64,000 nucleotides of DNA from Marinobacterium aestuarii (GTDB lineage Bacteria > Pseudomonadota > Gammaproteobacteria > Pseudomonadales > Balneatricaceae). The position numbers and the translations under genes are program-made. Position 1 is the stretch's first letter, and each line of letters begins with the position of its first letter. The notes below the pieces were generated by a model, which did not search any database, had not been told where the DNA came from, and saw only the letters and a program-made list of their open reading frames with translations. Location of the stretch: the NCBI RefSeq assembly GCF_001651805.1, contig NZ_CP015839.1, positions 806,001 to 870,000 on the forward strand, in the 5' to 3' direction. Of this stretch, positions 1 through 64,000 are shown piece by piece.

Positions 1-571
1 AATAGGGGTGCTGGAAGGTCGAGCACACCAGCACTTCGGGCCTGTCCTTGAAGATATCCACAGTGCCGTTGCCGTAGTGCACGTCGAAGTCGACGATGGC
101 GACCCGCTGTACCGAGGGCTGCTGCAGCGCATGCAGGGCGCCTATGGCCACATTGTTATAGAAGCAGAATCCCATGGCCAGATTCTGTTCGGCATGGTGC
201 CCGGGCGGGCGTATGGAGCAAAAGGCATTAGTGCGGGCGCCGCTGAGCACCAGATCGGTGGCCTGGATGCTGGCGCCCGCCGCCAGTGTGGCGGCATTCA
301 GGGTATAGGGGCAGAGCGCGGTATCGTCATCGGCGTGGAAAATGCCTGCTTCGGGCTGCTGCCGTTCAAGCCCGGTGCGGTGCTGGCGGCTGTGAGCCTG
401 CTCAATCTGCAGGGTGCTGGCCGGGATAGCGCTGTACTCTGCCAGTTCCTGCATCAGGCCGGTGCGCTCGAGCACCTTGCGGATGGCCAGCAGGCGCAGC
501 GGGCTTTCGGGGTGTTCCGGTCCCATATTGTGCAGGCAGCAGTCAGCGTGGGAGATGAATGCGGTGGTCAT
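1..571 (-). CDS. Histone deacetylase family protein (3' end outside window)
   Basis: This is a zinc-dependent deacetylase of the arginase/deacetylase fold. Bacterial members act on acetylated lysines, polyamines or unknown small acyl-amides in the cytoplasm. The first 190 residues are in the window and the C-terminus runs off the left edge. Visible family motifs in order are PEHPESPLR (residues 18-26), RPPGHHA with the catalytic His pair (121-127), GFCFYNNVA (134-142) and DFDVHYGNG with metal-binding Asp and His (161-169). The ATG at 571 has a purine-rich stretch (AAGAGAAAG) upstream. The MITE-like repeat at 705-973 lies behind its promoter side. The family is secure; the substrate cannot be told from sequence. 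Confidence 0.88.
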   Translation of the reverse strand, partial: MTTAFISHADCCLHNMGPEHPESPLRLLAIRKVLERTGLMQELAEYSAIPASTLQIEQAHSRQHRTGLERQQPEAGIFHADDDTALCPYTLNAATLAAGASIQATDLVLSGARTNAFCSIRPPGHHAEQNLAMGFCFYNNVAIGALHALQQPSVQRVAIVDFDVHYGNGTVDIFKDRPEVLVCSTFQHPY

Positions 572-704
572 GCAGGCTTTCTCTTGTCGTTATCGTTTTT
601 ATGGGTGCAGCTATGGCGCTTTGGGCGTGGCCTGGCTCTATCGTGCGAGGTTCAAAGCCCGAGTTAAGGGCCTGAGTGTAGCGAATCACCGCGCCGCTGG
701 CTGC

Positions 705-973
705 TAGTGTACTGCTTTGCCCTAATGGGTGCTTGTAGAGCCCGCCAATTCGTGTCCAGCAAGGCGCCGTTCGCCGGTAATAGTGGTTCTCTTGCCAAGA
801 GCGGCAACGCAGCAGGGCGCGAATTGGCGAGCTCCCTGCGGGCGAGCCGCCAGGAGGCCGTCCGCGGTGTTGCATTTCCTCGAAATAGGCCCACTATGGC
901 TTCGAAAATGCGCCGTGCGGCCAACCTCCTGGCGACTCGCTAAAAGCGCCTCTAAGAGCGAAGCAGTACACGA
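705..973. mobile_element. MITE-like element, copy 1 (269 bp)
   Basis: A 269-bp non-coding block is repeated almost base for base at 26868-27136, also 269 bp. The ends are inverted: TAGTGTACTGCTTTGC on the left and GCGAAGCAGTACACGA on the right, slightly decayed compared with the perfect ends of copy 2. Terminal inverted repeats, fixed length and lack of a coding frame fit a miniature inverted-repeat transposable element. The TA at the left edge suggests a TA-targeting (IS630/Tc1-mariner-like) transposase. The ends do not match those of the IS630 element at 3800-4900, so the mobilising enzyme is not in the window. Short frames inside it are not credible genes. Confidence 0.75.
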
Positions 974-1095
974 GCTTTAGGTATAAGCCGATATGGCGAT
1001 CTATTTGAGGGTCGGATCGCGGTACGCCTTTCGTGTTCCTCGCCGGCCTCTTATACTCGGCTATTGCAATGGCCGTATTAAGGAATCCGCGTCCG

Positions 1096-2709
1096 GTGAC
1101 GAACAGGAAGGTCGACTATTCAGACAAGCGGGTGCTGCTGATCGATAGCAGCGGCAATGTCCGCTCGGCGATCTTCCATATGCTGCGTCGCCTGGGTGTG
1201 CACAATATTCAGGCCGTGAGCATCAATGATCGGGTGTTCAGCCTGATCTCCGAAGGCGGTTTCGATCTGATTCTGCTCGGTCATAACGGCAGTGATGCAG
1301 TCTCCGGTATCCAGATTCTCGAAGAGGCCCGTTACCGGGGCTATATGAAACCCAGCGCCGGCTGGGTTTTCATGACCAGCGACGCCAGCCAGGAAATGGT
1401 GCTGCATGCCATCGACAGCCGCCCCGATGTGCTGCTCACCAAGCCCTTCAGCATTGATGAACTCAAACTGCGCCTCGATAGCCTGGTGTGTCGCAAAGCG
1501 GTGTTGCGCCCGGTGGATATGGCGCTGGAAATGGGTGATCTGCCCCGCGCCATTGCGGCCTGTGATGAGCGGGTGCCAAAGCATGATCCGTTGTTTGATT
1601 ATGTGCAGCAGGTCAAGGGCAAGCTGCTGATTCAGGCGCGCCGTTTCCAGGAGGCGCGAGTGCTGTCTGAAGCCCGTTACTGGCAGAGCCAAGACAAGGA
1701 AGCCGGGCTGCACCTGGCCGAAGCCCTGGCGGGCCTGGGTCAGTTGCGTGATGCCATTGGCGTGCTGGAAGGCCTGATCGAGCATTATCCGTTGCTGATC
1801 GGTGCCTATGATCTGCTGGCCATAGTGCACGAGCGCCTGGGCGAGCTGCCTGCTGCCCGCGAAGCGCTGGTGGATGCCACCGCACGCAGTCCGCTGGGTA
1901 TTCCGCGGCAGATGGAACTGGGCCGGGTCTCGACCCAGACACGTAACCTGGACAGTGCCGAGACGGCCTATCGCAAGTCCATTGTGCTGGGGCGTCACAG
2001 TGTTTATCGCTCCCCCGAGCCCTTCCTGAAGCTGGCCAATATCCAGCGCCTGGCGCTGGCCGATGCCGATGCGCGCCAGGCGGTGCTGCTGCGTGATGCC
2101 TTTGATCAGTCACTCAATCAGGCGCTGTTCCAGTTTCCACGGGATAGTCGCTGCAAGATCCAGGTGGCGCTGCTGCGCCGCCAGCTGTTCGAGGATCTGG
2201 GTGAGACGCTTGAAGCCGAACGCATGGAGCGCGAGGCCGAGACCCTGAACCGGGCGCTGGACACACCGCTGGATCTCAAGCGCGAACAGCTGCGGGTGAG
2301 TGCCGACAAGGTGCCGCTGCTGGAGCCCGATACGCCGTTGCTGGCGCAGGTGCCGCCGGATACCGGCAAGCGGGATCCGGCCATGAGTCTGAAGGTCAAC
2401 CGCCTGGGCGTGAAGCAGTACCGCGTCGGCAAGATACCCCAGGCGCTGCGCTACTTCGGCATGGCCATCGAATACGATCCCGCCAATGCGGCGGCGCTGC
2501 TCAATCTCGCCCAGCTGTTTCTGGAATCTGGCCGTGATACCGAAACGCGCCGCGAGGAGCGCCTGCGCATGGTGGATCGATACCTGCACCTCTGTGCGAC
2601 CCTGTCGACGAAAGGCGATGTGCAGGTCCGGCAGATGCTGCTTCAACGCCTGCGGACCCTGCCCGTGGAGCAGCTGCCCCAGGGCAGCCTGGGTGCACTG
2701 CTGCGCTAG
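1096..2709 (+). CDS. Atypical receiver domain-TPR protein (pseudo-response regulator)
   Basis: A 537-residue cytoplasmic protein. Residues about 10-130 form a CheY-like receiver, with RVLLIDSS as first strand, the conserved Thr94 (VFMTS) and Lys116 (LLTKPF). The rest is helical and TPR-like, with clear repeats around residues 175-320 and near 430-480 (GKIPQALRYFGMAIEYDP). The usual phospho-acceptor Asp is replaced by Gly62 (LILLGHN), and the acidic pair is reduced to IDSS, so it probably cannot be phosphorylated in the standard way. I prefer the GTG at 1096, preceded by AAGGA; alternatives are ATG 1069 and GTG 1033. A TATACT -10-like box at 1052-1057 supports a downstream start. The TPRs suggest protein partners, which are unknown. 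Confidence 0.8.
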   Translation: MTNRKVDYSDKRVLLIDSSGNVRSAIFHMLRRLGVHNIQAVSINDRVFSLISEGGFDLILLGHNGSDAVSGIQILEEARYRGYMKPSAGWVFMTSDASQEMVLHAIDSRPDVLLTKPFSIDELKLRLDSLVCRKAVLRPVDMALEMGDLPRAIAACDERVPKHDPLFDYVQQVKGKLLIQARRFQEARVLSEARYWQSQDKEAGLHLAEALAGLGQLRDAIGVLEGLIEHYPLLIGAYDLLAIVHERLGELPAAREALVDATARSPLGIPRQMELGRVSTQTRNLDSAETAYRKSIVLGRHSVYRSPEPFLKLANIQRLALADADARQAVLLRDAFDQSLNQALFQFPRDSRCKIQVALLRRQLFEDLGETLEAERMEREAETLNRALDTPLDLKREQLRVSADKVPLLEPDTPLLAQVPPDTGKRDPAMSLKVNRLGVKQYRVGKIPQALRYFGMAIEYDPANAAALLNLAQLFLESGRDTETRREERLRMVDRYLHLCATLSTKGDVQVRQMLLQRLRTLPVEQLPQGSLGALLR

Positions 2710-2743
2710 CAACGCGAGTGGCGCAGGCGCTTCAGCGCCAGGT

Positions 2744-2759
2744 TGGACCATGTGGTAAA
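2744..2759. promoter_or_regulatory. RutR-like operator in front of the tetR/rutR-like gene
   Basis: The sequence TGGACCATGTGGTAAA lies 41 bp before the TetR start. It matches 12 of 14 defined positions of the E. coli RutR box as I recall it (TTGACCA-NN-TGGTCAA) and shares the ACC-N4-GGT core with sites at 7143, 7176, 31868 and 31917. The position suggests autoregulation. Binding is an inference. Confidence 0.6.
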
Positions 2760-2800
2760 ATTCCCTCAGGTTTTTGAGTAACAGCAGCGGAACAGAGTGA

Positions 2801-3460
2801 ATGACAGGGAACAGCACCCCAGCGGTCGAAGAGATCAAACCCAAGCGGCGTTCGCGCATCAGGGAAGCCCATGAAACCCGCATACTGGCAGCGGCGGAAG
2901 ACGTGTTTGCACAGTTCGGCTATAACGGTGCTTCGGTTGAAGCTATCGCCGAGCAGGCCGGGCTGTCGAAGCAGAACATGCTTTATTATTTTACCTCCAA
3001 GGAAATTCTCTATCGCCAGGTACTGAAGACGATTCTCGATCTGTGGCTCGAGAAAATGACGCTGCTGGAGCAGGCCGGTGAAGACCCCGCCGCCATGCTG
3101 GAAAACTACATTCGCGGCAAGTTTGAAATATCCCGCACCCACCCCAACGGCTCCAAGGTGTTTGCCAACGAGATCATCAATGGCGCGCCGCACCTGAAAG
3201 AATATCTGCGTGAGCGGCTGTTGCCCCAGCTTGAAGCCGATCTTGCCCTGGTAAGAGGCTGGATTGCCGATGGGATTGTCGATCCCATCGAACCTGAGCA
3301 TCTGTTTTTTACCATCTGGGCATCGACCCAGACCTATGCGGATTTCTCGGCGCAGATTGAGTTGTCGCTGGGCAAGGAGAGTCTGGAGGCGGATGATTTT
3401 ACGCGGGCGGGGGATTTTTTGACCCATGTGATTTTGAAGGGGATTGGGTTGAAGGGGTGA
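2801..3460 (+). CDS. TetR/AcrR-family regulator, RutR-like
   Basis: A 219-residue cytoplasmic repressor. The N-terminal HTH spans roughly residues 25-70 (ETRILAAAEDVFAQFGYNG, then GLSKQNMLYYFTSKEILY). The C-terminal half resembles RutR, the uracil/thymine-sensing regulator of pyrimidine use, including the late motif FFTIWASTQTYADFSAQIE. RutR in E. coli releases DNA when it binds pyrimidines. RutR-box-like palindromes lie upstream of this gene, of the F420 operon and of the NCS1/dihydropyrimidinase operon in this window, which fits a local pyrimidine regulon. It is transcribed alone and is followed by an intergenic repeat with a long hairpin. TetR membership is certain; RutR equivalence is likely, not proven. 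Confidence 0.85.
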   Translation: MTGNSTPAVEEIKPKRRSRIREAHETRILAAAEDVFAQFGYNGASVEAIAEQAGLSKQNMLYYFTSKEILYRQVLKTILDLWLEKMTLLEQAGEDPAAMLENYIRGKFEISRTHPNGSKVFANEIINGAPHLKEYLRERLLPQLEADLALVRGWIADGIVDPIEPEHLFFTIWASTQTYADFSAQIELSLGKESLEADDFTRAGDFLTHVILKGIGLKG

Positions 3461-3493
3461 TGCGTTGAAGCCCGTGCAATCGTTGGCATCGAA

Positions 3494-3728
3494 GCGGTTT
3501 GATGGTTTGTGTTGCGCCTTGCTGGCGCGTTACTTTCTTTGCTCGTGCAAAGAAAGTAACCAAAGAAAGCACGCCCCGATGAAGCCTTTTCGCTGCGCTC
3601 TGAGCTCATGCGGCGGGCTCCGCTGAAGGTACATCCATGTACCTCATCGGAGGCGTAACAGTCCCTGTTGCGCCCCTTCGGGCCAATTCACCGCCTGACC
3701 TCAGTGCTCGCCGGCTTCATAAGGGGGA
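3494..3728. repeat. Dispersed intergenic repeat, copy 1 (about 235 bp)
   Basis: This block recurs in inverse orientation at 46120-46355 and more divergently at 58513-58745, with a degraded relative at 6808-7015. One end carries a hairpin with a 13-bp perfect stem (TTACTTTCTTTGC / GCAAAGAAAGTAA) and a 4-nt loop. The other end reads GCTCGCCGGCTTCAT. It follows the 3' end of the TetR gene, so the hairpin may end or protect that transcript. Similar blocks are common between genes in pseudomonads and relatives, and the short frames within it are not genes. Confidence 0.7.
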
Positions 3729-3799
3729 GGCTGCCAACTTCACCTTTTCCGCCAGCAGTTATAGATTATGAAATTCAATGCCGATAATTTCCTTAGCTA

Positions 3800-4900
3800 T
3801 TAACCCGGCGGGCAAATACCTCTAGGAGGCGTAGTTGATCGCCGGATGCTCAAAGTATTTCGCAACTCGCTCTGGCATCTTTTGCAGCATCCGCATGTGA
3901 CTCAGCACCTTACCCGCCAAATCCGCTTGATTTCTAGCGGGTGCCGCACTGCGGATCCCGGCTTTCAAGTCAGCATTCAAGTACTCATCCGGATTCAGGT
4001 CCGGCGAGTACGCAGGCAAATAGAAAACCTCTATTTCGTCTGCATGCCGAACCAGCCACGCCTTCACCAGCTTCGCATGATGAACTCGAAGATTGTCCAA
4101 AACGAGAAAGACCTTTCGCTCAGCGTCCTTAATCAGCCGTTTCATAAACCGAAGCAGCACTTTTGCGGTCATGTTCTCTCCATACATCATGAAGCGGACG
4201 GTGCCTCGGTTATTGACCGCTGAGATCATGTTCGTCGAAAACCGCTTGGCGTTGATTTCGACGACCGGGGTTTCCCCTTTCGGGGCGTACCCACGACTGT
4301 GTTGGCAGTCGTTACGGATACCTGTTTCATCGCCCCAATAGATCTCTGCACCTTCTACAGATGCGCGTTTTTTAATCCCCGGGTAGGTGCTATCCAACCA
4401 GTCTTTTACCGCCTTCGGATTACGCTCATAGGCCCGTTTTGCGGGCTTCTGGGGCGTGAACCCCCAGCGTTTTAGGTAGTCCCCGATGGTGCGGATTGCA
4501 ATACGAACATTCCACATTTGCTTGACTACCGCCTGTATCGCTTTGCGATTCCAGAGCGCAAAAGGCAGTTTCATTTGGTCCGGGTTTTTGTCGCAAATCA
4601 GCTTCTTCAAAATAGACTCTTGAGCACCGGTTAGACGCCGCTGCTCTTCGGGCCTCCGGCCTCTTTGTCCAAGCTTTATCGCCTGCTCACCGCCCAGCTT
4701 CCAGGCCCTGATCCAGCTGCAGGCAACGGTATAGTGGACACCTATAATCTCCGCGATTTCTGCCCTTTTGTGACCTTGCTGAAACAGCCGGATAGCCAAG
4801 TCGCGGTTGTGTTGCTGAAGCTCAGAAGAGACTTTCCGTGTGTCTAATTTTTTCATGCACGGATTATACTCTATCTATGCCTATTTGTCCGCCGGGTTAA
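3800..4900 (-). mobile_element. IS630-family insertion sequence, 1101 bp
   Basis: The ends are 19-bp inverted repeats with one mismatch: TTAACCCGGCGGGCAAATA at 3800-3818 and its complement, with A for G, at 4882-4900. The element is flanked by TA at 3798-3799 and 4901-4902, the target duplication expected of IS630. The reconstructed target is AGC-TA-GCT, that is, insertion into a CTAG. It carries one complete transposase gene, so it may still be active. Its right end supplies the last codons of the neighbouring EEP-family gene. Confidence 0.9.
3822..4856 (-). CDS. IS630-family transposase
   Basis: A 344-residue DDE transposase. The N-terminal 110 residues hold paired helix-turn-helix regions (RAEIAEIIGVHYTVACSWI, and NVRIAIRTIGDYLKRWGF). 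The catalytic core shows YWGDETG, FLVLDNLRVHH and YSPDLNPDEYLN, the Asp-Asp-Glu triad of the family. The gene fills the element between its inverted repeats and is intact, with no frameshift. The length is normal for single-frame IS630 members. It is not the likely source of the 269-bp MITE-like elements, whose ends differ. Confidence 0.95.
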   Translation of the reverse strand: MKKLDTRKVSSELQQHNRDLAIRLFQQGHKRAEIAEIIGVHYTVACSWIRAWKLGGEQAIKLGQRGRRPEEQRRLTGAQESILKKLICDKNPDQMKLPFALWNRKAIQAVVKQMWNVRIAIRTIGDYLKRWGFTPQKPAKRAYERNPKAVKDWLDSTYPGIKKRASVEGAEIYWGDETGIRNDCQHSRGYAPKGETPVVEINAKRFSTNMISAVNNRGTVRFMMYGENMTAKVLLRFMKRLIKDAERKVFLVLDNLRVHHAKLVKAWLVRHADEIEVFYLPAYSPDLNPDEYLNADLKAGIRSAAPARNQADLAGKVLSHMRMLQKMPERVAKYFEHPAINYAS

Positions 4901-5666
4901 TAGCTGATGAACTATCTATATTAAAAACAAAAGGTACATGATCACTAACCGTTATCCAGTCATTGTGGTTACCTATCTCAAGGCTGCTGATTCTGGAAAT
5001 GTCTTCTGACGTGAAAATATAATCTATGTGATAAGCCTTTTCGGGATTTCGGTGGAGAAAAAACGTTGGTCTGCTTTCCTTTCCTTGTGCCTCACTAAAT
5101 TGACTGTGGTAAAGGCTTTGAATACCTATTGCATCAAGCTCCGATATGACATCAGAATGGTTCCACCACCTGTCAGGTTTATCCCATATGACATTGCTAT
5201 TAAAGTCACCAAGAATGATTGTGCTGTTTCCCGATAATTCTTCCCGATGGATCTGCAAGTATTTCCAGAACTGTCCCATATATCCGAAAGCTTGGTCATT
5301 ACTGCCTTTTGTCCAGACTGCCAAAATTGTAAGATAATCGTTGATAGTAAATGGTAAAAATAGTTTTAATTCATCTGTGCTCCATCGAAGTGCCGTACTG
5401 CTGCTGTCTAACTCAGTGAGTTTAAAATCCCCTTGCCAATTGAGGCTTTTAACTAAATTCCCTTTTTTTGGAAATATACCAATTCCTCGATTTTTAGATT
5501 CTCCTATCCAAAGGTAATCACCAGCCCAGTCTCTATACTCGGGGCTGGACTTTTCTGGGTTCTCACACTCTTGGATAACTAGTAAGTCGGCGTCAAAACT
5601 GTTGGCCTCGTCCAGCTTTTTTCTCAATGCACCGTTACAATTACAATTCCAATTTACAATTTTCAT
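4881..5666 (-). CDS. Endonuclease/exonuclease/phosphatase family protein
   Basis: A 261-residue protein of the metal-dependent EEP fold (DNase I, ExoIII, inositol phosphatases). Visible motifs are MKIVNWNCN at the N-terminus, the metal-binding [18 protein letters not shown] with catalytic Asp and Asn, HIDYIF, and SDHVPFVF at the C-terminus. It probably cleaves nucleic acid or phosphodiesters, but the substrate is unknown. The last residues (INPADK) and the stop codon are encoded inside the right inverted repeat of the IS630 element, so insertion replaced the natural C-terminal tail just after the domain ended. The domain itself looks whole. The gene is visibly more AT-rich than most of the window, suggesting horizontal origin. 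Confidence 0.8.
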
Positions 5667-5776
5667 ATGCTATACCGTTAACGCCGGAAACAGGGGCAGA
5701 TTTAAGGAATGGTCCTTCCATAACGTTGTTTGGGACTCCGAGTGCCGTGAATAAAAGTGAGAATTTTACTACCATG

Positions 5777-6400
5777 TTAGAGATTTTTATTGTCTGAGTT
5801 GTCGGTACGAATAGATATGTTTAACGATTGATTTCCAACACTGGTAATACTAGCTAGGGTTTTAGATATTTTCTCAAGACTTTGAGCGGTCTGCTTGTCC
5901 CAATTATGATCCGACGCATTCGTGCCCTCGAACGAACGTAGATCGATTCTAGAAATGGTTGTGTGTTTTTGACGCGTTAGACTTAAGGGTGGTCGACTGT
6001 AGTATGTGGCGGTTATGTCAATGATGTCCTCGCCAAGTCCTTTTTTTAGACCTCCATATTGCCCCCACGTAATAATCCGTCGTTCGCTTTTAGAAAATGA
6101 AGGGATGCCTTTGATTAGAGGACCTTCAGTCATGTACTCTGGTTGTTTTGCATTCTCAAAGCCGAAGGCACGAGATGGTATAGCTCTGCTGCTAGTAAAA
6201 TTTACATCTTGTGCTGCACCTGATCCTGAGTTCTCAATAATAAGGTTTATGAATGAAGGGCTCCGTTCGTCATGCAAAGCATATATAACCACTTCGGGTT
6301 CCCTCTGGATTTTTAAAACTAAATAATTTATTACTGTAGACGACAGCGCGATGATCAAAGCAACGATACTAAGTATTTCTGATGAAGGTGTAATTTCCAT
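5777..6400 (-). CDS. Hypothetical protein with one N-terminal membrane segment
   Basis: I do not recognise this 207-residue protein. Residues about 10-30 form a single hydrophobic helix (ILSIVALIIALSSTVINYLVL), followed by a mostly beta-rich region with FINLIIENSGSGAAQDV, typical of a membrane-anchored Ig-like or CARDB-like fold. The C-terminal 50 residues are polar, with a possible helical stretch. It is AT-rich like the neighbouring EEP gene and has the same strand, with 110 bp between them, so the two may have arrived together. No function is proposed. Confidence 0.55.
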   Translation of the reverse strand: MEITPSSEILSIVALIIALSSTVINYLVLKIQREPEVVIYALHDERSPSFINLIIENSGSGAAQDVNFTSSRAIPSRAFGFENAKQPEYMTEGPLIKGIPSFSKSERRIITWGQYGGLKKGLGEDIIDITATYYSRPPLSLTRQKHTTISRIDLRSFEGTNASDHNWDKQTAQSLEKISKTLASITSVGNQSLNISIRTDNSDNKNL

Positions 6401-6807
6401 GAAAGCCTCTATTTATTCTAATGCTGAGCTTGCGCATTTACGCAGATGCTATAAGACCCATACTAGGGTTTACTAAAGGAATACAGTAGATGACGAAGTA
6501 TCATAGCTATTTTCATCCGTTGAAAGACAATATATGGAATTAGACTCATGGCTCTGCAGCGTATTCAAAAGCGGCACAACTACATTTTGCTTTTATATTA
6601 GGAAACTTTTTCATCGTCCGCCACTGTAAATCGAGTAGCTGACTGTAGAAAATCGTACATGCTCTTTCGGAATTCTCGATGTATGCCTGTAGCTTGTTGG
6701 GTGGGCTGTAGGAATACTGTCGGGGGTGACCGAAGTTTACTAAATAATGGAGTGCTAAAATTTCTGATTATTGCATCGAAGTTTCAGTTGGCACCCAAAA
6801 CCCTTTT
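6401..6807. other. AT-rich intergenic stretch without a recognisable gene
   Basis: No frame with family similarity or a convincing ribosome binding site was found. The base composition matches the preceding two AT-rich genes, so this looks like the outer part of the same acquired patch, possibly decayed sequence. Confidence 0.4.
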
Positions 6808-7015
6808 GAAGCAGGCGAGCACCGGGAAAGTCCTGCAAACAATCCGAAGGGGCTCGATATGAATGCCGAAACCCGCATCACCACAGGGGTGTGGCGTTGC
6901 TGGACCGGAGAATTTTCACGGCGTGCAGTGTTGCCGCAGGCCGGCTTCTTGGGGCGCGTTTCCTTTGCATTTTCCCTTGCAGGCAGTCCTTGTCGCGTCA
7001 AAAGGAAAGTCGGTC
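6808..7015. repeat. Diverged copy of the dispersed intergenic repeat
   Basis: It begins GAAGCAGGCGAGCAC and later has TTCTTGGGGCGCGTTTCCTT, mirroring GAAGCCGGCGAGCAC and TTCTTAGGGCGTGTTTCTTT in the copy at 58513. The middle is different and the terminal hairpin is degraded, so this is an old or variant copy. Confidence 0.45.
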
Positions 7016-7059
7016 GTCAGAAAGACAACACCCGCTATCCGACGAGCGTCATAATCTGT

Positions 7060-7101
7060 CTTCCAGCTTCCAGCTTCCAGCTTCCAGCTTCCAGCTTCCA
7101 G
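7060..7101. repeat. Tandem heptamer repeat (CTTCCAG) x 6
   Basis: Six perfect head-to-tail copies of CTTCCAG occupy 7060-7101, in non-coding DNA upstream of the F420 operon promoter. Such short tandem arrays are prone to slippage. No function can be assigned. Confidence 0.9.
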
Positions 7102-7142
7102 CTCGTTCTTGCTCCTTGCCTTCCGACATCTGTAAAAAATAT

Positions 7143-7158
7143 TTGACCACTTGGCAAA
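7143..7158. promoter_or_regulatory. RutR-like operator 1 of the F420 operon
   Basis: TTGACCACTTGGCAAA has an exact left half (TTGACCA) and a near-exact right half of the RutR box. Its centre is 33 bp, about three helical turns, from operator 2, allowing cooperative binding on one face of the DNA. Confidence 0.6.
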
Positions 7159-7172
7159 AATTGATGTAGATT
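7143..7172 (+). promoter_or_regulatory. Candidate sigma-70 promoter of the F420 operon
   Basis: A TTGACC -35 box at 7143-7148 and a TAGATT -10 box at 7167-7172 are 18 bp apart. The first RutR-like operator overlaps the -35 box and the second covers the predicted start near 7179. The leader to cofG would be about 255 nt. This is read by eye. Confidence 0.45.
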
Positions 7173-7175
7173 AAA

Positions 7176-7191
7176 TTTACCGTTTGGTAAA
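7176..7191. promoter_or_regulatory. RutR-like operator 2 of the F420 operon
   Basis: TTTACCGTTTGGTAAA is a perfect palindrome with 6-bp arms around GTTT. It shares the ACC-N4-GGT core with the sites before the TetR gene and the NCS1 transporter, and overlaps the likely transcription start. Confidence 0.6.
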
Positions 7192-7354
7192 AAGTTGTTG
7201 TGCAGGCACAGCGACCTTTGACCGGAACAATGTTAGGAGCCTTTCGGGCTTAGCCGGTTGTAGCGAGGGAAAGGCCGTTTTGAGGCAGTTTTTGAACTTT
7301 TTTGAGGCGAATAGCGGGGCTATTTAACAAGAAAGAGTGCGAAAAATGACCAAA

Positions 7355-7396
7355 ATCGACTTTTCCGCAGTAGACCAGTGCTAAGTCCGACAGGCT
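7355..7396. repeat. Partial copy of a 52-bp hairpin repeat
   Basis: The segment from TTTTCCGCAGTAGACCAGTG to CCGACAGGCT matches the hairpins at 39535-39586 and 48838-48889, but the left arm (GCCTGTCGG) is missing, so it cannot fold. It lies in the leader of cofG. Confidence 0.6.
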
Positions 7397-7433
7397 CCAG
7401 GCCCCACCAAAAACAATAACGGAGGCTGTGATC

Positions 7434-8564
7434 ATGATGCTGACCCGCACACAGGCGCTGGCGCTGGAACAGGCGAGCGACGCAGAATTCAAGACCTTAG
7501 GTCTGCAGGCAGCCGCCGTGCGTGATACGCACTGGGGCCGGACTCTGACTTATTCACGCAAGGTTTTTGTACCCCTGACCAATATGTGCCGCGACGACTG
7601 CGGCTACTGCACCTTTGTTCAGAAACCCGGCTCCCCCAATGCCCGCGTCATGACGCCCGATGAAGTCATGGCCGTGGTGCACGAAGGTGAGCGCCTGGGC
7701 TGCAAGGAAGTGCTCTTTAGCCTCGGCGAGAAGCCCGAGTTGCGTTATCCACAGGCCCGGGAAGCACTGGCGCAGCTGGGGCACAGCAGCATGGTGGATT
7801 ACCTGGCGCAGATGTGTGAACGCGTGCTGGAGGAATCCAGCCTGCTGCCCCATGTGAATGCCGGCACCCTGTCGGACGAGGATATCCACAAGCTCAAGCC
7901 CGTCAGTGCCAGCATGGGCATGATGCTCGAGAACGTCAGCCGTCGCCTGATTCAGCGTGGCGAAGCTCACTATGCCTGCCCCGACAAGGTGCCAGTGCAG
8001 CGTATCCGTACCCTGGAGCGCGCCGGCGAGCAGGGCGTGCCTTTCACCACCGGCATTCTGATCGGTATTGGCGAGAACTGGGCCGAACGGGTCGACAGCC
8101 TTATCACCATCAATCATCTGCACCGCCGCTACGGCCATATTCAGGAAGTTATCGTACAGAACTTCCGTGCCAAGCCCGGTACCGCCATGGCGAATCATCC
8201 GGAACCGGATCTGAACGACATGGTGCGCACCCTGGTGCTGGCCCGCCTGCTGCTGGACCCGAGCATCAGCATACAGGCGCCGCCTAATCTGCAGCAGCGC
8301 TTCGGCGCCTATATAGCCGCGGGCATCAATGACTGGGGCGGCATTTCACCGCTTACGCTGGATCACATCAATCCGGAACGTGCCTGGCCGCAGATTGAAT
8401 CCCTGCGCAGCGCCACCGCGGACTGCGGTTACGGTCTGCAGGAGCGTCTGGCGGTGTACCCGCACTATCAGCAATACCCGGATCGCTTCTTCGCCGGCCC
8501 CATCGCCGCCCGCCTGGCTGGCATCGCCCGTGGCGATGGTCTGGCGCTGGCGCAATGTCATTGA
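7434..8564 (+). CDS. cofG: FO synthase subunit CofG (radical SAM)
   Basis: A 376-residue radical SAM enzyme that, with CofH, makes the deazaflavin FO (7,8-didemethyl-8-hydroxy-5-deazariboflavin), the chromophore of coenzyme F420, from tyrosine and a flavin-pathway pyrimidine. The iron-sulfur motif is MCRDDCGYC (Cys52, 56, 59). GGAGG at 7421-7425 sits 8 bp before the ATG at 7434, which I prefer to the GTG at 7428. It is the first gene of a tight operon in which cofG and cofH are separate proteins, not the fused FbiC of actinobacteria. The family call is firm. Confidence 0.96.
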   Translation: MMLTRTQALALEQASDAEFKTLGLQAAAVRDTHWGRTLTYSRKVFVPLTNMCRDDCGYCTFVQKPGSPNARVMTPDEVMAVVHEGERLGCKEVLFSLGEKPELRYPQAREALAQLGHSSMVDYLAQMCERVLEESSLLPHVNAGTLSDEDIHKLKPVSASMGMMLENVSRRLIQRGEAHYACPDKVPVQRIRTLERAGEQGVPFTTGILIGIGENWAERVDSLITINHLHRRYGHIQEVIVQNFRAKPGTAMANHPEPDLNDMVRTLVLARLLLDPSISIQAPPNLQQRFGAYIAAGINDWGGISPLTLDHINPERAWPQIESLRSATADCGYGLQERLAVYPHYQQYPDRFFAGPIAARLAGIARGDGLALAQCH

Positions 8565-8578
8565 ACAGGAGAAAAGCC

Positions 8579-9820
8579 ATGAATGCCGCTGTCCCCCACA
8601 AGATCGCGCTGGCACCTCGGGTGCCGCAGGAGCTTTTCAACCCGGCTGTGAGCACAGAAGTCCGTGCCATTTTGCAGCAGGCCCTGAACGGTGAGGAGCT
8701 GAGCGAAGCGCAAGGCGTGGTGCTCTTTGGCACCGAAGGCGCCGAGCTGGATGCGCTCACCGCCACCGCCGATGCCGTGCGCCGGCAGCGCGTTGGTGAT
8801 CGCGCCACCTTCGTGATTACGCGCAATATCAATTACACCAACGTTTGCTACATGGGCTGCAAGTTCTGCAACTTTGCCAAGCGCAAGGATGATCCCGAGG
8901 CCGAATTCTTCGATCTGGATGAAATCGTGCGCCGCGCCCAGGAAGCCTGGGACAGAGGCGCCACCGAGGTGTGCATTCAGGGCGGGTTGCACCCGGATCT
9001 GCCGGTGCATTTCTACCGCGACATGCTTAAGGCCATCAAGAGCGTGCTGCCTGGCATGCATATACACGCTTTCTCGCCGTTTGAAATCTGGTTTGGTGCC
9101 CGCAAGAGCAAGATGTCCTACGCCGATTTCATTCAGGACCTGATGGATCACGGCCTGGGCTCGATGCCGGGTACCGCCGCCGAGATTCTGGATACCGAGA
9201 TTCGCCAGCAGCTGACGAAGGACAAACTCACTACCGCGCAGTGGGTCGAGATTATCCAGACCGCCCATCGCCTGGGCCTGCCGACTACCGCCACCATCAT
9301 GTACGGCCATATCGATGGGCCTGAGCATTGGGCGGCACATCTGGCGCTGCTGCGTACCATCCAGCAGAAGACCGGCGGCTTTACCGAATTCGTGCCGCTG
9401 GGCTTTATCCACTACAAGACGCCGCTCTATCTGGAAGTGGCGGGCGTGCGCCCCGGCCCCACGCGACACGAGCATATCCGCATGCACGCCGTGGCGCGCC
9501 TGATGCTCAATGGCTGGATCGATAATATCCAGGCCTCTTGGGTCAAGCTTGGTACCGACCTTGCGCAGCAGATGCTGGCCGCCGGCGTCAATGACCTGGG
9601 CGGCACCCTGATGAACGAAAGCATCTCCCGTGCCGCCGGTGGCGAACATGGCCAGGAAATGCAGCCGCAGGAACTGATCGACATGATGCGTGCCATGGGC
9701 CGCGAACCGGTGCGGCGCAATACGCTCTACCGTCCGCTGGAAATTTTCGACCGCGCCGCTGCGTCTGATGCTGCGTTTGAAGCGCTGCCCCAGTCGCTGC
9801 TGGCCGGAGGCATGGCATGA
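8579..9820 (+). CDS. cofH: FO synthase subunit CofH (radical SAM)
   Basis: A 413-residue radical SAM protein that condenses a tyrosine-derived radical with 5-amino-6-ribitylaminouracil, giving the substrate for CofG. The cluster motif is VCYMGCKFCNF (Cys90, 94, 97), and the C-terminal part holds DLGGTLMNESISRAAGG, typical of CofH/MqnC relatives. AGGAG at 8567-8571 precedes the ATG at 8579 by 7 bp, so I use this start and not the ATG overlapping cofG. Its stop overlaps the start of cofD (ATGA), indicating translational coupling. Confidence 0.96.
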   Translation: MNAAVPHKIALAPRVPQELFNPAVSTEVRAILQQALNGEELSEAQGVVLFGTEGAELDALTATADAVRRQRVGDRATFVITRNINYTNVCYMGCKFCNFAKRKDDPEAEFFDLDEIVRRAQEAWDRGATEVCIQGGLHPDLPVHFYRDMLKAIKSVLPGMHIHAFSPFEIWFGARKSKMSYADFIQDLMDHGLGSMPGTAAEILDTEIRQQLTKDKLTTAQWVEIIQTAHRLGLPTTATIMYGHIDGPEHWAAHLALLRTIQQKTGGFTEFVPLGFIHYKTPLYLEVAGVRPGPTRHEHIRMHAVARLMLNGWIDNIQASWVKLGTDLAQQMLAAGVNDLGGTLMNESISRAAGGEHGQEMQPQELIDMMRAMGREPVRRNTLYRPLEIFDRAAASDAAFEALPQSLLAGGMA

Positions 9821-10812
9821 GTGCCCAGGCGCCGAAAATCACCCTGCTGGCCGGCGGTGGCGGTGGCGCCAAACTGGCCATAGGGCTTGCCGCGATACTG
9901 CAGCCCGGTCAGCTGTCGATCATCGGCAACGTGGCGGATGATCAGGAATTCCATGGCCTCTGGGTCTCGCCGGATATAGATACCATCACTTATAGCCTGG
10001 CCGGGCTGATTGACCGCAGCAAGGGCTGGGGGCTGGCGAATGAAACCAGCCGCACCCTGGAAGGCCTGGCCCGCCTGGGATCCGATGACTGGATGTACCT
10101 GGGGGACCAGGACTTCGCCACTCATATCTATCGCACCGAACTGCGCCGCCAGGGTGTGCGCCCGAGCGCCATTGCCCAGACCATCGCCCGCGCGCTGGGA
10201 GTAACGGCCAATATATTGCTGCCCAGTGATGACCGCATGCAGACCGAGGTCAAAACCGCCCGCGGCTGGCTGTCGTTCCAGGAGTACTTTGTGCGCGAAC
10301 AGTGCCGCCCCGAGGTGCTGGAGCTGCGAATTCAGGGGCTGGAGGAGGCACGCCCAACCGAAGAGGCGCTGGCGGCCATCCGCGATGCGGACCTGCTGAT
10401 TCTTGCGCCCAGCAATCCCCTGGTGAGCATAGGTCCGATCCTGGCGCTGCCGGCTATCCGCAATGCGCTGGAGAAGACCCGCGCAACCCGGGTTGCGGTA
10501 TCGCCACTGATCGGCGGCCAGACGGTGAAGGGGCCTGCGAACCGCATGCTCAAGGCGGCGGGTTACAGCTGCAGCAACCTGGGCGTGGCCGACTGTTACC
10601 GCGGTCTGATCGATAGCCTGGTAATTGATGTCAGTGATAGCGCCGACGTGGCGGCCTTGCAGGCGCGCGGGCTCAAGACGCTGGTGACCCAGACACTGAT
10701 GAGCAGCGATGCCGACAAGGCATGCCTGGCCCGAGAACTGCTGGCCATCGCTGGATTGGCCGGAACTGGACTGGCGTCGCAACTGGATCAGCCTGAGCGG
10801 GTGTCGGCATGA
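9817..10812 (+). CDS. cofD: 2-phospho-L-lactate (or analogue) transferase CofD
   Basis: This 331-residue enzyme transfers the phospho-acid moiety from the guanylylated donor made by CofC onto FO, giving F420-0 or a dehydro or glyceryl variant. Family features are the glycine-rich start (LLAGGGGGAKLAIGL, residues 10-24), GNVADDQEFHGLWVSPDIDT, and the conserved LLILAPSNPLVSIGPIL in the second half. It overlaps cofH and cofC by 4 bases each (ATGA), so the three are co-translated. Length and motifs match the CofD/FbiA family. Confidence 0.96.
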   Translation: MSAQAPKITLLAGGGGGAKLAIGLAAILQPGQLSIIGNVADDQEFHGLWVSPDIDTITYSLAGLIDRSKGWGLANETSRTLEGLARLGSDDWMYLGDQDFATHIYRTELRRQGVRPSAIAQTIARALGVTANILLPSDDRMQTEVKTARGWLSFQEYFVREQCRPEVLELRIQGLEEARPTEEALAAIRDADLLILAPSNPLVSIGPILALPAIRNALEKTRATRVAVSPLIGGQTVKGPANRMLKAAGYSCSNLGVADCYRGLIDSLVIDVSDSADVAALQARGLKTLVTQTLMSSDADKACLARELLAIAGLAGTGLASQLDQPERVSA

Positions 10813-11450
10813 GCCTGAAAACCCTGATCGTGATCCCGGTGAAGGATTTCGCCAGTGCCAAGTCGCGCCTGCGTCCGGTGTTGGGCGATACAGACCGCAG
10901 CCAGTTGGCCCGGCGCCTGTGCGAACGCACCCTGAGCTTTTTTGGCACGCATTTTCCGGATTATCCACTGCTGGTGGTCACGGCTTCTGCCGCCATCGGT
11001 GAACTGGCCCGCGGCTACGGTGCTTCTGTGCTGCGCGAGCTGCGCCCGGCGGGGCTGTCGGGGGCGGCGGCACTGGCGGCACACTGGAGCAAAAAGCACG
11101 GCTTTGATTCCCAGTTGCTGGTGCCGGCGGATATAGCACGGCTTGATGCCGACGAGTTTCGCACTCTGCTGTGCCAGCCAAGACCTGCGCCCTCGGTGCT
11201 GATCTGCCCGGCCAGTGACGCCGGCACTAATGCACTGCTGACCACGCCGCCGGATGTGGTGCCCTTTTGCTTTGGCCCGAATTCCAGCGCAGCGCATCAG
11301 GGGGCGGCACTCAAGCGGTCGGTGCCCTGTGAGCTGCTGCACTTTGATCATATGCGTTTCGATCTGGATACCCCGGATGATCTTCACAGCCTGATGCATC
11401 AACACAGCGGCGATCTGCCGCGGGAACTGGTGACCCTATGGAATCTGTAA
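10809..11450 (+). CDS. cofC: Phospholactate guanylyltransferase CofC
   Basis: A 213-residue nucleotidyltransferase that activates a three-carbon phospho-acid (2-phospholactate, phosphoenolpyruvate or 3-phosphoglycerate, depending on lineage) with GTP for CofD. The N-terminal IPVKDFASAKSRL holds the nucleotide-binding signature, and LLVPADIARL the metal-binding region. Which phospho-acid it uses cannot be read reliably; in some proteobacteria 3-phosphoglycerate is used. It overlaps cofD by 4 bp and cofE by 13 bp. Confidence 0.93.
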   Translation: MSLKTLIVIPVKDFASAKSRLRPVLGDTDRSQLARRLCERTLSFFGTHFPDYPLLVVTASAAIGELARGYGASVLRELRPAGLSGAAALAAHWSKKHGFDSQLLVPADIARLDADEFRTLLCQPRPAPSVLICPASDAGTNALLTTPPDVVPFCFGPNSSAAHQGAALKRSVPCELLHFDHMRFDLDTPDDLHSLMHQHSGDLPRELVTLWNL

Positions 11451-12316
11451 TACAGAACAATACAGCACAAGGCATGGCGTTCAGCGCTGCCCCGACTGAC
11501 CCCGCTGTGGTGCACCGTGCCGCCAGGGCGGCCCGCCCTGCGGCCAGTACCCGCATTGCCATGCAGGTACTGCCGGGTATTCCGGACATAGCGCCGGGGG
11601 ATGATCTGGCCGCGCTGCTGCTCGAATCCATCGAGCGGGCGGCGCTTAGCCTGCAGGACGGCGACATCCTGGTGATCGCCCACAAGGTGGTCTCCAAGGC
11701 CGAAGGCCGGATCACGCGCCTGGCCGATGTGGTACCGGGGGAGAAAGCACGCCAGCTTGGGCTGGAGCTGAACAAGGATCCGCGCAAGGTCGAAGTAATT
11801 CTGGGGGAATCCAGCCGTGTGGTGCGGGCCATCAAGCGCCCCGGCCAGCTCGAAGGCACCCTGATCGCCGAGCATCGGCTGGGCTTTATCTGCGCCAATG
11901 CCGCGGTGGATGAATCCAATGTCGGCGCCGAGGAAACCGTCATCCTGCTGCCGGAAGATCCGGACCGCAGCGCCCGGGAAATCTGCGCGCTGCTGGAGCG
12001 TGCCAGCGGTGTGCGTCTGGGCGTGGTGATTACCGATACCTTCGGACGGCCCTGGCGCATGGGGCTGGTGAATGTGGCGGTGGGGCTTGCCAAGGTGCCG
12101 AGCCAGATCGATCTGGTGGGCGAGCGCGATGCCTTCGGGCGCGAGCTTTCGGTCACGGTACCGGCCCTGGCCGATGAGCTCGCGGCGGCCTCGGGTCTCT
12201 TGATGAGCAAGGATGGCAAGACCCCGGCGATTCTGTTCCGCGGCATCGACTGGACCCCGGACAACAGCTCTGCGCGTGACCTGGTGCGTCCGCAACAGGA
12301 AGACCTGTTTCGCTAA
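11438..12316 (+). CDS. cofE: Coenzyme F420-0:L-glutamate ligase CofE
   Basis: A 292-residue GTP-dependent ligase that adds gamma-linked glutamates to F420-0. Landmarks are [41 protein letters not shown] and [13 protein letters not shown]. Compared with the usual family start it has about 41 extra N-terminal residues; Met42 is an alternative start but lacks a ribosome site. There is no C-terminal nitroreductase domain of the FbiB type, which in mycobacteria reduces dehydro-F420. That argues for a donor not needing reduction, or for a reductase elsewhere. Confidence 0.95.
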
Positions 12317-12422
12317 ACCCTGCGGGCCCCAAGGGCCTGGTGGGTCGCAACGACTGCTGCTTGAAACGAAAAAGCTCAACCGACAGCAATTTGAACCAAC
12401 AAGAACAAGAGGAAAGGTTTCG

Positions 12423-13094
12423 ATGAAAATCTCAATTCTGGGTGGTACAGGTCCGCAGGGCCGGGGTCTGGCACTGCGTTTTGCCCGTGCGGGTATAGAG
12501 GTCGCAATTGGCTCGCGTGAGGCGGCCCGTGCGGCAGATGCAGCCACAGAGCTTGGCGCTCTGCTGAACCCCGCGGCAGCTGCGATCAGCGGTCATGATA
12601 TTCGCGCCGCGGTGGCGCAGGCCGATGAACTGGTGATTCTGGCGGTGCCTTACAGCGCCCATGATGCCACGCTTGAGTCCATCAAGGATCTGCTGGTGGG
12701 CAAGGTACTGATCGATATCGCCGTGCCTCTGGCCCAGGGCGATCCCAAGCGCGTGGCCATGCCGGCGGCGGGTTCCGCCACTGAAGCGGCCCAGGCGCTG
12801 CTGGGGGAGAGCATCCCGGTGGTGGGCGCGCTGCATAACGTATCGGCCACGGTACTGAATGATCTGGAGCACAGCATCAACTGCGATGTGCTGGTGTGCG
12901 GCAATGATCTGGCGGCCAAGGAAAAGGTGATCGAGCTGATCCGCAAGCTGGATGTGGCCGCCTACAACTGCGGCCCGGCCGAGAGCGCCCGCTGCATCGA
13001 GGCCATCACACCCATTCTTATCCGTTTGAATATTTCCAAGAAGGTGCCCTTTACCCACGCCGGTATTCGTATCTGCCCACCCGACGCTCATTAA
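12423..13094 (+). CDS. npdG: F420:NADP oxidoreductase (Fno/NpdG)
   Basis: A 223-residue cytoplasmic enzyme that passes hydride between NADPH and F420. The N-terminal Rossmann motif is [17 protein letters not shown], with GSREAA after the second strand, typical for the 2'-phosphate of NADP. The C-terminal part includes [10 protein letters not shown] and [17 protein letters not shown], family-typical. AGAGGAAAGG lies before ATG 12423. It sits between the F420 synthesis genes and the F420-dependent oxidoreductase. In an aerobe lacking F420-reducing hydrogenase it would most likely run from NADPH to F420. Confidence 0.93.
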
Positions 13095-13130
13095 TTTTTT
13101 CAATAAAAACAAAGACCCAGGAGAGTGACT

Positions 13131-14135
13131 ATGGAATTTGGTATCTGCTTTAAAGGTTTTGTCAGCCACGATCGCGCCCGCACACTGGTGAAACAGGCCG
13201 AGGACGCCGGCTTTGACTACTGCTGGTTCTACGACTCCCATATCCTGTGGCGCGAATGCTACCCGGCCATCGCCATGTGCATGGAGCATACCTCGCGCAT
13301 CAAGTTCGCCCCCTGCGTCACCAACCCCAATGCCCGTGACTGGTCGCTGGCAGCCAGCCTCTTTGGCAGCCTGGCCAAGCAGAGCGGAGGCCGCTTTGAA
13401 GTGGGTCTGGGGCGCGGCGACAGCTCGGTGCGCGTGATGGGCAAGAAACCCGCGACTCTGGCCCGCGTGGCCGAGTTCACCACCAAGGTGAAAGCCATGG
13501 TGCGTGGTGAGGAAGTCATGTACGGCGAATGCCCGGAGCCGGTGCAGTTCCCCTGGGCTGAAGGCTACGAGCTGCCAGTCTATATAGGTGCTTACGGCCC
13601 CATGGCGCTGAAAACCGCAGGAGAGGTGGGTGATGGCGTGATTCTGCAGATCGGTGAACCCGCGCTGATCAAGTGGCTGGCGGACCAGGCCATCGCTGCC
13701 GGCGTCGAGGCCGGTCGTGATATGTCCAACTTCAAGATCATCGCTGCAGCGCCGGCTTATTTCGGCGACCGGGAGAGCTGTGTTGAGTCCACCAAGTGGT
13801 TCCCGGCCATGGTGGGTAACCATGTGGCCGATATCGTTGAGAAGTACGGTACCGACAGTGGCCTGGTGCCCAAGAGCCTGACCGACTATATCGAGAAGCG
13901 CAAAGGCTACGACTATTCCAAGCATGGCCAGAGTGATAACCCTTACCTGGATTTCATCACGCCAGAAATTGTTGAAAGTTTCTGCGTACTGGGTGAGGCC
14001 GAGCAGCATATCGTCAAGCTGAACCATTTGAAGGAAGCGGGCACCACCCAGTTCAATATCTATCTGGATAACGGTGACGAGGAAAATATTATCGCCCAGT
14101 ACGGCGAACATATTATCCCGCATTTCAAAGGTTAA
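13131..14135 (+). CDS. F420-dependent luciferase-like oxidoreductase
   Basis: A 334-residue TIM-barrel protein of the luciferase-like monooxygenase superfamily, close to methylenetetrahydromethanopterin reductase (Mer). Visible are MEFGICFKGF, the DSHILWRECYP region, FEVGLGRGDSSVRVMG and PVYIGAYGPMALKTAGEVGDGVIL. I recall a family of this type (TIGR03842, CPS_4043-like) described as often the sole F420 enzyme of its kind in proteobacteria, function unknown. AGGAG at 13119-13123 supports ATG 13131. The gene follows npdG by 36 bp and precedes a carbamoyl-amidohydrolase. Its genomic company suggests reduction of a pyrimidine ring (uracil to dihydrouracil); this is inference. Confidence 0.88.
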   Translation: MEFGICFKGFVSHDRARTLVKQAEDAGFDYCWFYDSHILWRECYPAIAMCMEHTSRIKFAPCVTNPNARDWSLAASLFGSLAKQSGGRFEVGLGRGDSSVRVMGKKPATLARVAEFTTKVKAMVRGEEVMYGECPEPVQFPWAEGYELPVYIGAYGPMALKTAGEVGDGVILQIGEPALIKWLADQAIAAGVEAGRDMSNFKIIAAAPAYFGDRESCVESTKWFPAMVGNHVADIVEKYGTDSGLVPKSLTDYIEKRKGYDYSKHGQSDNPYLDFITPEIVESFCVLGEAEQHIVKLNHLKEAGTTQFNIYLDNGDEENIIAQYGEHIIPHFKG

Positions 14136-14204
14136 TATTTGATTTGTAAAAAGTCGTATTAAATCGTCAGGTTGATAATAACTGCGATCCTTGATGTTGC
14201 TAGC

Positions 14205-14231
14205 GGGGCACTGTGTTGCCCCCCTTGTTTT
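14205..14231 (+). terminator. Rho-independent terminator after the F420 operon
   Basis: GGGGCA-CTGTGT-TGCCCC forms a 6-bp stem followed by CCTTGTTTT. It lies between the LLM oxidoreductase and the carbamoyl hydrolase, so the latter may have its own promoter or depend on read-through. Confidence 0.55.
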
Positions 14232-14301
14232 CGCTGCACCTGCTGAGCCTTGCGGGTGTGGAATGTTCAGAATTGACAGAGCTGAGTGAGAGAGTCTAAT
14301 C

Positions 14302-15534
14302 ATGCAGAAGATTACCGTTAATCAGCAGCGCCTGTGGGACAGCCTGATGCAGATGGGCGAGATCGGCGGCACCGAAAAAGGCGGCGTCTGCCGTCTGGCG
14401 CTGACGGATCTGGACAAGCAGGGCCGTGATCTGTTTGTCAGCTGGTGCAAGGACGCCGGCTGCAGCATCCGCATCGACAAAATGGGCAATATCTTCGCCC
14501 GTCGCCCAGGTCAGGACGACTCCCTGCCGCCGGTGGTTATGGGCAGCCATCTGGATACCCAGCCCACGGGGGGCAAGTTCGATGGTATCTACGGCGTGCT
14601 GTCGGGGCTGGAAGTGATTCGCAGCCTGAACGATCAGGGCATTGAGACCCGCGCGCCCATCGAGGCCTCGGTCTGGACCAACGAGGAAGGTTCACGCTTC
14701 CCGCCGGCCATGGTGGCATCCGGTGTTTTCGCCGGTGTCTTCGATCTGGAGTACGGCCTTAGCCGGGCGGATCTGGATGGCAAGACCATGGGCGAGGAAC
14801 TGGAACGCATTGGTTATGCTGGTCCCGAAGAAGTGGGTGGTCGTCCTTTCAAGGCCTTCTTCGAGGCCCATATCGAACAGGGCCCGATTCTGGAGGATGA
14901 AGACAAGCAGATCGGCGTGGTGACCGATGCCCAGGGGCAGCGCTGGTATGAGGTCACCCTGACCGGGCAAGAGTCCCACGCCGGTCCCACGCCCATGACA
15001 AGGCGCCGTGACGCTCTGGTAGGAGCTGCACGCCTGATCGATACGGTGAACCGCATCGGCATGGATCACCAGCCCAACGCCTGCGCCACCGTGGGCCTGG
15101 TGCAGGTGTTCCCGAATTCGCGCAACGTGATTCCGGGCCAGGTGTTCTTTACCGTGGACTTCCGTCACCCGGATGCCGAGGTGCTGGCCAAGATGGATCA
15201 GGAGCTGCGCGAAATTGCGGATCGGGTGTCTGGCGAGCTGGGACTTGAAATGAAGTTCGAGCAGATCTGGTACTCGCCGCCGGTGCCCTTCGATACCGCC
15301 TGCGTAAACTCCGTGCGCCAGGCGGCTGAAGAGTTCGGCTACAGCCACCGCGATATCGTCAGCGGTGCCGGCCACGATGCCTGCTATATCTCCCGTGTAG
15401 CCCCGACCGCCATGGTCTTCGTGCCCTGTGAAAACGGCATCAGCCACAACGAGGCGGAAAATGCCAAGGCGGAAGACCTGGCCGCCGGCTGCAACGTACT
15501 GCTGCAGGCGGTACTGGAGCGCGCCAACGACTGA
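14302..15534 (+). CDS. N-carbamoyl-beta-alanine / N-carbamoyl-amino acid amidohydrolase (M20)
   Basis: A 410-residue zinc or manganese amidase of peptidase family M20, hydrolysing N-carbamoyl-beta-alanine (third step of reductive pyrimidine breakdown) or N-carbamoyl-L-amino acids. Metal ligands are visible: GSHLDTQ (His83), GKFDGIYG (Asp94), TNEEGSRF (Glu128/129) and EAHIEQGP. The dimerisation lid motif GQESHAGPTPM is present. The length is normal. Being next to the F420 oxidoreductase, with dihydropyrimidinase and an NCS1 transporter elsewhere in the window, favours the beta-ureidopropionase role (PydC-like), but hydantoin-derived carbamoyl amino acids cannot be excluded. Confidence 0.9.
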   Translation: MQKITVNQQRLWDSLMQMGEIGGTEKGGVCRLALTDLDKQGRDLFVSWCKDAGCSIRIDKMGNIFARRPGQDDSLPPVVMGSHLDTQPTGGKFDGIYGVLSGLEVIRSLNDQGIETRAPIEASVWTNEEGSRFPPAMVASGVFAGVFDLEYGLSRADLDGKTMGEELERIGYAGPEEVGGRPFKAFFEAHIEQGPILEDEDKQIGVVTDAQGQRWYEVTLTGQESHAGPTPMTRRRDALVGAARLIDTVNRIGMDHQPNACATVGLVQVFPNSRNVIPGQVFFTVDFRHPDAEVLAKMDQELREIADRVSGELGLEMKFEQIWYSPPVPFDTACVNSVRQAAEEFGYSHRDIVSGAGHDACYISRVAPTAMVFVPCENGISHNEAENAKAEDLAAGCNVLLQAVLERAND

Positions 15535-15545
15535 GGCCTTTCCAG

Positions 15546-15579
15546 CCATAACCCGGCATGGAGTGTCGGGTTATGGTTT
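15546..15579 (+). terminator. Hairpin after the carbamoyl hydrolase gene
   Basis: CCATAACCCG and CGGGTTATGG form a perfect 10-bp stem with an 11-nt loop, followed by only TTT. It is a plausible but weak intrinsic terminator. Confidence 0.55.
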
Positions 15580-15864
15580 AAAGGTGAAAGGTGAAAGGTA
15601 AAGTGTGGTGGTTGGTTATTGGTGATTGGTTATTAGTTATTAGTGAAAGAAGAAAGGAAAGGAGAAAGGAGAAAGTTAAAAATGATAAAGGAAAGATAGA
15701 AAGAGGAAAAGTTTGGTTGGTGATTTTTAATTGGTTTTTCCGGGTTTATTCGTTTTTGATTCATTATTTATATTTAAATTTATGGTCCGCATTTAATGGC
15801 GTGGTGCACGCTGTTTTAATCGTTTGTTCTCGCAATAAAATAATAATCGTACAGGAGAAAAATA
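15580..15864. other. Low-complexity intergenic region before pntAA
   Basis: Purine-rich repeats (GGTGAAA units) are followed by TTGGTTATTGGTGATTGG-type repeats and then an AT-rich stretch. A similar TTATTGGTTATTGG stretch is at 58336-58392. No gene is supported. The last part holds the ribosome site (AGGAG) of pntAA. Confidence 0.6.
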
Positions 15865-17034
15865 ATGAAATTATCTGTACTCAGGGATTTGTACCCCGGT
15901 GAACGGCGCGTTGCGCTGACGCCGGCCAATGTTGCGGCGCTCTGTGCCCGTGGCTGCGAGCTTAGGGTTGAGTCTGGCGCAGGCGTAGAGGCCGGCTTTG
16001 CCGATGCGCTCTATGTTGATGCCGGTGCCGCCATAGTGGCGTCGCGGGGCGAGGCGATCGCCGGCAGTGAAGTGCTGCTGTGCGTGAATGCCAGCCGCGA
16101 TGCGGATCTCGACGGCCTCAGTGCCGGTCAGCTGTGCATTGCGCTGATGGATCCGCTGAGCGATAGCGCGCGCTTCGAAGCCCTGGCCGAGCGTGGACTG
16201 TCGTTGCTGGCGCTGGAGCTGGTGCCGCGCATCAGCCGCGCCCAGAGCATGGATGTGCTGTCGTCCATCGCCACCATCGCGGGATACAAGGCTGTATTGA
16301 TGGCAGCCGAAGCGGCGCCGCGCATCTTCCCGATGATGATGACCGCCGCCGGCACTTTGAATCCGGCCCGCGTCTTTATTATGGGCGCCGGTGTTGCCGG
16401 CCTGCAGGCGGCGGCCACGGCCAAGCGCCTGGGCGCCGTGGTGGAAGCCTATGATGTGCGCCCGGCGGCCCGGGAGCAGATTATTTCCGTCGGTGCACGG
16501 CCCATAGAGCTGGACCTGCCAACGGATGCGGCCGAAGGCCAGGGCGGTTATGCCGCCGAACAGGGGACGGACTTCCTGGCGCGCCAGCGCGAGCAGATGA
16601 CCGCCGTACTGGCACAGCAGGACATCGTCATTACCACGGCCGCGATCCCCGGCAGCCGTGCACCTGTGCTGATCAGCGCCGAGATGGTGGCGGCGATGAA
16701 GCCAGGCGCCGTGATCGTGGATCTGGCGGCGGAGCGCGGTGGTAACTGCGAGCTGACCCGGGCCGGTGAAACACAGCAAGTGCATGGGATTACCCTGATG
16801 GGGCCGCTGAATCTGGCGGCCAGCGTGCCCATGCATGCCAGCCAGATGCACGGCCGCAATATCGAAAATCTGTTGCTGCACCTGCTGGACAAGGACGCGC
16901 GCCTGCAGCTGGATTTTGACGATGAAATCGTTGCCGACACCCTGGTGACCCACCAGGGCGAGATCTGTGCCGGGCGTATTCGTGAACGCCTGGGCCTGGG
17001 CCTGGGTGTACGGGTGCTGGAGGAGGTGGCCTGA
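15865..17034 (+). CDS. pntAA: NAD(P) transhydrogenase subunit alpha part 1 (PntAA)
   Basis: This 389-residue soluble NAD(H)-binding domain I belongs to the proton-translocating transhydrogenase, which makes NADPH from NADH using the proton gradient. Motifs are LYPGERRVALTP at the N-terminus, IMGAGVAGLQAAATAKRLGA (Rossmann), VEAYDVRPAAREQ and GAVIVDLAAERGGNCE. The alpha subunit is split into two genes here, as in Rhodospirillum, and not fused as in E. coli. AGGAG lies 7-8 bp before the ATG. Its stop overlaps pntAB. Confidence 0.95.
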   Translation: MKLSVLRDLYPGERRVALTPANVAALCARGCELRVESGAGVEAGFADALYVDAGAAIVASRGEAIAGSEVLLCVNASRDADLDGLSAGQLCIALMDPLSDSARFEALAERGLSLLALELVPRISRAQSMDVLSSIATIAGYKAVLMAAEAAPRIFPMMMTAAGTLNPARVFIMGAGVAGLQAAATAKRLGAVVEAYDVRPAAREQIISVGARPIELDLPTDAAEGQGGYAAEQGTDFLARQREQMTAVLAQQDIVITTAAIPGSRAPVLISAEMVAAMKPGAVIVDLAAERGGNCELTRAGETQQVHGITLMGPLNLAASVPMHASQMHGRNIENLLLHLLDKDARLQLDFDDEIVADTLVTHQGEICAGRIRERLGLGLGVRVLEEVA

Positions 17035-17375
17035 TGGAAATCCTGATACTGCAAATTTCACTTTTCGTGCTGGCGGTGTTTCTGGGCGTCGAGCTCATCA
17101 CCAAGGTGCCTGCGACCTTGCACACCCCCTTGATGTCCGGCAGCAATGCCATTTCCGGTATCACCCTGGTGGGTGCGCTGCTGGCAGCGGGCGCAGGCGA
17201 TGGCAACGGTCTTTGGGTCCCTGTACTTGGGATGATCGCCGTGACTCTGGCGACGATAAACGTCGTGGGCGGGTTCCTCGTAACTAACCGAATGCTGCGG
17301 ATGTTCCAGCCCCGCAAGGTATCCACCCCCACTACAGCCAAGGGAGGCGTGAGTCATGAATCTGTTCCTGGTTGA
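17034..17375 (+). CDS. pntAB: NAD(P) transhydrogenase subunit alpha part 2 (PntAB)
   Basis: A 113-residue membrane subunit with about three hydrophobic helices (residues 2-20, 36-53, 60-85), contributing part of domain II, the proton channel. TKVPATLHTPLMSGSNAISG is a family signature. The start overlaps the pntAA stop by one base, and the 3' end overlaps pntB by 20 bp, so all three are translationally coupled. Confidence 0.93.
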   Translation: MEILILQISLFVLAVFLGVELITKVPATLHTPLMSGSNAISGITLVGALLAAGAGDGNGLWVPVLGMIAVTLATINVVGGFLVTNRMLRMFQPRKVSTPTTAKGGVSHESVPG

Positions 17376-18750
17376 TGGTTTCTATCTGCTGGCAGCCATG
17401 CTGTTCGTCGGCGGCATCAAGGGGCTGACCCGGCCGCGCACCGCCGTGCGCGGCAACCAGATGGCCGCCATCGGCATGCTGGTGGCGGTGTTGGTCACCC
17501 TGCTGGACAAATCTATTCTGTCCTATGAGTGGATACTGGGTGGCGTGATTCTGGGCTCGCTTATCGGCACCCTGCTGGCGACCCGTATCCAGATGACGGC
17601 GATGCCGCAGATGGTGGCGCTGCTCAACGGCTTTGGTGGCGGAGCCTCCCTCTGTGTGGCGGCGGCAAGCTTTCTGGGCCTGGCGGGAGCCGATGGCCCC
17701 CTGGGGCTGGTGGCTCTGGTGGCCATCTGCATCACGCTGCTGATCGGTGCCGTGACCCTGACGGGCAGTGCAGTGGCCTTTGCCAAACTGCAGGAGCTGC
17801 TGCCGGGTCGGCCACTGGGATTTCGGGGCATCCGTGGCTTTAATCTGGTGCTCTTTGTGGCCGTGCTGGCGCTGGCGGGCTCACTGATCAGCGGCAGCGG
17901 TGACAGCAGTACGCTGATACTGCTCACTGTGCTGGCGCTGGTGCTGGGGGTCACTTTGGTGATGCCCATTGGCGGCGCCGACATGCCGGTGGTGATCGCC
18001 CTGCTGAATTCCTATTCGGGGCTGGCGGCAGCGGCTGCCGGCTTCATTATGGGCAACAGCGTGCTGGTGGTATCCGGCGCTCTGGTGGGGGCGTCGGGCA
18101 TTATCCTGACCCGCATCATGTGCGTGGCCATGAACCGCTCGCTCAGCGGTGTGCTGTTCGGCTCCATGGGAGAGGCCGGCGGACCTGTGATGGATGCCGA
18201 TGAAGTCTATGCCGGCAAGGTGAAGTCGTCTTCGCCGGAGGAGGTGAGCATGCTGCTCGAGAGCGCCCGCCGGGTGGTGATAGTGCCGGGCTTTGGTCTG
18301 GCGATGGCCCAGGCGCAGCACGCGGTGCGCGACCTTGCCGACTCGCTGGAACGTCGCGGCATTGAAGTGATCTACGGCCTGCATCCGGTGGCGGGGCGCA
18401 TGCCTGGTCACATGAATGTACTGCTGGCCGAAGCCGAGGTGCCCTACGACAAGATGCAGTCCATGGAGGAGGTCAATGCGCTGTTCGAGCAGACGGATGT
18501 GGCCATAGTGATCGGTGCCAATGACGTCACCAACCCCATGGCGCGGGAGGACAAGGGCAGTCCTATCTACGGCATGCCGATCCTGAACGTCGACAAGGCG
18601 CGCACCGTGGTGGTGGTCAAGCGCAGCCTGAGCCCGGGCTTTGCAGGCCTGCCCAACCCGCTGTTTGCCAGGGACAACTGCCTGATGCTGTTTGGCGATG
18701 GCAAGAAAGCCATCATGGAGCTGACGGCGGCGGTGAACGAAACGGTTTGA
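17356..18750 (+). CDS. pntB: NAD(P) transhydrogenase subunit beta (PntB)
   Basis: A 464-residue subunit: an N-terminal membrane domain with eight to nine helices (residues 1-260), then the NADP(H)-binding domain III. Signatures include ALLNGFGGGASL, VIALLNSYSGLAAAAAGF, VPGFGLAMAQAQHAVRDL, GLHPVAGRMPGHMNVLLAEA, GANDVTNP and SLSPGFAGLPNPLF. Sitting just after the F420/Fno genes, it could supply NADPH for reducing F420, but it is also a general redox-balancing system. Confidence 0.95.
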   Translation: MNLFLVDGFYLLAAMLFVGGIKGLTRPRTAVRGNQMAAIGMLVAVLVTLLDKSILSYEWILGGVILGSLIGTLLATRIQMTAMPQMVALLNGFGGGASLCVAAASFLGLAGADGPLGLVALVAICITLLIGAVTLTGSAVAFAKLQELLPGRPLGFRGIRGFNLVLFVAVLALAGSLISGSGDSSTLILLTVLALVLGVTLVMPIGGADMPVVIALLNSYSGLAAAAAGFIMGNSVLVVSGALVGASGIILTRIMCVAMNRSLSGVLFGSMGEAGGPVMDADEVYAGKVKSSSPEEVSMLLESARRVVIVPGFGLAMAQAQHAVRDLADSLERRGIEVIYGLHPVAGRMPGHMNVLLAEAEVPYDKMQSMEEVNALFEQTDVAIVIGANDVTNPMAREDKGSPIYGMPILNVDKARTVVVVKRSLSPGFAGLPNPLFARDNCLMLFGDGKKAIMELTAAVNETV

Positions 18751-18768
18751 GAGACGTGTCGTTAACGC

Positions 18769-18801
18769 AAGGGGGCTGGCCGCAGGGGCAGCCCCCTTTT
18801 T
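18769..18801 (+). terminator. Intrinsic terminator after pntB
   Basis: AAGGGGGCTG and CAGCCCCCTT form a perfect 10-bp stem with a 10-nt loop, followed by a T run. It separates pntB from the convergent kynureninase-like gene and could serve both strands. Confidence 0.85.
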
Positions 18802-18829
18802 GTCCGGTATGATCGGCAGCGCGGTGCCC

Positions 18830-20029
18830 TCACCGCGGCTTGGGCGGCGGCGGTGCGGGAAGCGTGCGCAGGCAGTCTAAAAGCCGGTCTATATCCTTGT
18901 CATCGTGATAGGCGCCAAAGCCGAAGCGCAGGCGCTGGCCGCGACGGTCGCTGTGGATGCCCTGTTGCTTCAGTTGCTGCACCAGTGTGGCGGCGCGCGC
19001 TCCCGGCAGTTCAATGGCCAGAAAGTGGCCGTGGGGCCGTCCTGGTTCATGGATCCAGCGCCCACCCTGAAAACATGCAACCGGCTGCTCCAGGCCCGCA
19101 AGAAAGCGTTGCTGCAATGCGCTGACATGGGCATGCAGTGCACTGATGCCAATCCCTTCACGTTCATACAGGCCCAGCACTGCATCCAGCCGGTAAAGGC
19201 CGGTTGGGTCGAAGGTGGCACCGGCGAAGCGGCGGCCGTCCGTGGCGTAGTCAATCCGGTTATGCGGCTGGTCGAGGTGTTCGAAATCGGCAAACCAGCC
19301 GGTGATCGCTGGGCGTAGTTTGCAGTCCGGCGGTACATGCATGAAACAGCAGCCCTCGCCTCCCTGGGCATATTTGTAGCCGCCGGCCAGGTAAAACACG
19401 CGTTTCAGCAGCGGCCCCGGTGCAAATGGCAGCGCGGCGAAGCCGTGGTAGGCGTCGATTGCGACGAGGCAGGTGCGCGGGGCCGCCGCCGTGATTTTGG
19501 CCAGATCGGTAACCACCAGGCCAGAGTCGAAAAATACCTGACTGAAAAACAGCAGATCCCAGGATTGCTGGCGCAGTGCGGCCAGCATGCGGGGCGCGAA
19601 TTCGTCTATGGGTTCGCTCGCAATACGGGTGACCTGGCACCAGCCGGTTTCCTCCAGTCGGCGTATCTGACGCGAAAAACTGTGAAATTCCGCGCTCGAG
19701 GTCAGAATCTGCACCTTGCGATTCAGTGCCAGGCAGGAAAGCAGCCGCACCAGCAGTTCGTGCGTACTGGGGGCGAAACAGAGCTGCTGCGGGCTGTTTG
19801 ACCCAAGCAGTGTGCCGATACGCTGCTGCAGCCGGGGCATCAGGTAGGTGTGCAGCCAGGCCCATTTGTCATCGACCTGCAGTGCGGCATCATCCCAGTA
19901 TTGCAGCATCGCCTCGCGCGTCACATCCGGCCAGTAGTGGTGACTGTGAGCGGTAAAATGCAGCTGATCCGGATGGGCCTCAAGGAAGCGGCGGTAGTAT
20001 TTTTTATAGCCAGCATCGGCGTCAGGCAT
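18830..20029 (-). CDS. Kynureninase-like PLP-dependent enzyme
   Basis: A 399-residue fold-type I PLP enzyme of the class V aminotransferase family. The PLP lysine is Lys219 in GGYKYAQGGEG, and the Asp pairing with the ring nitrogen is in IDAYHGF (192). The start overlaps the end of tryptophan 2,3-dioxygenase by 8 bp, so the natural role is cleavage of kynurenine (or formyl-kynurenine product) to anthranilate and alanine. The N-terminal HFTAHSHHYWPD differs from the LDGNSLG of classical KynU, so this is a diverged type. No kynB-type formamidase is nearby. Confidence 0.8.
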   Translation of the reverse strand: MPDADAGYKKYYRRFLEAHPDQLHFTAHSHHYWPDVTREAMLQYWDDAALQVDDKWAWLHTYLMPRLQQRIGTLLGSNSPQQLCFAPSTHELLVRLLSCLALNRKVQILTSSAEFHSFSRQIRRLEETGWCQVTRIASEPIDEFAPRMLAALRQQSWDLLFFSQVFFDSGLVVTDLAKITAAAPRTCLVAIDAYHGFAALPFAPGPLLKRVFYLAGGYKYAQGGEGCCFMHVPPDCKLRPAITGWFADFEHLDQPHNRIDYATDGRRFAGATFDPTGLYRLDAVLGLYEREGIGISALHAHVSALQQRFLAGLEQPVACFQGGRWIHEPGRPHGHFLAIELPGARAATLVQQLKQQGIHSDRRGQRLRFGFGAYHDDKDIDRLLDCLRTLPAPPPPKPR

Positions 20030-21134
20030 CGCGGTGCAGGGTGCTGAAATGAAAATCCAGCAGCCGGGTCAGTTCTGCTGGCAGCGGTGCCAGTTTGGAG
20101 CGGGGCAGCAGGTAGGAGGCGAGGTTGAAAAAATCGCCAAATATCTGCGTCCGCTCGGCGCTTGTGCGCAGGTAATCGTGGCCCGAGGAGCCGCCGGTAC
20201 CTATGCGGCGGCCGAGCATGCGCTGTACCATCAGGGCATGGCGATAACGCCAGGCGGTCAGTTGTTCATCCACTTCCACCAGCAGTTTCAGCAAGCCAAA
20301 GGGCTGCTGCAGCAGTGGCTCATCGCGGTACAGATAGATAAAGAGTGCGGCCTGAATGGCACGGTGTGATAGCCGTACCAGACCCTGTGTCCGCTGCGAC
20401 TCGTAGGCCTCGGGCAGAAACAGGCAGTCGAACTGCTGCCGGGTTTGCGTCAGTTGCGCCAGCTGTCGCTCTTTGTCGTCGGCAGAGAGCTGCGGGTGTG
20501 TTTTGATCAGCTGCTGGTCGGCACTAAGGCTTGCTTCGATACTGTTGCGATAGCTGGACCAGAAGTCGTAGTGCTTGTCCTGCAAAAATGGCATGCGTGC
20601 CAGCCAGGCATCGACTTGGTCGAACAGGCTGGGTTCTGTGTGCAGTGCGCGCAGGTAGCGGGCGTCGGCGGGTTTGAAGCGTTGATAGAAGGCGCAGGCG
20701 CTGAAGGCGGTACGGTCCTGCTCGCGCAGCCCGAGCTTTATCTCGATGGCACGAAACTGCAGGCTTTGAAAGCCGGAGGCCGGCACCAGCAGATCGCGAA
20801 ACTCCAGAAAATCCTGCGGCGCCATGGTTTCGATCACACTGATCTGCTCGACCAGCAGGTGCTGTATAACGCTGATCCGTTCCAGCTTGGCGCAGATGCT
20901 TGCCAGTCGGCGTTCATCGAGTCGCGCCGCTGAGAAAGCCTGCAGCACGGCATCGAGCTCATGCAGAATCTGCCGGAACCAGAGCTCATAGGTCTGGTGC
21001 ACTATGATAAACAGCATCTCGTCATGGGCTTCAGAGCCCTGCCGGCGACTCAGGGGTGCCTGGGCGCCGAGCAGTCGCCCGAGCTGCAGGTAATCCCCGT
21101 AATAGAGATCCGACGGCTGTGCCTCTGTCGTCAT
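20022..21134 (-). CDS. kynA: Tryptophan 2,3-dioxygenase
   Basis: This 370-residue heme dioxygenase opens the indole ring of L-tryptophan to give N-formylkynurenine. Signatures are YGDYLQLGRLL, MLFIIVHQTYELWFRQILHE (active-site His46), FRDLLVPASGFQSLQFR and WRYRHALMVQRMLGRRIGTG, with the proximal heme ligand His299. It is somewhat longer than the usual 280-residue bacterial enzyme, owing to insertions around residues 140-250. It is the first gene of a two-gene operon with the kynureninase-like gene. Confidence 0.93.
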   Translation of the reverse strand: MTTEAQPSDLYYGDYLQLGRLLGAQAPLSRRQGSEAHDEMLFIIVHQTYELWFRQILHELDAVLQAFSAARLDERRLASICAKLERISVIQHLLVEQISVIETMAPQDFLEFRDLLVPASGFQSLQFRAIEIKLGLREQDRTAFSACAFYQRFKPADARYLRALHTEPSLFDQVDAWLARMPFLQDKHYDFWSSYRNSIEASLSADQQLIKTHPQLSADDKERQLAQLTQTRQQFDCLFLPEAYESQRTQGLVRLSHRAIQAALFIYLYRDEPLLQQPFGLLKLLVEVDEQLTAWRYRHALMVQRMLGRRIGTGGSSGHDYLRTSAERTQIFGDFFNLASYLLPRSKLAPLPAELTRLLDFHFSTLHRDA

Positions 21135-21774
21135 GCTGCCTCCTGAACTGATGTTTGATTCCCTGAGCTTGATAGACGTTAGCCGCAGCTTCCGGCTGCC
21201 TGTCTGGCTGCAGGTCGTCGATTCAAGTATAGGGAGGGTTGAGGCAGGGAGCTCTGCCAGGCGGCGAAGGAAAGTGGGTGTGGATAACTGCTTATGTATA
21301 AATTACTGCGAATTGCCTGTGGGTTTTACCCACAAAAGCACTGAGCAAGGCTGTTGATAGCCTGTGCGCAAGCTCCGTGCACTTGATGGAAATGCCCGTA
21401 TTTAAAAGGATCTGGCCCGGTGCACAATATCTGCGCTGTACCTTGGAAAAATTAACCCCAGGAGAAGCCGATACTGGTGCTGTGAAAACTTGTGCAGAGC
21501 TTTTCCACAGCGGTTTTGTATGGCGCAACGAGGGCAGGCCGTGACAGGAGCGGCGTTGTACGAGGGATTTCAGCTGCGGACGCTGATGCCCGTCAGTGGA
21601 TAACACCGGGTGTTGCGAGCCTGGCGGGATTCGCATAAGTAGCGCTTCAACACTACGCTTCTAGGAGTTTGTTTGATTCGTCGGACGTTGCGGTAACCTC
21701 GAAGACTTCGGCCGTGTTGTAGATAGTCATGCCTGGTTTGTTCATCCGACGGCAGCGCCCGGGGTTGATCACTG
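21135..21774. other. 640-bp intergenic region between kynA and the oxidase operon, with DnaA-box-like sites
   Basis: No gene is supported. The region contains one exact DnaA box (TGTGGATAA, 21279-21287), two single-mismatch boxes (TTTTCCACA 21501-21509 and AGTGGATAA 21595-21603) and a perfect hairpin TGTGGGT-TTT-ACCCACA at 21318-21334. It must also hold the divergent promoters for kynA and the oxidase operon. No AT-rich unwinding region or replication gene is adjacent, so it is not called an origin. Confidence 0.4.
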
Positions 21775-23229
21775 ATGGCACTGGCAATTGTTTTTATCAT
21801 TATCGTCGCCGCGTCAATACTCTTTCATTTGCTGAGTCCCTGGCGTGCGACCGAAGCTGCCTCTAATTGGGGCTCGATTGACGACACCCTTTTTCTTACC
21901 CTGCTGATCACCGGCTTTTTCTTCGTTGCCATTACGCTGTTCATGGCCGTCGCCCTGATTCGTTTCCGTCACCGCAAGGGTGCCAGAGCTCATTATGAGC
22001 CGCACAACAGCAAGCTGGAATGGTGGCTGATGGGACTGACCACCGTCGCCATCGCCGGTCTGCTCGCTCCGGGTTTGCTGGTCTACAACAATTTCGTGCA
22101 GGTGCCGGATGATGCCTATGAGCTGGAGGTGGTGGGGCAGCAATGGCAGTGGGCCTACCGTTTTGCCGGGCTCGATGGTCATCTGGGGACATCGGGGGTT
22201 GGCTGGATCAGTGCGGCCAATCCGCTGGGGCTGAACCCGGACGATGCCGCAGGCCAGGATGACGTGATCATCCGTGCAAATGAAGTCCATTTGCCCCTTG
22301 ATCTGCCGGTCAAGGTGCTGCTGCGCTCCAAGGATGTATTACACAATTTCTATATTCCGCAGATTCGCGCCAAGATGGATATGGTGCCGGGTCTGGTGTC
22401 CTATTTCTGGTTTACGCCCACCACTGCCGGCAGTTACGACGTACTCTGCGCCGAGTTTTGCGGTCTGGGGCACTACAGCATGCGGGGCCGGATGGTGGCT
22501 GAAACACCCCAGGCGTTCGAGCAGTGGCTACAGCAACAGCCCACCTTTGCCCAGCTCATCGAACAGCAGGCAACCGGCGCTGCGCCCGACCCCGCAGTGG
22601 AGCTTGGCCGCGAACTGGCGCAGCGCCATGGCTGTATCGCCTGCCATAGCCAGGATGGCAGCAAGAGCCTGGGCCCCGGCTGGCAGGGGCTTTACGGCCG
22701 GATGGAAACCCTCAGTGATGGCACTCAGGTGCAGGTTGATACGGACTACCTGAAAGAGTCCATTGCGCAGCCCGCTGCCCGTCTCGTGCAGGGCTACGCG
22801 CCTGTGATGGTGGCCTATCAGCTGAGCGATGCAGAGCTTGATGGCCTGATTGCATTGATACGATCACTGAGTGACAGCGCGGGCGCCAAAGGGGCTGCAG
22901 TACCGCAGGCGCAGCTTGCAATCCAGGGGCAGCAACTGGCCCAAACCCTGGGTTGTCTGGCCTGCCACAGTCTTGATGGCAGTCGCGGTGTCGGCCCCAG
23001 CTGGCGGGGACTCTTTGGCCGCATGGAAACCCTGGCCGATGGCACTGAAGTGCGGGTCGATCAGGACTATATTCGCGCATCGATTCAGACCCCGGCGGCT
23101 CAAACGGTAAAAGGCTTTGCATCCGTGATGCCGGCCTACAGCCTGAGTGAGGCCGAGCTGCAGGCGTTAAGCGCCTTTATCGCTGCCCAGGCAGACCCGG
23201 TGGCCGCCGCAGCAGAGGAATCACCTTGA
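21775..23229 (+). CDS. coxB: Cytochrome c oxidase subunit II with two fused cytochrome c domains
   Basis: A 484-residue subunit of a caa3-type terminal oxidase. There are two N-terminal membrane helices (residues about 3-22 and 39-63, with a further hydrophobic stretch near 86-104), then the CuA cupredoxin domain with His190, Cys225, Cys229, His233 and Met236 (CAEFCGLGHYSM). Two c-type heme domains follow: CIACH at 287-291 and CLACH at 394-398. The two heme domains are near copies of each other (LYGRMETLSDGTQV and LFGRMETLADGTEV), so the second arose by internal duplication. It receives electrons on the periplasmic side and passes them to subunit I. Confidence 0.93.
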   Translation: MALAIVFIIIVAASILFHLLSPWRATEAASNWGSIDDTLFLTLLITGFFFVAITLFMAVALIRFRHRKGARAHYEPHNSKLEWWLMGLTTVAIAGLLAPGLLVYNNFVQVPDDAYELEVVGQQWQWAYRFAGLDGHLGTSGVGWISAANPLGLNPDDAAGQDDVIIRANEVHLPLDLPVKVLLRSKDVLHNFYIPQIRAKMDMVPGLVSYFWFTPTTAGSYDVLCAEFCGLGHYSMRGRMVAETPQAFEQWLQQQPTFAQLIEQQATGAAPDPAVELGRELAQRHGCIACHSQDGSKSLGPGWQGLYGRMETLSDGTQVQVDTDYLKESIAQPAARLVQGYAPVMVAYQLSDAELDGLIALIRSLSDSAGAKGAAVPQAQLAIQGQQLAQTLGCLACHSLDGSRGVGPSWRGLFGRMETLADGTEVRVDQDYIRASIQTPAAQTVKGFASVMPAYSLSEAELQALSAFIAAQADPVAAAAEESP

Positions 23230-23272
23230 AAGTGGCCGGCGCATGCCTGCGCCCTGCCACGGGGAGAACATG

Positions 23273-25039
23273 ATGGCCTATGCAGAGCAAGCCGAACGTG
23301 AAGCCGTGCATGAACCGCGCAGCTTTCTGACGCGCTATATCTGGAGTCAGGATCACAAGGTCATCGCTATTCAGTATGCCCTTACGGCTATCTTTGTCGG
23401 CCTGATCGCGCTGGTATTGTCGGGCCTGATGCGCATGCAGATCGGCTTCCCCGGCAGTCTCGGGTTTATGGACCCTGCGGCTTACTATCAGGCGATGACC
23501 ATGCACGGCATGATCATGGTGATCTATCTGCTGACGGCGCTGTTTCTGGGCGGGTTCGGCAACTACCTGATTCCGCTGATGGTGGGGGCTCGGGACATGG
23601 TTTTCCCGTATCTCAACATGCTGAGCTACTGGTTTTATCTGCTGTCGGTGCTGGTGCTGCTGGCCGGCTTTTTCGTCCCCGGCGGCCCGACCGGCGCCGG
23701 CTGGACGCTCTACCCGCCGCAGTCCATCACCCAGGGAACCCCCGGCACCGAGTGGGGTATAGTGCTGATGCTGGTGTCGCTGGCGATCTTTATTGTGGCC
23801 GCCACCATGGGCGGGCTGAACTATGTCACCACGGTGCTGCAGGCGCGCACCTATGGCATGACGCTGTTTCGCATGCCGCTGACCGTCTGGGGCATCTTCA
23901 TGGCGACAGTACTGGCGCTGCTGGCGTTCCCGGCACTTTTTGTCAGTGCCATCATGATGCTGTGCGACCGCCTGCTGGGCACCAGTTTCTTTATGCCGGC
24001 CATGATCTCGCTCGGGCAACCCCTGGCGTATGAAGGCGGCAGCCCTATTCTGTTTCAGCATCTGTTCTGGTTTTTCGGTCACCCGGAAGTCTACATAGTG
24101 GCACTGCCGGCCTTCGGTCTGGTGTCCGACCTGATCAGCACCCACGCGCGCAAGAATATCTTCGGCTATCGCATGATGGTGTGGGCGATCGTGGCCATAG
24201 GCGTGCTCAGCTTTGTGGTCTGGGCGCACCATATGTATGTCAGTGGCATGAACCCCAAATTCGGTTTTTTCTTTGCCACCACCACCCTTATCATCGCGGT
24301 GCCGACGGCGCTCAAGGTGTACAACTGGGTGCTGACCCTGTGGCGCGGTGATATTCATCTGCGGGTGCCGATGCTGTTCGCTCTGGCCTTTATCCTGACC
24401 TTCCTGGTGGGCGGGCTGACGGGGCTTTTTCTGGGCAATGTGATTGTGGATATCCCCTTGTCGGATACCTACTTTGTGGTGGCTCATTTTCATATGGTCA
24501 TGGGGGTCGCACCGATCCTGGTGGTGTTCGGCTCCATCTATCACTGGTTCCCGAAAGTCACCGGTCGGCTGCTGAACGATACCCTGGGCAAGCTGCATTT
24601 CTGGATCACTTTCCTGGGCACCTACGCCATCTATTTCCCGATGCACTACCTGGGTTTTCTGGGCATGCCGCGGCGCTACTATGCCTACGAAGGCTACGAG
24701 TTCATTCCGCAGTCAGCCCAGGACCTGAATGCCTTTATCACGGTGGCGGCACTCATTGTCGGCGTGAGCCAGCTGTTGTTTCTGTTTAACCTGTTCTGGA
24801 GTGCGTGGCGGGGCGCACCGGCCGGCCCGAATCCCTGGCATGCCACCAGCCTCGAATGGCAGACACCGCAGACGCCGCCGGCTCATGGTAACTGGGGCGA
24901 GAAATTGCCGGTGGTGCATCGCTGGGCCTACGATTACAGCGTACCGGGTGTGGCACAGGATTTCGTGCCCCAGACCTGTTCCGAGCAGGATTTGACCGCA
25001 CTGGCATCGGGCGCCCGCACCCAGGGTGAAACACCATGA
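23273..25039 (+). CDS. coxA: Cytochrome c oxidase subunit I
   Basis: This 588-residue heme-copper oxidase catalytic subunit has about twelve to thirteen membrane helices. Landmarks are the low-spin heme ligand region YYQAMTMHGMIMVIY, HLFWFFGHPEVYIVALPAFG with the CuB His and the cross-linked Tyr, WAHHMYVSGM with the His-His pair, and YFVVAHFHMVMG with the heme a and a3 ligands. GGGGAG before ATG 23273 fixes the start. It overlaps the next gene by 4 bp (ATGA). Confidence 0.95.
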   Translation: MAYAEQAEREAVHEPRSFLTRYIWSQDHKVIAIQYALTAIFVGLIALVLSGLMRMQIGFPGSLGFMDPAAYYQAMTMHGMIMVIYLLTALFLGGFGNYLIPLMVGARDMVFPYLNMLSYWFYLLSVLVLLAGFFVPGGPTGAGWTLYPPQSITQGTPGTEWGIVLMLVSLAIFIVAATMGGLNYVTTVLQARTYGMTLFRMPLTVWGIFMATVLALLAFPALFVSAIMMLCDRLLGTSFFMPAMISLGQPLAYEGGSPILFQHLFWFFGHPEVYIVALPAFGLVSDLISTHARKNIFGYRMMVWAIVAIGVLSFVVWAHHMYVSGMNPKFGFFFATTTLIIAVPTALKVYNWVLTLWRGDIHLRVPMLFALAFILTFLVGGLTGLFLGNVIVDIPLSDTYFVVAHFHMVMGVAPILVVFGSIYHWFPKVTGRLLNDTLGKLHFWITFLGTYAIYFPMHYLGFLGMPRRYYAYEGYEFIPQSAQDLNAFITVAALIVGVSQLLFLFNLFWSAWRGAPAGPNPWHATSLEWQTPQTPPAHGNWGEKLPVVHRWAYDYSVPGVAQDFVPQTCSEQDLTALASGARTQGETP

Positions 25040-25710
25040 ACAGGCTGCTGTTTAAAGCGGAAAATGGCTTCGCGACGGGCTTTGGCGCACCGGGGGAGCA
25101 GGGCCAGCAGGCGCGTGATCGTACTGCTGTCGTTGGGCTGCGCATTTTTCTGGCGGTTGTCAGCTCGTTTTTCCTGCTGTTCCTGATCGCCTTTATTGCC
25201 CGCTCCCAGATCGCCGACTGGCAGCCTTTGACCGAATCGGTAGCGCCCCTCAGCCGTACCGGGCTGCTGTGGCTGAATACTCTGGTATTGGTGATGGGCA
25301 GTCTGGGGCTGCAGTGGGGGCGGGTGGCCGCAGGGCAGGGGCTAAGGGGTGAGAGCCTGGCCGGATTGGTGTTCGGTGGCATCTGTGCACTGGCTTTTAT
25401 TGCCGGCCAGCTGTGGCTGTGGCGTACCTTTGTAGCCCGCGGCTATGGCTTTTCGGCCAATCCGGCCAATAGCTTCTTTTTTCTGCTGACGGGGCTGCAC
25501 GGCTTGCACCTGCTGGGGGGGCTGGTCGCCTGGGGCAGAACGCTCTGGCGTTACGGTCGCGGCCTGCCATTGGCTCAACTGGAGTCAAGCCTGTCTTTAT
25601 GCGCGATTTACTGGCACTACCTGCTGGCGCTCTGGCTGCTGCTGTTCGCGGTCCTGACCAGCAGCCCTGAAACCTATCGAGCAATCGCCGCCTTGTGTGG
25701 CCTGAGGTGA
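25036..25710 (+). CDS. Cytochrome c oxidase subunit III-like protein
   Basis: A 224-residue protein with about five hydrophobic helices. The motif FFFLLTGLHGLHLLGGLVAW near residues 147-166 is characteristic of heme-copper oxidase subunit III. It overlaps coxA by 4 bp and is followed by a second subunit III gene. Presence of two different subunit III-type proteins suggests that one has a structural or assembly role; which is catalytic-complex subunit III proper is unclear. Confidence 0.85.
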   Translation: MNRLLFKAENGFATGFGAPGEQGQQARDRTAVVGLRIFLAVVSSFFLLFLIAFIARSQIADWQPLTESVAPLSRTGLLWLNTLVLVMGSLGLQWGRVAAGQGLRGESLAGLVFGGICALAFIAGQLWLWRTFVARGYGFSANPANSFFFLLTGLHGLHLLGGLVAWGRTLWRYGRGLPLAQLESSLSLCAIYWHYLLALWLLLFAVLTSSPETYRAIAALCGLR

Positions 25711-25714
25711 TGAT

Positions 25715-26431
25715 ATGGCCGTGCACTCAGGGGGGCCTTCTGTAGCCCCGGCATCGGATTCTCGCCCCGCGGATATCGCTTCTAAGGGCTGGGAGGGGCT
25801 TTATAGCGACTGGTCTTCGGATCAGGAGGCCTTCAGACGGGTGTCCTGGGGCAAGACCATGATGTGGATCTTCCTGCTCAGCGATACCTTTGTTTTCTCC
25901 TGCTTCCTGATCGGTTATATGGCCGTGCGCATGACCACTACCGCTCCCTGGCCCAATACCAGTGAAGTCTTTGCACTGACCATTGCCGGTCATTCCATCC
26001 CGCTGATTCTGATAGCCATCATGACCTTTGTGCTGATCAGCAGTAGCGGAACCATGGCCATGGCGGTCAATTTCGGCTATCGCCGCGCCCGCGTCAGGAC
26101 CGCCTTGCTGATGCTGGCGACCGCGCTGCTGGGGGCGGCCTTTGTCGCCATGCAGGCGTTTGAGTGGAGCAAACTGATTGCAGAGGGGGTCAGGCCCTGG
26201 GGAAATCCCGAGGGCGCGGCCCAGTTTGGCGCCAGTTTTTTTATGATCACCGGTTTCCACGGTCTGCATGTGTCCATAGGCGTGATCTACCTCAGTACCG
26301 TGGCGCTGAGGGTGATACGGGGGCATTACGAAAGCAGCGGTAACTACCAGGCCGTCGAGATCGCCGGGCTCTACTGGCACTTCGTGGATCTGGTGTGGGT
26401 CTTTATCTTTGCGTTCTTCTATTTATGGTGA
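25715..26431 (+). CDS. coxC: Cytochrome c oxidase subunit III
   Basis: A 238-residue membrane protein with about five helices after a 45-residue cytoplasmic N-terminus. TMMWIFLLSDTFVFSCFLIG, FMITGFHGLHVSIGVIYL and LYWHFVDLVWVFIFAFFYLW are clear subunit III signatures. It follows the previous gene by 4 bp and precedes the subunit IV gene by 10 bp, within the same operon. Confidence 0.92.
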   Translation: MAVHSGGPSVAPASDSRPADIASKGWEGLYSDWSSDQEAFRRVSWGKTMMWIFLLSDTFVFSCFLIGYMAVRMTTTAPWPNTSEVFALTIAGHSIPLILIAIMTFVLISSSGTMAMAVNFGYRRARVRTALLMLATALLGAAFVAMQAFEWSKLIAEGVRPWGNPEGAAQFGASFFMITGFHGLHVSIGVIYLSTVALRVIRGHYESSGNYQAVEIAGLYWHFVDLVWVFIFAFFYLW

Positions 26432-26441
26432 GGTGCCGGCA

Positions 26442-26792
26442 ATGGAATCCATGCAGGAGCATATACAAGAGCATAAACAGGGGCAGCAGCATCCAATTAG
26501 CCTGTACCTGAAAATATGGGGTCTGCTGTTCGTACTCAGCACCCTGTCGTACCTGGTGGACTATTTTCATTTCCAGGGCCATTTGCGCTGGGTGCTGATT
26601 ATTCTGTTCATGCTGCTCAAGGCGGGGCTGATCGTGTCGATCTTCATGCATATGGCGTGGGAGCGGCTGGCCATCATCTATGCCATTTTGCTGCCCCCTC
26701 TGTGCCTGCTGGTACTGGTGGGAATGATGGCAATAGAGGCAGATTATGTCTTTCTGAGCCGGTTGCTGTTTTTCGGCGCGAGCGGCGGTTAG
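26442..26792 (+). CDS. Cytochrome c oxidase subunit IV family protein
   Basis: A 116-residue protein with three predicted membrane helices: residues about 24-41, 48-70 and 73-95. The motif LKAGLIVSIFMHMAWER matches the small subunit IV (CtaF/CyoD-like) of caa3 and bo3 oxidases. The ATG at 26442 is preceded by GGTGAGGTG and is preferred to an upstream in-frame ATG inside coxC. It is the last gene before a strong terminator. Confidence 0.88.
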   Translation: MESMQEHIQEHKQGQQHPISLYLKIWGLLFVLSTLSYLVDYFHFQGHLRWVLIILFMLLKAGLIVSIFMHMAWERLAIIYAILLPPLCLLVLVGMMAIEADYVFLSRLLFFGASGG

Positions 26793-26815
26793 GGCGACTA
26801 GACCGGGTGGGGCAG

Positions 26816-26859
26816 AGCGAAACCCGGGGTTGTGCTGCCGGCCGGGTTTCGCTTTTTTT
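26816..26859 (+). terminator. Intrinsic terminator of the oxidase operon
   Basis: AGCGAAACCCGG and CCGGGTTTCGCT form a perfect 12-bp stem followed by seven T. The MITE-like copy 2 begins 9 bp further on. Confidence 0.92.
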
Positions 26860-26867
26860 GAGGCTGC

Positions 26868-27136
26868 TAGTGTACTGCTTCGCCCTAATGGGTGCTTATA
26901 GAGCCCGCCAATTCGTGTCCGGCAAGGCGCCGTTCGCCGGTAATAGTGGGGCTCTTGCCAAGGGCGGTAACGCAGCAGGGCGCGAATTGGCGCGCTCCCT
27001 GTGGGCGAGCCGCCAGAAGGTCGTCCGCGGTGTTGCATTTCCTCGAAATAGGCCCACTATACCTTCGAAAATGCGCCGTGCGGCCAGCCTCCTGGCGACT
27101 CGCTAAAAGCGCCTCTAAGAGCGAAGCAGTACACTA
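26868..27136. mobile_element. MITE-like element, copy 2 (269 bp)
   Basis: Same length and nearly the same sequence as 705-973. Here the ends are perfect 16-bp inverted repeats: TAGTGTACTGCTTCGC and GCGAAGCAGTACACTA. Read with an extra C and G outside, each end shows CTAG, consistent with insertion into CTAG and duplication of TA. The right-hand TAG is also the stop codon of the convergent gene at 27134-27688. There is no coding capacity. Confidence 0.8.
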
Positions 27137-27688
27137 GATTGTGCGTTTGAACTGATGCCATTTCTGCTGCCAGGCGACCACCCAGTGCGGAGTGCCATCG
27201 CCGGTGCCGGCGAGTTTCAGGCGCGGATGCTGTTTCACCACCTGATCCAGAATGCTTTCCTGCTCAGGTTCGACATCGACGAAAAAGACATGCTTGCCAT
27301 GTTTTAGCAGGCGTTTGAAACGACGAAAATGCGCATTGGGTTCCTGGATGCCGAAGAAACCGCCTTCCCAAGTGCAAAAACCCAGGATGATGACCGCGAG
27401 GAAGGCGAAAGGAATCCAGCCTGCGGCGGTTTCAGTCCAGCCCATGCCGTAGGCGATGCCCAGCAGCAGCGCGGCCAGCACAACACCGATGATGGCACCT
27501 ATTTCACCGGAGTGCACAACATCCTGTTTCATGAACGATGCCACCTCCGGCAGGTGGTGCTGTTCGACTGCGGCTTCATTTTCGCTCAGCACATGGATCT
27601 GTTCCGTGCTGATACCCTTGGCTTCCAGTTCGTGCTCGACGGTTTCAAGTTCGTCGAGATCGTCACTGATGTAATAGTGCCGGTTCAT
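27134..27688 (-). CDS. Conserved two-helix membrane protein of unknown function
   Basis: A 184-residue protein. The N-terminal 65 residues look like a small alpha/beta domain (NRHYYISDDLDELETVEHEL). Two hydrophobic helices follow (residues about 66-84 and 91-109), then FCTWEGGFFGIQEPNAHF and a C-terminal domain. I recall similar proteins in Pseudomonas and Marinobacter labelled hypothetical or misnamed NAD/FAD-utilising. GGAGGTG before ATG 27688 sets the start. The TAG stop coincides with the edge of the MITE-like element, and because the target contained CTAG the native stop seems preserved. No function is proposed. Confidence 0.75.
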   Translation of the reverse strand: MNRHYYISDDLDELETVEHELEAKGISTEQIHVLSENEAAVEQHHLPEVASFMKQDVVHSGEIGAIIGVVLAALLLGIAYGMGWTETAAGWIPFAFLAVIILGFCTWEGGFFGIQEPNAHFRRFKRLLKHGKHVFFVDVEPEQESILDQVVKQHPRLKLAGTGDGTPHWVVAWQQKWHQFKRTI

Positions 27689-27962
27689 GACACACCTCCA
27701 GCGAGTTGGGCTGAGATCCCTCTGTCTCAAAAGATTGTTGCGGCGCTGGCAAGTAGCTATCTATTTGCTACTGCTTATACCATTTATAAGTATAGCAGCC
27801 TGTGGAGAGTAGGAAGCTGTTCAATAAGTACTCATGTATTATATTAACTATTTGATTTATAACTTATTTTTAGGATCATCTGAGGCGGCGCAAAGTCAGG
27901 GCAGAGGGCGGGTGCTGCCTCGGCGGGCATGCCAGCCCGTTGCAGTGTTGCAGCTCGGGGGA

Positions 27963-28406
27963 TCAGAAGCGACGTACGAGGACGGCGCCTGCCAGAATCA
28001 TAACAAGGCCGGCCAGGCGACCCGGAGTAATGGCCTGGGGAGCAAAGCCGAACAGGCCGAAGCGATCCAGCAGCAGGGCGCCGGTCAGCTGGCCGGCGAT
28101 GACCAGTGCCAGCGCAAGAGTTGCGCCTATGCGCGGCGCAAAAATGATCAGGGTAGTGACATAGAAGGCCCCTAGCAGACCTCCGGTCCAGGACCAGGCG
28201 GGTGCTGCGCGCAGTGCCTCGACGCCGGGCCAGGGCAGTCGCAGACCCAGGTAGCAGAGCCCAAGGGCAAGGCTGCCGACGACAAAGGAGGCGCCGGACG
28301 CCCAGAGGGCGGAACCGGCATTGCGGGCCAGGGTGCTGTTGACGCCTATCTGCAGTGCCAGCATGGCACCGGCCAGCAGCGTCAGCGGGACTCCCAACCA
28401 GTTCAT
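27963..28406 (-). CDS. DMT-family transporter, DUF606/YdcZ type
   Basis: A 147-residue, very hydrophobic protein with five predicted helices, the half-size form of the drug/metabolite transporter fold. The start LGVPLTLLAGAMLALQIGVN and FAPRIGATLALALVIAGQL match the YdcZ/DUF606 family, whose substrates are mostly unknown. GGAGG precedes ATG 28406. It lies 45 bp downstream of dihydropyrimidinase on the same strand, so it may belong to that operon and move a pyrimidine-related compound. Confidence 0.82.
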   Translation of the reverse strand: MNWLGVPLTLLAGAMLALQIGVNSTLARNAGSALWASGASFVVGSLALGLCYLGLRLPWPGVEALRAAPAWSWTGGLLGAFYVTTLIIFAPRIGATLALALVIAGQLTGALLLDRFGLFGFAPQAITPGRLAGLVMILAGAVLVRRF

Positions 28407-28451
28407 GCAAACCTCCATTCACTTGTTTGTTGATAGGGCGCGCTGAGCATA

Positions 28452-31504
<3,053 letters not shown>

Positions 31505-31867
31505 GATGCATCCTCTTTTTTGTTATAAGTATTACCGGTGCCGTCTGGACGCAGCCAGGCAGTCGGGTATCGCTCGGAGGTCGGGGTTTGCGAGTGTTGC
31601 TCAGTGCACTGTGCTGGTTATCATCTGGTAATTGCCAGGTGCAGGCATCAGTTTGCTGTACCGGGCAGTGTCGGGCGGCACAGGATTACGGAGGCGGGTG
31701 GAGCTATGGGTACTGCCGGCGATGTAGCCTGAGGGCAGGAGAGTAGCGGTGCGGTATAAGGTTCTGAACACGATCCTGTCTCCGTCTTGCCAAGCCTGGG
31801 TGTTTGTCTGCAACCGCTAAACGCTGGTTGATCGGACACGAGTCCCTGGCTGTGTTGTTATTGTTGT

Positions 31868-31883
31868 TTTACCTTTTGGTCAA
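31868..31883. promoter_or_regulatory. RutR-like operator A of the NCS1/dihydropyrimidinase operon
   Basis: TTTACCTTTTGGTCAA matches 12 of 14 defined RutR-box positions as recalled. It overlaps the end of the -10 box and the expected start of the leftward promoter, a classical repressor position. Confidence 0.62.
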
Positions 31884-31910
31884 TATATAACCTGAAAACA
31901 GACCGGGCAA
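31882..31910 (-). promoter_or_regulatory. Candidate promoter of the NCS1/dihydropyrimidinase operon
   Basis: On the minus strand, TTGCCC (31910-31905) and TATATT (31887-31882) are separated by 17 bp, a good sigma-70 pair. The leader to the transporter start would be about 370 nt. Confidence 0.5.
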
Positions 31911-31916
31911 GATAAT

Positions 31917-31932
31917 TTTTCCAAAAGGTCAA
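31917..31932. promoter_or_regulatory. RutR-like operator B of the NCS1/dihydropyrimidinase operon
   Basis: TTTTCCAAAAGGTCAA has an exact right half-site (GGTCAA) and a weaker left half, with 11 of 14 positions matching. It lies just upstream of the -35 box and 49 bp centre-to-centre from operator A. It may also act on the rightward MocA-like gene. Confidence 0.5.
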
Positions 31933-32034
31933 AAAATAAAACTGAGGGTCGGAGCAAGCCAAAGAGAAGGGGCGCTAAGTGCGACCGTGCCCGAAGGCTA
32001 TACTGGGCCTCTGAACTCAAGGCAGAAATTTACG

Positions 32035-32748
32035 ATGGCAAATAGCACTGAGACTGCAGTGGAACAACCGCAAATCAGGGACGCAGATAAAGCCAATAGA
32101 GTGGTGGCGCTGGTGATGGCGGCGGGCCGGGCGCGACGCTTTGGCACTGACAAACGGCGTGAAATGCTGCTACAAAATTCCCCCCTGTTGGTCGCCACTG
32201 TGCAGTCCATGGCGGCGGTATTCGATAGCGTGCGGGTGGTGATTCGAAGTGACGATGATCCGGCAGAACTGGGGCTGGAGCCAGCAACGGCATTGCCGGT
32301 GGGCGCTGTGCTTGTGACGACTGTCCGTTCCGTTCATGCCGATCAAGGCCTGGGTTTCAGTATTGCGGATGGATTCAGCACGCTGCGCGCGCCTCAGGCA
32401 ATAGCGGCGGCGGTGCTGCTGGGTGATATGCCCTGCATCACGTCCGGGACTTTCGCCATGCTGATCGAGCATGCTGCGGCGGATCGCATCGTCCGCCCTG
32501 CGTATCAGGGCGAGGCCGGGCACCCGGTGATATTCGGGCGTGACTTCTGGGGTGAGCTGTCACAGTTACAAGACGAAGCGGGCGCACGCTCTGTGATCCA
32601 GCGCCACCCAGAGGCCTGTATGCGTATCAAGGTTGATGACCCCGGTGTGCTGATGGATGCGGATAGGCCAGAGGACCTGGCAGCGTTGCGCGAGCGCTAT
32701 CAAAGCATGGGTACCTCTGAATATTTGTCTGCCCGGCCAGCTTCCTGA
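32035..32748 (+). CDS. MocA/MobA-like nucleotidyltransferase
   Basis: A 237-residue GT-A-fold NTP-transferase. VVALVMAAGRARRFGTDKR is the nucleotide-binding loop, followed by SVHADQGLGFSIADG, VLLGDMPCI (metal-binding Asp) and GEAGHPVIFG, as in MocA (molybdenum cofactor cytidylyltransferase). It is divergent from the NCS1 transporter and shares the operator region, so it may belong to the same regulon. No molybdoenzyme gene is visible in the window. A role with a different cofactor or nucleotide cannot be excluded. I prefer ATG 32035 to an upstream GTG at 31987. Confidence 0.75.
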   Translation: MANSTETAVEQPQIRDADKANRVVALVMAAGRARRFGTDKRREMLLQNSPLLVATVQSMAAVFDSVRVVIRSDDDPAELGLEPATALPVGAVLVTTVRSVHADQGLGFSIADGFSTLRAPQAIAAAVLLGDMPCITSGTFAMLIEHAAADRIVRPAYQGEAGHPVIFGRDFWGELSQLQDEAGARSVIQRHPEACMRIKVDDPGVLMDADRPEDLAALRERYQSMGTSEYLSARPAS

Positions 32749-32776
32749 TTTAGAAAATTTTCCGTCGGAGTTTCTT

Positions 32777-32802
32777 GCCCAGGTACTGCGCCTGGGCTTT
32801 TT
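32777..32802 (+). terminator. Intrinsic terminator after the MocA-like gene
   Basis: GCCCAGG-TACTGCG-CCTGGGC gives a 7-bp stem followed by five T. Confidence 0.85.
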
Positions 32803-32925
32803 CAGTTCTGGCTCAGCTTCGTCTTCTAGAGTATGAGCGCGCCAGCCGTGCATTTTACGGCGCCGGCCGATGCTTGTACGTAACGATTTACCGTTCGTGT
32901 CCTTGAAGAAAATGGAGGCAGTCTG

Positions 32926-33414
32926 ATGACCCGGAAGCTTTTTTCGCTGTTCAACCTGCAACGCCGCCTGCGGCTGGCCGCAGCCACAATCATATTCAGC
33001 CTGCCATCACTGCAGGCCCAGGCCGCCGATGAAGTGCGCCGTATCGACAGTTCCCAGAGTTTTGCGCAACTGGCTGAACGCCTGGATGCGGCGGTGGTGG
33101 CGAACAAGATGGTGGTGGTCACCCGGGCCAGTGCCAGCAAGGGTGCAGCCTCACGGGGTGTCAGCATTCCCGGCAACCTGGTGGTGGGGGTCTATCGCAA
33201 TGACTATGCCGTGCGCATGCTGGAGGCTAGCGTGGCCGCTGGCATAGAGGCGCCGCTGCGCTTTTATCTGACCGAAAACGCCGATGGCAGCACCCGCCTG
33301 AGCTGGGCGACACCGAGCAGCACCTTTGCCCCCTATGCCAGCCCCGCGCTGGATGAAATGGCGCAGGAGCTGGACGCGGTTTTTGCTGCTATTGCCCGTG
33401 ACGCCACCGAGTAG
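32926..33414 (+). CDS. Exported DUF302 family protein
   Basis: A 162-residue protein with an N-terminal signal peptide: a positively charged start, hydrophobic residues about 16-30 and a likely cut after LQAQA. The mature part is a DUF302 domain, a small alpha/beta fold found near sulfur, heavy-metal and thiol proteins; its molecular role is unsettled. GGAGG precedes ATG 32926. It is followed 13 bp later by a YeeE/YedE membrane protein, suggesting joint function in periplasmic sulfur-compound handling. Confidence 0.82.
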   Translation: MTRKLFSLFNLQRRLRLAAATIIFSLPSLQAQAADEVRRIDSSQSFAQLAERLDAAVVANKMVVVTRASASKGAASRGVSIPGNLVVGVYRNDYAVRMLEASVAAGIEAPLRFYLTENADGSTRLSWATPSSTFAPYASPALDEMAQELDAVFAAIARDATE

Positions 33415-33427
33415 GCAGGGTCTTAAA

Positions 33428-34552
33428 TTGTCACCGGCAGGTCGACTGCCCCGGGTGGCGGCCTGGGCCTTGCTTGTAGCAGGCCTGGGCTTGGCCGCGC
33501 TCGGCGCCAGTGGTGTACGTCATTTGGCGCTTTTTGGCGTCGGTTTGCTGATGGGTGCAGTACTGGTACTGACCGAAATCGGTTTTACCGCCAGTCTGCG
33601 CCGTTTCGTACTGGAATTTGATACCCGGGCGCTGCGCGCCCCGCTGGCGCTAATAGGCCTGACGACGCTGGCGTTTGCACCGTTGTTGTCCCTGGGTGAG
33701 GCCTTCGGGCAGCCACTGGCTGGCTCGGGTGCTCCCATCGGGATGCAGGTGGCGCTGGGTGCCTTGCTGTTTGGCATTGGCATGCAGCTTGGCGGAGGCT
33801 GTGGCTCCGGCACCCTCTATAGCCTGGGTGCCGGCAATGGCCGCATGCTGCTGGTGATCGTCGCCTTTTGTGCCGGCTCCTTTCTAGCCAGCCTGCAGAT
33901 GGGCTGGTGGCAGAGTCTGCCGGGCATCAACGCGGTGGTACTGGGTCAGGTGCTGGGCTGGTGGCCGGCGGCGCTGTTGCAACTGATCCTGATCGCGACA
34001 CTCTGGTGGCTCGCGGGCTTGCGCCCGGATGTGGCCAATCGTTCCCGCGCAGTCTGGCCCCTGTGGGTCGGCGCTCTTGCGCTGGCATTGCTGAACATGG
34101 CGACCCTGGCGCTGGCCGGCCATCCCTGGAGCATCACCTGGGCCTATGCGCTCTGGGGTGCCAAGGTCGCCACGCAGCTGGGCTGGGATCCGGCCGGCGC
34201 GCCTTTCTGGCAGGCGCCGTTTCAGTCCTCGGCCCTGAGCGGAGACCTGCTGCAGGATGTGACCTCCCTGATGGATATCGGTCTGGTGCTCGGGGCTCTG
34301 GGTGCAGCGCTTGCGGCGGGGCGCTGGGCATGGCGCTGGGATCTCAGGTTTGGCGCCATGATCGCCGCCATTATTGGCGGCCTGCTGATGGGTTACGGTG
34401 CACGCATTGCCTTTGGCTGCACCATAGGCGCCCTGGTCTCGGGTATTGCCTCCACCAGCCTGCATGGCTGGCTCTGGTTTGTGGCTGTGCTGCCGGGTGT
34501 CTGGCTGGGCGCGCAGCTGCGGCCGCTCTTTTTCGGCCAAGGGGCTCAATAA
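33428..34552 (+). CDS. YeeE/YedE family (thiosulfate-type) transporter
   Basis: A polytopic protein of about 374 residues with nine or more helices. It has the two cysteine-containing family motifs: MQLGGGCGSGTLYSLGAGN and IAFGCTIGALVSGIASTSLH, which in thiosulfate transporter TsuA relatives relay the sulfur compound through the membrane. I place the start at TTG 33428, behind AGGCAGGG and after the DUF302 stop; the frame continues upstream inside DUF302 without a plausible start, and GTG 33455 is another option. Substrate is probably thiosulfate or a similar sulfur anion. Confidence 0.82.
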   Translation: MSPAGRLPRVAAWALLVAGLGLAALGASGVRHLALFGVGLLMGAVLVLTEIGFTASLRRFVLEFDTRALRAPLALIGLTTLAFAPLLSLGEAFGQPLAGSGAPIGMQVALGALLFGIGMQLGGGCGSGTLYSLGAGNGRMLLVIVAFCAGSFLASLQMGWWQSLPGINAVVLGQVLGWWPAALLQLILIATLWWLAGLRPDVANRSRAVWPLWVGALALALLNMATLALAGHPWSITWAYALWGAKVATQLGWDPAGAPFWQAPFQSSALSGDLLQDVTSLMDIGLVLGALGAALAAGRWAWRWDLRFGAMIAAIIGGLLMGYGARIAFGCTIGALVSGIASTSLHGWLWFVAVLPGVWLGAQLRPLFFGQGAQ

Positions 34553-34573
34553 GGTCATCGTTACCGGTGCCGC

Positions 34574-35506
34574 TTAGGCCTGGGCGGCTTCTGCCTGTAT
34601 CAGTAGATCCAGTTCTTCCAGATAACTTTCCAGCACTAGATTCGAGGGTGCGCCCTTGCGAGTGATGGCGCTGTACTGGGTGATATAGCGGTATTGCGTC
34701 GGATTCAATGCCCGCATCAGACCTTCACCTATCCAGCGCTCGGCGTAGTGGGTTGGCAGAAAACCAATGTACTGGCCGGTGAGAATCAGAAAGGCGATGC
34801 CTTCGCGATCGGTGGCAGAGGCTGCGGCCTTGAGGGGCTCGTGCAGGGTTTTAACCTGGGCGGTCTGGGCGTAGGCGGGCAGTACGGCGTCGCAGGCCGC
34901 CAGCTGTTTGGCGCTGATGCCGGTTGCATCGAAAAGTCTGTGCTGATGGCTGCAGTAGAGCAGCGACTCTTCTTCGTACAGCAGGCGGTAATGCAGCCCC
35001 GGCAGCGTTTTCAGCGCCGGGATCACCCCGGTGTGCAGGCGCCCGTCCAGTACTCCAAGCTCGATCTCGGTGGGGGGGATCATGCGGATATTGATGCGAA
35101 TGTCGCCGCGCTTTTTCAGGGCATTGAGGGCGTTGGTGATATGCATCTGCGGCATGGTGACCAGGTTATCGGTGATGCCTATATTCAGCTCCCCCTTGAG
35201 CTGGGCGTGCAGGCCATTGACCCGGGTACGAAAACCTTCGATCGCCGCCAGCAGTTGCAGCGTGGCCTCGTATACCTCGGCGCCTTCTTCCGTCAGGGCA
35301 AAGCCGCTGCGCCCGCGCTGACACAGCCGCAGTGCCAGGCGACTTTCAAGATCATTCATGGCAATGCTGATGGCCGCCCGGCTGATATTCAGCTCCACCT
35401 CTGCCGCCGAAAAACCGCCGCACTCCACCACCTTGCGATAGATGCGCAGCAGGCGCAGGTCGGTATCACTCAGCTGGCCGGGCAGGACGGGCTTGCGGGT
35501 TTTCAT
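34574..35506 (-). CDS. LysR-family transcriptional regulator
   Basis: A 310-residue regulator with an N-terminal winged HTH (residues about 14-75, including GGFSAAEVELNISRAAISIAMNDLE) and a periplasmic-binding-like effector domain. GAGGAA precedes ATG 35506. It is divergent from the beta-alanine transaminase and semialdehyde dehydrogenase genes, with a perfect 12-bp palindrome between them, so it most likely controls them. The effector may be beta-alanine or another omega-amino acid, which is inference. Confidence 0.9.
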   Translation of the reverse strand: MKTRKPVLPGQLSDTDLRLLRIYRKVVECGGFSAAEVELNISRAAISIAMNDLESRLALRLCQRGRSGFALTEEGAEVYEATLQLLAAIEGFRTRVNGLHAQLKGELNIGITDNLVTMPQMHITNALNALKKRGDIRINIRMIPPTEIELGVLDGRLHTGVIPALKTLPGLHYRLLYEEESLLYCSHQHRLFDATGISAKQLAACDAVLPAYAQTAQVKTLHEPLKAAASATDREGIAFLILTGQYIGFLPTHYAERWIGEGLMRALNPTQYRYITQYSAITRKGAPSNLVLESYLEELDLLIQAEAAQA

Positions 35507-35566
35507 GGTGCAGTTCCTCAGCACGGGGGACAGCTAGCAGGATAAAACAAAGCGCCGGTTTAAGTT

Positions 35567-35578
35567 AAGTAATTACTT
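35567..35578. promoter_or_regulatory. Candidate LysR operator (perfect palindrome)
   Basis: AAGTAATTACTT is a perfect 12-bp palindrome in the 180-bp region between the divergent LysR gene and the transaminase operon. Location and symmetry suggest a regulator site. Confidence 0.4.
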
Positions 35579-35686
35579 GTGTGAAGGTTAATACGTTTGG
35601 GTTTAATTTACATTGGAGCTTGGGCACACTCGATTCATACCGAGTCACCTAACCTTTATCGCCATATGAATAACAAGGGGTATGCC

Positions 35687-37030
35687 ATGTCTGAGTCGCA
35701 GCACGATAAAACCGCCGGCCTGAGTCCCGAGCAGCTGGATGCGTTCTGGATGCCGTACACCGCCAACCGCCAGTTCAAGGCTGACCCGCGCATTATCGTT
35801 GGCGCCGAGGGTGCCTACTACAAGACCGCCGATGGCCGTCGCATCTTCGATGGTCTGTCGGGTCTGTGGACCTGCGGTGCCGGCCACAACAGGCCCGAAA
35901 TCGCCGAGGCGGTGTCTAAACAGCTGCGCGAGCTAGACTATGCACCGGCGTTTCAGTATGGCCACCCCAAGGCTTTCGAGCTGGCTCATCGTATTCGTGA
36001 ACTGACGCCCAAAGGGCTGGATTACGTCTTCTTTACCGGCTCCGGCTCCGAAAGCGCCGATACCTCGCTGAAGATTGCCCGCGCTTACTGGCGCAAGAAA
36101 GGCAAGCCCTCCAAGATCAAGCTCATCGGTCGCGCCAAGGGCTATCACGGCGTCAACTTTGGTGGTTTCAGCGTTGGTGGCATAGGGGCCAACCGGGCGC
36201 TCTTCGGCCAGGGCGTGGATGCCGACCATCTGCCCCATACCCTGCTGAAAGAGAATCTGTTCAGCCGCGGCATGCCGGAAAAAGGTGCAGAACGTGCCGA
36301 TGAGCTGCTGGAGCTGATCGCGCTGCACGATGCCTCCAATATAGCGGCGGTGATCGTCGAGCCAATGGCCGGGTCTGCCGGTGTGCTGCCGCCGCCAGTG
36401 GGCTACCTGAAACGCCTGCGGGAAATCTGCGATGCGCACGACATTCTGCTGATCTTTGATGAAGTCATCACCGGCTTTGGCCGCATGGGCTCCATGACCG
36501 GTGCCGAAGAATTCGGTGTGGTGCCGGACATGATGAACGTCGCCAAGCAGCTGACCAACGGCGCTGTCCCCATGGGGGCGGTGGTCGCCAAGACCGAGAT
36601 TTACCAGACCTTCATGGAGCAGGGTGGGGCGGACTACATGATGGAGCTGCCCCACGGCTACACTTACTCCGGTCATCCGGTGGGCTGTGCCGCGGCCCTG
36701 GCATCGCTGGACGTGCTGCAGAATGACAACCTGATCGACCGGGTGAAGGAAATGAGCCCGATCTTTGAAAACGCGCTGCACAGCCTCAAAGGCACGCGCT
36801 ATATCAGTGATATTCGCAACTACGGCCTGGCCGGTGCGTTGCAGATTGAATCCTACCCGGGCGAGCCTGCGCGGCGGCCTTATGAAATTGCCATGAAATG
36901 CTGGGAAAAAGGTTTTTACGTGCGCTACGGCGGCGACACCATCCAGCTGGGGATGCCCTTTATCGTCGAGCGCGAAGAGATTGACCGGGTGATCAATGCC
37001 CTGGGCGACGCCTTCGCCGAACTCGACTAA
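35687..37030 (+). CDS. Beta-alanine:pyruvate (omega-amino acid) transaminase
   Basis: A 447-residue class III PLP aminotransferase that converts beta-alanine and pyruvate to malonate semialdehyde and alanine. Motifs: FDGLSGLWTCGAGHNRPEI, YHGVNFGGFSVGG, LLIFDEVITGFGRMG (PLP-binding Asp) and NVAKQLTNGAVPMGAVV with the Schiff-base Lys. AAGGGG precedes ATG 35687. It is 31 bp ahead of the semialdehyde dehydrogenase, the classic pair for beta-alanine breakdown, which is the end product of reductive uracil degradation. Other omega-amines are possible substrates. Confidence 0.92.
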   Translation: MSESQHDKTAGLSPEQLDAFWMPYTANRQFKADPRIIVGAEGAYYKTADGRRIFDGLSGLWTCGAGHNRPEIAEAVSKQLRELDYAPAFQYGHPKAFELAHRIRELTPKGLDYVFFTGSGSESADTSLKIARAYWRKKGKPSKIKLIGRAKGYHGVNFGGFSVGGIGANRALFGQGVDADHLPHTLLKENLFSRGMPEKGAERADELLELIALHDASNIAAVIVEPMAGSAGVLPPPVGYLKRLREICDAHDILLIFDEVITGFGRMGSMTGAEEFGVVPDMMNVAKQLTNGAVPMGAVVAKTEIYQTFMEQGGADYMMELPHGYTYSGHPVGCAAALASLDVLQNDNLIDRVKEMSPIFENALHSLKGTRYISDIRNYGLAGALQIESYPGEPARRPYEIAMKCWEKGFYVRYGGDTIQLGMPFIVEREEIDRVINALGDAFAELD

Positions 37031-37061
37031 ACGACTACCACACCTTTATAGAGGCAAGCGC

Positions 37062-38552
<1,491 letters not shown>

Positions 38553-38884
38553 TTTGTAGCACGCTAAAACCTGCCGGTAGCACTAATGGTGCTGCCGGGT
38601 GCAAGCTGGGGCTATAGCTGATCAGGCGTGCTTCCAGGCTATTGAAAACACCGGAATTGAACCGGATCAGAGCAATCTGATCCGGTTTTCTTATATAGAG
38701 TATTCAGCGGCGCTGCCGATTGTTAATATCGCGTTACTAACATAAGCCAGAACCCCTTGCGGTTCTGATACTGGACCACCGTGCAGGTTTCACACAGAAA
38801 ACTGCTCTATCTAATAAAAAGTGCAAAGGTACGGGAATCCGAATCTGGGAACTCTCGCATTCCCGCCACACCCAGGATGGAAAA
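38553..38884. other. Intergenic region with terminator, upstream of folE
   Basis: Contains an imperfect hairpin near 38573-38599 (CCGGTAGCAC with GTGCTGCCGG), the strong terminator listed separately, and presumably the folE promoter. No gene is supported. Confidence 0.5.
38661..38690 (+). terminator. Intrinsic terminator after mmsA
   Basis: ACCGGATCAGA and TCTGATCCGGT form a perfect 11-bp stem with loop GCAA, followed by TTTC. Confidence 0.85.
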
Positions 38885-39523
38885 ATGATATCCAATGAAG
38901 CGAAGATTGTTCGCGAAGTGCTGATTGCACGGGGCCTGGAGACCCCGCTGCTGGAGAACGGCATGAGCAGCGAGCAGAAGTACGAACGGATCAAAAGCCT
39001 GATGACCGAAGTGGTCGGCACGCTGGGGCTGGATCTCAGTGATGACAGCCTGGCGGAAACACCGCACCGTATTGCCAAGATGTATGTTAACGAGATCTTC
39101 GCCGGCCTTGATTACGCCCGTTTTCCGAAGATGGCGCTGATCGAGAACAAGATGCAGGTGGAGGAAATGGTCAAGGTGCGTGACATCAGTGTTGTCAGCA
39201 CCTGCGAACACCACTTCGTGACGATCGATGGCGTGGCCAAAGTGGCCTATATTCCGGATCAGACCATTATCGGCCTGTCCAAGATCAACCGTATCGTACG
39301 CTTCTTCGCCCAGCGTCCGCAGGTGCAGGAACGTCTGACACAGCAGATTCTGGTGGCATTGCAGACGCTGCTTGAGACAGACAACGTGGCCGTCAGCATC
39401 AGCGCGGTACACTACTGCGTCAAGTCCCGCGGGGTCATGGATGCCAACTCCCAGACCGAAACCACGGCCTTGGGCGGCATCTTTAAAAGCAACGCCCGCA
39501 CAAGAGCCGAATTCCTCGGCTGA
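38885..39523 (+). CDS. folE: GTP cyclohydrolase I
   Basis: A 212-residue enzyme converting GTP to dihydroneopterin triphosphate, the first step of folate/pterin synthesis. The zinc ligands are in [13 protein letters not shown] and [34 protein letters not shown] and [10 protein letters not shown] are family signatures. It is transcribed alone, ahead of a hairpin repeat. Nothing ties it to the neighbouring catabolic genes. Confidence 0.95.
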
Positions 39524-39534
39524 ATGCGGTACTA

Positions 39535-39586
39535 GCAGCCTGCTGGGCTTTTCCGCGGTAGAGCAGTGTTAAGTTCGGCAGGCTGC
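39535..39586. repeat. 52-bp hairpin repeat, copy at folE 3' end
   Basis: GCAGCCTGC at the left and GCAGGCTGC at the right pair around a core with TTTTCCGC and AGTGTTAAGT. The same 52-bp architecture occurs at 48838-48889 and, without the left arm, near 7355-7396. It behaves like a REP-type extragenic hairpin and may protect or end the folE transcript. Confidence 0.7.
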
Positions 39587-39667
39587 TGGGGGCGGGCCTG
39601 GGGGAAACTCTGAGCCTGCCGCGCTGCCTACAGAGATATTGGCGGTCTCCAAAGCGGGGCATGAGTG

Positions 39668-40168
39668 ATGCGCACTATAGCGGGTAATGATCTGTGGCAG
39701 CGTTGGGGGACTGATTACTTCCGAGCCCTGTCGACCTTCGGCGCCCTGCAGGACTGCACTATTCTCAGTCTGCTCCAAAACGGCCAGGTATCTGAGCTCT
39801 CCCAGGGCGAAGTGCTGTACCGCCCCGGCGACAAGGTCGGCGGTTTCTACGTTATTCTCAAGGGCTCCATCGCCCTCTATATGCACCATCACGACCGGGA
39901 TGCACTGACTCGACTGTACCGCCAGGGGGAACAGCTCGGCTTTGTCGACATGATAGGCCTGCACGATCACTGGTCGACCAGCGTGGCGCAGAATCCTGTA
40001 ACCCTGGTACATATCTCTTCGGATCAGTTTTTCGAGCTGCACCTGCAAGCGCCGGATGACTTTGGCCTGCTGATGATCAATCTGTCGCGGGAGATGGCGC
40101 GTACGGTGATTATGCTGGCCGAAGTGATTGTCGATCAGAGTGTACTGATCGCCAGCGGGCGCAATTAA
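39668..40168 (+). CDS. Cyclic-nucleotide-binding-domain protein lacking a DNA-binding domain
   Basis: A 166-residue protein consisting of a cNMP-binding beta-roll (ELSQGEVLYRPGDKVGGFYVILKGSIALYM, then LGFVDMIGLHDHW) and the long C-terminal helix, as in the Crp/Fnr family. The polypeptide stops after the helix, so the HTH is absent. No iron-sulfur cysteine cluster is seen. It may be a ligand sensor acting through protein contact. The ATG at 39668 has GGGG 8 bp upstream. Confidence 0.75.
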   Translation: MRTIAGNDLWQRWGTDYFRALSTFGALQDCTILSLLQNGQVSELSQGEVLYRPGDKVGGFYVILKGSIALYMHHHDRDALTRLYRQGEQLGFVDMIGLHDHWSTSVAQNPVTLVHISSDQFFELHLQAPDDFGLLMINLSREMARTVIMLAEVIVDQSVLIASGRN

Positions 40169-40236
40169 GAAATAAGCAGGAAGAGGGGAGAGAGGGGCGC
40201 CGCCGGTTGCCCGGCGGCCTGTACAGCCAGCGGGCT

Positions 40237-40674
40237 CTATTGGCCGGCGTCGACGAAATGCTCCAGCGCCAGCAGATAGCCCTTGGTACCCAGGCCCGCA
40301 ATCACCCCCTCGGCCCGTGCCGAAACGAAGGAATGGTGGCGAAAGCTTTCGCGGCGGTGAATATTGGAAATATGCACCTCTATCACCGGTTGCTCGAAGG
40401 TGTTCAGCGCATCCAGAATCGCCACCGAGGTGTGGCTGTAAGCCGCCGGGTTAATGATGATTCCGTCGGCCCGGCTGCGGGCTTCGTGAATCTTGTCGAT
40501 GATATCCCCCTCACTATTACTCTGGAAAAATTCTATCTCAAACCCCAGCTGCGCCGCCCGCTCAAGCAGGCGCTGCTGCACATCCGCCAGGGTTTCGTGA
40601 CCGTAGACTTCAGGCTGGCGTGTGCCCAGCAGGTTCAGGTTCGGGCCGTTCAGCACATAAATGCACTTGCTCAT
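40237..40674 (-). CDS. aroQ: Type II 3-dehydroquinate dehydratase
   Basis: A 145-residue small dodecameric-type enzyme interconverting 3-dehydroquinate and 3-dehydroshikimate. Signatures are [19 protein letters not shown] with the active-site Tyr, [13 protein letters not shown], and [18 protein letters not shown] with the catalytic His. AGGAG precedes ATG 40674. It is 17 bp after the TRAP permease gene, so it belongs to the dctP-dctQ-dctM-aroQ operon and probably serves catabolism of quinate, not aromatic amino acid synthesis. Confidence 0.94.
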
Positions 40675-40691
40675 CTCAAACACTCCTATTA

Positions 40692-41960
40692 TCAGTAGCC
40701 AAAGAGCCTGGGGATAAAGGTCACCGTCTGCGGGATAAAGGTGATCAGAATCAGCACCAGCAGTTCAACCAGGAACATGGGCATGATACGGCGCGATATA
40801 GCCCCCATGCCCACATTGGCAATGGAGTTGGACACGAACAGGCAGATACCCATGGGCGGTGTCACCAGGCCGATCATCAGGTTGAAGATCACGACTATGC
40901 CAAAGTGGGTCGGATCAATGCCCAGGCTCATGGCGATGGGGTGCAGGATTGGCAGCAGAATCAGCATGGCGGCGATGCCCTCGAGGAACAGGCCGACAAC
41001 CAGCAGAATCAGGTTCACCGCGATCAGGAATACCCAGGGGCTCGAAATTTCTTCCAGCACGAAGCTGCTGATGGTCTGGGGTACGCGGGAGAAGGTCAGC
41101 ATCCAGTTGGCCGCCGCCACCACGGCGATAATGATCAGAATGATCGACGAGTCACGCATGGCGCGGGTGAAAATGTGCGGCAGCTGGCTCAGTTTCAGGC
41201 TCTTGAGCACGAACATGCCGGCCACCAGGGCATAGCCCGCGGCCAGTGCTGCCGCTTCCGTCGGTGTGACGACGCCGGTAATGATGGAACCCACAATAAA
41301 GACCGGCATGAACAGCGGGATCAGGGCGTCGAAAAAGGCCTTGAAACGTTCCTTGTTCGACAGCTTTTTACGCAGCGGCGCATAGTGGGCGGCGAAAAAG
41401 CGCACATAGATCGAAAGGCCAATGGCCAGCAGCAGGCCCGGCGCTACACCCGCCAGAAACAGCGCCGGTACCGACACGCCGGTGGTGATCAGGGCGTAGA
41501 TAATGACCGGAATACTGGGGGGAATCATGGGGCCTATCACGGAGGAGGCGGCCGTCAGGGCGGCGGCGAAGTCCCGTGGATAGCCTTCCTTTTCCATGGT
41601 GGGAATAAAGATGCGACCCAGCGCCGAGGTGTCCGCCACGGCGGAGCCGGACAATCCTGCGAAGATCACCGACGCCCAGATATTCACCTGGGCCAGGCCT
41701 GCCTTCATGTGGCCGACCAGGGCATTGGCGAAGGTGATGATGCGACCGGTGATGCCGCTCTCGTTCATCAGTTCGCCCGCCAGCACGAACAGCGGAATGG
41801 CCAGAATGGCGAAGGAATCGAGGCCTGAAAAAATGCGCTGGCTGACCAGACCAAAGGAAAACGGCGTCTGGGACACATGCCCAAACACGGCCAGCAGAAT
41901 CGCAAAGGCGATGGGGCTGCCGATCGCCAGCAGTACGAACAGTATCAGAAATCCAACCAT
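40692..41960 (-). CDS. dctM: TRAP transporter large permease (DctM type)
   Basis: A 422-residue inner-membrane protein with about twelve helices, the sodium-driven transport subunit of a tripartite periplasmic transporter. Family features are [40 protein letters not shown] and [20 protein letters not shown]. It functions with the DctQ and DctP genes upstream on the same strand. Context with aroQ and the aroE-like gene suggests quinate, shikimate or a related aromatic-precursor acid as substrate. Confidence 0.93.
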
Positions 41961-42045
41961 AGTCTTATTCGCTCTATTGGGCGTCGCTCAGGGGGGGGAT
42001 TGAGCAACGCCTTGGCTCTTGTTCAGATGTGCGGGTGCGTGGGTG

Positions 42046-42507
42046 TCAGGCCGGGGTGCCGGCGCGATGCTCTGACAGCTTGATCAGTGCCGCCAGTACC
42101 AGACCGATGCCGCCGGCAATCATGGCGGACTGAAACAGGTACATCGGCAAACCGGTTCCAGGCGCCAGGATGGCACCCCGCTTGAGGACAAAGAGGTAAC
42201 CGGACCAGGCCAGAACCCCACCGGCCACCAGGGACACCAGGTCGACCACAATGGCCAGCACTCGGCGCACGGAGGCTGGCACACTGTCTTCCACAAAACT
42301 GAACTTGATATGGATTCCTTCGAGGTAGCACAGGATGCTGCCAAACATGGCGCCGTAAATCATGGCGAACTTGGCGACTTCCTCGCTCCAGAGAATGGGG
42401 GCATTGAGGGTATAGCGGCTCATGCTGCTGACCAGCACCACCGCAAAGACGATAAAGAGTGAACTGCCTGTCAGCCAGGACAGGACTTTCTTGTAGAAGA
42501 GCTTCAT
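42046..42507 (-). CDS. dctQ: TRAP transporter small permease (DctQ type)
   Basis: A 153-residue membrane protein with four predicted helices (residues about 10-30, 45-63, 85-103 and 125-145). VSSMSRYTLNAPILWSEEVAKFAM and GIHIKFSFVED match the DctQ family, which anchors the large permease. It lies 85 bp before dctM and follows dctP across a strong hairpin. Confidence 0.9.
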   Translation of the reverse strand: MKLFYKKVLSWLTGSSLFIVFAVVLVSSMSRYTLNAPILWSEEVAKFAMIYGAMFGSILCYLEGIHIKFSFVEDSVPASVRRVLAIVVDLVSLVAGGVLAWSGYLFVLKRGAILAPGTGLPMYLFQSAMIAGGIGLVLAALIKLSEHRAGTPA

Positions 42508-42537
42508 AAGCTGTGATCCCGGAAAACAGGTAGCTGT

Positions 42538-42572
42538 GCAAACGCCGGAGGCTCAGGGCCTCCGGCGTTTGC
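42538..42572. promoter_or_regulatory. 15-bp perfect hairpin between dctP and dctQ
   Basis: GCAAACGCCGGAGGC and its complement are separated by a 5-nt loop. There is no T run on either side, so it is more likely an mRNA-stabilising or processing hairpin that raises the binding-protein level over the permease than a full terminator. Confidence 0.65.
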
Positions 42573-42585
42573 ATGCAGGAAAAGA

Positions 42586-43605
42586 CTAGTTTGAAGAAGC
42601 GGTTTTTACCGCATCCTGGGCCTTGGTGATCCAGGTCGGATCAATTTCACCCTTGAGCCATTCGATTACGGCGGGCTGAGCGGCGCTCTGGAATTTGGCC
42701 ATCTGCTCGGCATTGGGCACGGTGATTTCCATGCCGTTCTCGGCCAGCTTGGCCAGGCCTTCAGCGGAGTTGACCTGCTGAATGGCACGGCCGACCAGGC
42801 CTGCAACCTTGGCGGCGCGCTTGATGATGGCCTGATCCTGCGGGTTCAGGCTCTGCAGCAGCTCGTCGTTCATCAGTATGAAGTCGGTGCCGTATACATG
42901 ACCATCCAGGCTGATGTACTTCTGCATTTCGTAGAACTTGTTGCCATAGATGACGCTGACAGGGTTTTCCTGGCCATCAACTACGCCGGTTGCCAGGGCT
43001 GAGGGGACTTCAGGCCAGGCGATAGGGGTTGGCTCGCCACCCAGGGCCTTGACCATCTCGACGTACAGCGGCGTCGTCATGACGCGGATTTTCAGGCCTT
43101 CCAGATCCTTGGGTTCGCTAATAGGGCGCTTGGAGTTGGTGAAGTTGCGAAAGCCAGTTTCGGCGTAGGCCAGGGTGCGCAGGCCGGTTTTCTGCAGGCA
43201 GTGCTCACCGAGCGCCTTGCCGAATTCACCGTCCAGAACTTCCCAGGCAATGGGAGCAGACGGGAACAGGTAGGGAATTTCCAGTACCGAGGCTTCGGCG
43301 CAGAGCTTGGAGTAGGCGCCGGATACCATGGCCATGCTCAGGGTGCCCTCCTGGGCGGACTGCAGCAGGTCGGTTTCACCGCCGAGCTGACCGGCCGGGT
43401 ATACGTTCACGGCGATGCGGCCACCGGACTCGGCTTCAACCAGATCCTTGAAGACCTTGGAAGCGGCGCCTTTCTTGGAGGTGGTCCATTCCTGGGGATC
43501 GACGTGACCTAGGGTCAGTTCGATATCAGCGGCCTGTGTCTGCAGCGCAAAGATGGCCGCGGCGGTGGCAAGTCCCAGTGTTATTTTTTTTGTTGAAAGT
43601 TTCAT
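42586..43605 (-). CDS. dctP: TRAP transporter periplasmic binding protein (DctP type)
   Basis: A 339-residue protein with a signal peptide (KKITLGLATAAAIFALQTQA), followed by the DctP fold. LTLGHVDPQEWTTSK, IAVNVYPAGQLGGETDLLQ and LKIRVMTTPLYVEMVKALGGEPTPIAW are typical, the last holding the conserved carboxylate-binding Arg. First gene of the operon dctP-dctQ-dctM-aroQ. The substrate is not readable, but a carboxylate feeding the shikimate/quinate route is likely from context. Confidence 0.92.
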   Translation of the reverse strand: MKLSTKKITLGLATAAAIFALQTQAADIELTLGHVDPQEWTTSKKGAASKVFKDLVEAESGGRIAVNVYPAGQLGGETDLLQSAQEGTLSMAMVSGAYSKLCAEASVLEIPYLFPSAPIAWEVLDGEFGKALGEHCLQKTGLRTLAYAETGFRNFTNSKRPISEPKDLEGLKIRVMTTPLYVEMVKALGGEPTPIAWPEVPSALATGVVDGQENPVSVIYGNKFYEMQKYISLDGHVYGTDFILMNDELLQSLNPQDQAIIKRAAKVAGLVGRAIQQVNSAEGLAKLAENGMEITVPNAEQMAKFQSAAQPAVIEWLKGEIDPTWITKAQDAVKTASSN

Positions 43606-44195
43606 GCTTCTCTCTCCAAAGACGGATGTCAGTATGAATCCGCGATCACTTGTTGTTGTGAGTACTCATGCTCATCAGGGCGTGCCCTGCGATTGAAATG
43701 CAGGCTAGCAACAGTATTGAGTATCGTCAAGTTCGTAGGTTTAAATCAAAAATACCCTATATTTTATGCATCAATCCTGGATTGGGGTCTTGCGACGCTG
43801 CTGTCGTGTTCAAGCCCTTGATTTCAAGGCGTTCGTGGGACTATCTGTCGCTCGGCTACGGCTGCCTGTCGTTAAATATCCAGGTCAATATAGAGAATGA
43901 TATTTTGTTCATTTTATATTCCATTATCGATATGTTTGGCCGTGATCTGTGAGTCAGGCCAGTAAACATGCGGGTTTCAGGGCCTTGGGTAAAAATAACC
44001 TATATTTTTGAAAATATCATATAGATTGACGATTCTCGGTTGAGGTGACTATTATCTGTTCATCTGAAAACGCAGTCGGTGACGGGACTTCCCTTGCCGG
44101 TTCCGGTTGATAGGTGCGCCCGAGGGTGCTGCTGTCCCGGATCTCTGCGGTCCCTGAATAGTTCGGCGGATACGTTGCCGCTGTGGAGAATAAAA
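43606..44195. other. Divergent intergenic region between the TRAP operon and aroE-like gene
   Basis: 590 bp, AT-rich in the right part, which must contain the two divergent promoters. A 94-residue frame at 43668-43952 has no family features and is not called. The palindrome at 44002-44017 is listed separately. Confidence 0.5.
44002..44017. promoter_or_regulatory. Candidate operator palindrome before the aroE-like gene
   Basis: ATATTTT-TG-AAAATAT has perfect 7-bp arms. It lies about 180 bp before the aroE-like start. The GntR regulator at 45401 is a candidate ligand, but AT-rich palindromes also arise by chance. Confidence 0.3.
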
Positions 44196-45047
44196 ATGCT
44201 CAAGCTTGGTCTGATCGGACAATCCATTGCCCAGTCCCGCTCGCCCGCCCTGCATATCATGCTGGGTGAAATGTATGATCTGCCGGTGAGCTATGAGCTG
44301 CATGAACCGGCGGATGCCAGCGAAGCCGCCTTTGTCGCGACTCTTGCCAGCCTGCGTGAACAGGGTTATCGCGGCACCAATGTGACCTTCCCCTACAAGC
44401 AGCTGGCGGTTGCCCATGCGGGGGAGGTCTATCAGGGTGCACGGCTGGTGGGGTCCACCAATACGCTCAACCTGAGCGGTGCAGTGGCCGCGCACAATAC
44501 GGATTACAGCGGTTTCATCCGTGGCTATCGCCAGCGTGTGGGCGAACAGGCCGCAGGTCGGGTGCTGCTGATAGGCGCAGGCGGTGTCGGGCGTGCGGTG
44601 GCGTTCGGGCTCTTTGAAGTCGGTGCCACTGAAGTCTTGGTGGCGGATCTTAATGCCGCCAGCGCGGCATCCCTGGCCCAGGCACTGAACGCAGCCGGCT
44701 TCAAGGCCGCAAGCGTGGCGCCTGAGGATGTTGCGGCGGCCGCCGCCAGTGCCGATGGTCTGGTGAACTGCACACCGGTCGGGCATTACAAGACGCCGGG
44801 TCTGCCTATTGCCGCAGAACTGATCGGGTCGCAGCGCTGGGCCTTTGATGCGGTCTATACGCCCATCGATACCGAGTTTCTGCTGCAGGCGCATGCCAAA
44901 GGCCTGGCGATCGTCTCGGGCTTTGATCTGTTCATTTACCAGGGCATCGATGCCTTTGAAATCTTTACCGGCGTGCGTGCCGATGCTCAGGCGGTGCTGG
45001 CGCGCTTTAAACTGAAATTCGATATCCAGAGTGATTTGATCGCCTGA
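44196..45047 (+). CDS. Shikimate/quinate 5-dehydrogenase family protein
   Basis: A 283-residue dehydrogenase of the AroE family, interconverting shikimate (or quinate) and its 3-dehydro form. The substrate domain has LGLIGQSIAQSRSPALH, the catalytic Lys in NVTFPYKQL and NTLNL; the nucleotide domain has LLIGAGGVGRAVAFGLF. After the second strand it reads VADLNAAS and not the NRT of NADP-type AroE; an Asp there favours NAD, as in the catabolic QsuD of Corynebacterium. GGAGAA precedes ATG 44196. It is divergent from the TRAP-aroQ operon. A catabolic role is likely. Confidence 0.88.
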   Translation: MLKLGLIGQSIAQSRSPALHIMLGEMYDLPVSYELHEPADASEAAFVATLASLREQGYRGTNVTFPYKQLAVAHAGEVYQGARLVGSTNTLNLSGAVAAHNTDYSGFIRGYRQRVGEQAAGRVLLIGAGGVGRAVAFGLFEVGATEVLVADLNAASAASLAQALNAAGFKAASVAPEDVAAAAASADGLVNCTPVGHYKTPGLPIAAELIGSQRWAFDAVYTPIDTEFLLQAHAKGLAIVSGFDLFIYQGIDAFEIFTGVRADAQAVLARFKLKFDIQSDLIA

Positions 45048-45400
45048 TTTCTGATGGTTGTGTCGCGCATGCCCGCCTGTGCGGGCGTGTGTTTTTGGCC
45101 GGGGCTGCATCATGCAGTTTTCCGTGCAGCTCTTGATAGAGCAAGGCCGCGTCTGACGCGGCCTTTTTTTGGCTCTTGGCTGATTAAAGGGGAAAAACGA
45201 CGCAGTCGCAGGATGGGAGAAACCGCCCCGTGGGTCTTGCCGCACATCTACATAAGCTGGGGCGGTGTAACCCATCTTGGGTGGGGGCCTTGGTTTCAGC
45301 GGCGCAGAATGGGTTAAAGCGTAACTGCACCGGAAAACAGCCTTTATTTAGAGTAGTATCGGGTGAAATACTGATTGTCATATATCTGTGAGCAACGAGA
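45048..45400. other. Intergenic region with terminator, upstream of gntR
   Basis: Holds the terminator at 45143-45170 and a GC-rich segment with inverted words (GTAACCCAT, ATGGGTTA) of the sort found in dispersed extragenic repeats. No gene is supported; the gntR promoter should lie near 45340-45400. Confidence 0.4.
45143..45170 (+). terminator. Intrinsic terminator after the aroE-like gene
   Basis: AAGGCCGCGT-CTG-ACGCGGCCTT forms a perfect 10-bp stem followed by a T run. Confidence 0.9.
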
Positions 45401-46066
45401 ATGAATACTGCAGCGGACCGTAAACTGGTTGGGCAGACGGCCTACGATAGTCTGCGCAACGACATCGTCACCGGCAAGCTGGGCCCCGGCCAGAAGCTGA
45501 AACTCAATGTGCTGAGAGCCAGTTACGGGGTCAGCGTGAATACGCTGCGCGAGACCCTGATGCGGCTGGTTTCCGATGGTTTTGTCGCCTTTGAGGACCA
45601 GAAGGGCTTTCGGGTGAACCCGGTTTCAGTGTCCGATCTGGACGAGCTGATTGAGTTGCGCGTGCAGCTCGAAATCCTCGGGCTGCAGAAATCCATGGCC
45701 AACAGCCAAAACCGCATGGACTGGAAATCTGCGCTGATCAGCGCGCATTACCGCCTGAGCTGCATGGAAAAACTGATGATGGAAGACGAAAGCAGCCATG
45801 TGCGCGACTGGGAAAAAGCCGACCGCGATTTTCACATGACCATCGTATCCAACTGCGGCTCCAGCCAGCTGATCCGTTATCACGGCTCTGTGCTGGAGCT
45901 GTTCATGCGCTACCAGGTACTGGCGCTGAAAAAACGGCCGTTTCGCGGCGAAGCGGTGGCCGGCGAGCATCAGCAACTGGTGGATCTTATGCTGAATGAC
46001 AAGTTTGAGGCGGCAGCGGCCCTGCTCACTGAGCACATAAACAAGGGCAGCGAACTGCCGCTTTGA
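45401..46066 (+). CDS. GntR-family regulator (FadR/FCD subfamily)
   Basis: A 221-residue regulator with an N-terminal winged HTH (residues about 10-75; AYDSLRNDIVTGKLGPGQKL, then YGVSVNTLRETLMRLVSDGF) and an all-helical FCD ligand domain with metal-binding positions such as the His in DRDFHMTIV. Members sense small carboxylates. It sits between the shikimate-type genes and the pca genes, so it probably controls the TRAP/aroQ/aroE-like set. Confidence 0.9.
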   Translation: MNTAADRKLVGQTAYDSLRNDIVTGKLGPGQKLKLNVLRASYGVSVNTLRETLMRLVSDGFVAFEDQKGFRVNPVSVSDLDELIELRVQLEILGLQKSMANSQNRMDWKSALISAHYRLSCMEKLMMEDESSHVRDWEKADRDFHMTIVSNCGSSQLIRYHGSVLELFMRYQVLALKKRPFRGEAVAGEHQQLVDLMLNDKFEAAAALLTEHINKGSELPL

Positions 46067-46119
46067 GCGCAAAGGCGCTAGCAGCCCTTTGCCACAGAAA
46101 CATCAGCGCGGCTCTTGTT

Positions 46120-46355
46120 CCCCCCTTCATGAAGCCGGCGAGCACTGGGGTCATTCGGCGATCAGGCCCGAAGGGGCGCAACAGGGACTGATGCGCCTGC
46201 GATGAGGTACATGGATGTACCGTCAGCGCAGCCCGCCGAATGATCTCAGAGCACAGCGAATAGGCTTCATCGGGGCTTGTGTTTCTTTGGTTACTTTCTT
46301 TGCACGAGCAAAGAAAGTAACGCGCCAGCAAGGCGCAATACGCGTCATCAAACCG
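46120..46355. repeat. Dispersed intergenic repeat, copy 3 (about 235 bp, inverted relative to 3494-3728)
   Basis: Starts with CCTTCATGAAGCCGGCGAGC and ends after the hairpin TTACTTTCTTTGC-ACGA-GCAAAGAAAGTAA. It is close to an exact reverse complement of copy 1. It fills the convergent gap between gntR and the AEC transporter gene. Frames read through it are not genes. Confidence 0.75.
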
Positions 46356-46444
46356 CTCTGATACCCCAGCCTGCACAGGCTCCAACAGGGCCACCTTAAT
46401 CTCGTCTCAATGATCGCAATGGGGCGAGGCAAGATGAAAGTGCT

Positions 46445-47380
46445 CTAGAGCAGCAGCTTGAGTGTCAGGGTGATGGTGACGAAGGACAGCACCGTTGTGA
46501 CCAGCAGTATGCTGGCGCAGAGATTGCGGTAGCCGTAATTGCCGCCGATGATCGGGTAGATGCTCATCATCGGCATGGCGGCCATCAGTACCGCGGCCAG
46601 CTGCAGACGCGGGTCGAAGTCCGGCAGCAGCCAGATCAGTAACACCATCATCAGCGGGTGTAGCGCCAGCTTGCCCACCACCACCATGCTGATTTCAGAC
46701 ACACTGCCGCGCAGCGAACTGTTGACCAGGGAGCCACCGACCACAAACAGTGCCACCGGAGCGGCAACGCCGGCGAGCATGTCAAGGCTCTGGTTGACCA
46801 CCGCCGGCAACTGCAGTTCGATGGCCGAGGCCACAATGCCTGCGACTATGGCGATGATCAGCGGGTTTTGCATGACCCGCACCAGCACCGACTTCCAGGC
46901 GCTCGCCAGAGTCGTGCCGTTCTGGCGCCCGACGCCGTACTCAATCAGCACCAGCGCCAGCGGCAGAATCAGCATGTTTTCGATCATCAGACCCATGGCG
47001 AAGGCATTGGTGGGCGGATCATCAAACACCTGCAGCAGCACCGGATAGCCAAAGAAGGCACTGTTGGACAGCGCCATGCCGATCCCTTTTACGCCACCTG
47101 CGGCGATGGAATCCCGGAACAGTAATTTGCTCAGCCCGATACCCGCCGCCAGCGCCAGGGCAGAGCCCAGGCCATACACCAGCATATAGGTCGGGTCTAT
47201 GACCTCGTCGAACTTCATGTTGGTGAGGGTGCTGAAAATCATCGCCGGCATGGCGAAATACATCACCAGGCGGCCGAGGCCGGGGATGGCGTCGCTGGGC
47301 ATCAGCCGTGTCCGCACCGCGACAAAGCCCAGCGCAATGAGCATAAAGATCGGCGCTGTGGTGGACAGTACAGCCAGCAT
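46445..47380 (-). CDS. AEC-family (auxin efflux carrier type) transporter
   Basis: A 311-residue membrane protein with about ten helices in two inverted halves. LSTTAPIFMLIALGFVAVRT, GIGMALSNSAFFGYPVLLQ and MSIYPIIGGNYGYRN match the AEC family, which moves organic acids such as malate, malonate or aromatic acids. It follows pcaB by 46 bp on the same strand, so it may carry protocatechuate-pathway acids. Direction and substrate are unknown. Confidence 0.88.
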   Translation of the reverse strand: MLAVLSTTAPIFMLIALGFVAVRTRLMPSDAIPGLGRLVMYFAMPAMIFSTLTNMKFDEVIDPTYMLVYGLGSALALAAGIGLSKLLFRDSIAAGGVKGIGMALSNSAFFGYPVLLQVFDDPPTNAFAMGLMIENMLILPLALVLIEYGVGRQNGTTLASAWKSVLVRVMQNPLIIAIVAGIVASAIELQLPAVVNQSLDMLAGVAAPVALFVVGGSLVNSSLRGSVSEISMVVVGKLALHPLMMVLLIWLLPDFDPRLQLAAVLMAAMPMMSIYPIIGGNYGYRNLCASILLVTTVLSFVTITLTLKLLL

Positions 47381-47426
47381 GGGTGCCTCCGTGGCAACAG
47401 GGTATCAGCAGATTTGTTGGGGGGTA

Positions 47427-48758
47427 TTAGCGCAGGGCGTGCGCTTGTTGCAGCAGGGTATCGAGCCAGACACCGGTGGCACCGTCGCCCAGCAGGCGTT
47501 GCTGCATCTGGGCAACATCAAGCTGCACACCGCTGAGCCTCGCCACTATCTTGAACAGATGCTCATCGCCCGCGATAGCTTGCTGGCAGGCATCCTTGAG
47601 CAGCTGCGCCGCCTGGTCGCGGGGCATGCTGCGGGCCAGCTCGAAGGTGGCGGCTTCCGCGTAGATGACGCCGTTAAAGGCGCCCAGATTCCGCAGCATG
47701 CACGGAGCATTGATCTCGATAAACTGCAGCGCTTCAAGGCCGTGGCGCAGTGCCACGGCGGTGGCCATCAGCTGTTGTGGCAGTACCAGCCACTCCTGTG
47801 CCCAGCTGCTGCCACTGCGCTCGTGTTCGTGCAGCATGGCCTGGTGCATCTGGCCGACCAGGCCTGCGTTCTGGCGCGCCATGGCAAGAATGATTTCGGC
47901 GTTCACCGGATTGCATTTCTGCGGCATGGTGGAGGAACCACCGCCATTGCTGAAGCGGATTTCGCCCACCTCGGTCTGCGACATCAGCAGCCAGTCCTGA
48001 GCCATCTTGCCCAGAGCCCCGGTGGACAGGCCGAGCCAGCCAGACAGTTCCACCAGGGCATCGCGCTGGGTATGCCAGTTGCTGCCGCAGGCCAGATCCA
48101 GCCGGCGGGCCAGGATCTGGCCACTCAGATCGGCCTTGTCGCCCATGGCGGCCAGGGTTCCCACGGCGCCGCCGAGCTGGGTTTTCAGCAGTCGGGGTTT
48201 CAGTTCTTCGAGGCGCTCGAGCTGGCGCAGCAAGGGCGAGAGCCACTGTGCCACCTTGAAGCCAAAACTCATGGGTACGGCCTGCTGGGTGCGGGTTCGT
48301 CCGGCAATCAGGGTGTTGCGGTGCGCCTCGGCCAGGTCCGCCAGGGCACCAATCAGTGCTCTGATGCGGCTTTCATGCAGTGCGATCAGTTCGCGGCAGT
48401 TCAGAATCAGCGCAGTATCGACAATATCCTGGCTGGTGGCACCAAAGTGTACCCAGCGTGCCTGTTCGGCTGGCAGGACATCTTTCAGTGCCTTCACCAG
48501 GGCCGGCACCGGCACACCGGCAGAGGCCGTACCGGCGGCCAGACTGGCGGGATCTGGAATGAGGGACGCCGCCGCCGCGGCAATGGCGGCGGCGGCGTCT
48601 GCGGGTATCAGGCCGGCTTCGGCCTGGGCCATGGCCAGCTCCCCCTCGACCTTGAGCATGGCGCTAAGCTGGGCCTGGTCATTGAGCCAGAGCCCGGCCT
48701 CGGTGTCGGACAGCAGGGTCTGGTAGAGGCCGGAGTCGAAGGGGGATACCTGAATCAT
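47427..48758 (-). CDS. pcaB: 3-carboxy-cis,cis-muconate cycloisomerase
   Basis: A 443-residue fumarase/aspartase-superfamily enzyme that lactonises beta-carboxymuconate to gamma-carboxymuconolactone. The superfamily signature is SSTMPQKCNPVN, with TRTQQAVPMSFGFK and FGATSQDIVDTA further upstream. GGAGA precedes ATG 48758; the open frame extends far upstream but that part is out-of-frame pcaF sequence. It is downstream of pcaF with 113 bp between, containing the hairpin repeat. Confidence 0.93.
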   Translation of the reverse strand: MIQVSPFDSGLYQTLLSDTEAGLWLNDQAQLSAMLKVEGELAMAQAEAGLIPADAAAAIAAAAASLIPDPASLAAGTASAGVPVPALVKALKDVLPAEQARWVHFGATSQDIVDTALILNCRELIALHESRIRALIGALADLAEAHRNTLIAGRTRTQQAVPMSFGFKVAQWLSPLLRQLERLEELKPRLLKTQLGGAVGTLAAMGDKADLSGQILARRLDLACGSNWHTQRDALVELSGWLGLSTGALGKMAQDWLLMSQTEVGEIRFSNGGGSSTMPQKCNPVNAEIILAMARQNAGLVGQMHQAMLHEHERSGSSWAQEWLVLPQQLMATAVALRHGLEALQFIEINAPCMLRNLGAFNGVIYAEAATFELARSMPRDQAAQLLKDACQQAIAGDEHLFKIVARLSGVQLDVAQMQQRLLGDGATGVWLDTLLQQAHALR

Positions 48759-48837
48759 GCTGTCTCCATTGTCGATAAAAACCGAACCGGCGACATCCTG
48801 TCGCCGGCGGCTCGGTAAAAAGTTTAAACGGCTTCGA

Positions 48838-48889
48838 GAAGCCTGTCGGGCTTTTCCGCAGTAGATCAGTGTTAAGTCCGACAGGCTTC
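48838..48889. repeat. 52-bp hairpin repeat overlapping the pcaF stop
   Basis: GAAGCCTGTCGG and CCGACAGGCTTC pair perfectly (12-bp stem). It is the same unit as at 39535-39586. The right arm encodes the last codons of pcaF (EACRT) and its stop, so the element replaced or forms the gene's end. It could limit transcription into pcaB. Confidence 0.75.
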
Positions 48890-50083
48890 CAATGCTATGG
48901 CGATACCCTGGCCCACACCGATGCACATGGTGGCCAGGGCATAGCGCTTGCCGCGGCGCTTCAGTTCCAGCGCTGCGGTGCCGGTGATGCGCGCACCCGA
49001 GGCGCCCAGCGGGTGCCCCAGAGCGATGGCGCCGCCGTTGGGATTCACCTGTTCGGCATCGTCCGGCAGCCCGAGATCGCGCAGTGTGGCCAGTGCCTGG
49101 GAGGCGAAGGCCTCGTTCAGTTCGATCACATCGAACTGCTCGATGCGCATGCCCAGCTTCTGGCACAGTTTCTGGCTCGCCGGTGCCGGGCCAAAACCCA
49201 TGATACGCGGCTCGACGCCGGCCGTCGCGCCGCCAAGAATCTTGGCGATCGGGGTCAGGCCGTATTTTTTTACCGCCGCTTCAGAAGCGATGATCAGCGC
49301 GGCGGCACCGTCGTTGACGCCCGAGGCATTGCCGGCGGTGACGCTGCCGTTGGCACGAAAGGGCGTGCCGAGCTTTGCCAGGATCTCGGCGGTGGTGTCG
49401 GCACGGGGATGTTCATCCCGGGCAAACAGGATAGGGCCCTTTTTGCGCTGCGGGATGCTTACCGGCACGATTTCTTCGGCGAAGATGCCGGCGGCCTGGG
49501 CGCGGGCGGCGCGCTGTTGCGAGCGCAGCGCAAAGGCGTCCTGGTCGGCGCGGCTGATGCCGAACTGCTCGGCCACGTTCTCGCCGGTTTCCGGCATCGA
49601 ATCAACACCGTATTCGGCCTTCATCTTCGGATTGACGAAGCGCCAGCCGATGGTGGTGTCATGCACTTCGTTAGTACGCGAGAAAGCACTGCTGGCCTTG
49701 GGCATCACGAAGGGGGCGCGGGTCATGCTTTCGGTGCCGCCGGCAATCATCAGGTCGGCTTCACCGGCCTTGATGGCGCGGGCCGCCATCAGGATGGCGT
49801 CCATACCCGAACCACAGAGGCGATTGATGGTGGTGCCGGTCACGGAGGTCGGGTAGCCGGCCAGCAGTGATGACATGCGCGCCACGTTGCGGTTGTCTTC
49901 GCCAGCCTGGTTGGCACAGCCGAAGATCACATCGTCGATGGCCTGGGGATCGAGCCCGGGGTTGCGCTCCAGCAAGGCTTTGAGGGGTACGGCACCCAGG
50001 TCGTCCGGGCGCACCTGGGCGAGAGCACCGCCGAAGCGTCCGATGGGGGTGCGCACGTAGTCGCAGATATAGGCAACGGTCAT
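48872..50083 (-). CDS. pcaF: 3-oxoadipyl-CoA thiolase
   Basis: A 403-residue thiolase that splits beta-ketoadipyl-CoA into succinyl-CoA and acetyl-CoA. Catalytic residues are visible in NRLCGSGMDA (nucleophilic Cys), GGAIALGHPLGASGAR (His) and CIGVGQG (second Cys). NPKMKAEYGVDSMPETGENVA is typical of PcaF. It starts 10 bp after pcaJ. The final residues come from the hairpin repeat. Confidence 0.94.
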   Translation of the reverse strand: MTVAYICDYVRTPIGRFGGALAQVRPDDLGAVPLKALLERNPGLDPQAIDDVIFGCANQAGEDNRNVARMSSLLAGYPTSVTGTTINRLCGSGMDAILMAARAIKAGEADLMIAGGTESMTRAPFVMPKASSAFSRTNEVHDTTIGWRFVNPKMKAEYGVDSMPETGENVAEQFGISRADQDAFALRSQQRAARAQAAGIFAEEIVPVSIPQRKKGPILFARDEHPRADTTAEILAKLGTPFRANGSVTAGNASGVNDGAAALIIASEAAVKKYGLTPIAKILGGATAGVEPRIMGFGPAPASQKLCQKLGMRIEQFDVIELNEAFASQALATLRDLGLPDDAEQVNPNGGAIALGHPLGASGARITGTAALELKRRGKRYALATMCIGVGQGIAIALEACRT

Positions 50084-50093
50084 GGGGGCTTCC

Positions 50094-50864
50094 TTATTTA
50101 CCGGCGTGGGCGCGGGCGGTGCGTTCGTTCAGGGCGCGCAGCGCACCGAGCTCGGTGTCATTCGGTGCCGGTGTTTCGACCACCTGGTCGGCAAAGCGTA
50201 TTGCCCAGCCGGTATTTTCTGCGATCTGCTCGCGGGTCACACCCGGGTGAATGGAGGTGACGATGAACTCCTTGGCGTCGGGGTCCGTTTCCATGATGCA
50301 CAGGTCCGTGGTCAGGCGGCTCGGGCCCCGGGTCTTGATGCCAAGGGCTTCGCGCTCGGTGCCGGTCTTGCCGTGCCCCAGGGAGGTCATGAAATCGATG
50401 TTATCCACAAAGCCACGGGACGACTGCTTCATGACGATAAAGATCTCGCCGCAGGAGGTGGCAATCTCGGGGGCGCCGCCGCCGCCTGGCAGGCGGACTT
50501 TCGGATTGTTGTAGTCACCGCCGACCACGGTGGTGTTGAGGTTGCCGAACTTGTCGAGCTGGGCGGCGCCCAGGAAGCCGACGGAGATGCGTCCGCCCTG
50601 CAGCCAATAGCGGAACATTTCCGGTACCGCCACTGTGGTGACGGCGGTATCGCAGAGTTCGCCGTCGCCGATGGACAGCGGCAGTACATCGGGCTTGGTG
50701 CCGATGGTGCCAGATTCATAAATCAGGGTGACGTCGGGGGCATGGGTCAGGCGGGCCAGGTTGCAGGCCGCGGACGGCATGCCAATACCGACGAAGCAGA
50801 CATCGTCGTTGCGGATGGCGCGGGCCGCGGCCACGGTCATCATTTCGGTTGCTGTGTAATTCAT
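50094..50864 (-). CDS. pcaJ: 3-oxoadipate CoA-transferase subunit B
   Basis: A 256-residue beta subunit of the succinyl-CoA:3-oxoadipate CoA-transferase. It has GIGMPSAACNLAR, the catalytic Glu in IYESGTIG, and GAAQLDKFGNLNTTVVG. AGGAG lies 8 bp before ATG 50864, 13 bp after pcaI. Together the two subunits activate beta-ketoadipate for PcaF. Confidence 0.93.
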   Translation of the reverse strand: MNYTATEMMTVAAARAIRNDDVCFVGIGMPSAACNLARLTHAPDVTLIYESGTIGTKPDVLPLSIGDGELCDTAVTTVAVPEMFRYWLQGGRISVGFLGAAQLDKFGNLNTTVVGGDYNNPKVRLPGGGGAPEIATSCGEIFIVMKQSSRGFVDNIDFMTSLGHGKTGTEREALGIKTRGPSRLTTDLCIMETDPDAKEFIVTSIHPGVTREQIAENTGWAIRFADQVVETPAPNDTELGALRALNERTARAHAGK

Positions 50865-50877
50865 CTGGTGGCTCCTG

Positions 50878-51735
50878 TTACTTCTGGGCCTGGGTAAAGG
50901 CAACGCGGCTGGCGAAAACTTCAGGGCCCTGGTTCAGCACGTTTTCCTGCATCCAGGCCTGGAAGCCTTCGCGTTCGCTGGCGATCGGGTCCCAGGCCTT
51001 GTAGAAGGCGTTGTCGCGCTCGTAGTAACCCTTGGCATAGGACGGGTGGGCGCCTCCCGGTACCTGCACCACGGCTTTCAGTGTCCAGTTCGGCAGTACG
51101 CAGGCATTGGGGTGAACGTCGTCGAAGTTATCGACGATTTCTTCCACCGTGACGATGGCGCGTTTCGCGGCCAGCACCGCTTCCTTCTGTACCCCGACGA
51201 TGCCTTCGATCAGAACATCACCTTTGCGGTTGGCTTTCTGGGCATGAATGATGGTGACATCGGGGCGGATCGATGGCACCGAGGCCAGACGCTCGCCGGT
51301 GAAGGGGCATTCGATAAAGCGGATATTGGGGTTCACCTCGGCAAGACCTGCGCCCAGGTAGCCGCGAAAGACCGCGCAGGGCAGGCCCGCGGCGCCCGCT
51401 TCATAGGCATTGGCCATGGCGGCGTGGCTGTGCTCCTCGATTTCGAGCTTGTGGGGCCAGCTCTTTTCGTAGGCATCGCGAAAACGTCGCAGGGAGCCAA
51501 CACCGGGGTTGCCGCCCCAGGAGAAGATCATCTTTTTGACGCAGCCCATGCCGATCAGCTGGTCGTAGATCAGGTCCGGCGTCATGCGGATCAGGGTCAG
51601 ATCCTGGCGCTGCTGGCGGATGATTTCGTGTCCGGCCGCGTAGGGAATCAGGTGGGTAAAGCCTTCCAGTGCAACCACGTCGCCGTCAAAGACGTTGGCG
51701 GCGATCGCTTCTTTTAACGAAACAAACAGGGTCAT
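50878..51735 (-). CDS. pcaI: 3-oxoadipate CoA-transferase subunit A
   Basis: A 285-residue alpha subunit. FVSLKEAIAANVFDGDVVALEGF, FSWGGNPGVGSLRRFRDAYE and FRGYLGAGLAEVNPNI match the Pseudomonas-type PcaI. It pairs with the following pcaJ. A 94-bp gap separates it from the BKACE gene upstream. Confidence 0.93.
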   Translation of the reverse strand: MTLFVSLKEAIAANVFDGDVVALEGFTHLIPYAAGHEIIRQQRQDLTLIRMTPDLIYDQLIGMGCVKKMIFSWGGNPGVGSLRRFRDAYEKSWPHKLEIEEHSHAAMANAYEAGAAGLPCAVFRGYLGAGLAEVNPNIRFIECPFTGERLASVPSIRPDVTIIHAQKANRKGDVLIEGIVGVQKEAVLAAKRAIVTVEEIVDNFDDVHPNACVLPNWTLKAVVQVPGGAHPSYAKGYYERDNAFYKAWDPIASEREGFQAWMQENVLNQGPEVFASRVAFTQAQK

Positions 51736-51829
51736 GGAATGATCCTCCGATAATCGAATGCAGTGGTGTTGGCAGCGGGGCGCGCAGCCCCGCTGTCGGT
51801 GCAGATAAAGCGGTTATTTTTTGGGGTGC

Positions 51830-52660
51830 TTAGGCTGCAGGCAGGCTGAGCAGAGCGCGGGCCTCGGCGGGGGTGGCGACGGTGCGACCATGATCGACCA
51901 CCATGCCGGCCAGGCGCTCCACCAGCTGGGCGTTGCTCTTGGCCAGGGTGTTCTTGTCAAAGCGCACGTTGTCTTCCAGCCCCGTGCGGACATGCCCGCC
52001 CAGCTCCAGCGCCCACTTGTTGAGTTCGAGCTGATGCCTGCCGATGCCCGCGGCCGTCCAGGTGCCGCCGGGGCAGACCTTTTCGTACTGCTTGATCATG
52101 AACTCCAGCACTTCGCGGTTGGCCGGAATGGCGTTCGGAATCGAGGTCACGAACTGCAGGTGCACCGGCGCCTTGATCAGGCCGCGTTCCACCAGCTTGG
52201 CCGTGTTGAACACCATCGACAGGTCGAAGGCTTCGATCTCGGGCTTGATATCGTACTTCAGCATGCGCTCGGCCAGATCATCGATCAGCGCCGGCGAGTT
52301 GGCATAGACGATGGAACCGAAGTTGACCGAACCCGTGGCCAGGGATGCCATATCGGGTTTGAGGTGCAGCATGCCGCCACGCTCGTCGCCCTGGCCGCTG
52401 CGCCCGCCGGTGGAAAACTGAATGATCATGCCGGGGCAATGCTTGCGGATGCCCTCCTGTACCTCGGCGAAGCGTGCCGGATCCGACGAGGTGCTGCCAT
52501 CTTCGTTGCGTACGTGCAGGTGCACCAGGGTCGCACCGGCCTCGAAGGCTTCGTGGGTCGACTCTATTTGCTCGGCCGGGGTGATGGGCACCGCAGGATT
52601 ATTGGCTTTCTGTGGCAGGGAACCGGTGATGGCAACGCTGATGATACAGGGGCGGGTCAT
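51830..52660 (-). CDS. BKACE-family beta-keto acid cleavage enzyme (DUF849)
   Basis: A 276-residue zinc-dependent TIM-barrel enzyme of the family that condenses a beta-keto acid with acetyl-CoA to give acetoacetate and a shortened CoA ester; the founding member is 3-keto-5-aminohexanoate cleavage enzyme (Kce). GATLVHLHVRNEDGS holds the metal-binding His-x-His, with QFSTGGRSG and GLEDNVRFDKNTLAKSNAQLV further on. AGGA precedes ATG 52660. It sits inside the pca operon between pcaG and pcaI, which suggests beta-ketoadipate as substrate; this is inference. Confidence 0.88.
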   Translation of the reverse strand: MTRPCIISVAITGSLPQKANNPAVPITPAEQIESTHEAFEAGATLVHLHVRNEDGSTSSDPARFAEVQEGIRKHCPGMIIQFSTGGRSGQGDERGGMLHLKPDMASLATGSVNFGSIVYANSPALIDDLAERMLKYDIKPEIEAFDLSMVFNTAKLVERGLIKAPVHLQFVTSIPNAIPANREVLEFMIKQYEKVCPGGTWTAAGIGRHQLELNKWALELGGHVRTGLEDNVRFDKNTLAKSNAQLVERLAGMVVDHGRTVATPAEARALLSLPAA

Positions 52661-52673
52661 GGCTTTATCCTTG

Positions 52674-53273
52674 TTAGAAATTAAAGAACACGGTTTCGTG
52701 CGGGCCCTGCATATGGATGTCGAAACGGTATTCCACACCGGTGGACGTTTCGTGGCGCGTGGCGATCAGGGTGTCGCGACGGGCAGCATCGACCTTCTTC
52801 AGTGCCGGATCTTCGGCGTTGAGGCTGACCTCGTCACTGAAATACAGCCGGGTGTAGGCATGGTTCGGCAGGCCGCGCATGAATACGATCACCGAGATAT
52901 AAGGTGCCAGGCCCGCCTGGGCCACCCCCGGCTTGATGGTGTCAAAGCGAAAGCTGTTGTCCACTGTGGTGCCGGTACCGACGCGGCCAAAACCCTTGAA
53001 GTTCGGGTCCAGCGGGCGGGACTGACGGGCATCGTTGGGGTGATTGAAGCGCCCGGCGGCATTGGCCTGCCAGAGTTCGATCATGGCATCGTTGACGCGC
53101 TGGCCCTGGCCGTCGAATACCTGGCCGACAATACGGATGCGCTCGCCCAGGGTCTCGTCACTGGCCATGGCGCCGGTGGCAATCTGGCTCTGGGGATAGT
53201 GGTACTGCTCGGCGGTCAGGCCATAGGCGAAGTAGGGGCCTACGGTCTGGGACGGTGTCTGCTTCAGTGACAT
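52674..53273 (-). CDS. pcaG: Protocatechuate 3,4-dioxygenase alpha subunit
   Basis: A 199-residue intradiol dioxygenase subunit without the iron ligands of the beta chain, but providing part of the active site. QTPSQTVGPYFAYGL, ELWQANAAGRFNHP and FDTIKPGVAQAGLAPYISV are typical. It lies 3 bp after pcaH and 13 bp before the BKACE gene. Confidence 0.94.
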   Translation of the reverse strand: MSLKQTPSQTVGPYFAYGLTAEQYHYPQSQIATGAMASDETLGERIRIVGQVFDGQGQRVNDAMIELWQANAAGRFNHPNDARQSRPLDPNFKGFGRVGTGTTVDNSFRFDTIKPGVAQAGLAPYISVIVFMRGLPNHAYTRLYFSDEVSLNAEDPALKKVDAARRDTLIATRHETSTGVEYRFDIHMQGPHETVFFNF

Positions 53274-53276
53274 GAA

Positions 53277-53975
53277 TTAGTCCTCCATTGGGGTGGCATT
53301 CACGCCACGCAGCACGATGTCGAAGATATATCCCAGGGCAAAGCCTTCTTCGGTCACATCGATCGAGAAGTCCGCCACCATGCGCTCGCGGGCACCGGCC
53401 GGCACCGAGGCGTAGATTGGGTCCAGCGCCAGCAGCGGATCACCCGGGAAGTACATCTGGGTCACCAGGCGGCTGGCGATGGACGGGCCGAACAGGGAAA
53501 AGTGAATATGGTTCGGGCGCCAGGCGTTGGGGTGGTTGCCCCAGGGGTAGGCACCGGGCTTTATGGTGTAAAAGCGGTAGCAACCGTTTGCGTCGGTCAG
53601 GCAGCGGCCGGAGCCGAGGAAGTTCGGGTCCAGCGGCGCGTCATGCTGGTCGGCCTTGTGCACGTAGCGACCGGCGGCGTTGGCCTGCCAGACTTCCACC
53701 AGGGTGTTGGCGACCGGGTTGCCGTTTTCATCCAGCACGCGACCGGTGACCACGATACGCTCGCCCTGGGGCTCGCCATTGACCTGGCCGTTTTTGGTCA
53801 GGTCATGGTCCAGCGGTCCCAGCACTTCGGCGCCGTAGGCGGGGCCGGTCAGCTCGGACAGCTCGGGGTCAATGTCGACCAGGCTTTGCGATACGCCGCG
53901 CAGCAGGGTGGATTTGTATTCGGGGCTGATATAAGCCGCATGGCTGGCCCAGTCGCGCTTGGTTAGGGTGCTCAT
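53277..53975 (-). CDS. pcaH: Protocatechuate 3,4-dioxygenase beta subunit
   Basis: A 232-residue catalytic subunit cleaving protocatechuate to beta-carboxy-cis,cis-muconate with Fe(III). The ligand residues are in FYTIKPGAYPWGNHPNAWR (Tyr) and PNHIHFSLFG (both His), with a further Tyr near VEVWQANAAGRYVHKA. GGAGGTAAG, located inside the end of pcaL, serves as ribosome site; a single base separates the pcaL stop from this ATG. Confidence 0.95.
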   Translation of the reverse strand: MSTLTKRDWASHAAYISPEYKSTLLRGVSQSLVDIDPELSELTGPAYGAEVLGPLDHDLTKNGQVNGEPQGERIVVTGRVLDENGNPVANTLVEVWQANAAGRYVHKADQHDAPLDPNFLGSGRCLTDANGCYRFYTIKPGAYPWGNHPNAWRPNHIHFSLFGPSIASRLVTQMYFPGDPLLALDPIYASVPAGARERMVADFSIDVTEEGFALGYIFDIVLRGVNATPMED

Positions 53976-53976
53976 C

Positions 53977-55167
53977 TCAGTTCTTACCTCCATCAATAGC
54001 GATTCCCATGCCGGTGTAGGTTTCCTTGGCGATGCGAATGGCGACATTGGATGCGGGTACACCGGCGTAGACGCCCAGGTGCAACAGGGTTTCACGGACT
54101 TCGTCCAGCGTCGCACCGGTGTTGGCGGTGGCGCGGATATGCATGGCCAGCTCTTCGTCGTGGCCCAGGGCCGCCATCAGGGCAATGGTGATCAGGCTGC
54201 GATCACGCTTGCTCAGTGTAGGCCGGCTCCAGACCGAGCCCCAGGCGCCTTCGGTGATAAAGCTCTGGAAGGGCTGATCGAAGGCGGTCTTGTTGGCTTC
54301 GGCGCGGTCGACATGGGCGTTGCCCAGCACCGAGCGGCGAACCTGCATGCCCTGCTCGTAGCGGCTCAGGGGCTCGGTCACCTCGGCGAGGAAATCGCGG
54401 ATCAGTGCGGCCAGGGCTTTGGGCTGTTCAACGCAGGGCAGGTGGCCGGCATTGGCGAGGATTTCAAAACGGGCACCCGGGATCAGCTCGGCGGTGGAGC
54501 GCACCAGGTCCGGCGGCGTGGCACCGTCTTCGTCGCCCACCACGCAAAGCGTGGGCTGGGTCAGCGCGGCGGAACTTGCGGTCAGATCTGCATCGCGGAT
54601 AGCGGCACAGGTGCCGATATAGCCTTCCACCGGGGTGCGCACCATCATGTTGCTCCACAGGGCGACTTCGGCGGTTTTTTCCTGGCGGAAGGAGGCGGCA
54701 AACCAGCGTTCCATCACGGCGTCGGCAATGTACTCCAGGCCGTGCGCACGTATCGTATCGATGCGGGTATCCCAGCCGGACGCGGGGCCTATCCTGTGGG
54801 CGGTGTCACACAGGATCAGGTTTTTCACCAGCTGCGGGCGTTTGGCGGCGACGCCCTGGGCGATCAGACCGCCCACCGACAGGCCACAGAGCGTGACCTG
54901 GCTCAGTTCCAGAGCATCCAGCAGACCGATCAGATCGTCGATATGGTCATCGAGCTGGTAGGGCGCTGGCGGGCAGGACGACAGGCCGTGGCCGCGCTTG
55001 TCGTAGCGCAGGAAGCGGAACTGGTCCTTGAGTTCGGGCAGCAGAGGGTCCCAGACCCGCAGGTCGGTCCCCAGTGAATTTGAAAAAACCAGCAGCGGCA
55101 AATGCGATGGACCGTCCAGCTGGTAGTGGATGAATTCTCCGTTGAGCGACAGGCTGTGCATAGTCAT
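53977..55167 (-). CDS. pcaL: Fused enol-lactone hydrolase / carboxymuconolactone decarboxylase (PcaD-PcaC)
   Basis: A 396-residue two-domain enzyme. Residues about 1-260 are an alpha/beta hydrolase (beta-ketoadipate enol-lactone hydrolase): oxyanion region FSNSLGTDLRVWD, nucleophile in CGLSVGG, acid in GDEDGATPP and His in NAGHLPCVEQP. Residues about 270-396 are the PcaC/AhpD-like decarboxylase (RRSVLGNAHVDRA, IALMAALGHDEELAMHIRA, LLHLGVYAGVPASNVA). Fusion of the two steps is known from several lineages under the name pcaL. First gene of the pca operon, 77 bp after pcaQ. Confidence 0.94.
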   Translation of the reverse strand: MTMHSLSLNGEFIHYQLDGPSHLPLLVFSNSLGTDLRVWDPLLPELKDQFRFLRYDKRGHGLSSCPPAPYQLDDHIDDLIGLLDALELSQVTLCGLSVGGLIAQGVAAKRPQLVKNLILCDTAHRIGPASGWDTRIDTIRAHGLEYIADAVMERWFAASFRQEKTAEVALWSNMMVRTPVEGYIGTCAAIRDADLTASSAALTQPTLCVVGDEDGATPPDLVRSTAELIPGARFEILANAGHLPCVEQPKALAALIRDFLAEVTEPLSRYEQGMQVRRSVLGNAHVDRAEANKTAFDQPFQSFITEGAWGSVWSRPTLSKRDRSLITIALMAALGHDEELAMHIRATANTGATLDEVRETLLHLGVYAGVPASNVAIRIAKETYTGMGIAIDGGKN

Positions 55168-55244
55168 TGACCCTGGTGTGGTTGCAGCTTATGTCTCTAC
55201 TTTCTTAAACTTCTTCCGATATGTAAAATGACGTTTAATGGTTT

Positions 55245-56198
55245 TTATATATTCTTATTGATATGTGTGTCGGGGTCAGTAGCTTTAATTGCCAGGGCTA
55301 CATCCCGCACTGCGTTCATGAGCAACTGCAACGCGGGGGATGCAATGGTATCGGCCCTTGTTGTCAGGCCCACGGGGCCAAGGGTTTCCCGCGTATCCAG
55401 TGGCAGTTCACTGAAAATGCCATCGGCAATTTCCCGCGCCACCACCCCCCTGGAAATGATCCAGATGGCATCGGTCTGGCGGATGTATTCCTTGCCGAAA
55501 CCATCGGACACGGTTTCGATGCGGTCGTGCAGTGCACCTATGCCCTGGCTAATCAGATAGCGCTCAACGGTGGGCGCTATGATGGAATCCTTGGGCGGGT
55601 AAAGCACCGGGTAGGCGCCCAGATCCCGCACATTCAGCGCAGGGTTCTGTAACAGCGGATGGCCTGGGCGTACCGCAAAGGCAATGCGCTCCGAATAGAG
55701 GTGCTGGAAGGAGAGCCCCGCCATCAGTTCGGGTTCGGCCAGACGGCCGACCACCAGATCCAGTTCGCCAACGCGAAGCTGGCTTAGCAGCAGCGCATTG
55801 GGCCCGGTCTGCAGATTCAGGGTGACATCGATGCCGCCCTGGCGAAAACGCTGTACGGCCCTTGGCAGAATACTGGTGGCGACCGTCGGCAGCACGCCGA
55901 TACTGAGGCGCAGTTTGCCGCGCTGCTGGGCCTGGGCAATGCTGTCGGTGCCTTCGCGCAGTGCCGCGACACTGGCGCCGGCATATTTCAGAAACACCTC
56001 GCCAAACTGGGTCAGTTCCACGCCTTTCTTGCTGCGTTCCATCAGCCGTACGCCCAGCATTTCCTCCAGTTCCTTGAGCTTTTTCGACACCGCAGGCTGG
56101 GTCAGCGCCAGCACGTCGGCCGCACCGCCGACGCTGCCCTGGCGTGAAACTTCCAGAAAGCACTGCAGGTGGCGGTACTTGATGCGGTTCTCAAGCAT
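55245..56198 (-). CDS. pcaQ: LysR-family activator of the pca operon (PcaQ)
   Basis: A 317-residue LysR regulator: HTH at residues about 4-63 (LQCFLEVSRQGSVGGAADVL, QPAVSKKLKELEEMLG) and an effector domain with SIGVLPTVATSILP and ELDLVVGRL, as in PcaQ/CbeR types that respond to protocatechuate-pathway intermediates. GGAGT precedes ATG 56198. It is encoded just upstream of pcaL on the same strand and divergent from quiC. Confidence 0.9.
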   Translation of the reverse strand: MLENRIKYRHLQCFLEVSRQGSVGGAADVLALTQPAVSKKLKELEEMLGVRLMERSKKGVELTQFGEVFLKYAGASVAALREGTDSIAQAQQRGKLRLSIGVLPTVATSILPRAVQRFRQGGIDVTLNLQTGPNALLLSQLRVGELDLVVGRLAEPELMAGLSFQHLYSERIAFAVRPGHPLLQNPALNVRDLGAYPVLYPPKDSIIAPTVERYLISQGIGALHDRIETVSDGFGKEYIRQTDAIWIISRGVVAREIADGIFSELPLDTRETLGPVGLTTRADTIASPALQLLMNAVRDVALAIKATDPDTHINKNI

Positions 56199-56295
56199 GG
56201 AATACTCCGATAGTTCGTCTAAAGTATAGGGTGTTTTATAAATCGTTGAACGCATAGCTATTCTGCGTTTTAGATAGCTAAATGTAGTTCATATC

Positions 56296-56311
56296 ATATC
56301 GAATTCGATAT
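56296..56311. promoter_or_regulatory. Candidate operator in the pcaQ-quiC divergent region
   Basis: ATATCGAATTCGATAT is a perfect 16-bp palindrome midway between the two divergent genes, a natural place for a regulator such as PcaQ or GntR. The match to a known site was not established. Confidence 0.4.
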
Positions 56312-56438
56312 TTAAGTAGGCGCATTATTCATTTATCAGCGCGGCATCACCAGAGTAGTGTGGTCGCAATGACAAATTTCAGCCGCCTGCGCCAATGTAT
56401 GGGCGCGGCAACGGCCCAGGCATCTTCAGGAATACAGC

Positions 56439-58319
56439 ATGAAAACGGCACTCGCGACGGTCACGATTTCAGGTTCACTGCAGGAAAAGCTGCGCGCCGC
56501 GGCGCAGGCGGGCTTTGATGGCGTGGAAATTTTCGAGAACGATCTGACTCAGTTCGATGGCACGGCGCGGGATCTACGCCTGATGGCGGAAGATCTGGGG
56601 CTCGAAATCATTGCCCTGCAGCCGTTTCGCGACTTCGAGGCAATGCCGGAACCCTGGCGCACGCAGAACTTTTACCGGGCACAGCGCAAGTTCGAGCTGA
56701 TGCATGAGCTGGGCACCAAACGACTGCTGATCTGCAGCAACGTGTCGCCCCATGTGATCGATGATCGCGACCGTGCCGCCGCCGATCTGCACGAACTGGC
56801 GGAACTGGCTCGCCAGCAGGACTTTATCATTGGCTACGAGGCGCTGGCCTGGGGCCGCCATGTGGCGGATTACGACGTTGCCTGGGATATCATCAAACGC
56901 GCCGATCACCCGAATCTGGGCATTAATCTGGATACCTTCCATATGTTTGCCCGCGGCAATACCCTGGATGTGCTGCGCGACGAGATTCCCATCGACAAGA
57001 TAGCCCTGGTGCAGGTGGCCGATGCGCCACGGCTGCAGATGGAAGTGCTGCACTACAGCCGGCATTTTCGCTGCTTCCCGGGACAGGGCGACCTGCCGGT
57101 GGTGGAGTTCGTGCAGTGCCTCAAGGACAAGGGCTTTGACGATTACCTGTCCCATGAAATCTTTAATGATGAATTCCGCTCCTCGTCGCCGCTGGAAAAG
57201 GCTGTGGACGGCATGCGCTCACTGATCTGGCTCGACGAGCAGACCAGCGCTACGCCCGCACAGGCAGCTGCACTTGAGCCCGCGGCGGCCCCGGCACCGC
57301 AGCCCGAGATCACCGATGTCGAGTTTATCGAGTTTGCCGTCGAAGGTGACAGTGGCGCCGAGCTGGTGGCATTGCTGCAGAGTCTGGGCTTTCGCGAAAC
57401 TCACCGCCACCGCTCCAAGAATGTCAGCCTGATGCGCCAGGGCGACATCAACCTGGTGCTGAACCGCGAACCTCTGAGCCAGGCCCATGAGCACTACCAG
57501 GCCCACGGCGTGTCTATCTGTGCCCTGGCCTTTGCCACCACCGATCTGGGCGCCATGCTGGCGCGCACCGAGCGCTACCGCAGCAGTCGTTTTGCCAATC
57601 AGGCCGGCCCCGGCGAGCTGAACATTCCGGCCATCCGCGGCATAGGTGACAGCCTGGTGTACTTTGTCGAACGCCCGGGCAAGTTCCGCTTTTTCGATAT
57701 CGACTTTGTGGCGCTGGACGATACCGGCGAGTCCAGTGTCGGGCTGCAGCGCATCGATCATATAGGCCAGACGGTATCCAATACCGACTTCCTGTCGGCG
57801 TCCTTTTTCTACAAATCGCTGTTCGGCTTCGAGGTTGAAGCCAGTACGGACCTGCCGGATATCTATGGCCTGGTGGTGAGCCGCGTGGCCAAGAGCCGGG
57901 ATGGCCGGGTGCGCATACCGCTTAACATGACCGCCGCGCGGGAAGCCTCGGCGCAGCGCTTTATCCACAAGGCCAAGGGGTCAGGCGTGCAGCAGATCGC
58001 CTTTGCCTGCGAGGATATCTTTGCGGCGGCTACTGCGGTGGGCGCTGAGCAGTTGCTGCCCATTCCGCAAAACTACTACCGTGATCTGGATGCACGCTTT
58101 GCGCCTGAGCCCGACGTACTGGCCCGCCTGCGCAGCCTGAACATTCTGTATGATCGCAATGACGACGGCGAATTCTTCCACTTCTATACCCGCGAAGCCC
58201 ACGGTGTCTTTTTCGAAGTGGTGCAACGTATTGGCAATTATGACCGTTACGGCGAAGCCAATGCCCATATCCGCATGGCCTCCCAGGCCCGGCAGTACCG
58301 CCGCGACGAGGGGCTTTGA
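56439..58319 (+). CDS. quiC: 3-Dehydroshikimate dehydratase fused to a HPPD-like dioxygenase domain (QuiC)
   Basis: A 626-residue fusion. Residues 1-270 form a sugar-isomerase-type TIM barrel (GFDGVEIFENDL, VEFVQCLKDKGFDDYLSHEIFND) that dehydrates 3-dehydroshikimate to protocatechuate. After an Ala/Pro-rich linker (about 275-290), residues 295-610 are a 4-hydroxyphenylpyruvate dioxygenase-like pair of VOC domains with HIGQTVSNTDFL and FFEVVQRIGNYDRYG. This is the QuiC1 architecture known from Pseudomonas putida. It links the aroQ/aroE-like genes to the pca operon. Confidence 0.93.
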   Translation: MKTALATVTISGSLQEKLRAAAQAGFDGVEIFENDLTQFDGTARDLRLMAEDLGLEIIALQPFRDFEAMPEPWRTQNFYRAQRKFELMHELGTKRLLICSNVSPHVIDDRDRAAADLHELAELARQQDFIIGYEALAWGRHVADYDVAWDIIKRADHPNLGINLDTFHMFARGNTLDVLRDEIPIDKIALVQVADAPRLQMEVLHYSRHFRCFPGQGDLPVVEFVQCLKDKGFDDYLSHEIFNDEFRSSSPLEKAVDGMRSLIWLDEQTSATPAQAAALEPAAAPAPQPEITDVEFIEFAVEGDSGAELVALLQSLGFRETHRHRSKNVSLMRQGDINLVLNREPLSQAHEHYQAHGVSICALAFATTDLGAMLARTERYRSSRFANQAGPGELNIPAIRGIGDSLVYFVERPGKFRFFDIDFVALDDTGESSVGLQRIDHIGQTVSNTDFLSASFFYKSLFGFEVEASTDLPDIYGLVVSRVAKSRDGRVRIPLNMTAAREASAQRFIHKAKGSGVQQIAFACEDIFAAATAVGAEQLLPIPQNYYRDLDARFAPEPDVLARLRSLNILYDRNDDGEFFHFYTREAHGVFFEVVQRIGNYDRYGEANAHIRMASQARQYRRDEGL

Positions 58320-58889
58320 TCGGCTGTTAAGGCCATTAGTTATTTGTGGTTTGTAATTTGTAATTTGTGATTAGTTATTGGTTATTGGTTAGCAGGGCGG
58401 GTGAGGTGCGCATGGCACAAAGTTTGTCATGGCTTCGCTACTTGGGCTGTCAATATCGCCTCAATCGGTTCCGCAGCATTTCCAGATAGTTGAGGGCGGC
58501 ACCCGGGCCCCGTGAGAAGCCGGCGAGCACTGGGGCTATTTTTCGATCAGGCCCTTCAGGGGCGAGGCAGGGATGCCGAGCCGCAGATCCGATAAAAGCC
58601 GTGCAGGCTCTTCACCTTGAAGGCAGGCGCCCGGAAAATCGTTCCAGCGCGCAGTGTGAAGGCTTCTTAGGGCGTGTTTCTTTTGCTTACTTTTCTTTCG
58701 CACGAGCAAAGAAAAGTAAGGCGCCCAAAAGGGCGAAACAGGGGCTATCCGACCATTGTGATGCTTGGTTGACTAGACATCTCTACACGGAGGCGGTGCA
58801 TTCGTTTACCTGCCCAGCACCACTTGCTCGCTAAAACTGGAAGAACCCTTTTTTGAGGAAAGTCGGAGCCTGCAGCAAGCACCCGGTTA
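58320..58889. other. Convergent intergenic region with low-complexity DNA and a dispersed repeat
   Basis: Positions 58336-58392 hold TTATTGGTTATTGG-type repeats similar to those before pntAA. The dispersed repeat copy 4 follows. No gene is supported. Confidence 0.5.
58513..58745. repeat. Dispersed intergenic repeat, copy 4 (diverged)
   Basis: Begins GAGAAGCCGGCGAGCACTGG and ends after a hairpin TTACTTTTCTTT-CGCACGAGC-AAAGAAAAGTAA, in the same orientation as 46120-46355. The middle differs from copies 1 and 3. It separates the convergent quiC and gbcB-like genes. Confidence 0.65.
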
Positions 58890-59999
58890 TCAGAACTCGA
58901 CCTGCAGGTCGCCATCGACCTGGGTGCAGCAGGACAGCACATAGCCCTGTTCGATTTCTTCTGCGCTGATGCCGCCGTTGTGCGCCATGCTGGAACGACC
59001 ATCGATGATGCGCACCCGGCAGGCACCGCAGATACCGATGCCGCAGGCCTTGGGAATATTGATGCCGGCTTCGGCGGCGGCCTCGTTGAGGTTGCAGCCA
59101 AGGGCGACCTCGACGCTCTGGCCGGAGTCGGCAAAGTTGACGCGGACCATCTCCAGCTCGACGAGTTCCGCCTGCTGGGCTTCGTCGGCATGCACCTCGG
59201 CCTGGCGCACATCCCGCGCAGGCGTGGCGTCGAAGGACTCCTCGTGGTACTGGCGCATGTCAAAACCGGCCTGCTCCAGCAGGGTGCGAATGGCCTTCAT
59301 GTAGGGCTCGGGGCCGCAGCAGAATACTTCGCGTTCAAGGAAATCCGGGGCAATGAGCTTCAGCATGTTGATGTCGACCCGGCCGCGGTAGCCGCCCCAG
59401 ACCTGGCCGACGTCGTGGTGTTCGCACACCAGGTGCAGCTGGAAATTGCCGATGCGCGAGGACATGTAGTCCAGCTCGTGCCGGTAGATCACGTCCCCCG
59501 GGGTGCGGGCGCTGTGCACGAAAGCAATATCGACATCGGTGTCGGTATCAAACCACCAGCGCGCCATGGACATGACCGGGGTAATGCCCACACCGCCGGA
59601 CAGCAGCAGGACTTTCTCGGCCGGGTAGTCCAGGCAGTTGAACTGGCCTACCGGACCATGTACGGCAATCTGGTCGCCGGATTGCAGGTTGTCGTGCAGC
59701 CAGTTGGAGACCTCTCCGCCGGGGACGCGCTTCACGGTGATCGAGAAACTGTAGGGAATCGAGGGCGAGCTGGAAATGGTGTAGGAGCGCATCACGCGCT
59801 GGCCGGCAATCTCCAGCTCCAGGGTGACGAACTGCCCGGGCTTGAAGAAAAACAGCACCGGCTGGCCCAGGCTGAAGGTAAAGGTGCAAACGTCCGCGGT
59901 TTCACGGATGACCCGTACGCAGCGCACCAGGTGGCGGCCGTTGCTCCAGGTCTGGGTGCGGACCGGGTCCAGAAACTCGCTCGTATTGAAGTGGGTCAT
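58890..59999 (-). CDS. GbcB-like flavin/ferredoxin oxidoreductase
   Basis: A 369-residue electron-transfer protein: FAD domain (MRSYTISSSPSIPYSFSITV), NAD(P)H domain (LLLSGGVGITPVMSMARWWF, CCGPEPYM) and a C-terminal plant-type [2Fe-2S] domain (CGIGICGACRV plus a later Cys). It closely resembles GbcB, the reductase of the Rieske glycine betaine demethylase in pseudomonads. No gbcA is in the window, so the oxygenase partner lies elsewhere or is different. It is 40 bp downstream of an FAD oxidase on the same strand. Confidence 0.88.
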   Translation of the reverse strand: MTHFNTSEFLDPVRTQTWSNGRHLVRCVRVIRETADVCTFTFSLGQPVLFFFKPGQFVTLELEIAGQRVMRSYTISSSPSIPYSFSITVKRVPGGEVSNWLHDNLQSGDQIAVHGPVGQFNCLDYPAEKVLLLSGGVGITPVMSMARWWFDTDTDVDIAFVHSARTPGDVIYRHELDYMSSRIGNFQLHLVCEHHDVGQVWGGYRGRVDINMLKLIAPDFLEREVFCCGPEPYMKAIRTLLEQAGFDMRQYHEESFDATPARDVRQAEVHADEAQQAELVELEMVRVNFADSGQSVEVALGCNLNEAAAEAGINIPKACGIGICGACRVRIIDGRSSMAHNGGISAEEIEQGYVLSCCTQVDGDLQVEF

Positions 60000-60039
60000 C
60001 GATTTTACCTGTTCAGCGTCCCGGCTCGCGCCGGGAGAG

Positions 60040-61386
60040 TTACATTTCAATGCCGGCCTGCCACTCTTTCCAGCGCATGGTCATGTTGGCGCCCATGGAC
60101 AGAAAAGGTTCGGGTGGAAGCTTCCTGGGTTGCTGGTGATCCAGAAATTGGGTCAGCAGTGGCGAGCTGCCGAGCACGGCCTGCTCAGCGGCCATCATGC
60201 CGGACAGGGTGCCTTTCACCGTCCCCAGACCATTCTGACAGGCGGCTGCCCAGACCCTGGGTTCAACTTCGCCAAAGGCGGGCATCGAATTCCAGGAAAG
60301 ACACAGTCGTCCTCCCCAGCGATGTTCCATCTCAACCCCTTTGAGCATTGGAAAGCGCTTCTCAAAAGAGCGATCCTGCAATTTGGCTGCTTTTTTCATA
60401 TCCTTGGCGGAGGTTTCGAGAGACTGGTTCAGCGTCGCGTGATTACGAATCACGATCCGGTCCCCGCTGCCCATAAAGCCAGAGCTGCGACGTACGGTTG
60501 TGCCCATCGGATCGGCGGGCAGGATTCCCCAGTCACTGACACCACCCAAACGCGTCACTTCCCTGGGCGTCAGCGCCCGGGTCATGGATGCATAGGTAAA
60601 TACATGCAGCAGCCTTTTCGGGAAGAAACCGAACGACTGGATATGACCATTGACCGCCAGAATAACCCCCTTGGCTTTTACCACGCCGTCGGGGGTGACC
60701 AGCTTGTGTACAGCGCCGACCTGCATACTGGTGACAGGACTGTTTTCATAAATGCTGACCTTGCTGCTTAGGCCTGCTGCCGCCTGACGAATAAAGGCCG
60801 CCGGTTGTATCATGACCACACCGGGGGTAAACAATCCGCTGCGGTAAAAGTCAGTACCTGCCCACTCTTTCATTTCAGCATGATTCATCAAGTGAAAGCT
60901 TTCACCCAGGGACGTCAAATGCTTTTGGTAGCTGGCAATATGCTGTTCGCCGCGGGATGATCCCGCTGCGGTGACTTTGCCGCATGGGTTGAAGACGGCT
61001 TTTGGCATGCCATACTCAGCGGCCATTTCGCCGGCAAAGCGGATAGCTTCGCGGTTTAGCTTAATCTGCCGCAGGTCGTTGTCGTGGGCACCGGCATAGG
61101 TCTCCGAGCTCAGGTCATGGGGCAGGTCGATCATAAAGCCGCTGTTGCGCCCGGCGGGACCGTCGGCCAGGCGTTTTGCTTCCAGCAGCACGATCGATTC
61201 GCTCCCTACCAGTTGCGACAGCCTGCGGGCTGCGGCGATACCGGTGAAACCACCACCCACGATGACCCAGTCAGCCGTTATATCCCCGCTCAGGCGTGGA
61301 TACTCCGATGCAGGCGTCAAGATGCTGTTCCAGGCTGCGGGGCCTGGATCCACGGGCAAGCGCTTTACTTTTATAGTCTTGGTCAT
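60040..61386 (-). CDS. FAD-dependent amine/amino-acid oxidoreductase (DAO family)
   Basis: A 448-residue D-amino-acid-oxidase-type flavoprotein, with the FAD dinucleotide motif WVIVGGGFTGIAAARRL near residues 40-56 and GPAGRNSGFM downstream. The C-terminus has EHRWGGRLCLSWNSMPAFGEV and GTVKGTLSGMMAAEQ. It resembles PuuB-like gamma-glutamylputrescine oxidases and related amine oxidases. The operon partners (aldehyde dehydrogenase and DapA-family aldolase) suggest oxidation of an amine to an aldehyde. Exact substrate unknown. Confidence 0.85.
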   Translation of the reverse strand: MTKTIKVKRLPVDPGPAAWNSILTPASEYPRLSGDITADWVIVGGGFTGIAAARRLSQLVGSESIVLLEAKRLADGPAGRNSGFMIDLPHDLSSETYAGAHDNDLRQIKLNREAIRFAGEMAAEYGMPKAVFNPCGKVTAAGSSRGEQHIASYQKHLTSLGESFHLMNHAEMKEWAGTDFYRSGLFTPGVVMIQPAAFIRQAAAGLSSKVSIYENSPVTSMQVGAVHKLVTPDGVVKAKGVILAVNGHIQSFGFFPKRLLHVFTYASMTRALTPREVTRLGGVSDWGILPADPMGTTVRRSSGFMGSGDRIVIRNHATLNQSLETSAKDMKKAAKLQDRSFEKRFPMLKGVEMEHRWGGRLCLSWNSMPAFGEVEPRVWAAACQNGLGTVKGTLSGMMAAEQAVLGSSPLLTQFLDHQQPRKLPPEPFLSMGANMTMRWKEWQAGIEM

Positions 61387-61477
61387 AGTCTGTCCTTCTG
61401 AACCGGGGCCGGGTAACTGCTAACGCCATGTGCCATGGCCTTGGCGCTATTGCCCGCCCGGTTAGAACCTTTAACCA

Positions 61478-62971
61478 TCAGTCAGATAGGTCAATCCAGA
61501 TCGTTTTCAGCTGGGTGAACTGGTCATGTGCATGAATGGACTTGTCGCGACCCCCGAAGCCCGACTGCTTGTAACCACCGAAGGGGGTCGATACATCGCC
61601 TTCACCAAAGCAGTTCACGGTGACTGTGCCGGCACGCAGCGCCTGAGCCGCACGCATGGATGTCTTGCCGTTGGCGGTGAATACCGAGGCCGCCAGGCCG
61701 TATTCGGTATCGTTGGCGACGGCAATGGCTTCTTCGTAGCTGCTGACGGTAATAACAGACAGCACCGGTCCGAAAATCTCTTCTTTCGCCAGGCGATCGC
61801 TGTTTTTCACGCCGTCAAAGATAGTCGGCATGACATAGCAGCCATTCAGGGTGTCACCACCCAGGACAAGGGTGTGCCCCTCCTGTTTGGCGATATCCAG
61901 GTACTCGCAGACCTTGCCAAAATGTACCCTGTCGACCAGGGCGCCGAGCTGGTTTGACGGGTCCAGAGGATCGCCGGTGTTCCAGTCTTTGGCGTGGTGC
62001 AGCACCCGCTCCATCAGCTTGTCCTTGATGCCTGCCTGAACAATCAGGCGGGAACCCGCCGAGCAGTTTTCACCCATGTTCCAGAAGGCGGCGGCGACAA
62101 CCTGGGCGGCAACTTTATCCAGGTCTTCGGCATCATCCAGCACGATGCAGGGGTTCTTGCCACCGAGTTCCAGCACCACTTCCTTGATGTTGGAGTCGGC
62201 CGAGTAGCGCAGAAAACGACGGCCGGTCTGGGTTGAGCCGGTAAAGGTCACCATGTCGATGTCCATGTGGCTGCCAATCGCCTCACCCACGACACTGCCG
62301 CTGCCGGTCACTATATTCAGCACGCCATCGGGCAGGCCGGCCTGGGTTGCCAGCTCGGCAACACGCAACGCCGTCAGTGACGTCTGGGCGGCAGGCTTTA
62401 CGATCATGCAGCAGCCCGCTGCCAGTGCGGGCGCGATTTTCCACGCCAGCATCAGGATCGGGAAGTTCCAGGGCAGTACGGCGCCAACAACACCAACGGG
62501 TTCACGTACCACCATGGCGACGGCGTCGTTACCGACCGGTGCTGTCTGGTCGTATATTTTATCCATCAGCTCGGCGTGCCAGCTGATGGTGTGTGCCACT
62601 TCCGGAATATCGATGGTGACGCAGTCAAGAATGGGCTTGCCGGAATCGATGCTTTCCAGCACAGCCAGCTCATTGGCGTTCTCCTCAATCAGTTTGCTGA
62701 ACTGAAGCAATACGTTCTTGCGCTCCGTTGGGTGACGCTTGCTCCAGACGCCGCTGTCAAATGCCGCGCGTGCCTTGGCAACGGCAAAATCGACATCGGC
62801 AACCGTACAGGCCGCAATTTGGGTAATCAGCTCGCCGGTGGCCGGGTTCGTTACGGAGATGGTTTCCCCGTTGCTGGAGGGCCGGAAGCCGCCATTAACG
62901 AAGCTCATGGAGGGAGGCGTCAGCTGGGCAGCAATTGCTTTATATTCTTCAACAGTCAGCAGGGCAGTCAT
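61478..62971 (-). CDS. NAD(P)-dependent aldehyde dehydrogenase (PuuC-like)
   Basis: A 497-residue aldehyde dehydrogenase. Motifs are VGVVGAVLPWNFPILMLAWK, FTGSTQTGRRFL, the general base Glu in LELGGKNPC and the catalytic Cys in NMGENCSAGSR. The closest remembered relatives act on gamma-glutamyl-aminobutyraldehyde and similar omega-aldehydes. Start and stop overlap the aldolase gene by one base (TAATG), so the two are co-translated. Confidence 0.9.
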   Translation of the reverse strand: MTALLTVEEYKAIAAQLTPPSMSFVNGGFRPSSNGETISVTNPATGELITQIAACTVADVDFAVAKARAAFDSGVWSKRHPTERKNVLLQFSKLIEENANELAVLESIDSGKPILDCVTIDIPEVAHTISWHAELMDKIYDQTAPVGNDAVAMVVREPVGVVGAVLPWNFPILMLAWKIAPALAAGCCMIVKPAAQTSLTALRVAELATQAGLPDGVLNIVTGSGSVVGEAIGSHMDIDMVTFTGSTQTGRRFLRYSADSNIKEVVLELGGKNPCIVLDDAEDLDKVAAQVVAAAFWNMGENCSAGSRLIVQAGIKDKLMERVLHHAKDWNTGDPLDPSNQLGALVDRVHFGKVCEYLDIAKQEGHTLVLGGDTLNGCYVMPTIFDGVKNSDRLAKEEIFGPVLSVITVSSYEEAIAVANDTEYGLAASVFTANGKTSMRAAQALRAGTVTVNCFGEGDVSTPFGGYKQSGFGGRDKSIHAHDQFTQLKTIWIDLSD

Positions 62972-63879
62972 TACTTGGCCTCCGAAACAATGTCAGCGAT
63001 ATTCTGTTTCAACTGTTCAACCACCTGAGCCATGGCGGTTTTCTCCTGATCGCTCAGGCCCAGTAGCGGTTTGCGGACGTCGCCGGCAAAGCGGCCGTCC
63101 AGGGTTACGCCATGTTTGACGCTTTGAATGAATTTTCCGCCCTGTTCCAGCACGCTCATCAACGGCATCATTGCTGCCATGATGCGACGGCCTTTGGCAA
63201 AGTCGTTTTCCAGCACGCAGGCGGTATAGAGTGCACCGTGTTCTTTGGGCAGGAAGTTGGAACCGGCGCAAACCCAGCTTTTGGCACCCCAGGCAAAAAA
63301 TTCCAGTGCCTGGTCATCCATGCCGCAGGCAACCTGGATGTTCGGGTAATCATTCATCAGCATATGCAGGCGGTTGATGTCGCCAGAGCTCTCTTTAATG
63401 CCGCAGAAATTGGATGATTCGGAAATCAGGTCAAAGAACTCGGCGTCCATGTTTATGCCCATCCGGTCTGGATAGTTATAAAGCATGATGGGCAGGTTGG
63501 CTGCGCGGTCAATTGTCAGTGCGTGCTGTGCCAATTCCTGCTGCGTCGGCAGCGAATAGGGCGGCGTTGCAACCAGAATAACATCGGCCTCATGTTTGAC
63601 AGCCGCTTCTGCCAGCTTCACCGAGGCTGCAGGGTCGATTGATCCGGTTCCGAAGATGATCTGTAAGTTATTGCCGCAGATCTGACGTGCAATTTTCAGT
63701 AATTCAACACGCTCTTCGTGGCTCTCTACATAATACTCGCCCGTGGTGCCGCCAATCATAAGACCCTGAACGCCGGACTCAAGCAGATACTGTACATGGG
63801 CTGCATAGGCATCGTAATCGATGGAATAGTCTGCCTTGAAAGGCGTAATTACCGGCGTGTAAATTCCTTCGAAGTGCAT
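62971..63879 (-). CDS. Dihydrodipicolinate synthase-family aldolase
   Basis: A 302-residue class I aldolase/lyase fold. GGTTGEYYVES (phosphate/carboxylate loop), LYNYPDRMG with the catalytic Tyr and GIKESSGDINR with the Schiff-base Lys are visible. In this family, enzymes act in lysine synthesis, sialate, hydroxyproline and sugar-acid breakdown. Association with an oxidase and an aldehyde dehydrogenase favours a catabolic lyase or deaminase, for example in an imino-acid route, and not lysine synthesis. Confidence 0.88.
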   Translation of the reverse strand: MHFEGIYTPVITPFKADYSIDYDAYAAHVQYLLESGVQGLMIGGTTGEYYVESHEERVELLKIARQICGNNLQIIFGTGSIDPAASVKLAEAAVKHEADVILVATPPYSLPTQQELAQHALTIDRAANLPIMLYNYPDRMGINMDAEFFDLISESSNFCGIKESSGDINRLHMLMNDYPNIQVACGMDDQALEFFAWGAKSWVCAGSNFLPKEHGALYTACVLENDFAKGRRIMAAMMPLMSVLEQGGKFIQSVKHGVTLDGRFAGDVRKPLLGLSDQEKTAMAQVVEQLKQNIADIVSEAK

Positions 63880-64000
63880 ATTATTTAACCTTCGTTATGA
63901 TTGTCGTGTCCGAATTGGCGCGAAGTTAAAAGGTATAAACCTGATAAACCGCGGATGGGAAAATTCTAAGAGGGGAGTGGAAAAGCCACAATCAACCTTT
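63880..64000. other. Upstream region of the aldolase operon
   Basis: 121 bp to the window edge. It should hold the promoter of the aldolase-dehydrogenase-oxidase operon. No clear boxes were identified. Confidence 0.35.

Follow-up and report, generated by a model that had tools for sequence, protein, structure and literature searches.

Pyrimidine catabolic systems and related F420 enzymes

In the reductive (Pyd) pathway of pyrimidine catabolism, NAD(P)H-dependent PydA/PreTA acts together with dihydropyrimidinase, beta-ureidopropionase, beta-alanine transaminase, and a semialdehyde dehydrogenase. The Marinobacterium aestuarii locus described here has the latter four enzymes in common with that pathway, but a single-domain luciferase-like oxidoreductase (LLM), proposed to use F420, takes the place of the FMN/FAD/iron–sulphur PreTA, and cofGHDCE and npdG are added to the gene set. 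In the Escherichia coli Rut system, ring opening is oxidative, and RutA belongs to the same superfamily as LLM. The M. aestuarii locus resembles this system in its RutR-type regulator, with conserved uracil contacts and a similar operator, although the regulator scores below the RutR equivalog cut-off; RutA is lacking, and ring opening is proposed to be reductive, not oxidative.

A Pyd variant with an altered electron donor has a precedent in PydAc of Clostridium chromiireducens, which is described as ferredoxin-dependent; PydAc is still a PydA homologue, however, whereas the enzyme considered here is non-homologous and its proposed donor is F420H2 (PMC7332683). The bond proposed as the target of LLM, the C5=C6 bond of uracil, is also that attributed to NpsU/SSGG-03002, a putative F420/FMN enzyme acting on uridyl-peptide antibiotics; genetic and NMR evidence is reported for this role, and its authors describe detecting no product in vitro (PMC10714638). 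That enzyme serves antibiotic tailoring rather than catabolism, and it is likened to LLM by its description, not by membership of TIGR03842. A comparable enzyme swap, involving a putative F420-dependent yanthine reductase in a reductive purine pathway of Chloroflexota, has been proposed from gene neighbourhood only (PMC12507026); the substrate and phylum differ, and the likeness again concerns the description, not TIGR03842 membership.

Gene content of the M. aestuarii locus

The window, i.e., the whole 64,000-nucleotide stretch of DNA analysed, contained intact copies of all the genes named in an earlier note made from the sequence alone, close to where it had placed them (Table 1). That note had described an F420 operon, npdG, and one LLM gene followed by a carbamoylase gene, and profile scores above the NCBIfam cut-offs bore this out; with CofG, CofH, CofD, CofC, and CofE each above its cut-off, the set is that of F420 biosynthesis. 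The dihydropyrimidinase, NCS1 importer, beta-alanine transaminase (AptA), and malonate-semialdehyde dehydrogenase (MMSDH) that it had named were also present, the NCS1 protein exceeding the Pfam cut-off but falling below that of NCBIfam ncs1 (TIGR00800, 319 versus 353 bits). The window contains a dihydropyrimidinase, a carbamoylase, a transaminase, and a semialdehyde dehydrogenase, the presumed later enzymes of the Pyd pathway. The nearest solved structures of the dihydropyrimidinase were 5e5c and 5ykd (D-hydantoinase/dihydropyrimidinase; 814 bits), and the solved relatives of the M20 carbamoylase include 8c46 (N-carbamoyl-beta-alanine amidohydrolase) and 1r3n (beta-alanine synthase).

The rutR-like gene (2801–3457), the RutR-type operators, and pntAB (15865–18750) had been overlooked earlier; the region outlined at that time began at 7143, the first base of an operator-like site. 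Among the 80 LLM loci compared below, pntAa was close to LLM in 18, and pntAb and pntB in 17 each. An alternative ATG start of the LLM gene is possible at 13131.

Table 1. Features of the locus, with positions in the window, strand, and basis of assignment.
Feature	Position	Strand	Basis
RutR-type operator-like site, upstream of rutR-like gene	2744..2759	+	12/14
rutR-like TetR regulator	2801..3457	+	tblastn 95% to L008; TIGR03613 200 bits, cut-off 368
RutR-type operator-like site 1, upstream of cofG	7143..7158	+	
RutR-type operator-like site 2, upstream of cofG	7176..7191	+	3 mismatches vs consensus
cofG, FO synthase subunit	7428..8564	+	TIGR03550 472 bits, > NCBIfam cut-off
cofH, FO synthase subunit	8555..9820	+	TIGR03551 514 bits, > cut-off
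cofD	9817..10812	+	TIGR01819 292 bits, > cut-off
cofC	10809..11450	+	TIGR03552 134.5 bits, > cut-off
cofE	11438..12316	+	TIGR01916 256.5 bits, > cut-off
npdG, NADPH-dependent F420 reductase	12423..13094	+	TIGR01915 197 bits, > cut-off
LLM (luciferase-like F420 oxidoreductase), proposed F420-dependent uracil/thymine reductase	13125..14135	+	TIGR03842 499 bits
M20 carbamoylase, proposed beta-ureidopropionase (PydC)	14302..15534	+	Family TIGR01879 445 bits, > cut-off
pntAa, NAD(P) transhydrogenase subunit, probable source of NADPH	15865..17034	+	ORF; 41% to annotated Leisingera transhydrogenase
pntAb	17034..17375	+	ORF
pntB	17356..18750	+	ORF; 42% to annotated Leisingera subunit
Dihydropyrimidinase (PydB)	28452..29927	-	TIGR02033 614 bits, cut-off 393
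NCS1 importer, nucleobase/hydantoin type	30002..31504	-	PF02133 306 bits, well > Pfam cut-off; Mhp1 relatives
RutR-type operator-like site, upstream of NCS1–dihydropyrimidinase operon	31868..31883	+	
Weaker second operator-like site	31917..31932	+	3 mismatches
LysR regulator, divergent from transaminase	34574..35524	-	Pfam
AptA class III omega-aminotransferase, proposed beta-alanine transaminase (PydD)	35597..37030	+	NF052567 724 bits, > cut-off
MMSDH, CoA-acylating (methyl)malonate-semialdehyde dehydrogenase	36996..38552	+	TIGR01722 676 bits, > cut-off

LLM protein and missing first-step enzymes

The LLM protein belongs to TIGR03842, a hypothetical equivalog in NCBIfam (499 bits against a curated cut-off of 295.45); scores at other loci were 505 (L034), 498 (L079), 507 (L089), and 590 bits (L091). 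Its best solved relatives by sequence and its nearest folds were the F420-dependent methylenetetrahydromethanopterin reductase (Mer), also of the LLM class, with which its predicted model (pLDDT 85) aligned at a TM of 0.79. However, identity to Mer in the fold comparison was only 25–28%, and two short LLM segments, at about 249–253 and 257–261 in a stretch rich in invariant residues, had no counterpart in the Mer alignment. From the nearest structures and the presence of CofD in all 52 LLM genomes (above the cut-off in 51), we infer that the cofactor is F420. The FDOR family PF04075 was present in only three of the 52, so there appear to be few competing F420 users of that family.

The earlier note had reported no PreT/PreA in the window and had named a PreT/PreA or Rut pathway elsewhere in the genome as an observation that would refute its proposal. 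Neither PreA nor RutA was found: a profile search of the complete M. aestuarii genome gave no PreA match reaching the cut-off and no RutA match at E ≤ 1e-40. The sole DHO_dh protein above the Pfam cut-off was the quinone-dependent PyrD, and the only other Bac_luciferase protein was of the MsnO8 family. With no PreA above the cut-off in this genome, the system is a variant rather than a standard member of the Pyd pathway. This variant appears to be new; our literature search, largely outside subscription journals, found no paper in which uracil or another pyrimidine is catabolized through an F420-dependent step, although one may be in print elsewhere.

The superfamily common to RutA and LLM, and the RutR-like regulator, would also suit an FMN-dependent monooxygenase resembling RutA, which would open the uracil ring by oxidation, with F420 used for something else. 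This is extremely improbable, given that LLM is a TIGR03842 member nearest to F420-dependent Mer and that none of the 52 LLM genomes, M. aestuarii included, contained a RutA above the cut-off of 498 bits (RutA-like proteins in two scored far below it, at 157 and 161 bits). Its partner genes encode dihydropyrimidinase and carbamoylase, npdG lies directly upstream, and the invariable presence of CofD and the scarcity of PF04075 enzymes also argue against F420 serving another purpose.

Linkage of LLM with pyrimidine genes

We compared 80 LLM loci, which are related to each other and mostly from marine Gammaproteobacteria, with flanks of up to 10 kb per side, and counted genes for dihydropyrimidinase, carbamoylase, NCS1, transaminase, and MMSDH at an identity of at least 40%. 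At least one pathway gene occurred in the flank of 76 loci and at least two in 63, and the linkage was seen in 32 of 34 genus-level labels. Where a genome carried both cofD and a dihydropyrimidinase gene, the two were no more than 30 kb apart in 41 of the 51 cases (median 10.4 kb). The recurrence of pathway genes in 76 loci, together with this proximity, makes a chance arrangement unlikely. For example, in Leisingera, NCS1–hydA–Zn hydrolase–transaminase–pntBA is divergent from cofGHDCE–npdG–LLM. AptA and MMSDH genes were each near LLM in 17 loci, one of the MMSDH matches being only 30% identical. No pathway gene was present in the LLM flanks of L030, L038, and L085 or annotated within 15 kb of the cof–npdG–LLM genes of Paracoccus alcaliphilus, and the only pathway-like gene in the L039 flank encoded a 30%-identical dehydrogenase.

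LLM might instead be part of the F420 operon with an unrelated role, the pyrimidine genes adjoining it by accident. The position of npdG, which was in the flank of 75 of the 80 loci and mostly immediately upstream of LLM, is consistent with this, as is the variation in catabolic neighbours between lineages. Nevertheless, we consider such an accident very unlikely. LLM keeps its pathway neighbours in loci whose F420 operon is elsewhere (L034, with the order NCS1–dihydropyrimidinase–LLM–carbamoylase, L036, and L079), and on a Streptomyces plasmid (L091) a dihydropyrimidinase gene (554 bits) is directly upstream of LLM. A RutR-type operator-like site in front of the cof operon and the distribution of PreA point in the same direction.

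Exchange of PreTA and LLM

Dihydropyrimidinase was found in 51 of the 52 LLM genomes searched and CofD in all of them, in agreement with the co-occurrence of LLM, dihydropyrimidinase, and cof genes that the earlier note had proposed to check. PreA occurred in three of the 52, so LLM is not always the sole route; in these three, each enzyme had a separate dihydropyrimidinase. Among 369 sampled Gammaproteobacteria, 16 had a dihydropyrimidinase, of which 10 also had PreA, two had LLM, none had both, and four had neither. PreA is rare in this sample (10 of 369), and its absence is therefore informative only among dihydropyrimidinase-bearing genomes, where it was found in 3 of 51 with LLM versus 10 of 14 without (Fisher p = 1.3e-6, uncorrected for kinship). 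Two species of one genus illustrate the exchange: one (G190) carries PreT–PreA–carbamoylase–dihydropyrimidinase, and the other (G295) carries LLM and dihydropyrimidinase–carbamoylase beside cofG. At five PreTA loci (L120–L122, L131, and L132), carbamoylase and dihydropyrimidinase genes adjoin PreTA as they do LLM elsewhere, and NCS1 also does so in two of the five.

RutR-like regulator and operators

A rutR-like gene was present in 70 of the 80 LLM loci. TIGR03613 was the best model for the RutR-like protein of the window, yet its score was below the equivalog cut-off, and eight RutR-like proteins scanned scored 154–235 bits. The residues described as contacting uracil in RutR (W77, Y97, W167, Q171, and Q179; PMC10891134) were conserved in 72, 73, 74, 74, and 74 of 74 homologues, respectively.

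Operator-like sites (at least 12/14) occurred upstream of cofG in 39 of 69 cases versus 0 of 345 shuffles. Outside cofG, they are patchy: 16 of 69 for carbamoylase (shuffles, 1 of 345), 12 of 74 for the rutR-like gene (2 of 370), 4 of 45 for NCS1 (0 of 225), 2 of 22 for dihydropyrimidinase (1 of 110), 1 of 16 for MMSDH, 0 of 17 for transaminase, 0 of 80 for LLM, and 0 of 76 for cofD. The M. aestuarii genome contained five exact operator places, three of them within the window, upstream of cofG and of the NCS1–dihydropyrimidinase operon, one in the gap upstream of a cytosine deaminase/permease pair, and one inside a TRAP receptor gene; with one mismatch allowed, the matches equalled the control (66 versus 65). 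Sites of at least 13/14 were found at three of the five PreTA loci examined (L120, L121, and L131), whereas L122 had none and L132 had only a 12/14 site, inside a gene.

These data also bear on the substrate. Judging by the names of the matched families and structures, hydantoins and allantoin are also handled within the dihydropyrimidinase, M20 carbamoylase, and NCS1 families, and LLM could act on another ring that these hydrolases can open (for instance a hydantoin, or yanthine or another ring derived from purines) rather than on uracil or thymine. We regard this as improbable: AptA and MMSDH fit beta-alanine and beta-aminoisobutyrate, the uracil contacts of RutR are conserved in the regulator, and the operator-like sites recur at PreTA loci and before the cytosine deaminase/permease pair.

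Proposed pathway and its implications

The locus very probably encodes a reductive Pyd system in which an unrelated, F420-dependent LLM stands in for PreTA/PydA, under RutR-like control that includes the F420 operon. The NCS1 carrier would import the base, and NpdG would make F420H2 from NADPH, for which the PntAB transhydrogenase is the probable source. LLM, presumed to act in the reductive direction, would then transfer a hydride to C5=C6 of uracil or thymine to give the dihydropyrimidine. Ring opening by dihydropyrimidinase and the M20 beta-ureidopropionase would yield beta-alanine or beta-aminoisobutyrate, CO2, and NH3, and AptA and MMSDH would finish the route to acetyl-CoA or propionyl-CoA. 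A uracil-binding RutR-like repressor would govern both the NCS1–dihydropyrimidinase operon and the F420 biosynthesis operon, so that F420 would be made, with uracil as the predicted inducer, when its substrate is present.

The replacement of PreTA by LLM, with F420H2 made by NpdG, had been suggested earlier from one genome. It is now supported by the linkage across genus labels, by the occurrence of PreA or LLM but rarely both in dihydropyrimidinase-bearing genomes, by the exchange within one genus, by LLM genes that accompany pathway genes when cof is elsewhere, and by the RutR-like regulator with operator-like sites before the F420 operon; the reaction itself is our prediction.

A 2021 review of F420 counts the reason for its synthesis in Proteobacteria and Chloroflexi among the questions still to be answered (PMC8498797). 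The locus offers a specific, testable answer for these Proteobacteria and a likely function for TIGR03842. In a textbook catabolic step, a non-homologous enzyme that uses a different electron carrier has apparently displaced the usual one, and substrate-induced synthesis of a redox cofactor is predicted. It is reasonably likely that F420 is devoted to catabolism across a broad range of marine Proteobacteria, with all of its biosynthesis controlled by a uracil-sensing repressor and with essentially a single use, as cofactor of the TIGR03842 enzymes that reduce uracil and thymine. If so, the trace F420 reported in some Alphaproteobacteria (PMC8498797) would reflect a missing inducer, and the LLM gene beside dihydropyrimidinase on the Streptomyces plasmid would extend the route to Actinobacteria, which already make F420 for other purposes.

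Genes of the window and the first step of the pathway

The earlier note had proposed that every step of reductive uracil breakdown except the first is recognizable in the window, and that F420H2 made from NADPH by NpdG would allow a luciferase-like oxidoreductase (LLM; TIGR03842) to reduce uracil or thymine. Open reading frames and curated models confirmed the F420 operon, npdG, and the genes for the LLM, carbamoylase, dihydropyrimidinase, NCS1 carrier, transaminase, and MMSDH. The host genome is a single contig of 5.19 Mb (100% complete), in which the window occupies C1:806001–870000, and the LLM of Marinobacterium profundum is 99% identical to that of the window.

Features of the window and operator-like sites
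Feature	Position	Strand	Location or basis
RutR-like operator site	2744		upstream of the RutR-like regulator gene
RutR-like TetR regulator gene	2801–3457		
RutR-like operator sites	7143, 7176		upstream of cofG
cofG, cofH, cofD, cofC, cofE, npdG, TIGR03842 LLM, M20 carbamoylase	7428–15534	+	open reading frames, curated models
pntAa, pntAb, pntB	15865–18750		downstream of the M20 carbamoylase
dihydropyrimidinase	28452–29927	-	
NCS1 carrier	30002–31504	-	
RutR-like operator site	31868		upstream of NCS1–dihydropyrimidinase
LysR gene			between the NCS1 carrier and the AptA-type transaminase
AptA-type transaminase	35597–37030		
MMSDH	36996–38552		

The absence of a PreA-like dihydropyrimidine dehydrogenase, previously noted for the window, extended to the complete genome: the PreA model reached its cut-off nowhere, and the only protein over the DHO_dh cut-off was the quinone-dependent PyrD. 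An oversight by the search was ruled out, because the same equivalog model recovered PreA above its cut-off in 10 of 369 genomes of the class and in two control genomes. The genome-wide search for RutA, the oxidative uracil-opening enzyme, which the note had also called for, gave no match at E ≤ 1e-40. Two luciferase-family candidates for RutA were rejected: the second such protein of this genome belongs to the MsnO8 family (TIGR03558, 339 bits), and the LLM itself matches the TIGR03842 model, with RutA over its cut-off in none of 52 LLM genomes.

A second dihydropyrimidinase gene of the same genome (C1:4070034–4071398; PRK13404 type, 820 bits) encodes a protein 41% identical to that of the window, and none of the tested pathway genes lay near it within an 18-kb stretch. 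Within the window, a tryptophan 2,3-dioxygenase-like gene (172 bits, below the cut-off of 391) adjoins cytochrome c oxidase genes at 20022–26431.

The LLM was nearest to the F420-dependent enzyme Mer, both in sequence (E about 1e-34) and in fold (TM 0.79, 27% identity). Many of its residues between about 223 and 265 are invariant, and the stretch is kept in the Streptomyces protein as well, and part of it has no counterpart in Mer; judged from sequence conservation, it is a candidate substrate site. Genetic precedent for such chemistry comes from PMC10714638, in which a putative F420/FMN-type enzyme is reported to reduce the uracil C5=C6 bond in antibiotic biosynthesis, no product having been detected in vitro.

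Gene neighborhoods of the LLM

When genome_contigs was scanned once, with an alignment of three sequences as the query, 257 relatives were confirmed and the best 80 loci were retained, so that more distant relatives fall outside the counts. When neighboring genes were called with the window proteins as references (five pathway genes, at least 40% identity), at least one pathway gene was found in 76 and at least two in 63 of these best 80 loci, and the linkage spanned 32 of their 34 genus-level labels, which were assigned from record titles with each kind of MAG as one label. Gene order among these loci varied by lineage. The carbamoylase gene lies 3' of the LLM gene in Halomonas, Halopseudomonas, and some Marinobacterium, NCS1–carbamoylase is divergent from cofG in Marinomonas and some Oceanospirillum, transaminase–MMSDH is divergently arranged in Alteromonas and Thalassolituus, and dihydropyrimidinase is encoded upstream of cofG in Colwellia. 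In Leisingera, cofGHDCE–npdG–LLM is divergent from NCS1–hydA–Zn hydrolase–transaminase–pntBA. No pathway gene was found in the flanks of L030, L038, L085, or the Paracoccus plasmid locus, and that of L039 had none beyond a match of 30% identity.

In Leisingera, the cluster ends with a gene for a DUF1330 protein next to NCS1 (L089, 193–486), and another adjoins cofG in Paracoccus (L090, 9083–9373). In five loci (L060, L062, L066, L067, and L074), a GTP cyclohydrolase II (RibA) gene lies 3' of the LLM gene (in L060 at 11127–11732; 249 bits); it may raise the supply of ribityldiaminouracil, a precursor of F420. On a Caballeronia plasmid (L092, 12001–13696), a match covering only 38% of the LLM adjoins carbamoylase and transhydrogenase-beta genes and may be what is left of a degenerated system. 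The single match on a Rhodococcus plasmid (L126) is only 30% identical to the LLM; the stretch also holds an FbiC-like CofH match and none of the tested pyrimidine-pathway genes.

Co-occurrence and exchange with PreTA

The PreA search set comprised 52 LLM genomes, namely those of 49 of the 80 loci plus the host genome, G295, and G509; it did not extend to L056 or to 30 further loci, most of them from Marinomonas or MAGs. The co-occurrence that the earlier note had suggested checking was examined in this set: dihydropyrimidinase was present in 51 of the 52 genomes and CofD in all 52 (51 over the cut-off), with PreA and FDOR PF04075 in three each. In the one genome lacking dihydropyrimidinase (G778, locus L060), the stretch stops at a contig end just past pntB; in the related L062, the sequence runs on from there into NCS1 and dihydropyrimidinase.

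Among 369 evenly drawn Gammaproteobacteria, 16 carried dihydropyrimidinase, and every genome with PreA (10) or the LLM (two) was among these 16; none had both and four had neither. The LLM was found in only two genomes of this sample and two of 398 phylum genomes, the host genome being one of the two in each, indicating that the system is rare. Because PreA is itself rare in the class (10/369), only a comparison conditional on dihydropyrimidinase is informative: among the genomes bearing it, PreA occurred in 3 of 51 with the LLM versus 10 of 14 without (Fisher p = 1.3e-6, uncorrected for kinship). Three genomes (G777, G788, and G795) carry both LLM and PreA, each gene with a separate dihydropyrimidinase beside it.

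Two genomes of the same genus show the two arrangements. G190 has PreT–PreA–carbamoylase–dihydropyrimidinase; in G295, dihydropyrimidinase–carbamoylase adjoins cofG and a partial cofH at one contig start, and LLM–npdG–cofE–cofC–cofD–cofH runs into the end of another contig. The LLM also occurs apart from the F420 operon: L034 has NCS1–dihydropyrimidinase–LLM–carbamoylase and its cof genes at another site, with comparable arrangements in L036 and L079. The Cof and NpdG proteins of these three genomes are 28–51% identical to their window counterparts. In Streptomyces (L091), a dihydropyrimidinase gene (554 bits) lies directly 5' of the TIGR03842 LLM gene (590 bits).

Motiliproteus (L096, G789) encodes a PreA-like protein scoring 219 bits, below the PreA cut-off of 335, which is possibly another ring reductase. 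G265 and G093 have dihydropyrimidinase together with CofD (at a contig end and only partly matched in G093) and neither a PreA nor a TIGR03842 match; they may represent another F420-linked variant or assembly gaps.

A RutR-like regulator and RutR-type operator-like sites

The commonest unlabeled gene cluster near the LLM encodes a TetR protein, present in 70 of the best 80 of 257 relatives and in 73 of 84 loci when L089, L118, L119, and L125 were added. RutR, the uracil-sensing regulator, was the best model, under its equivalog cut-off, for all eight scanned members and the window protein, and RutR structures were the best solved relatives. The uracil-binding residues of RutR given in PMC10891134 were largely kept among 74 homologues (W77 in 72, Y97 in 73, and W167, Q171, and Q179 in all 74).

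Boxes were scored at the loci against a consensus. This consensus, TTGACCA-NN-TGGTCAA, was taken as that of the RutR operator, and the E. coli rutA–rutR gap holds a site matching it at 11/14 positions. Boxes of at least 12/14 occurred upstream of cofG (or cofH where cofG was unlabeled) in 44 of 76 loci versus 3 of 1520 shuffles, and upstream of cofG alone in 39 of 69 versus 0 of 345. At control positions inside the operon they were nearly absent (LLM 0/80, CofD 0/76, CofE 1/77). Elsewhere they were patchy: carbamoylase 16/69, NCS1 4/45, dihydropyrimidinase 2/22, the regulator gene 12/74, and the transaminase 0/17. Boxes of at least 13/14 were also present in three of five PreTA loci (L120, L121, and L131). 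The palindrome described in PMC10891134 is about 16 bp long, and the text consulted does not contain the string TTGAC.

The window contained 15 matches with up to three mismatches versus 2.2 expected, among them the four tabulated sites; several others lay inside genes. A narrower pattern matched exactly at five places in the whole genome, three of them window sites upstream of cofG and of NCS1–dihydropyrimidinase, a proportion that is partly circular because the pattern was shaped after the sites of the window had been seen. The fourth, which had not been seen when the pattern was shaped, lies about 530 bp from the start of the deaminase gene, in the gap upstream of a cytosine deaminase/permease pair. 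The fifth is internal to a gene for a TRAP receptor. When one mismatch was allowed, the genome showed no excess (66 versus 65 in the control).

A pathway serving hydantoins only is kept as a rival reading of these genes. The preferred explanation is F420H2-driven reduction of uracil or thymine by the putative LLM reductase, and the findings on regulation leave this chemistry better supported than when the earlier note put it forward: the operon for F420 synthesis appears itself to fall within a uracil regulon.
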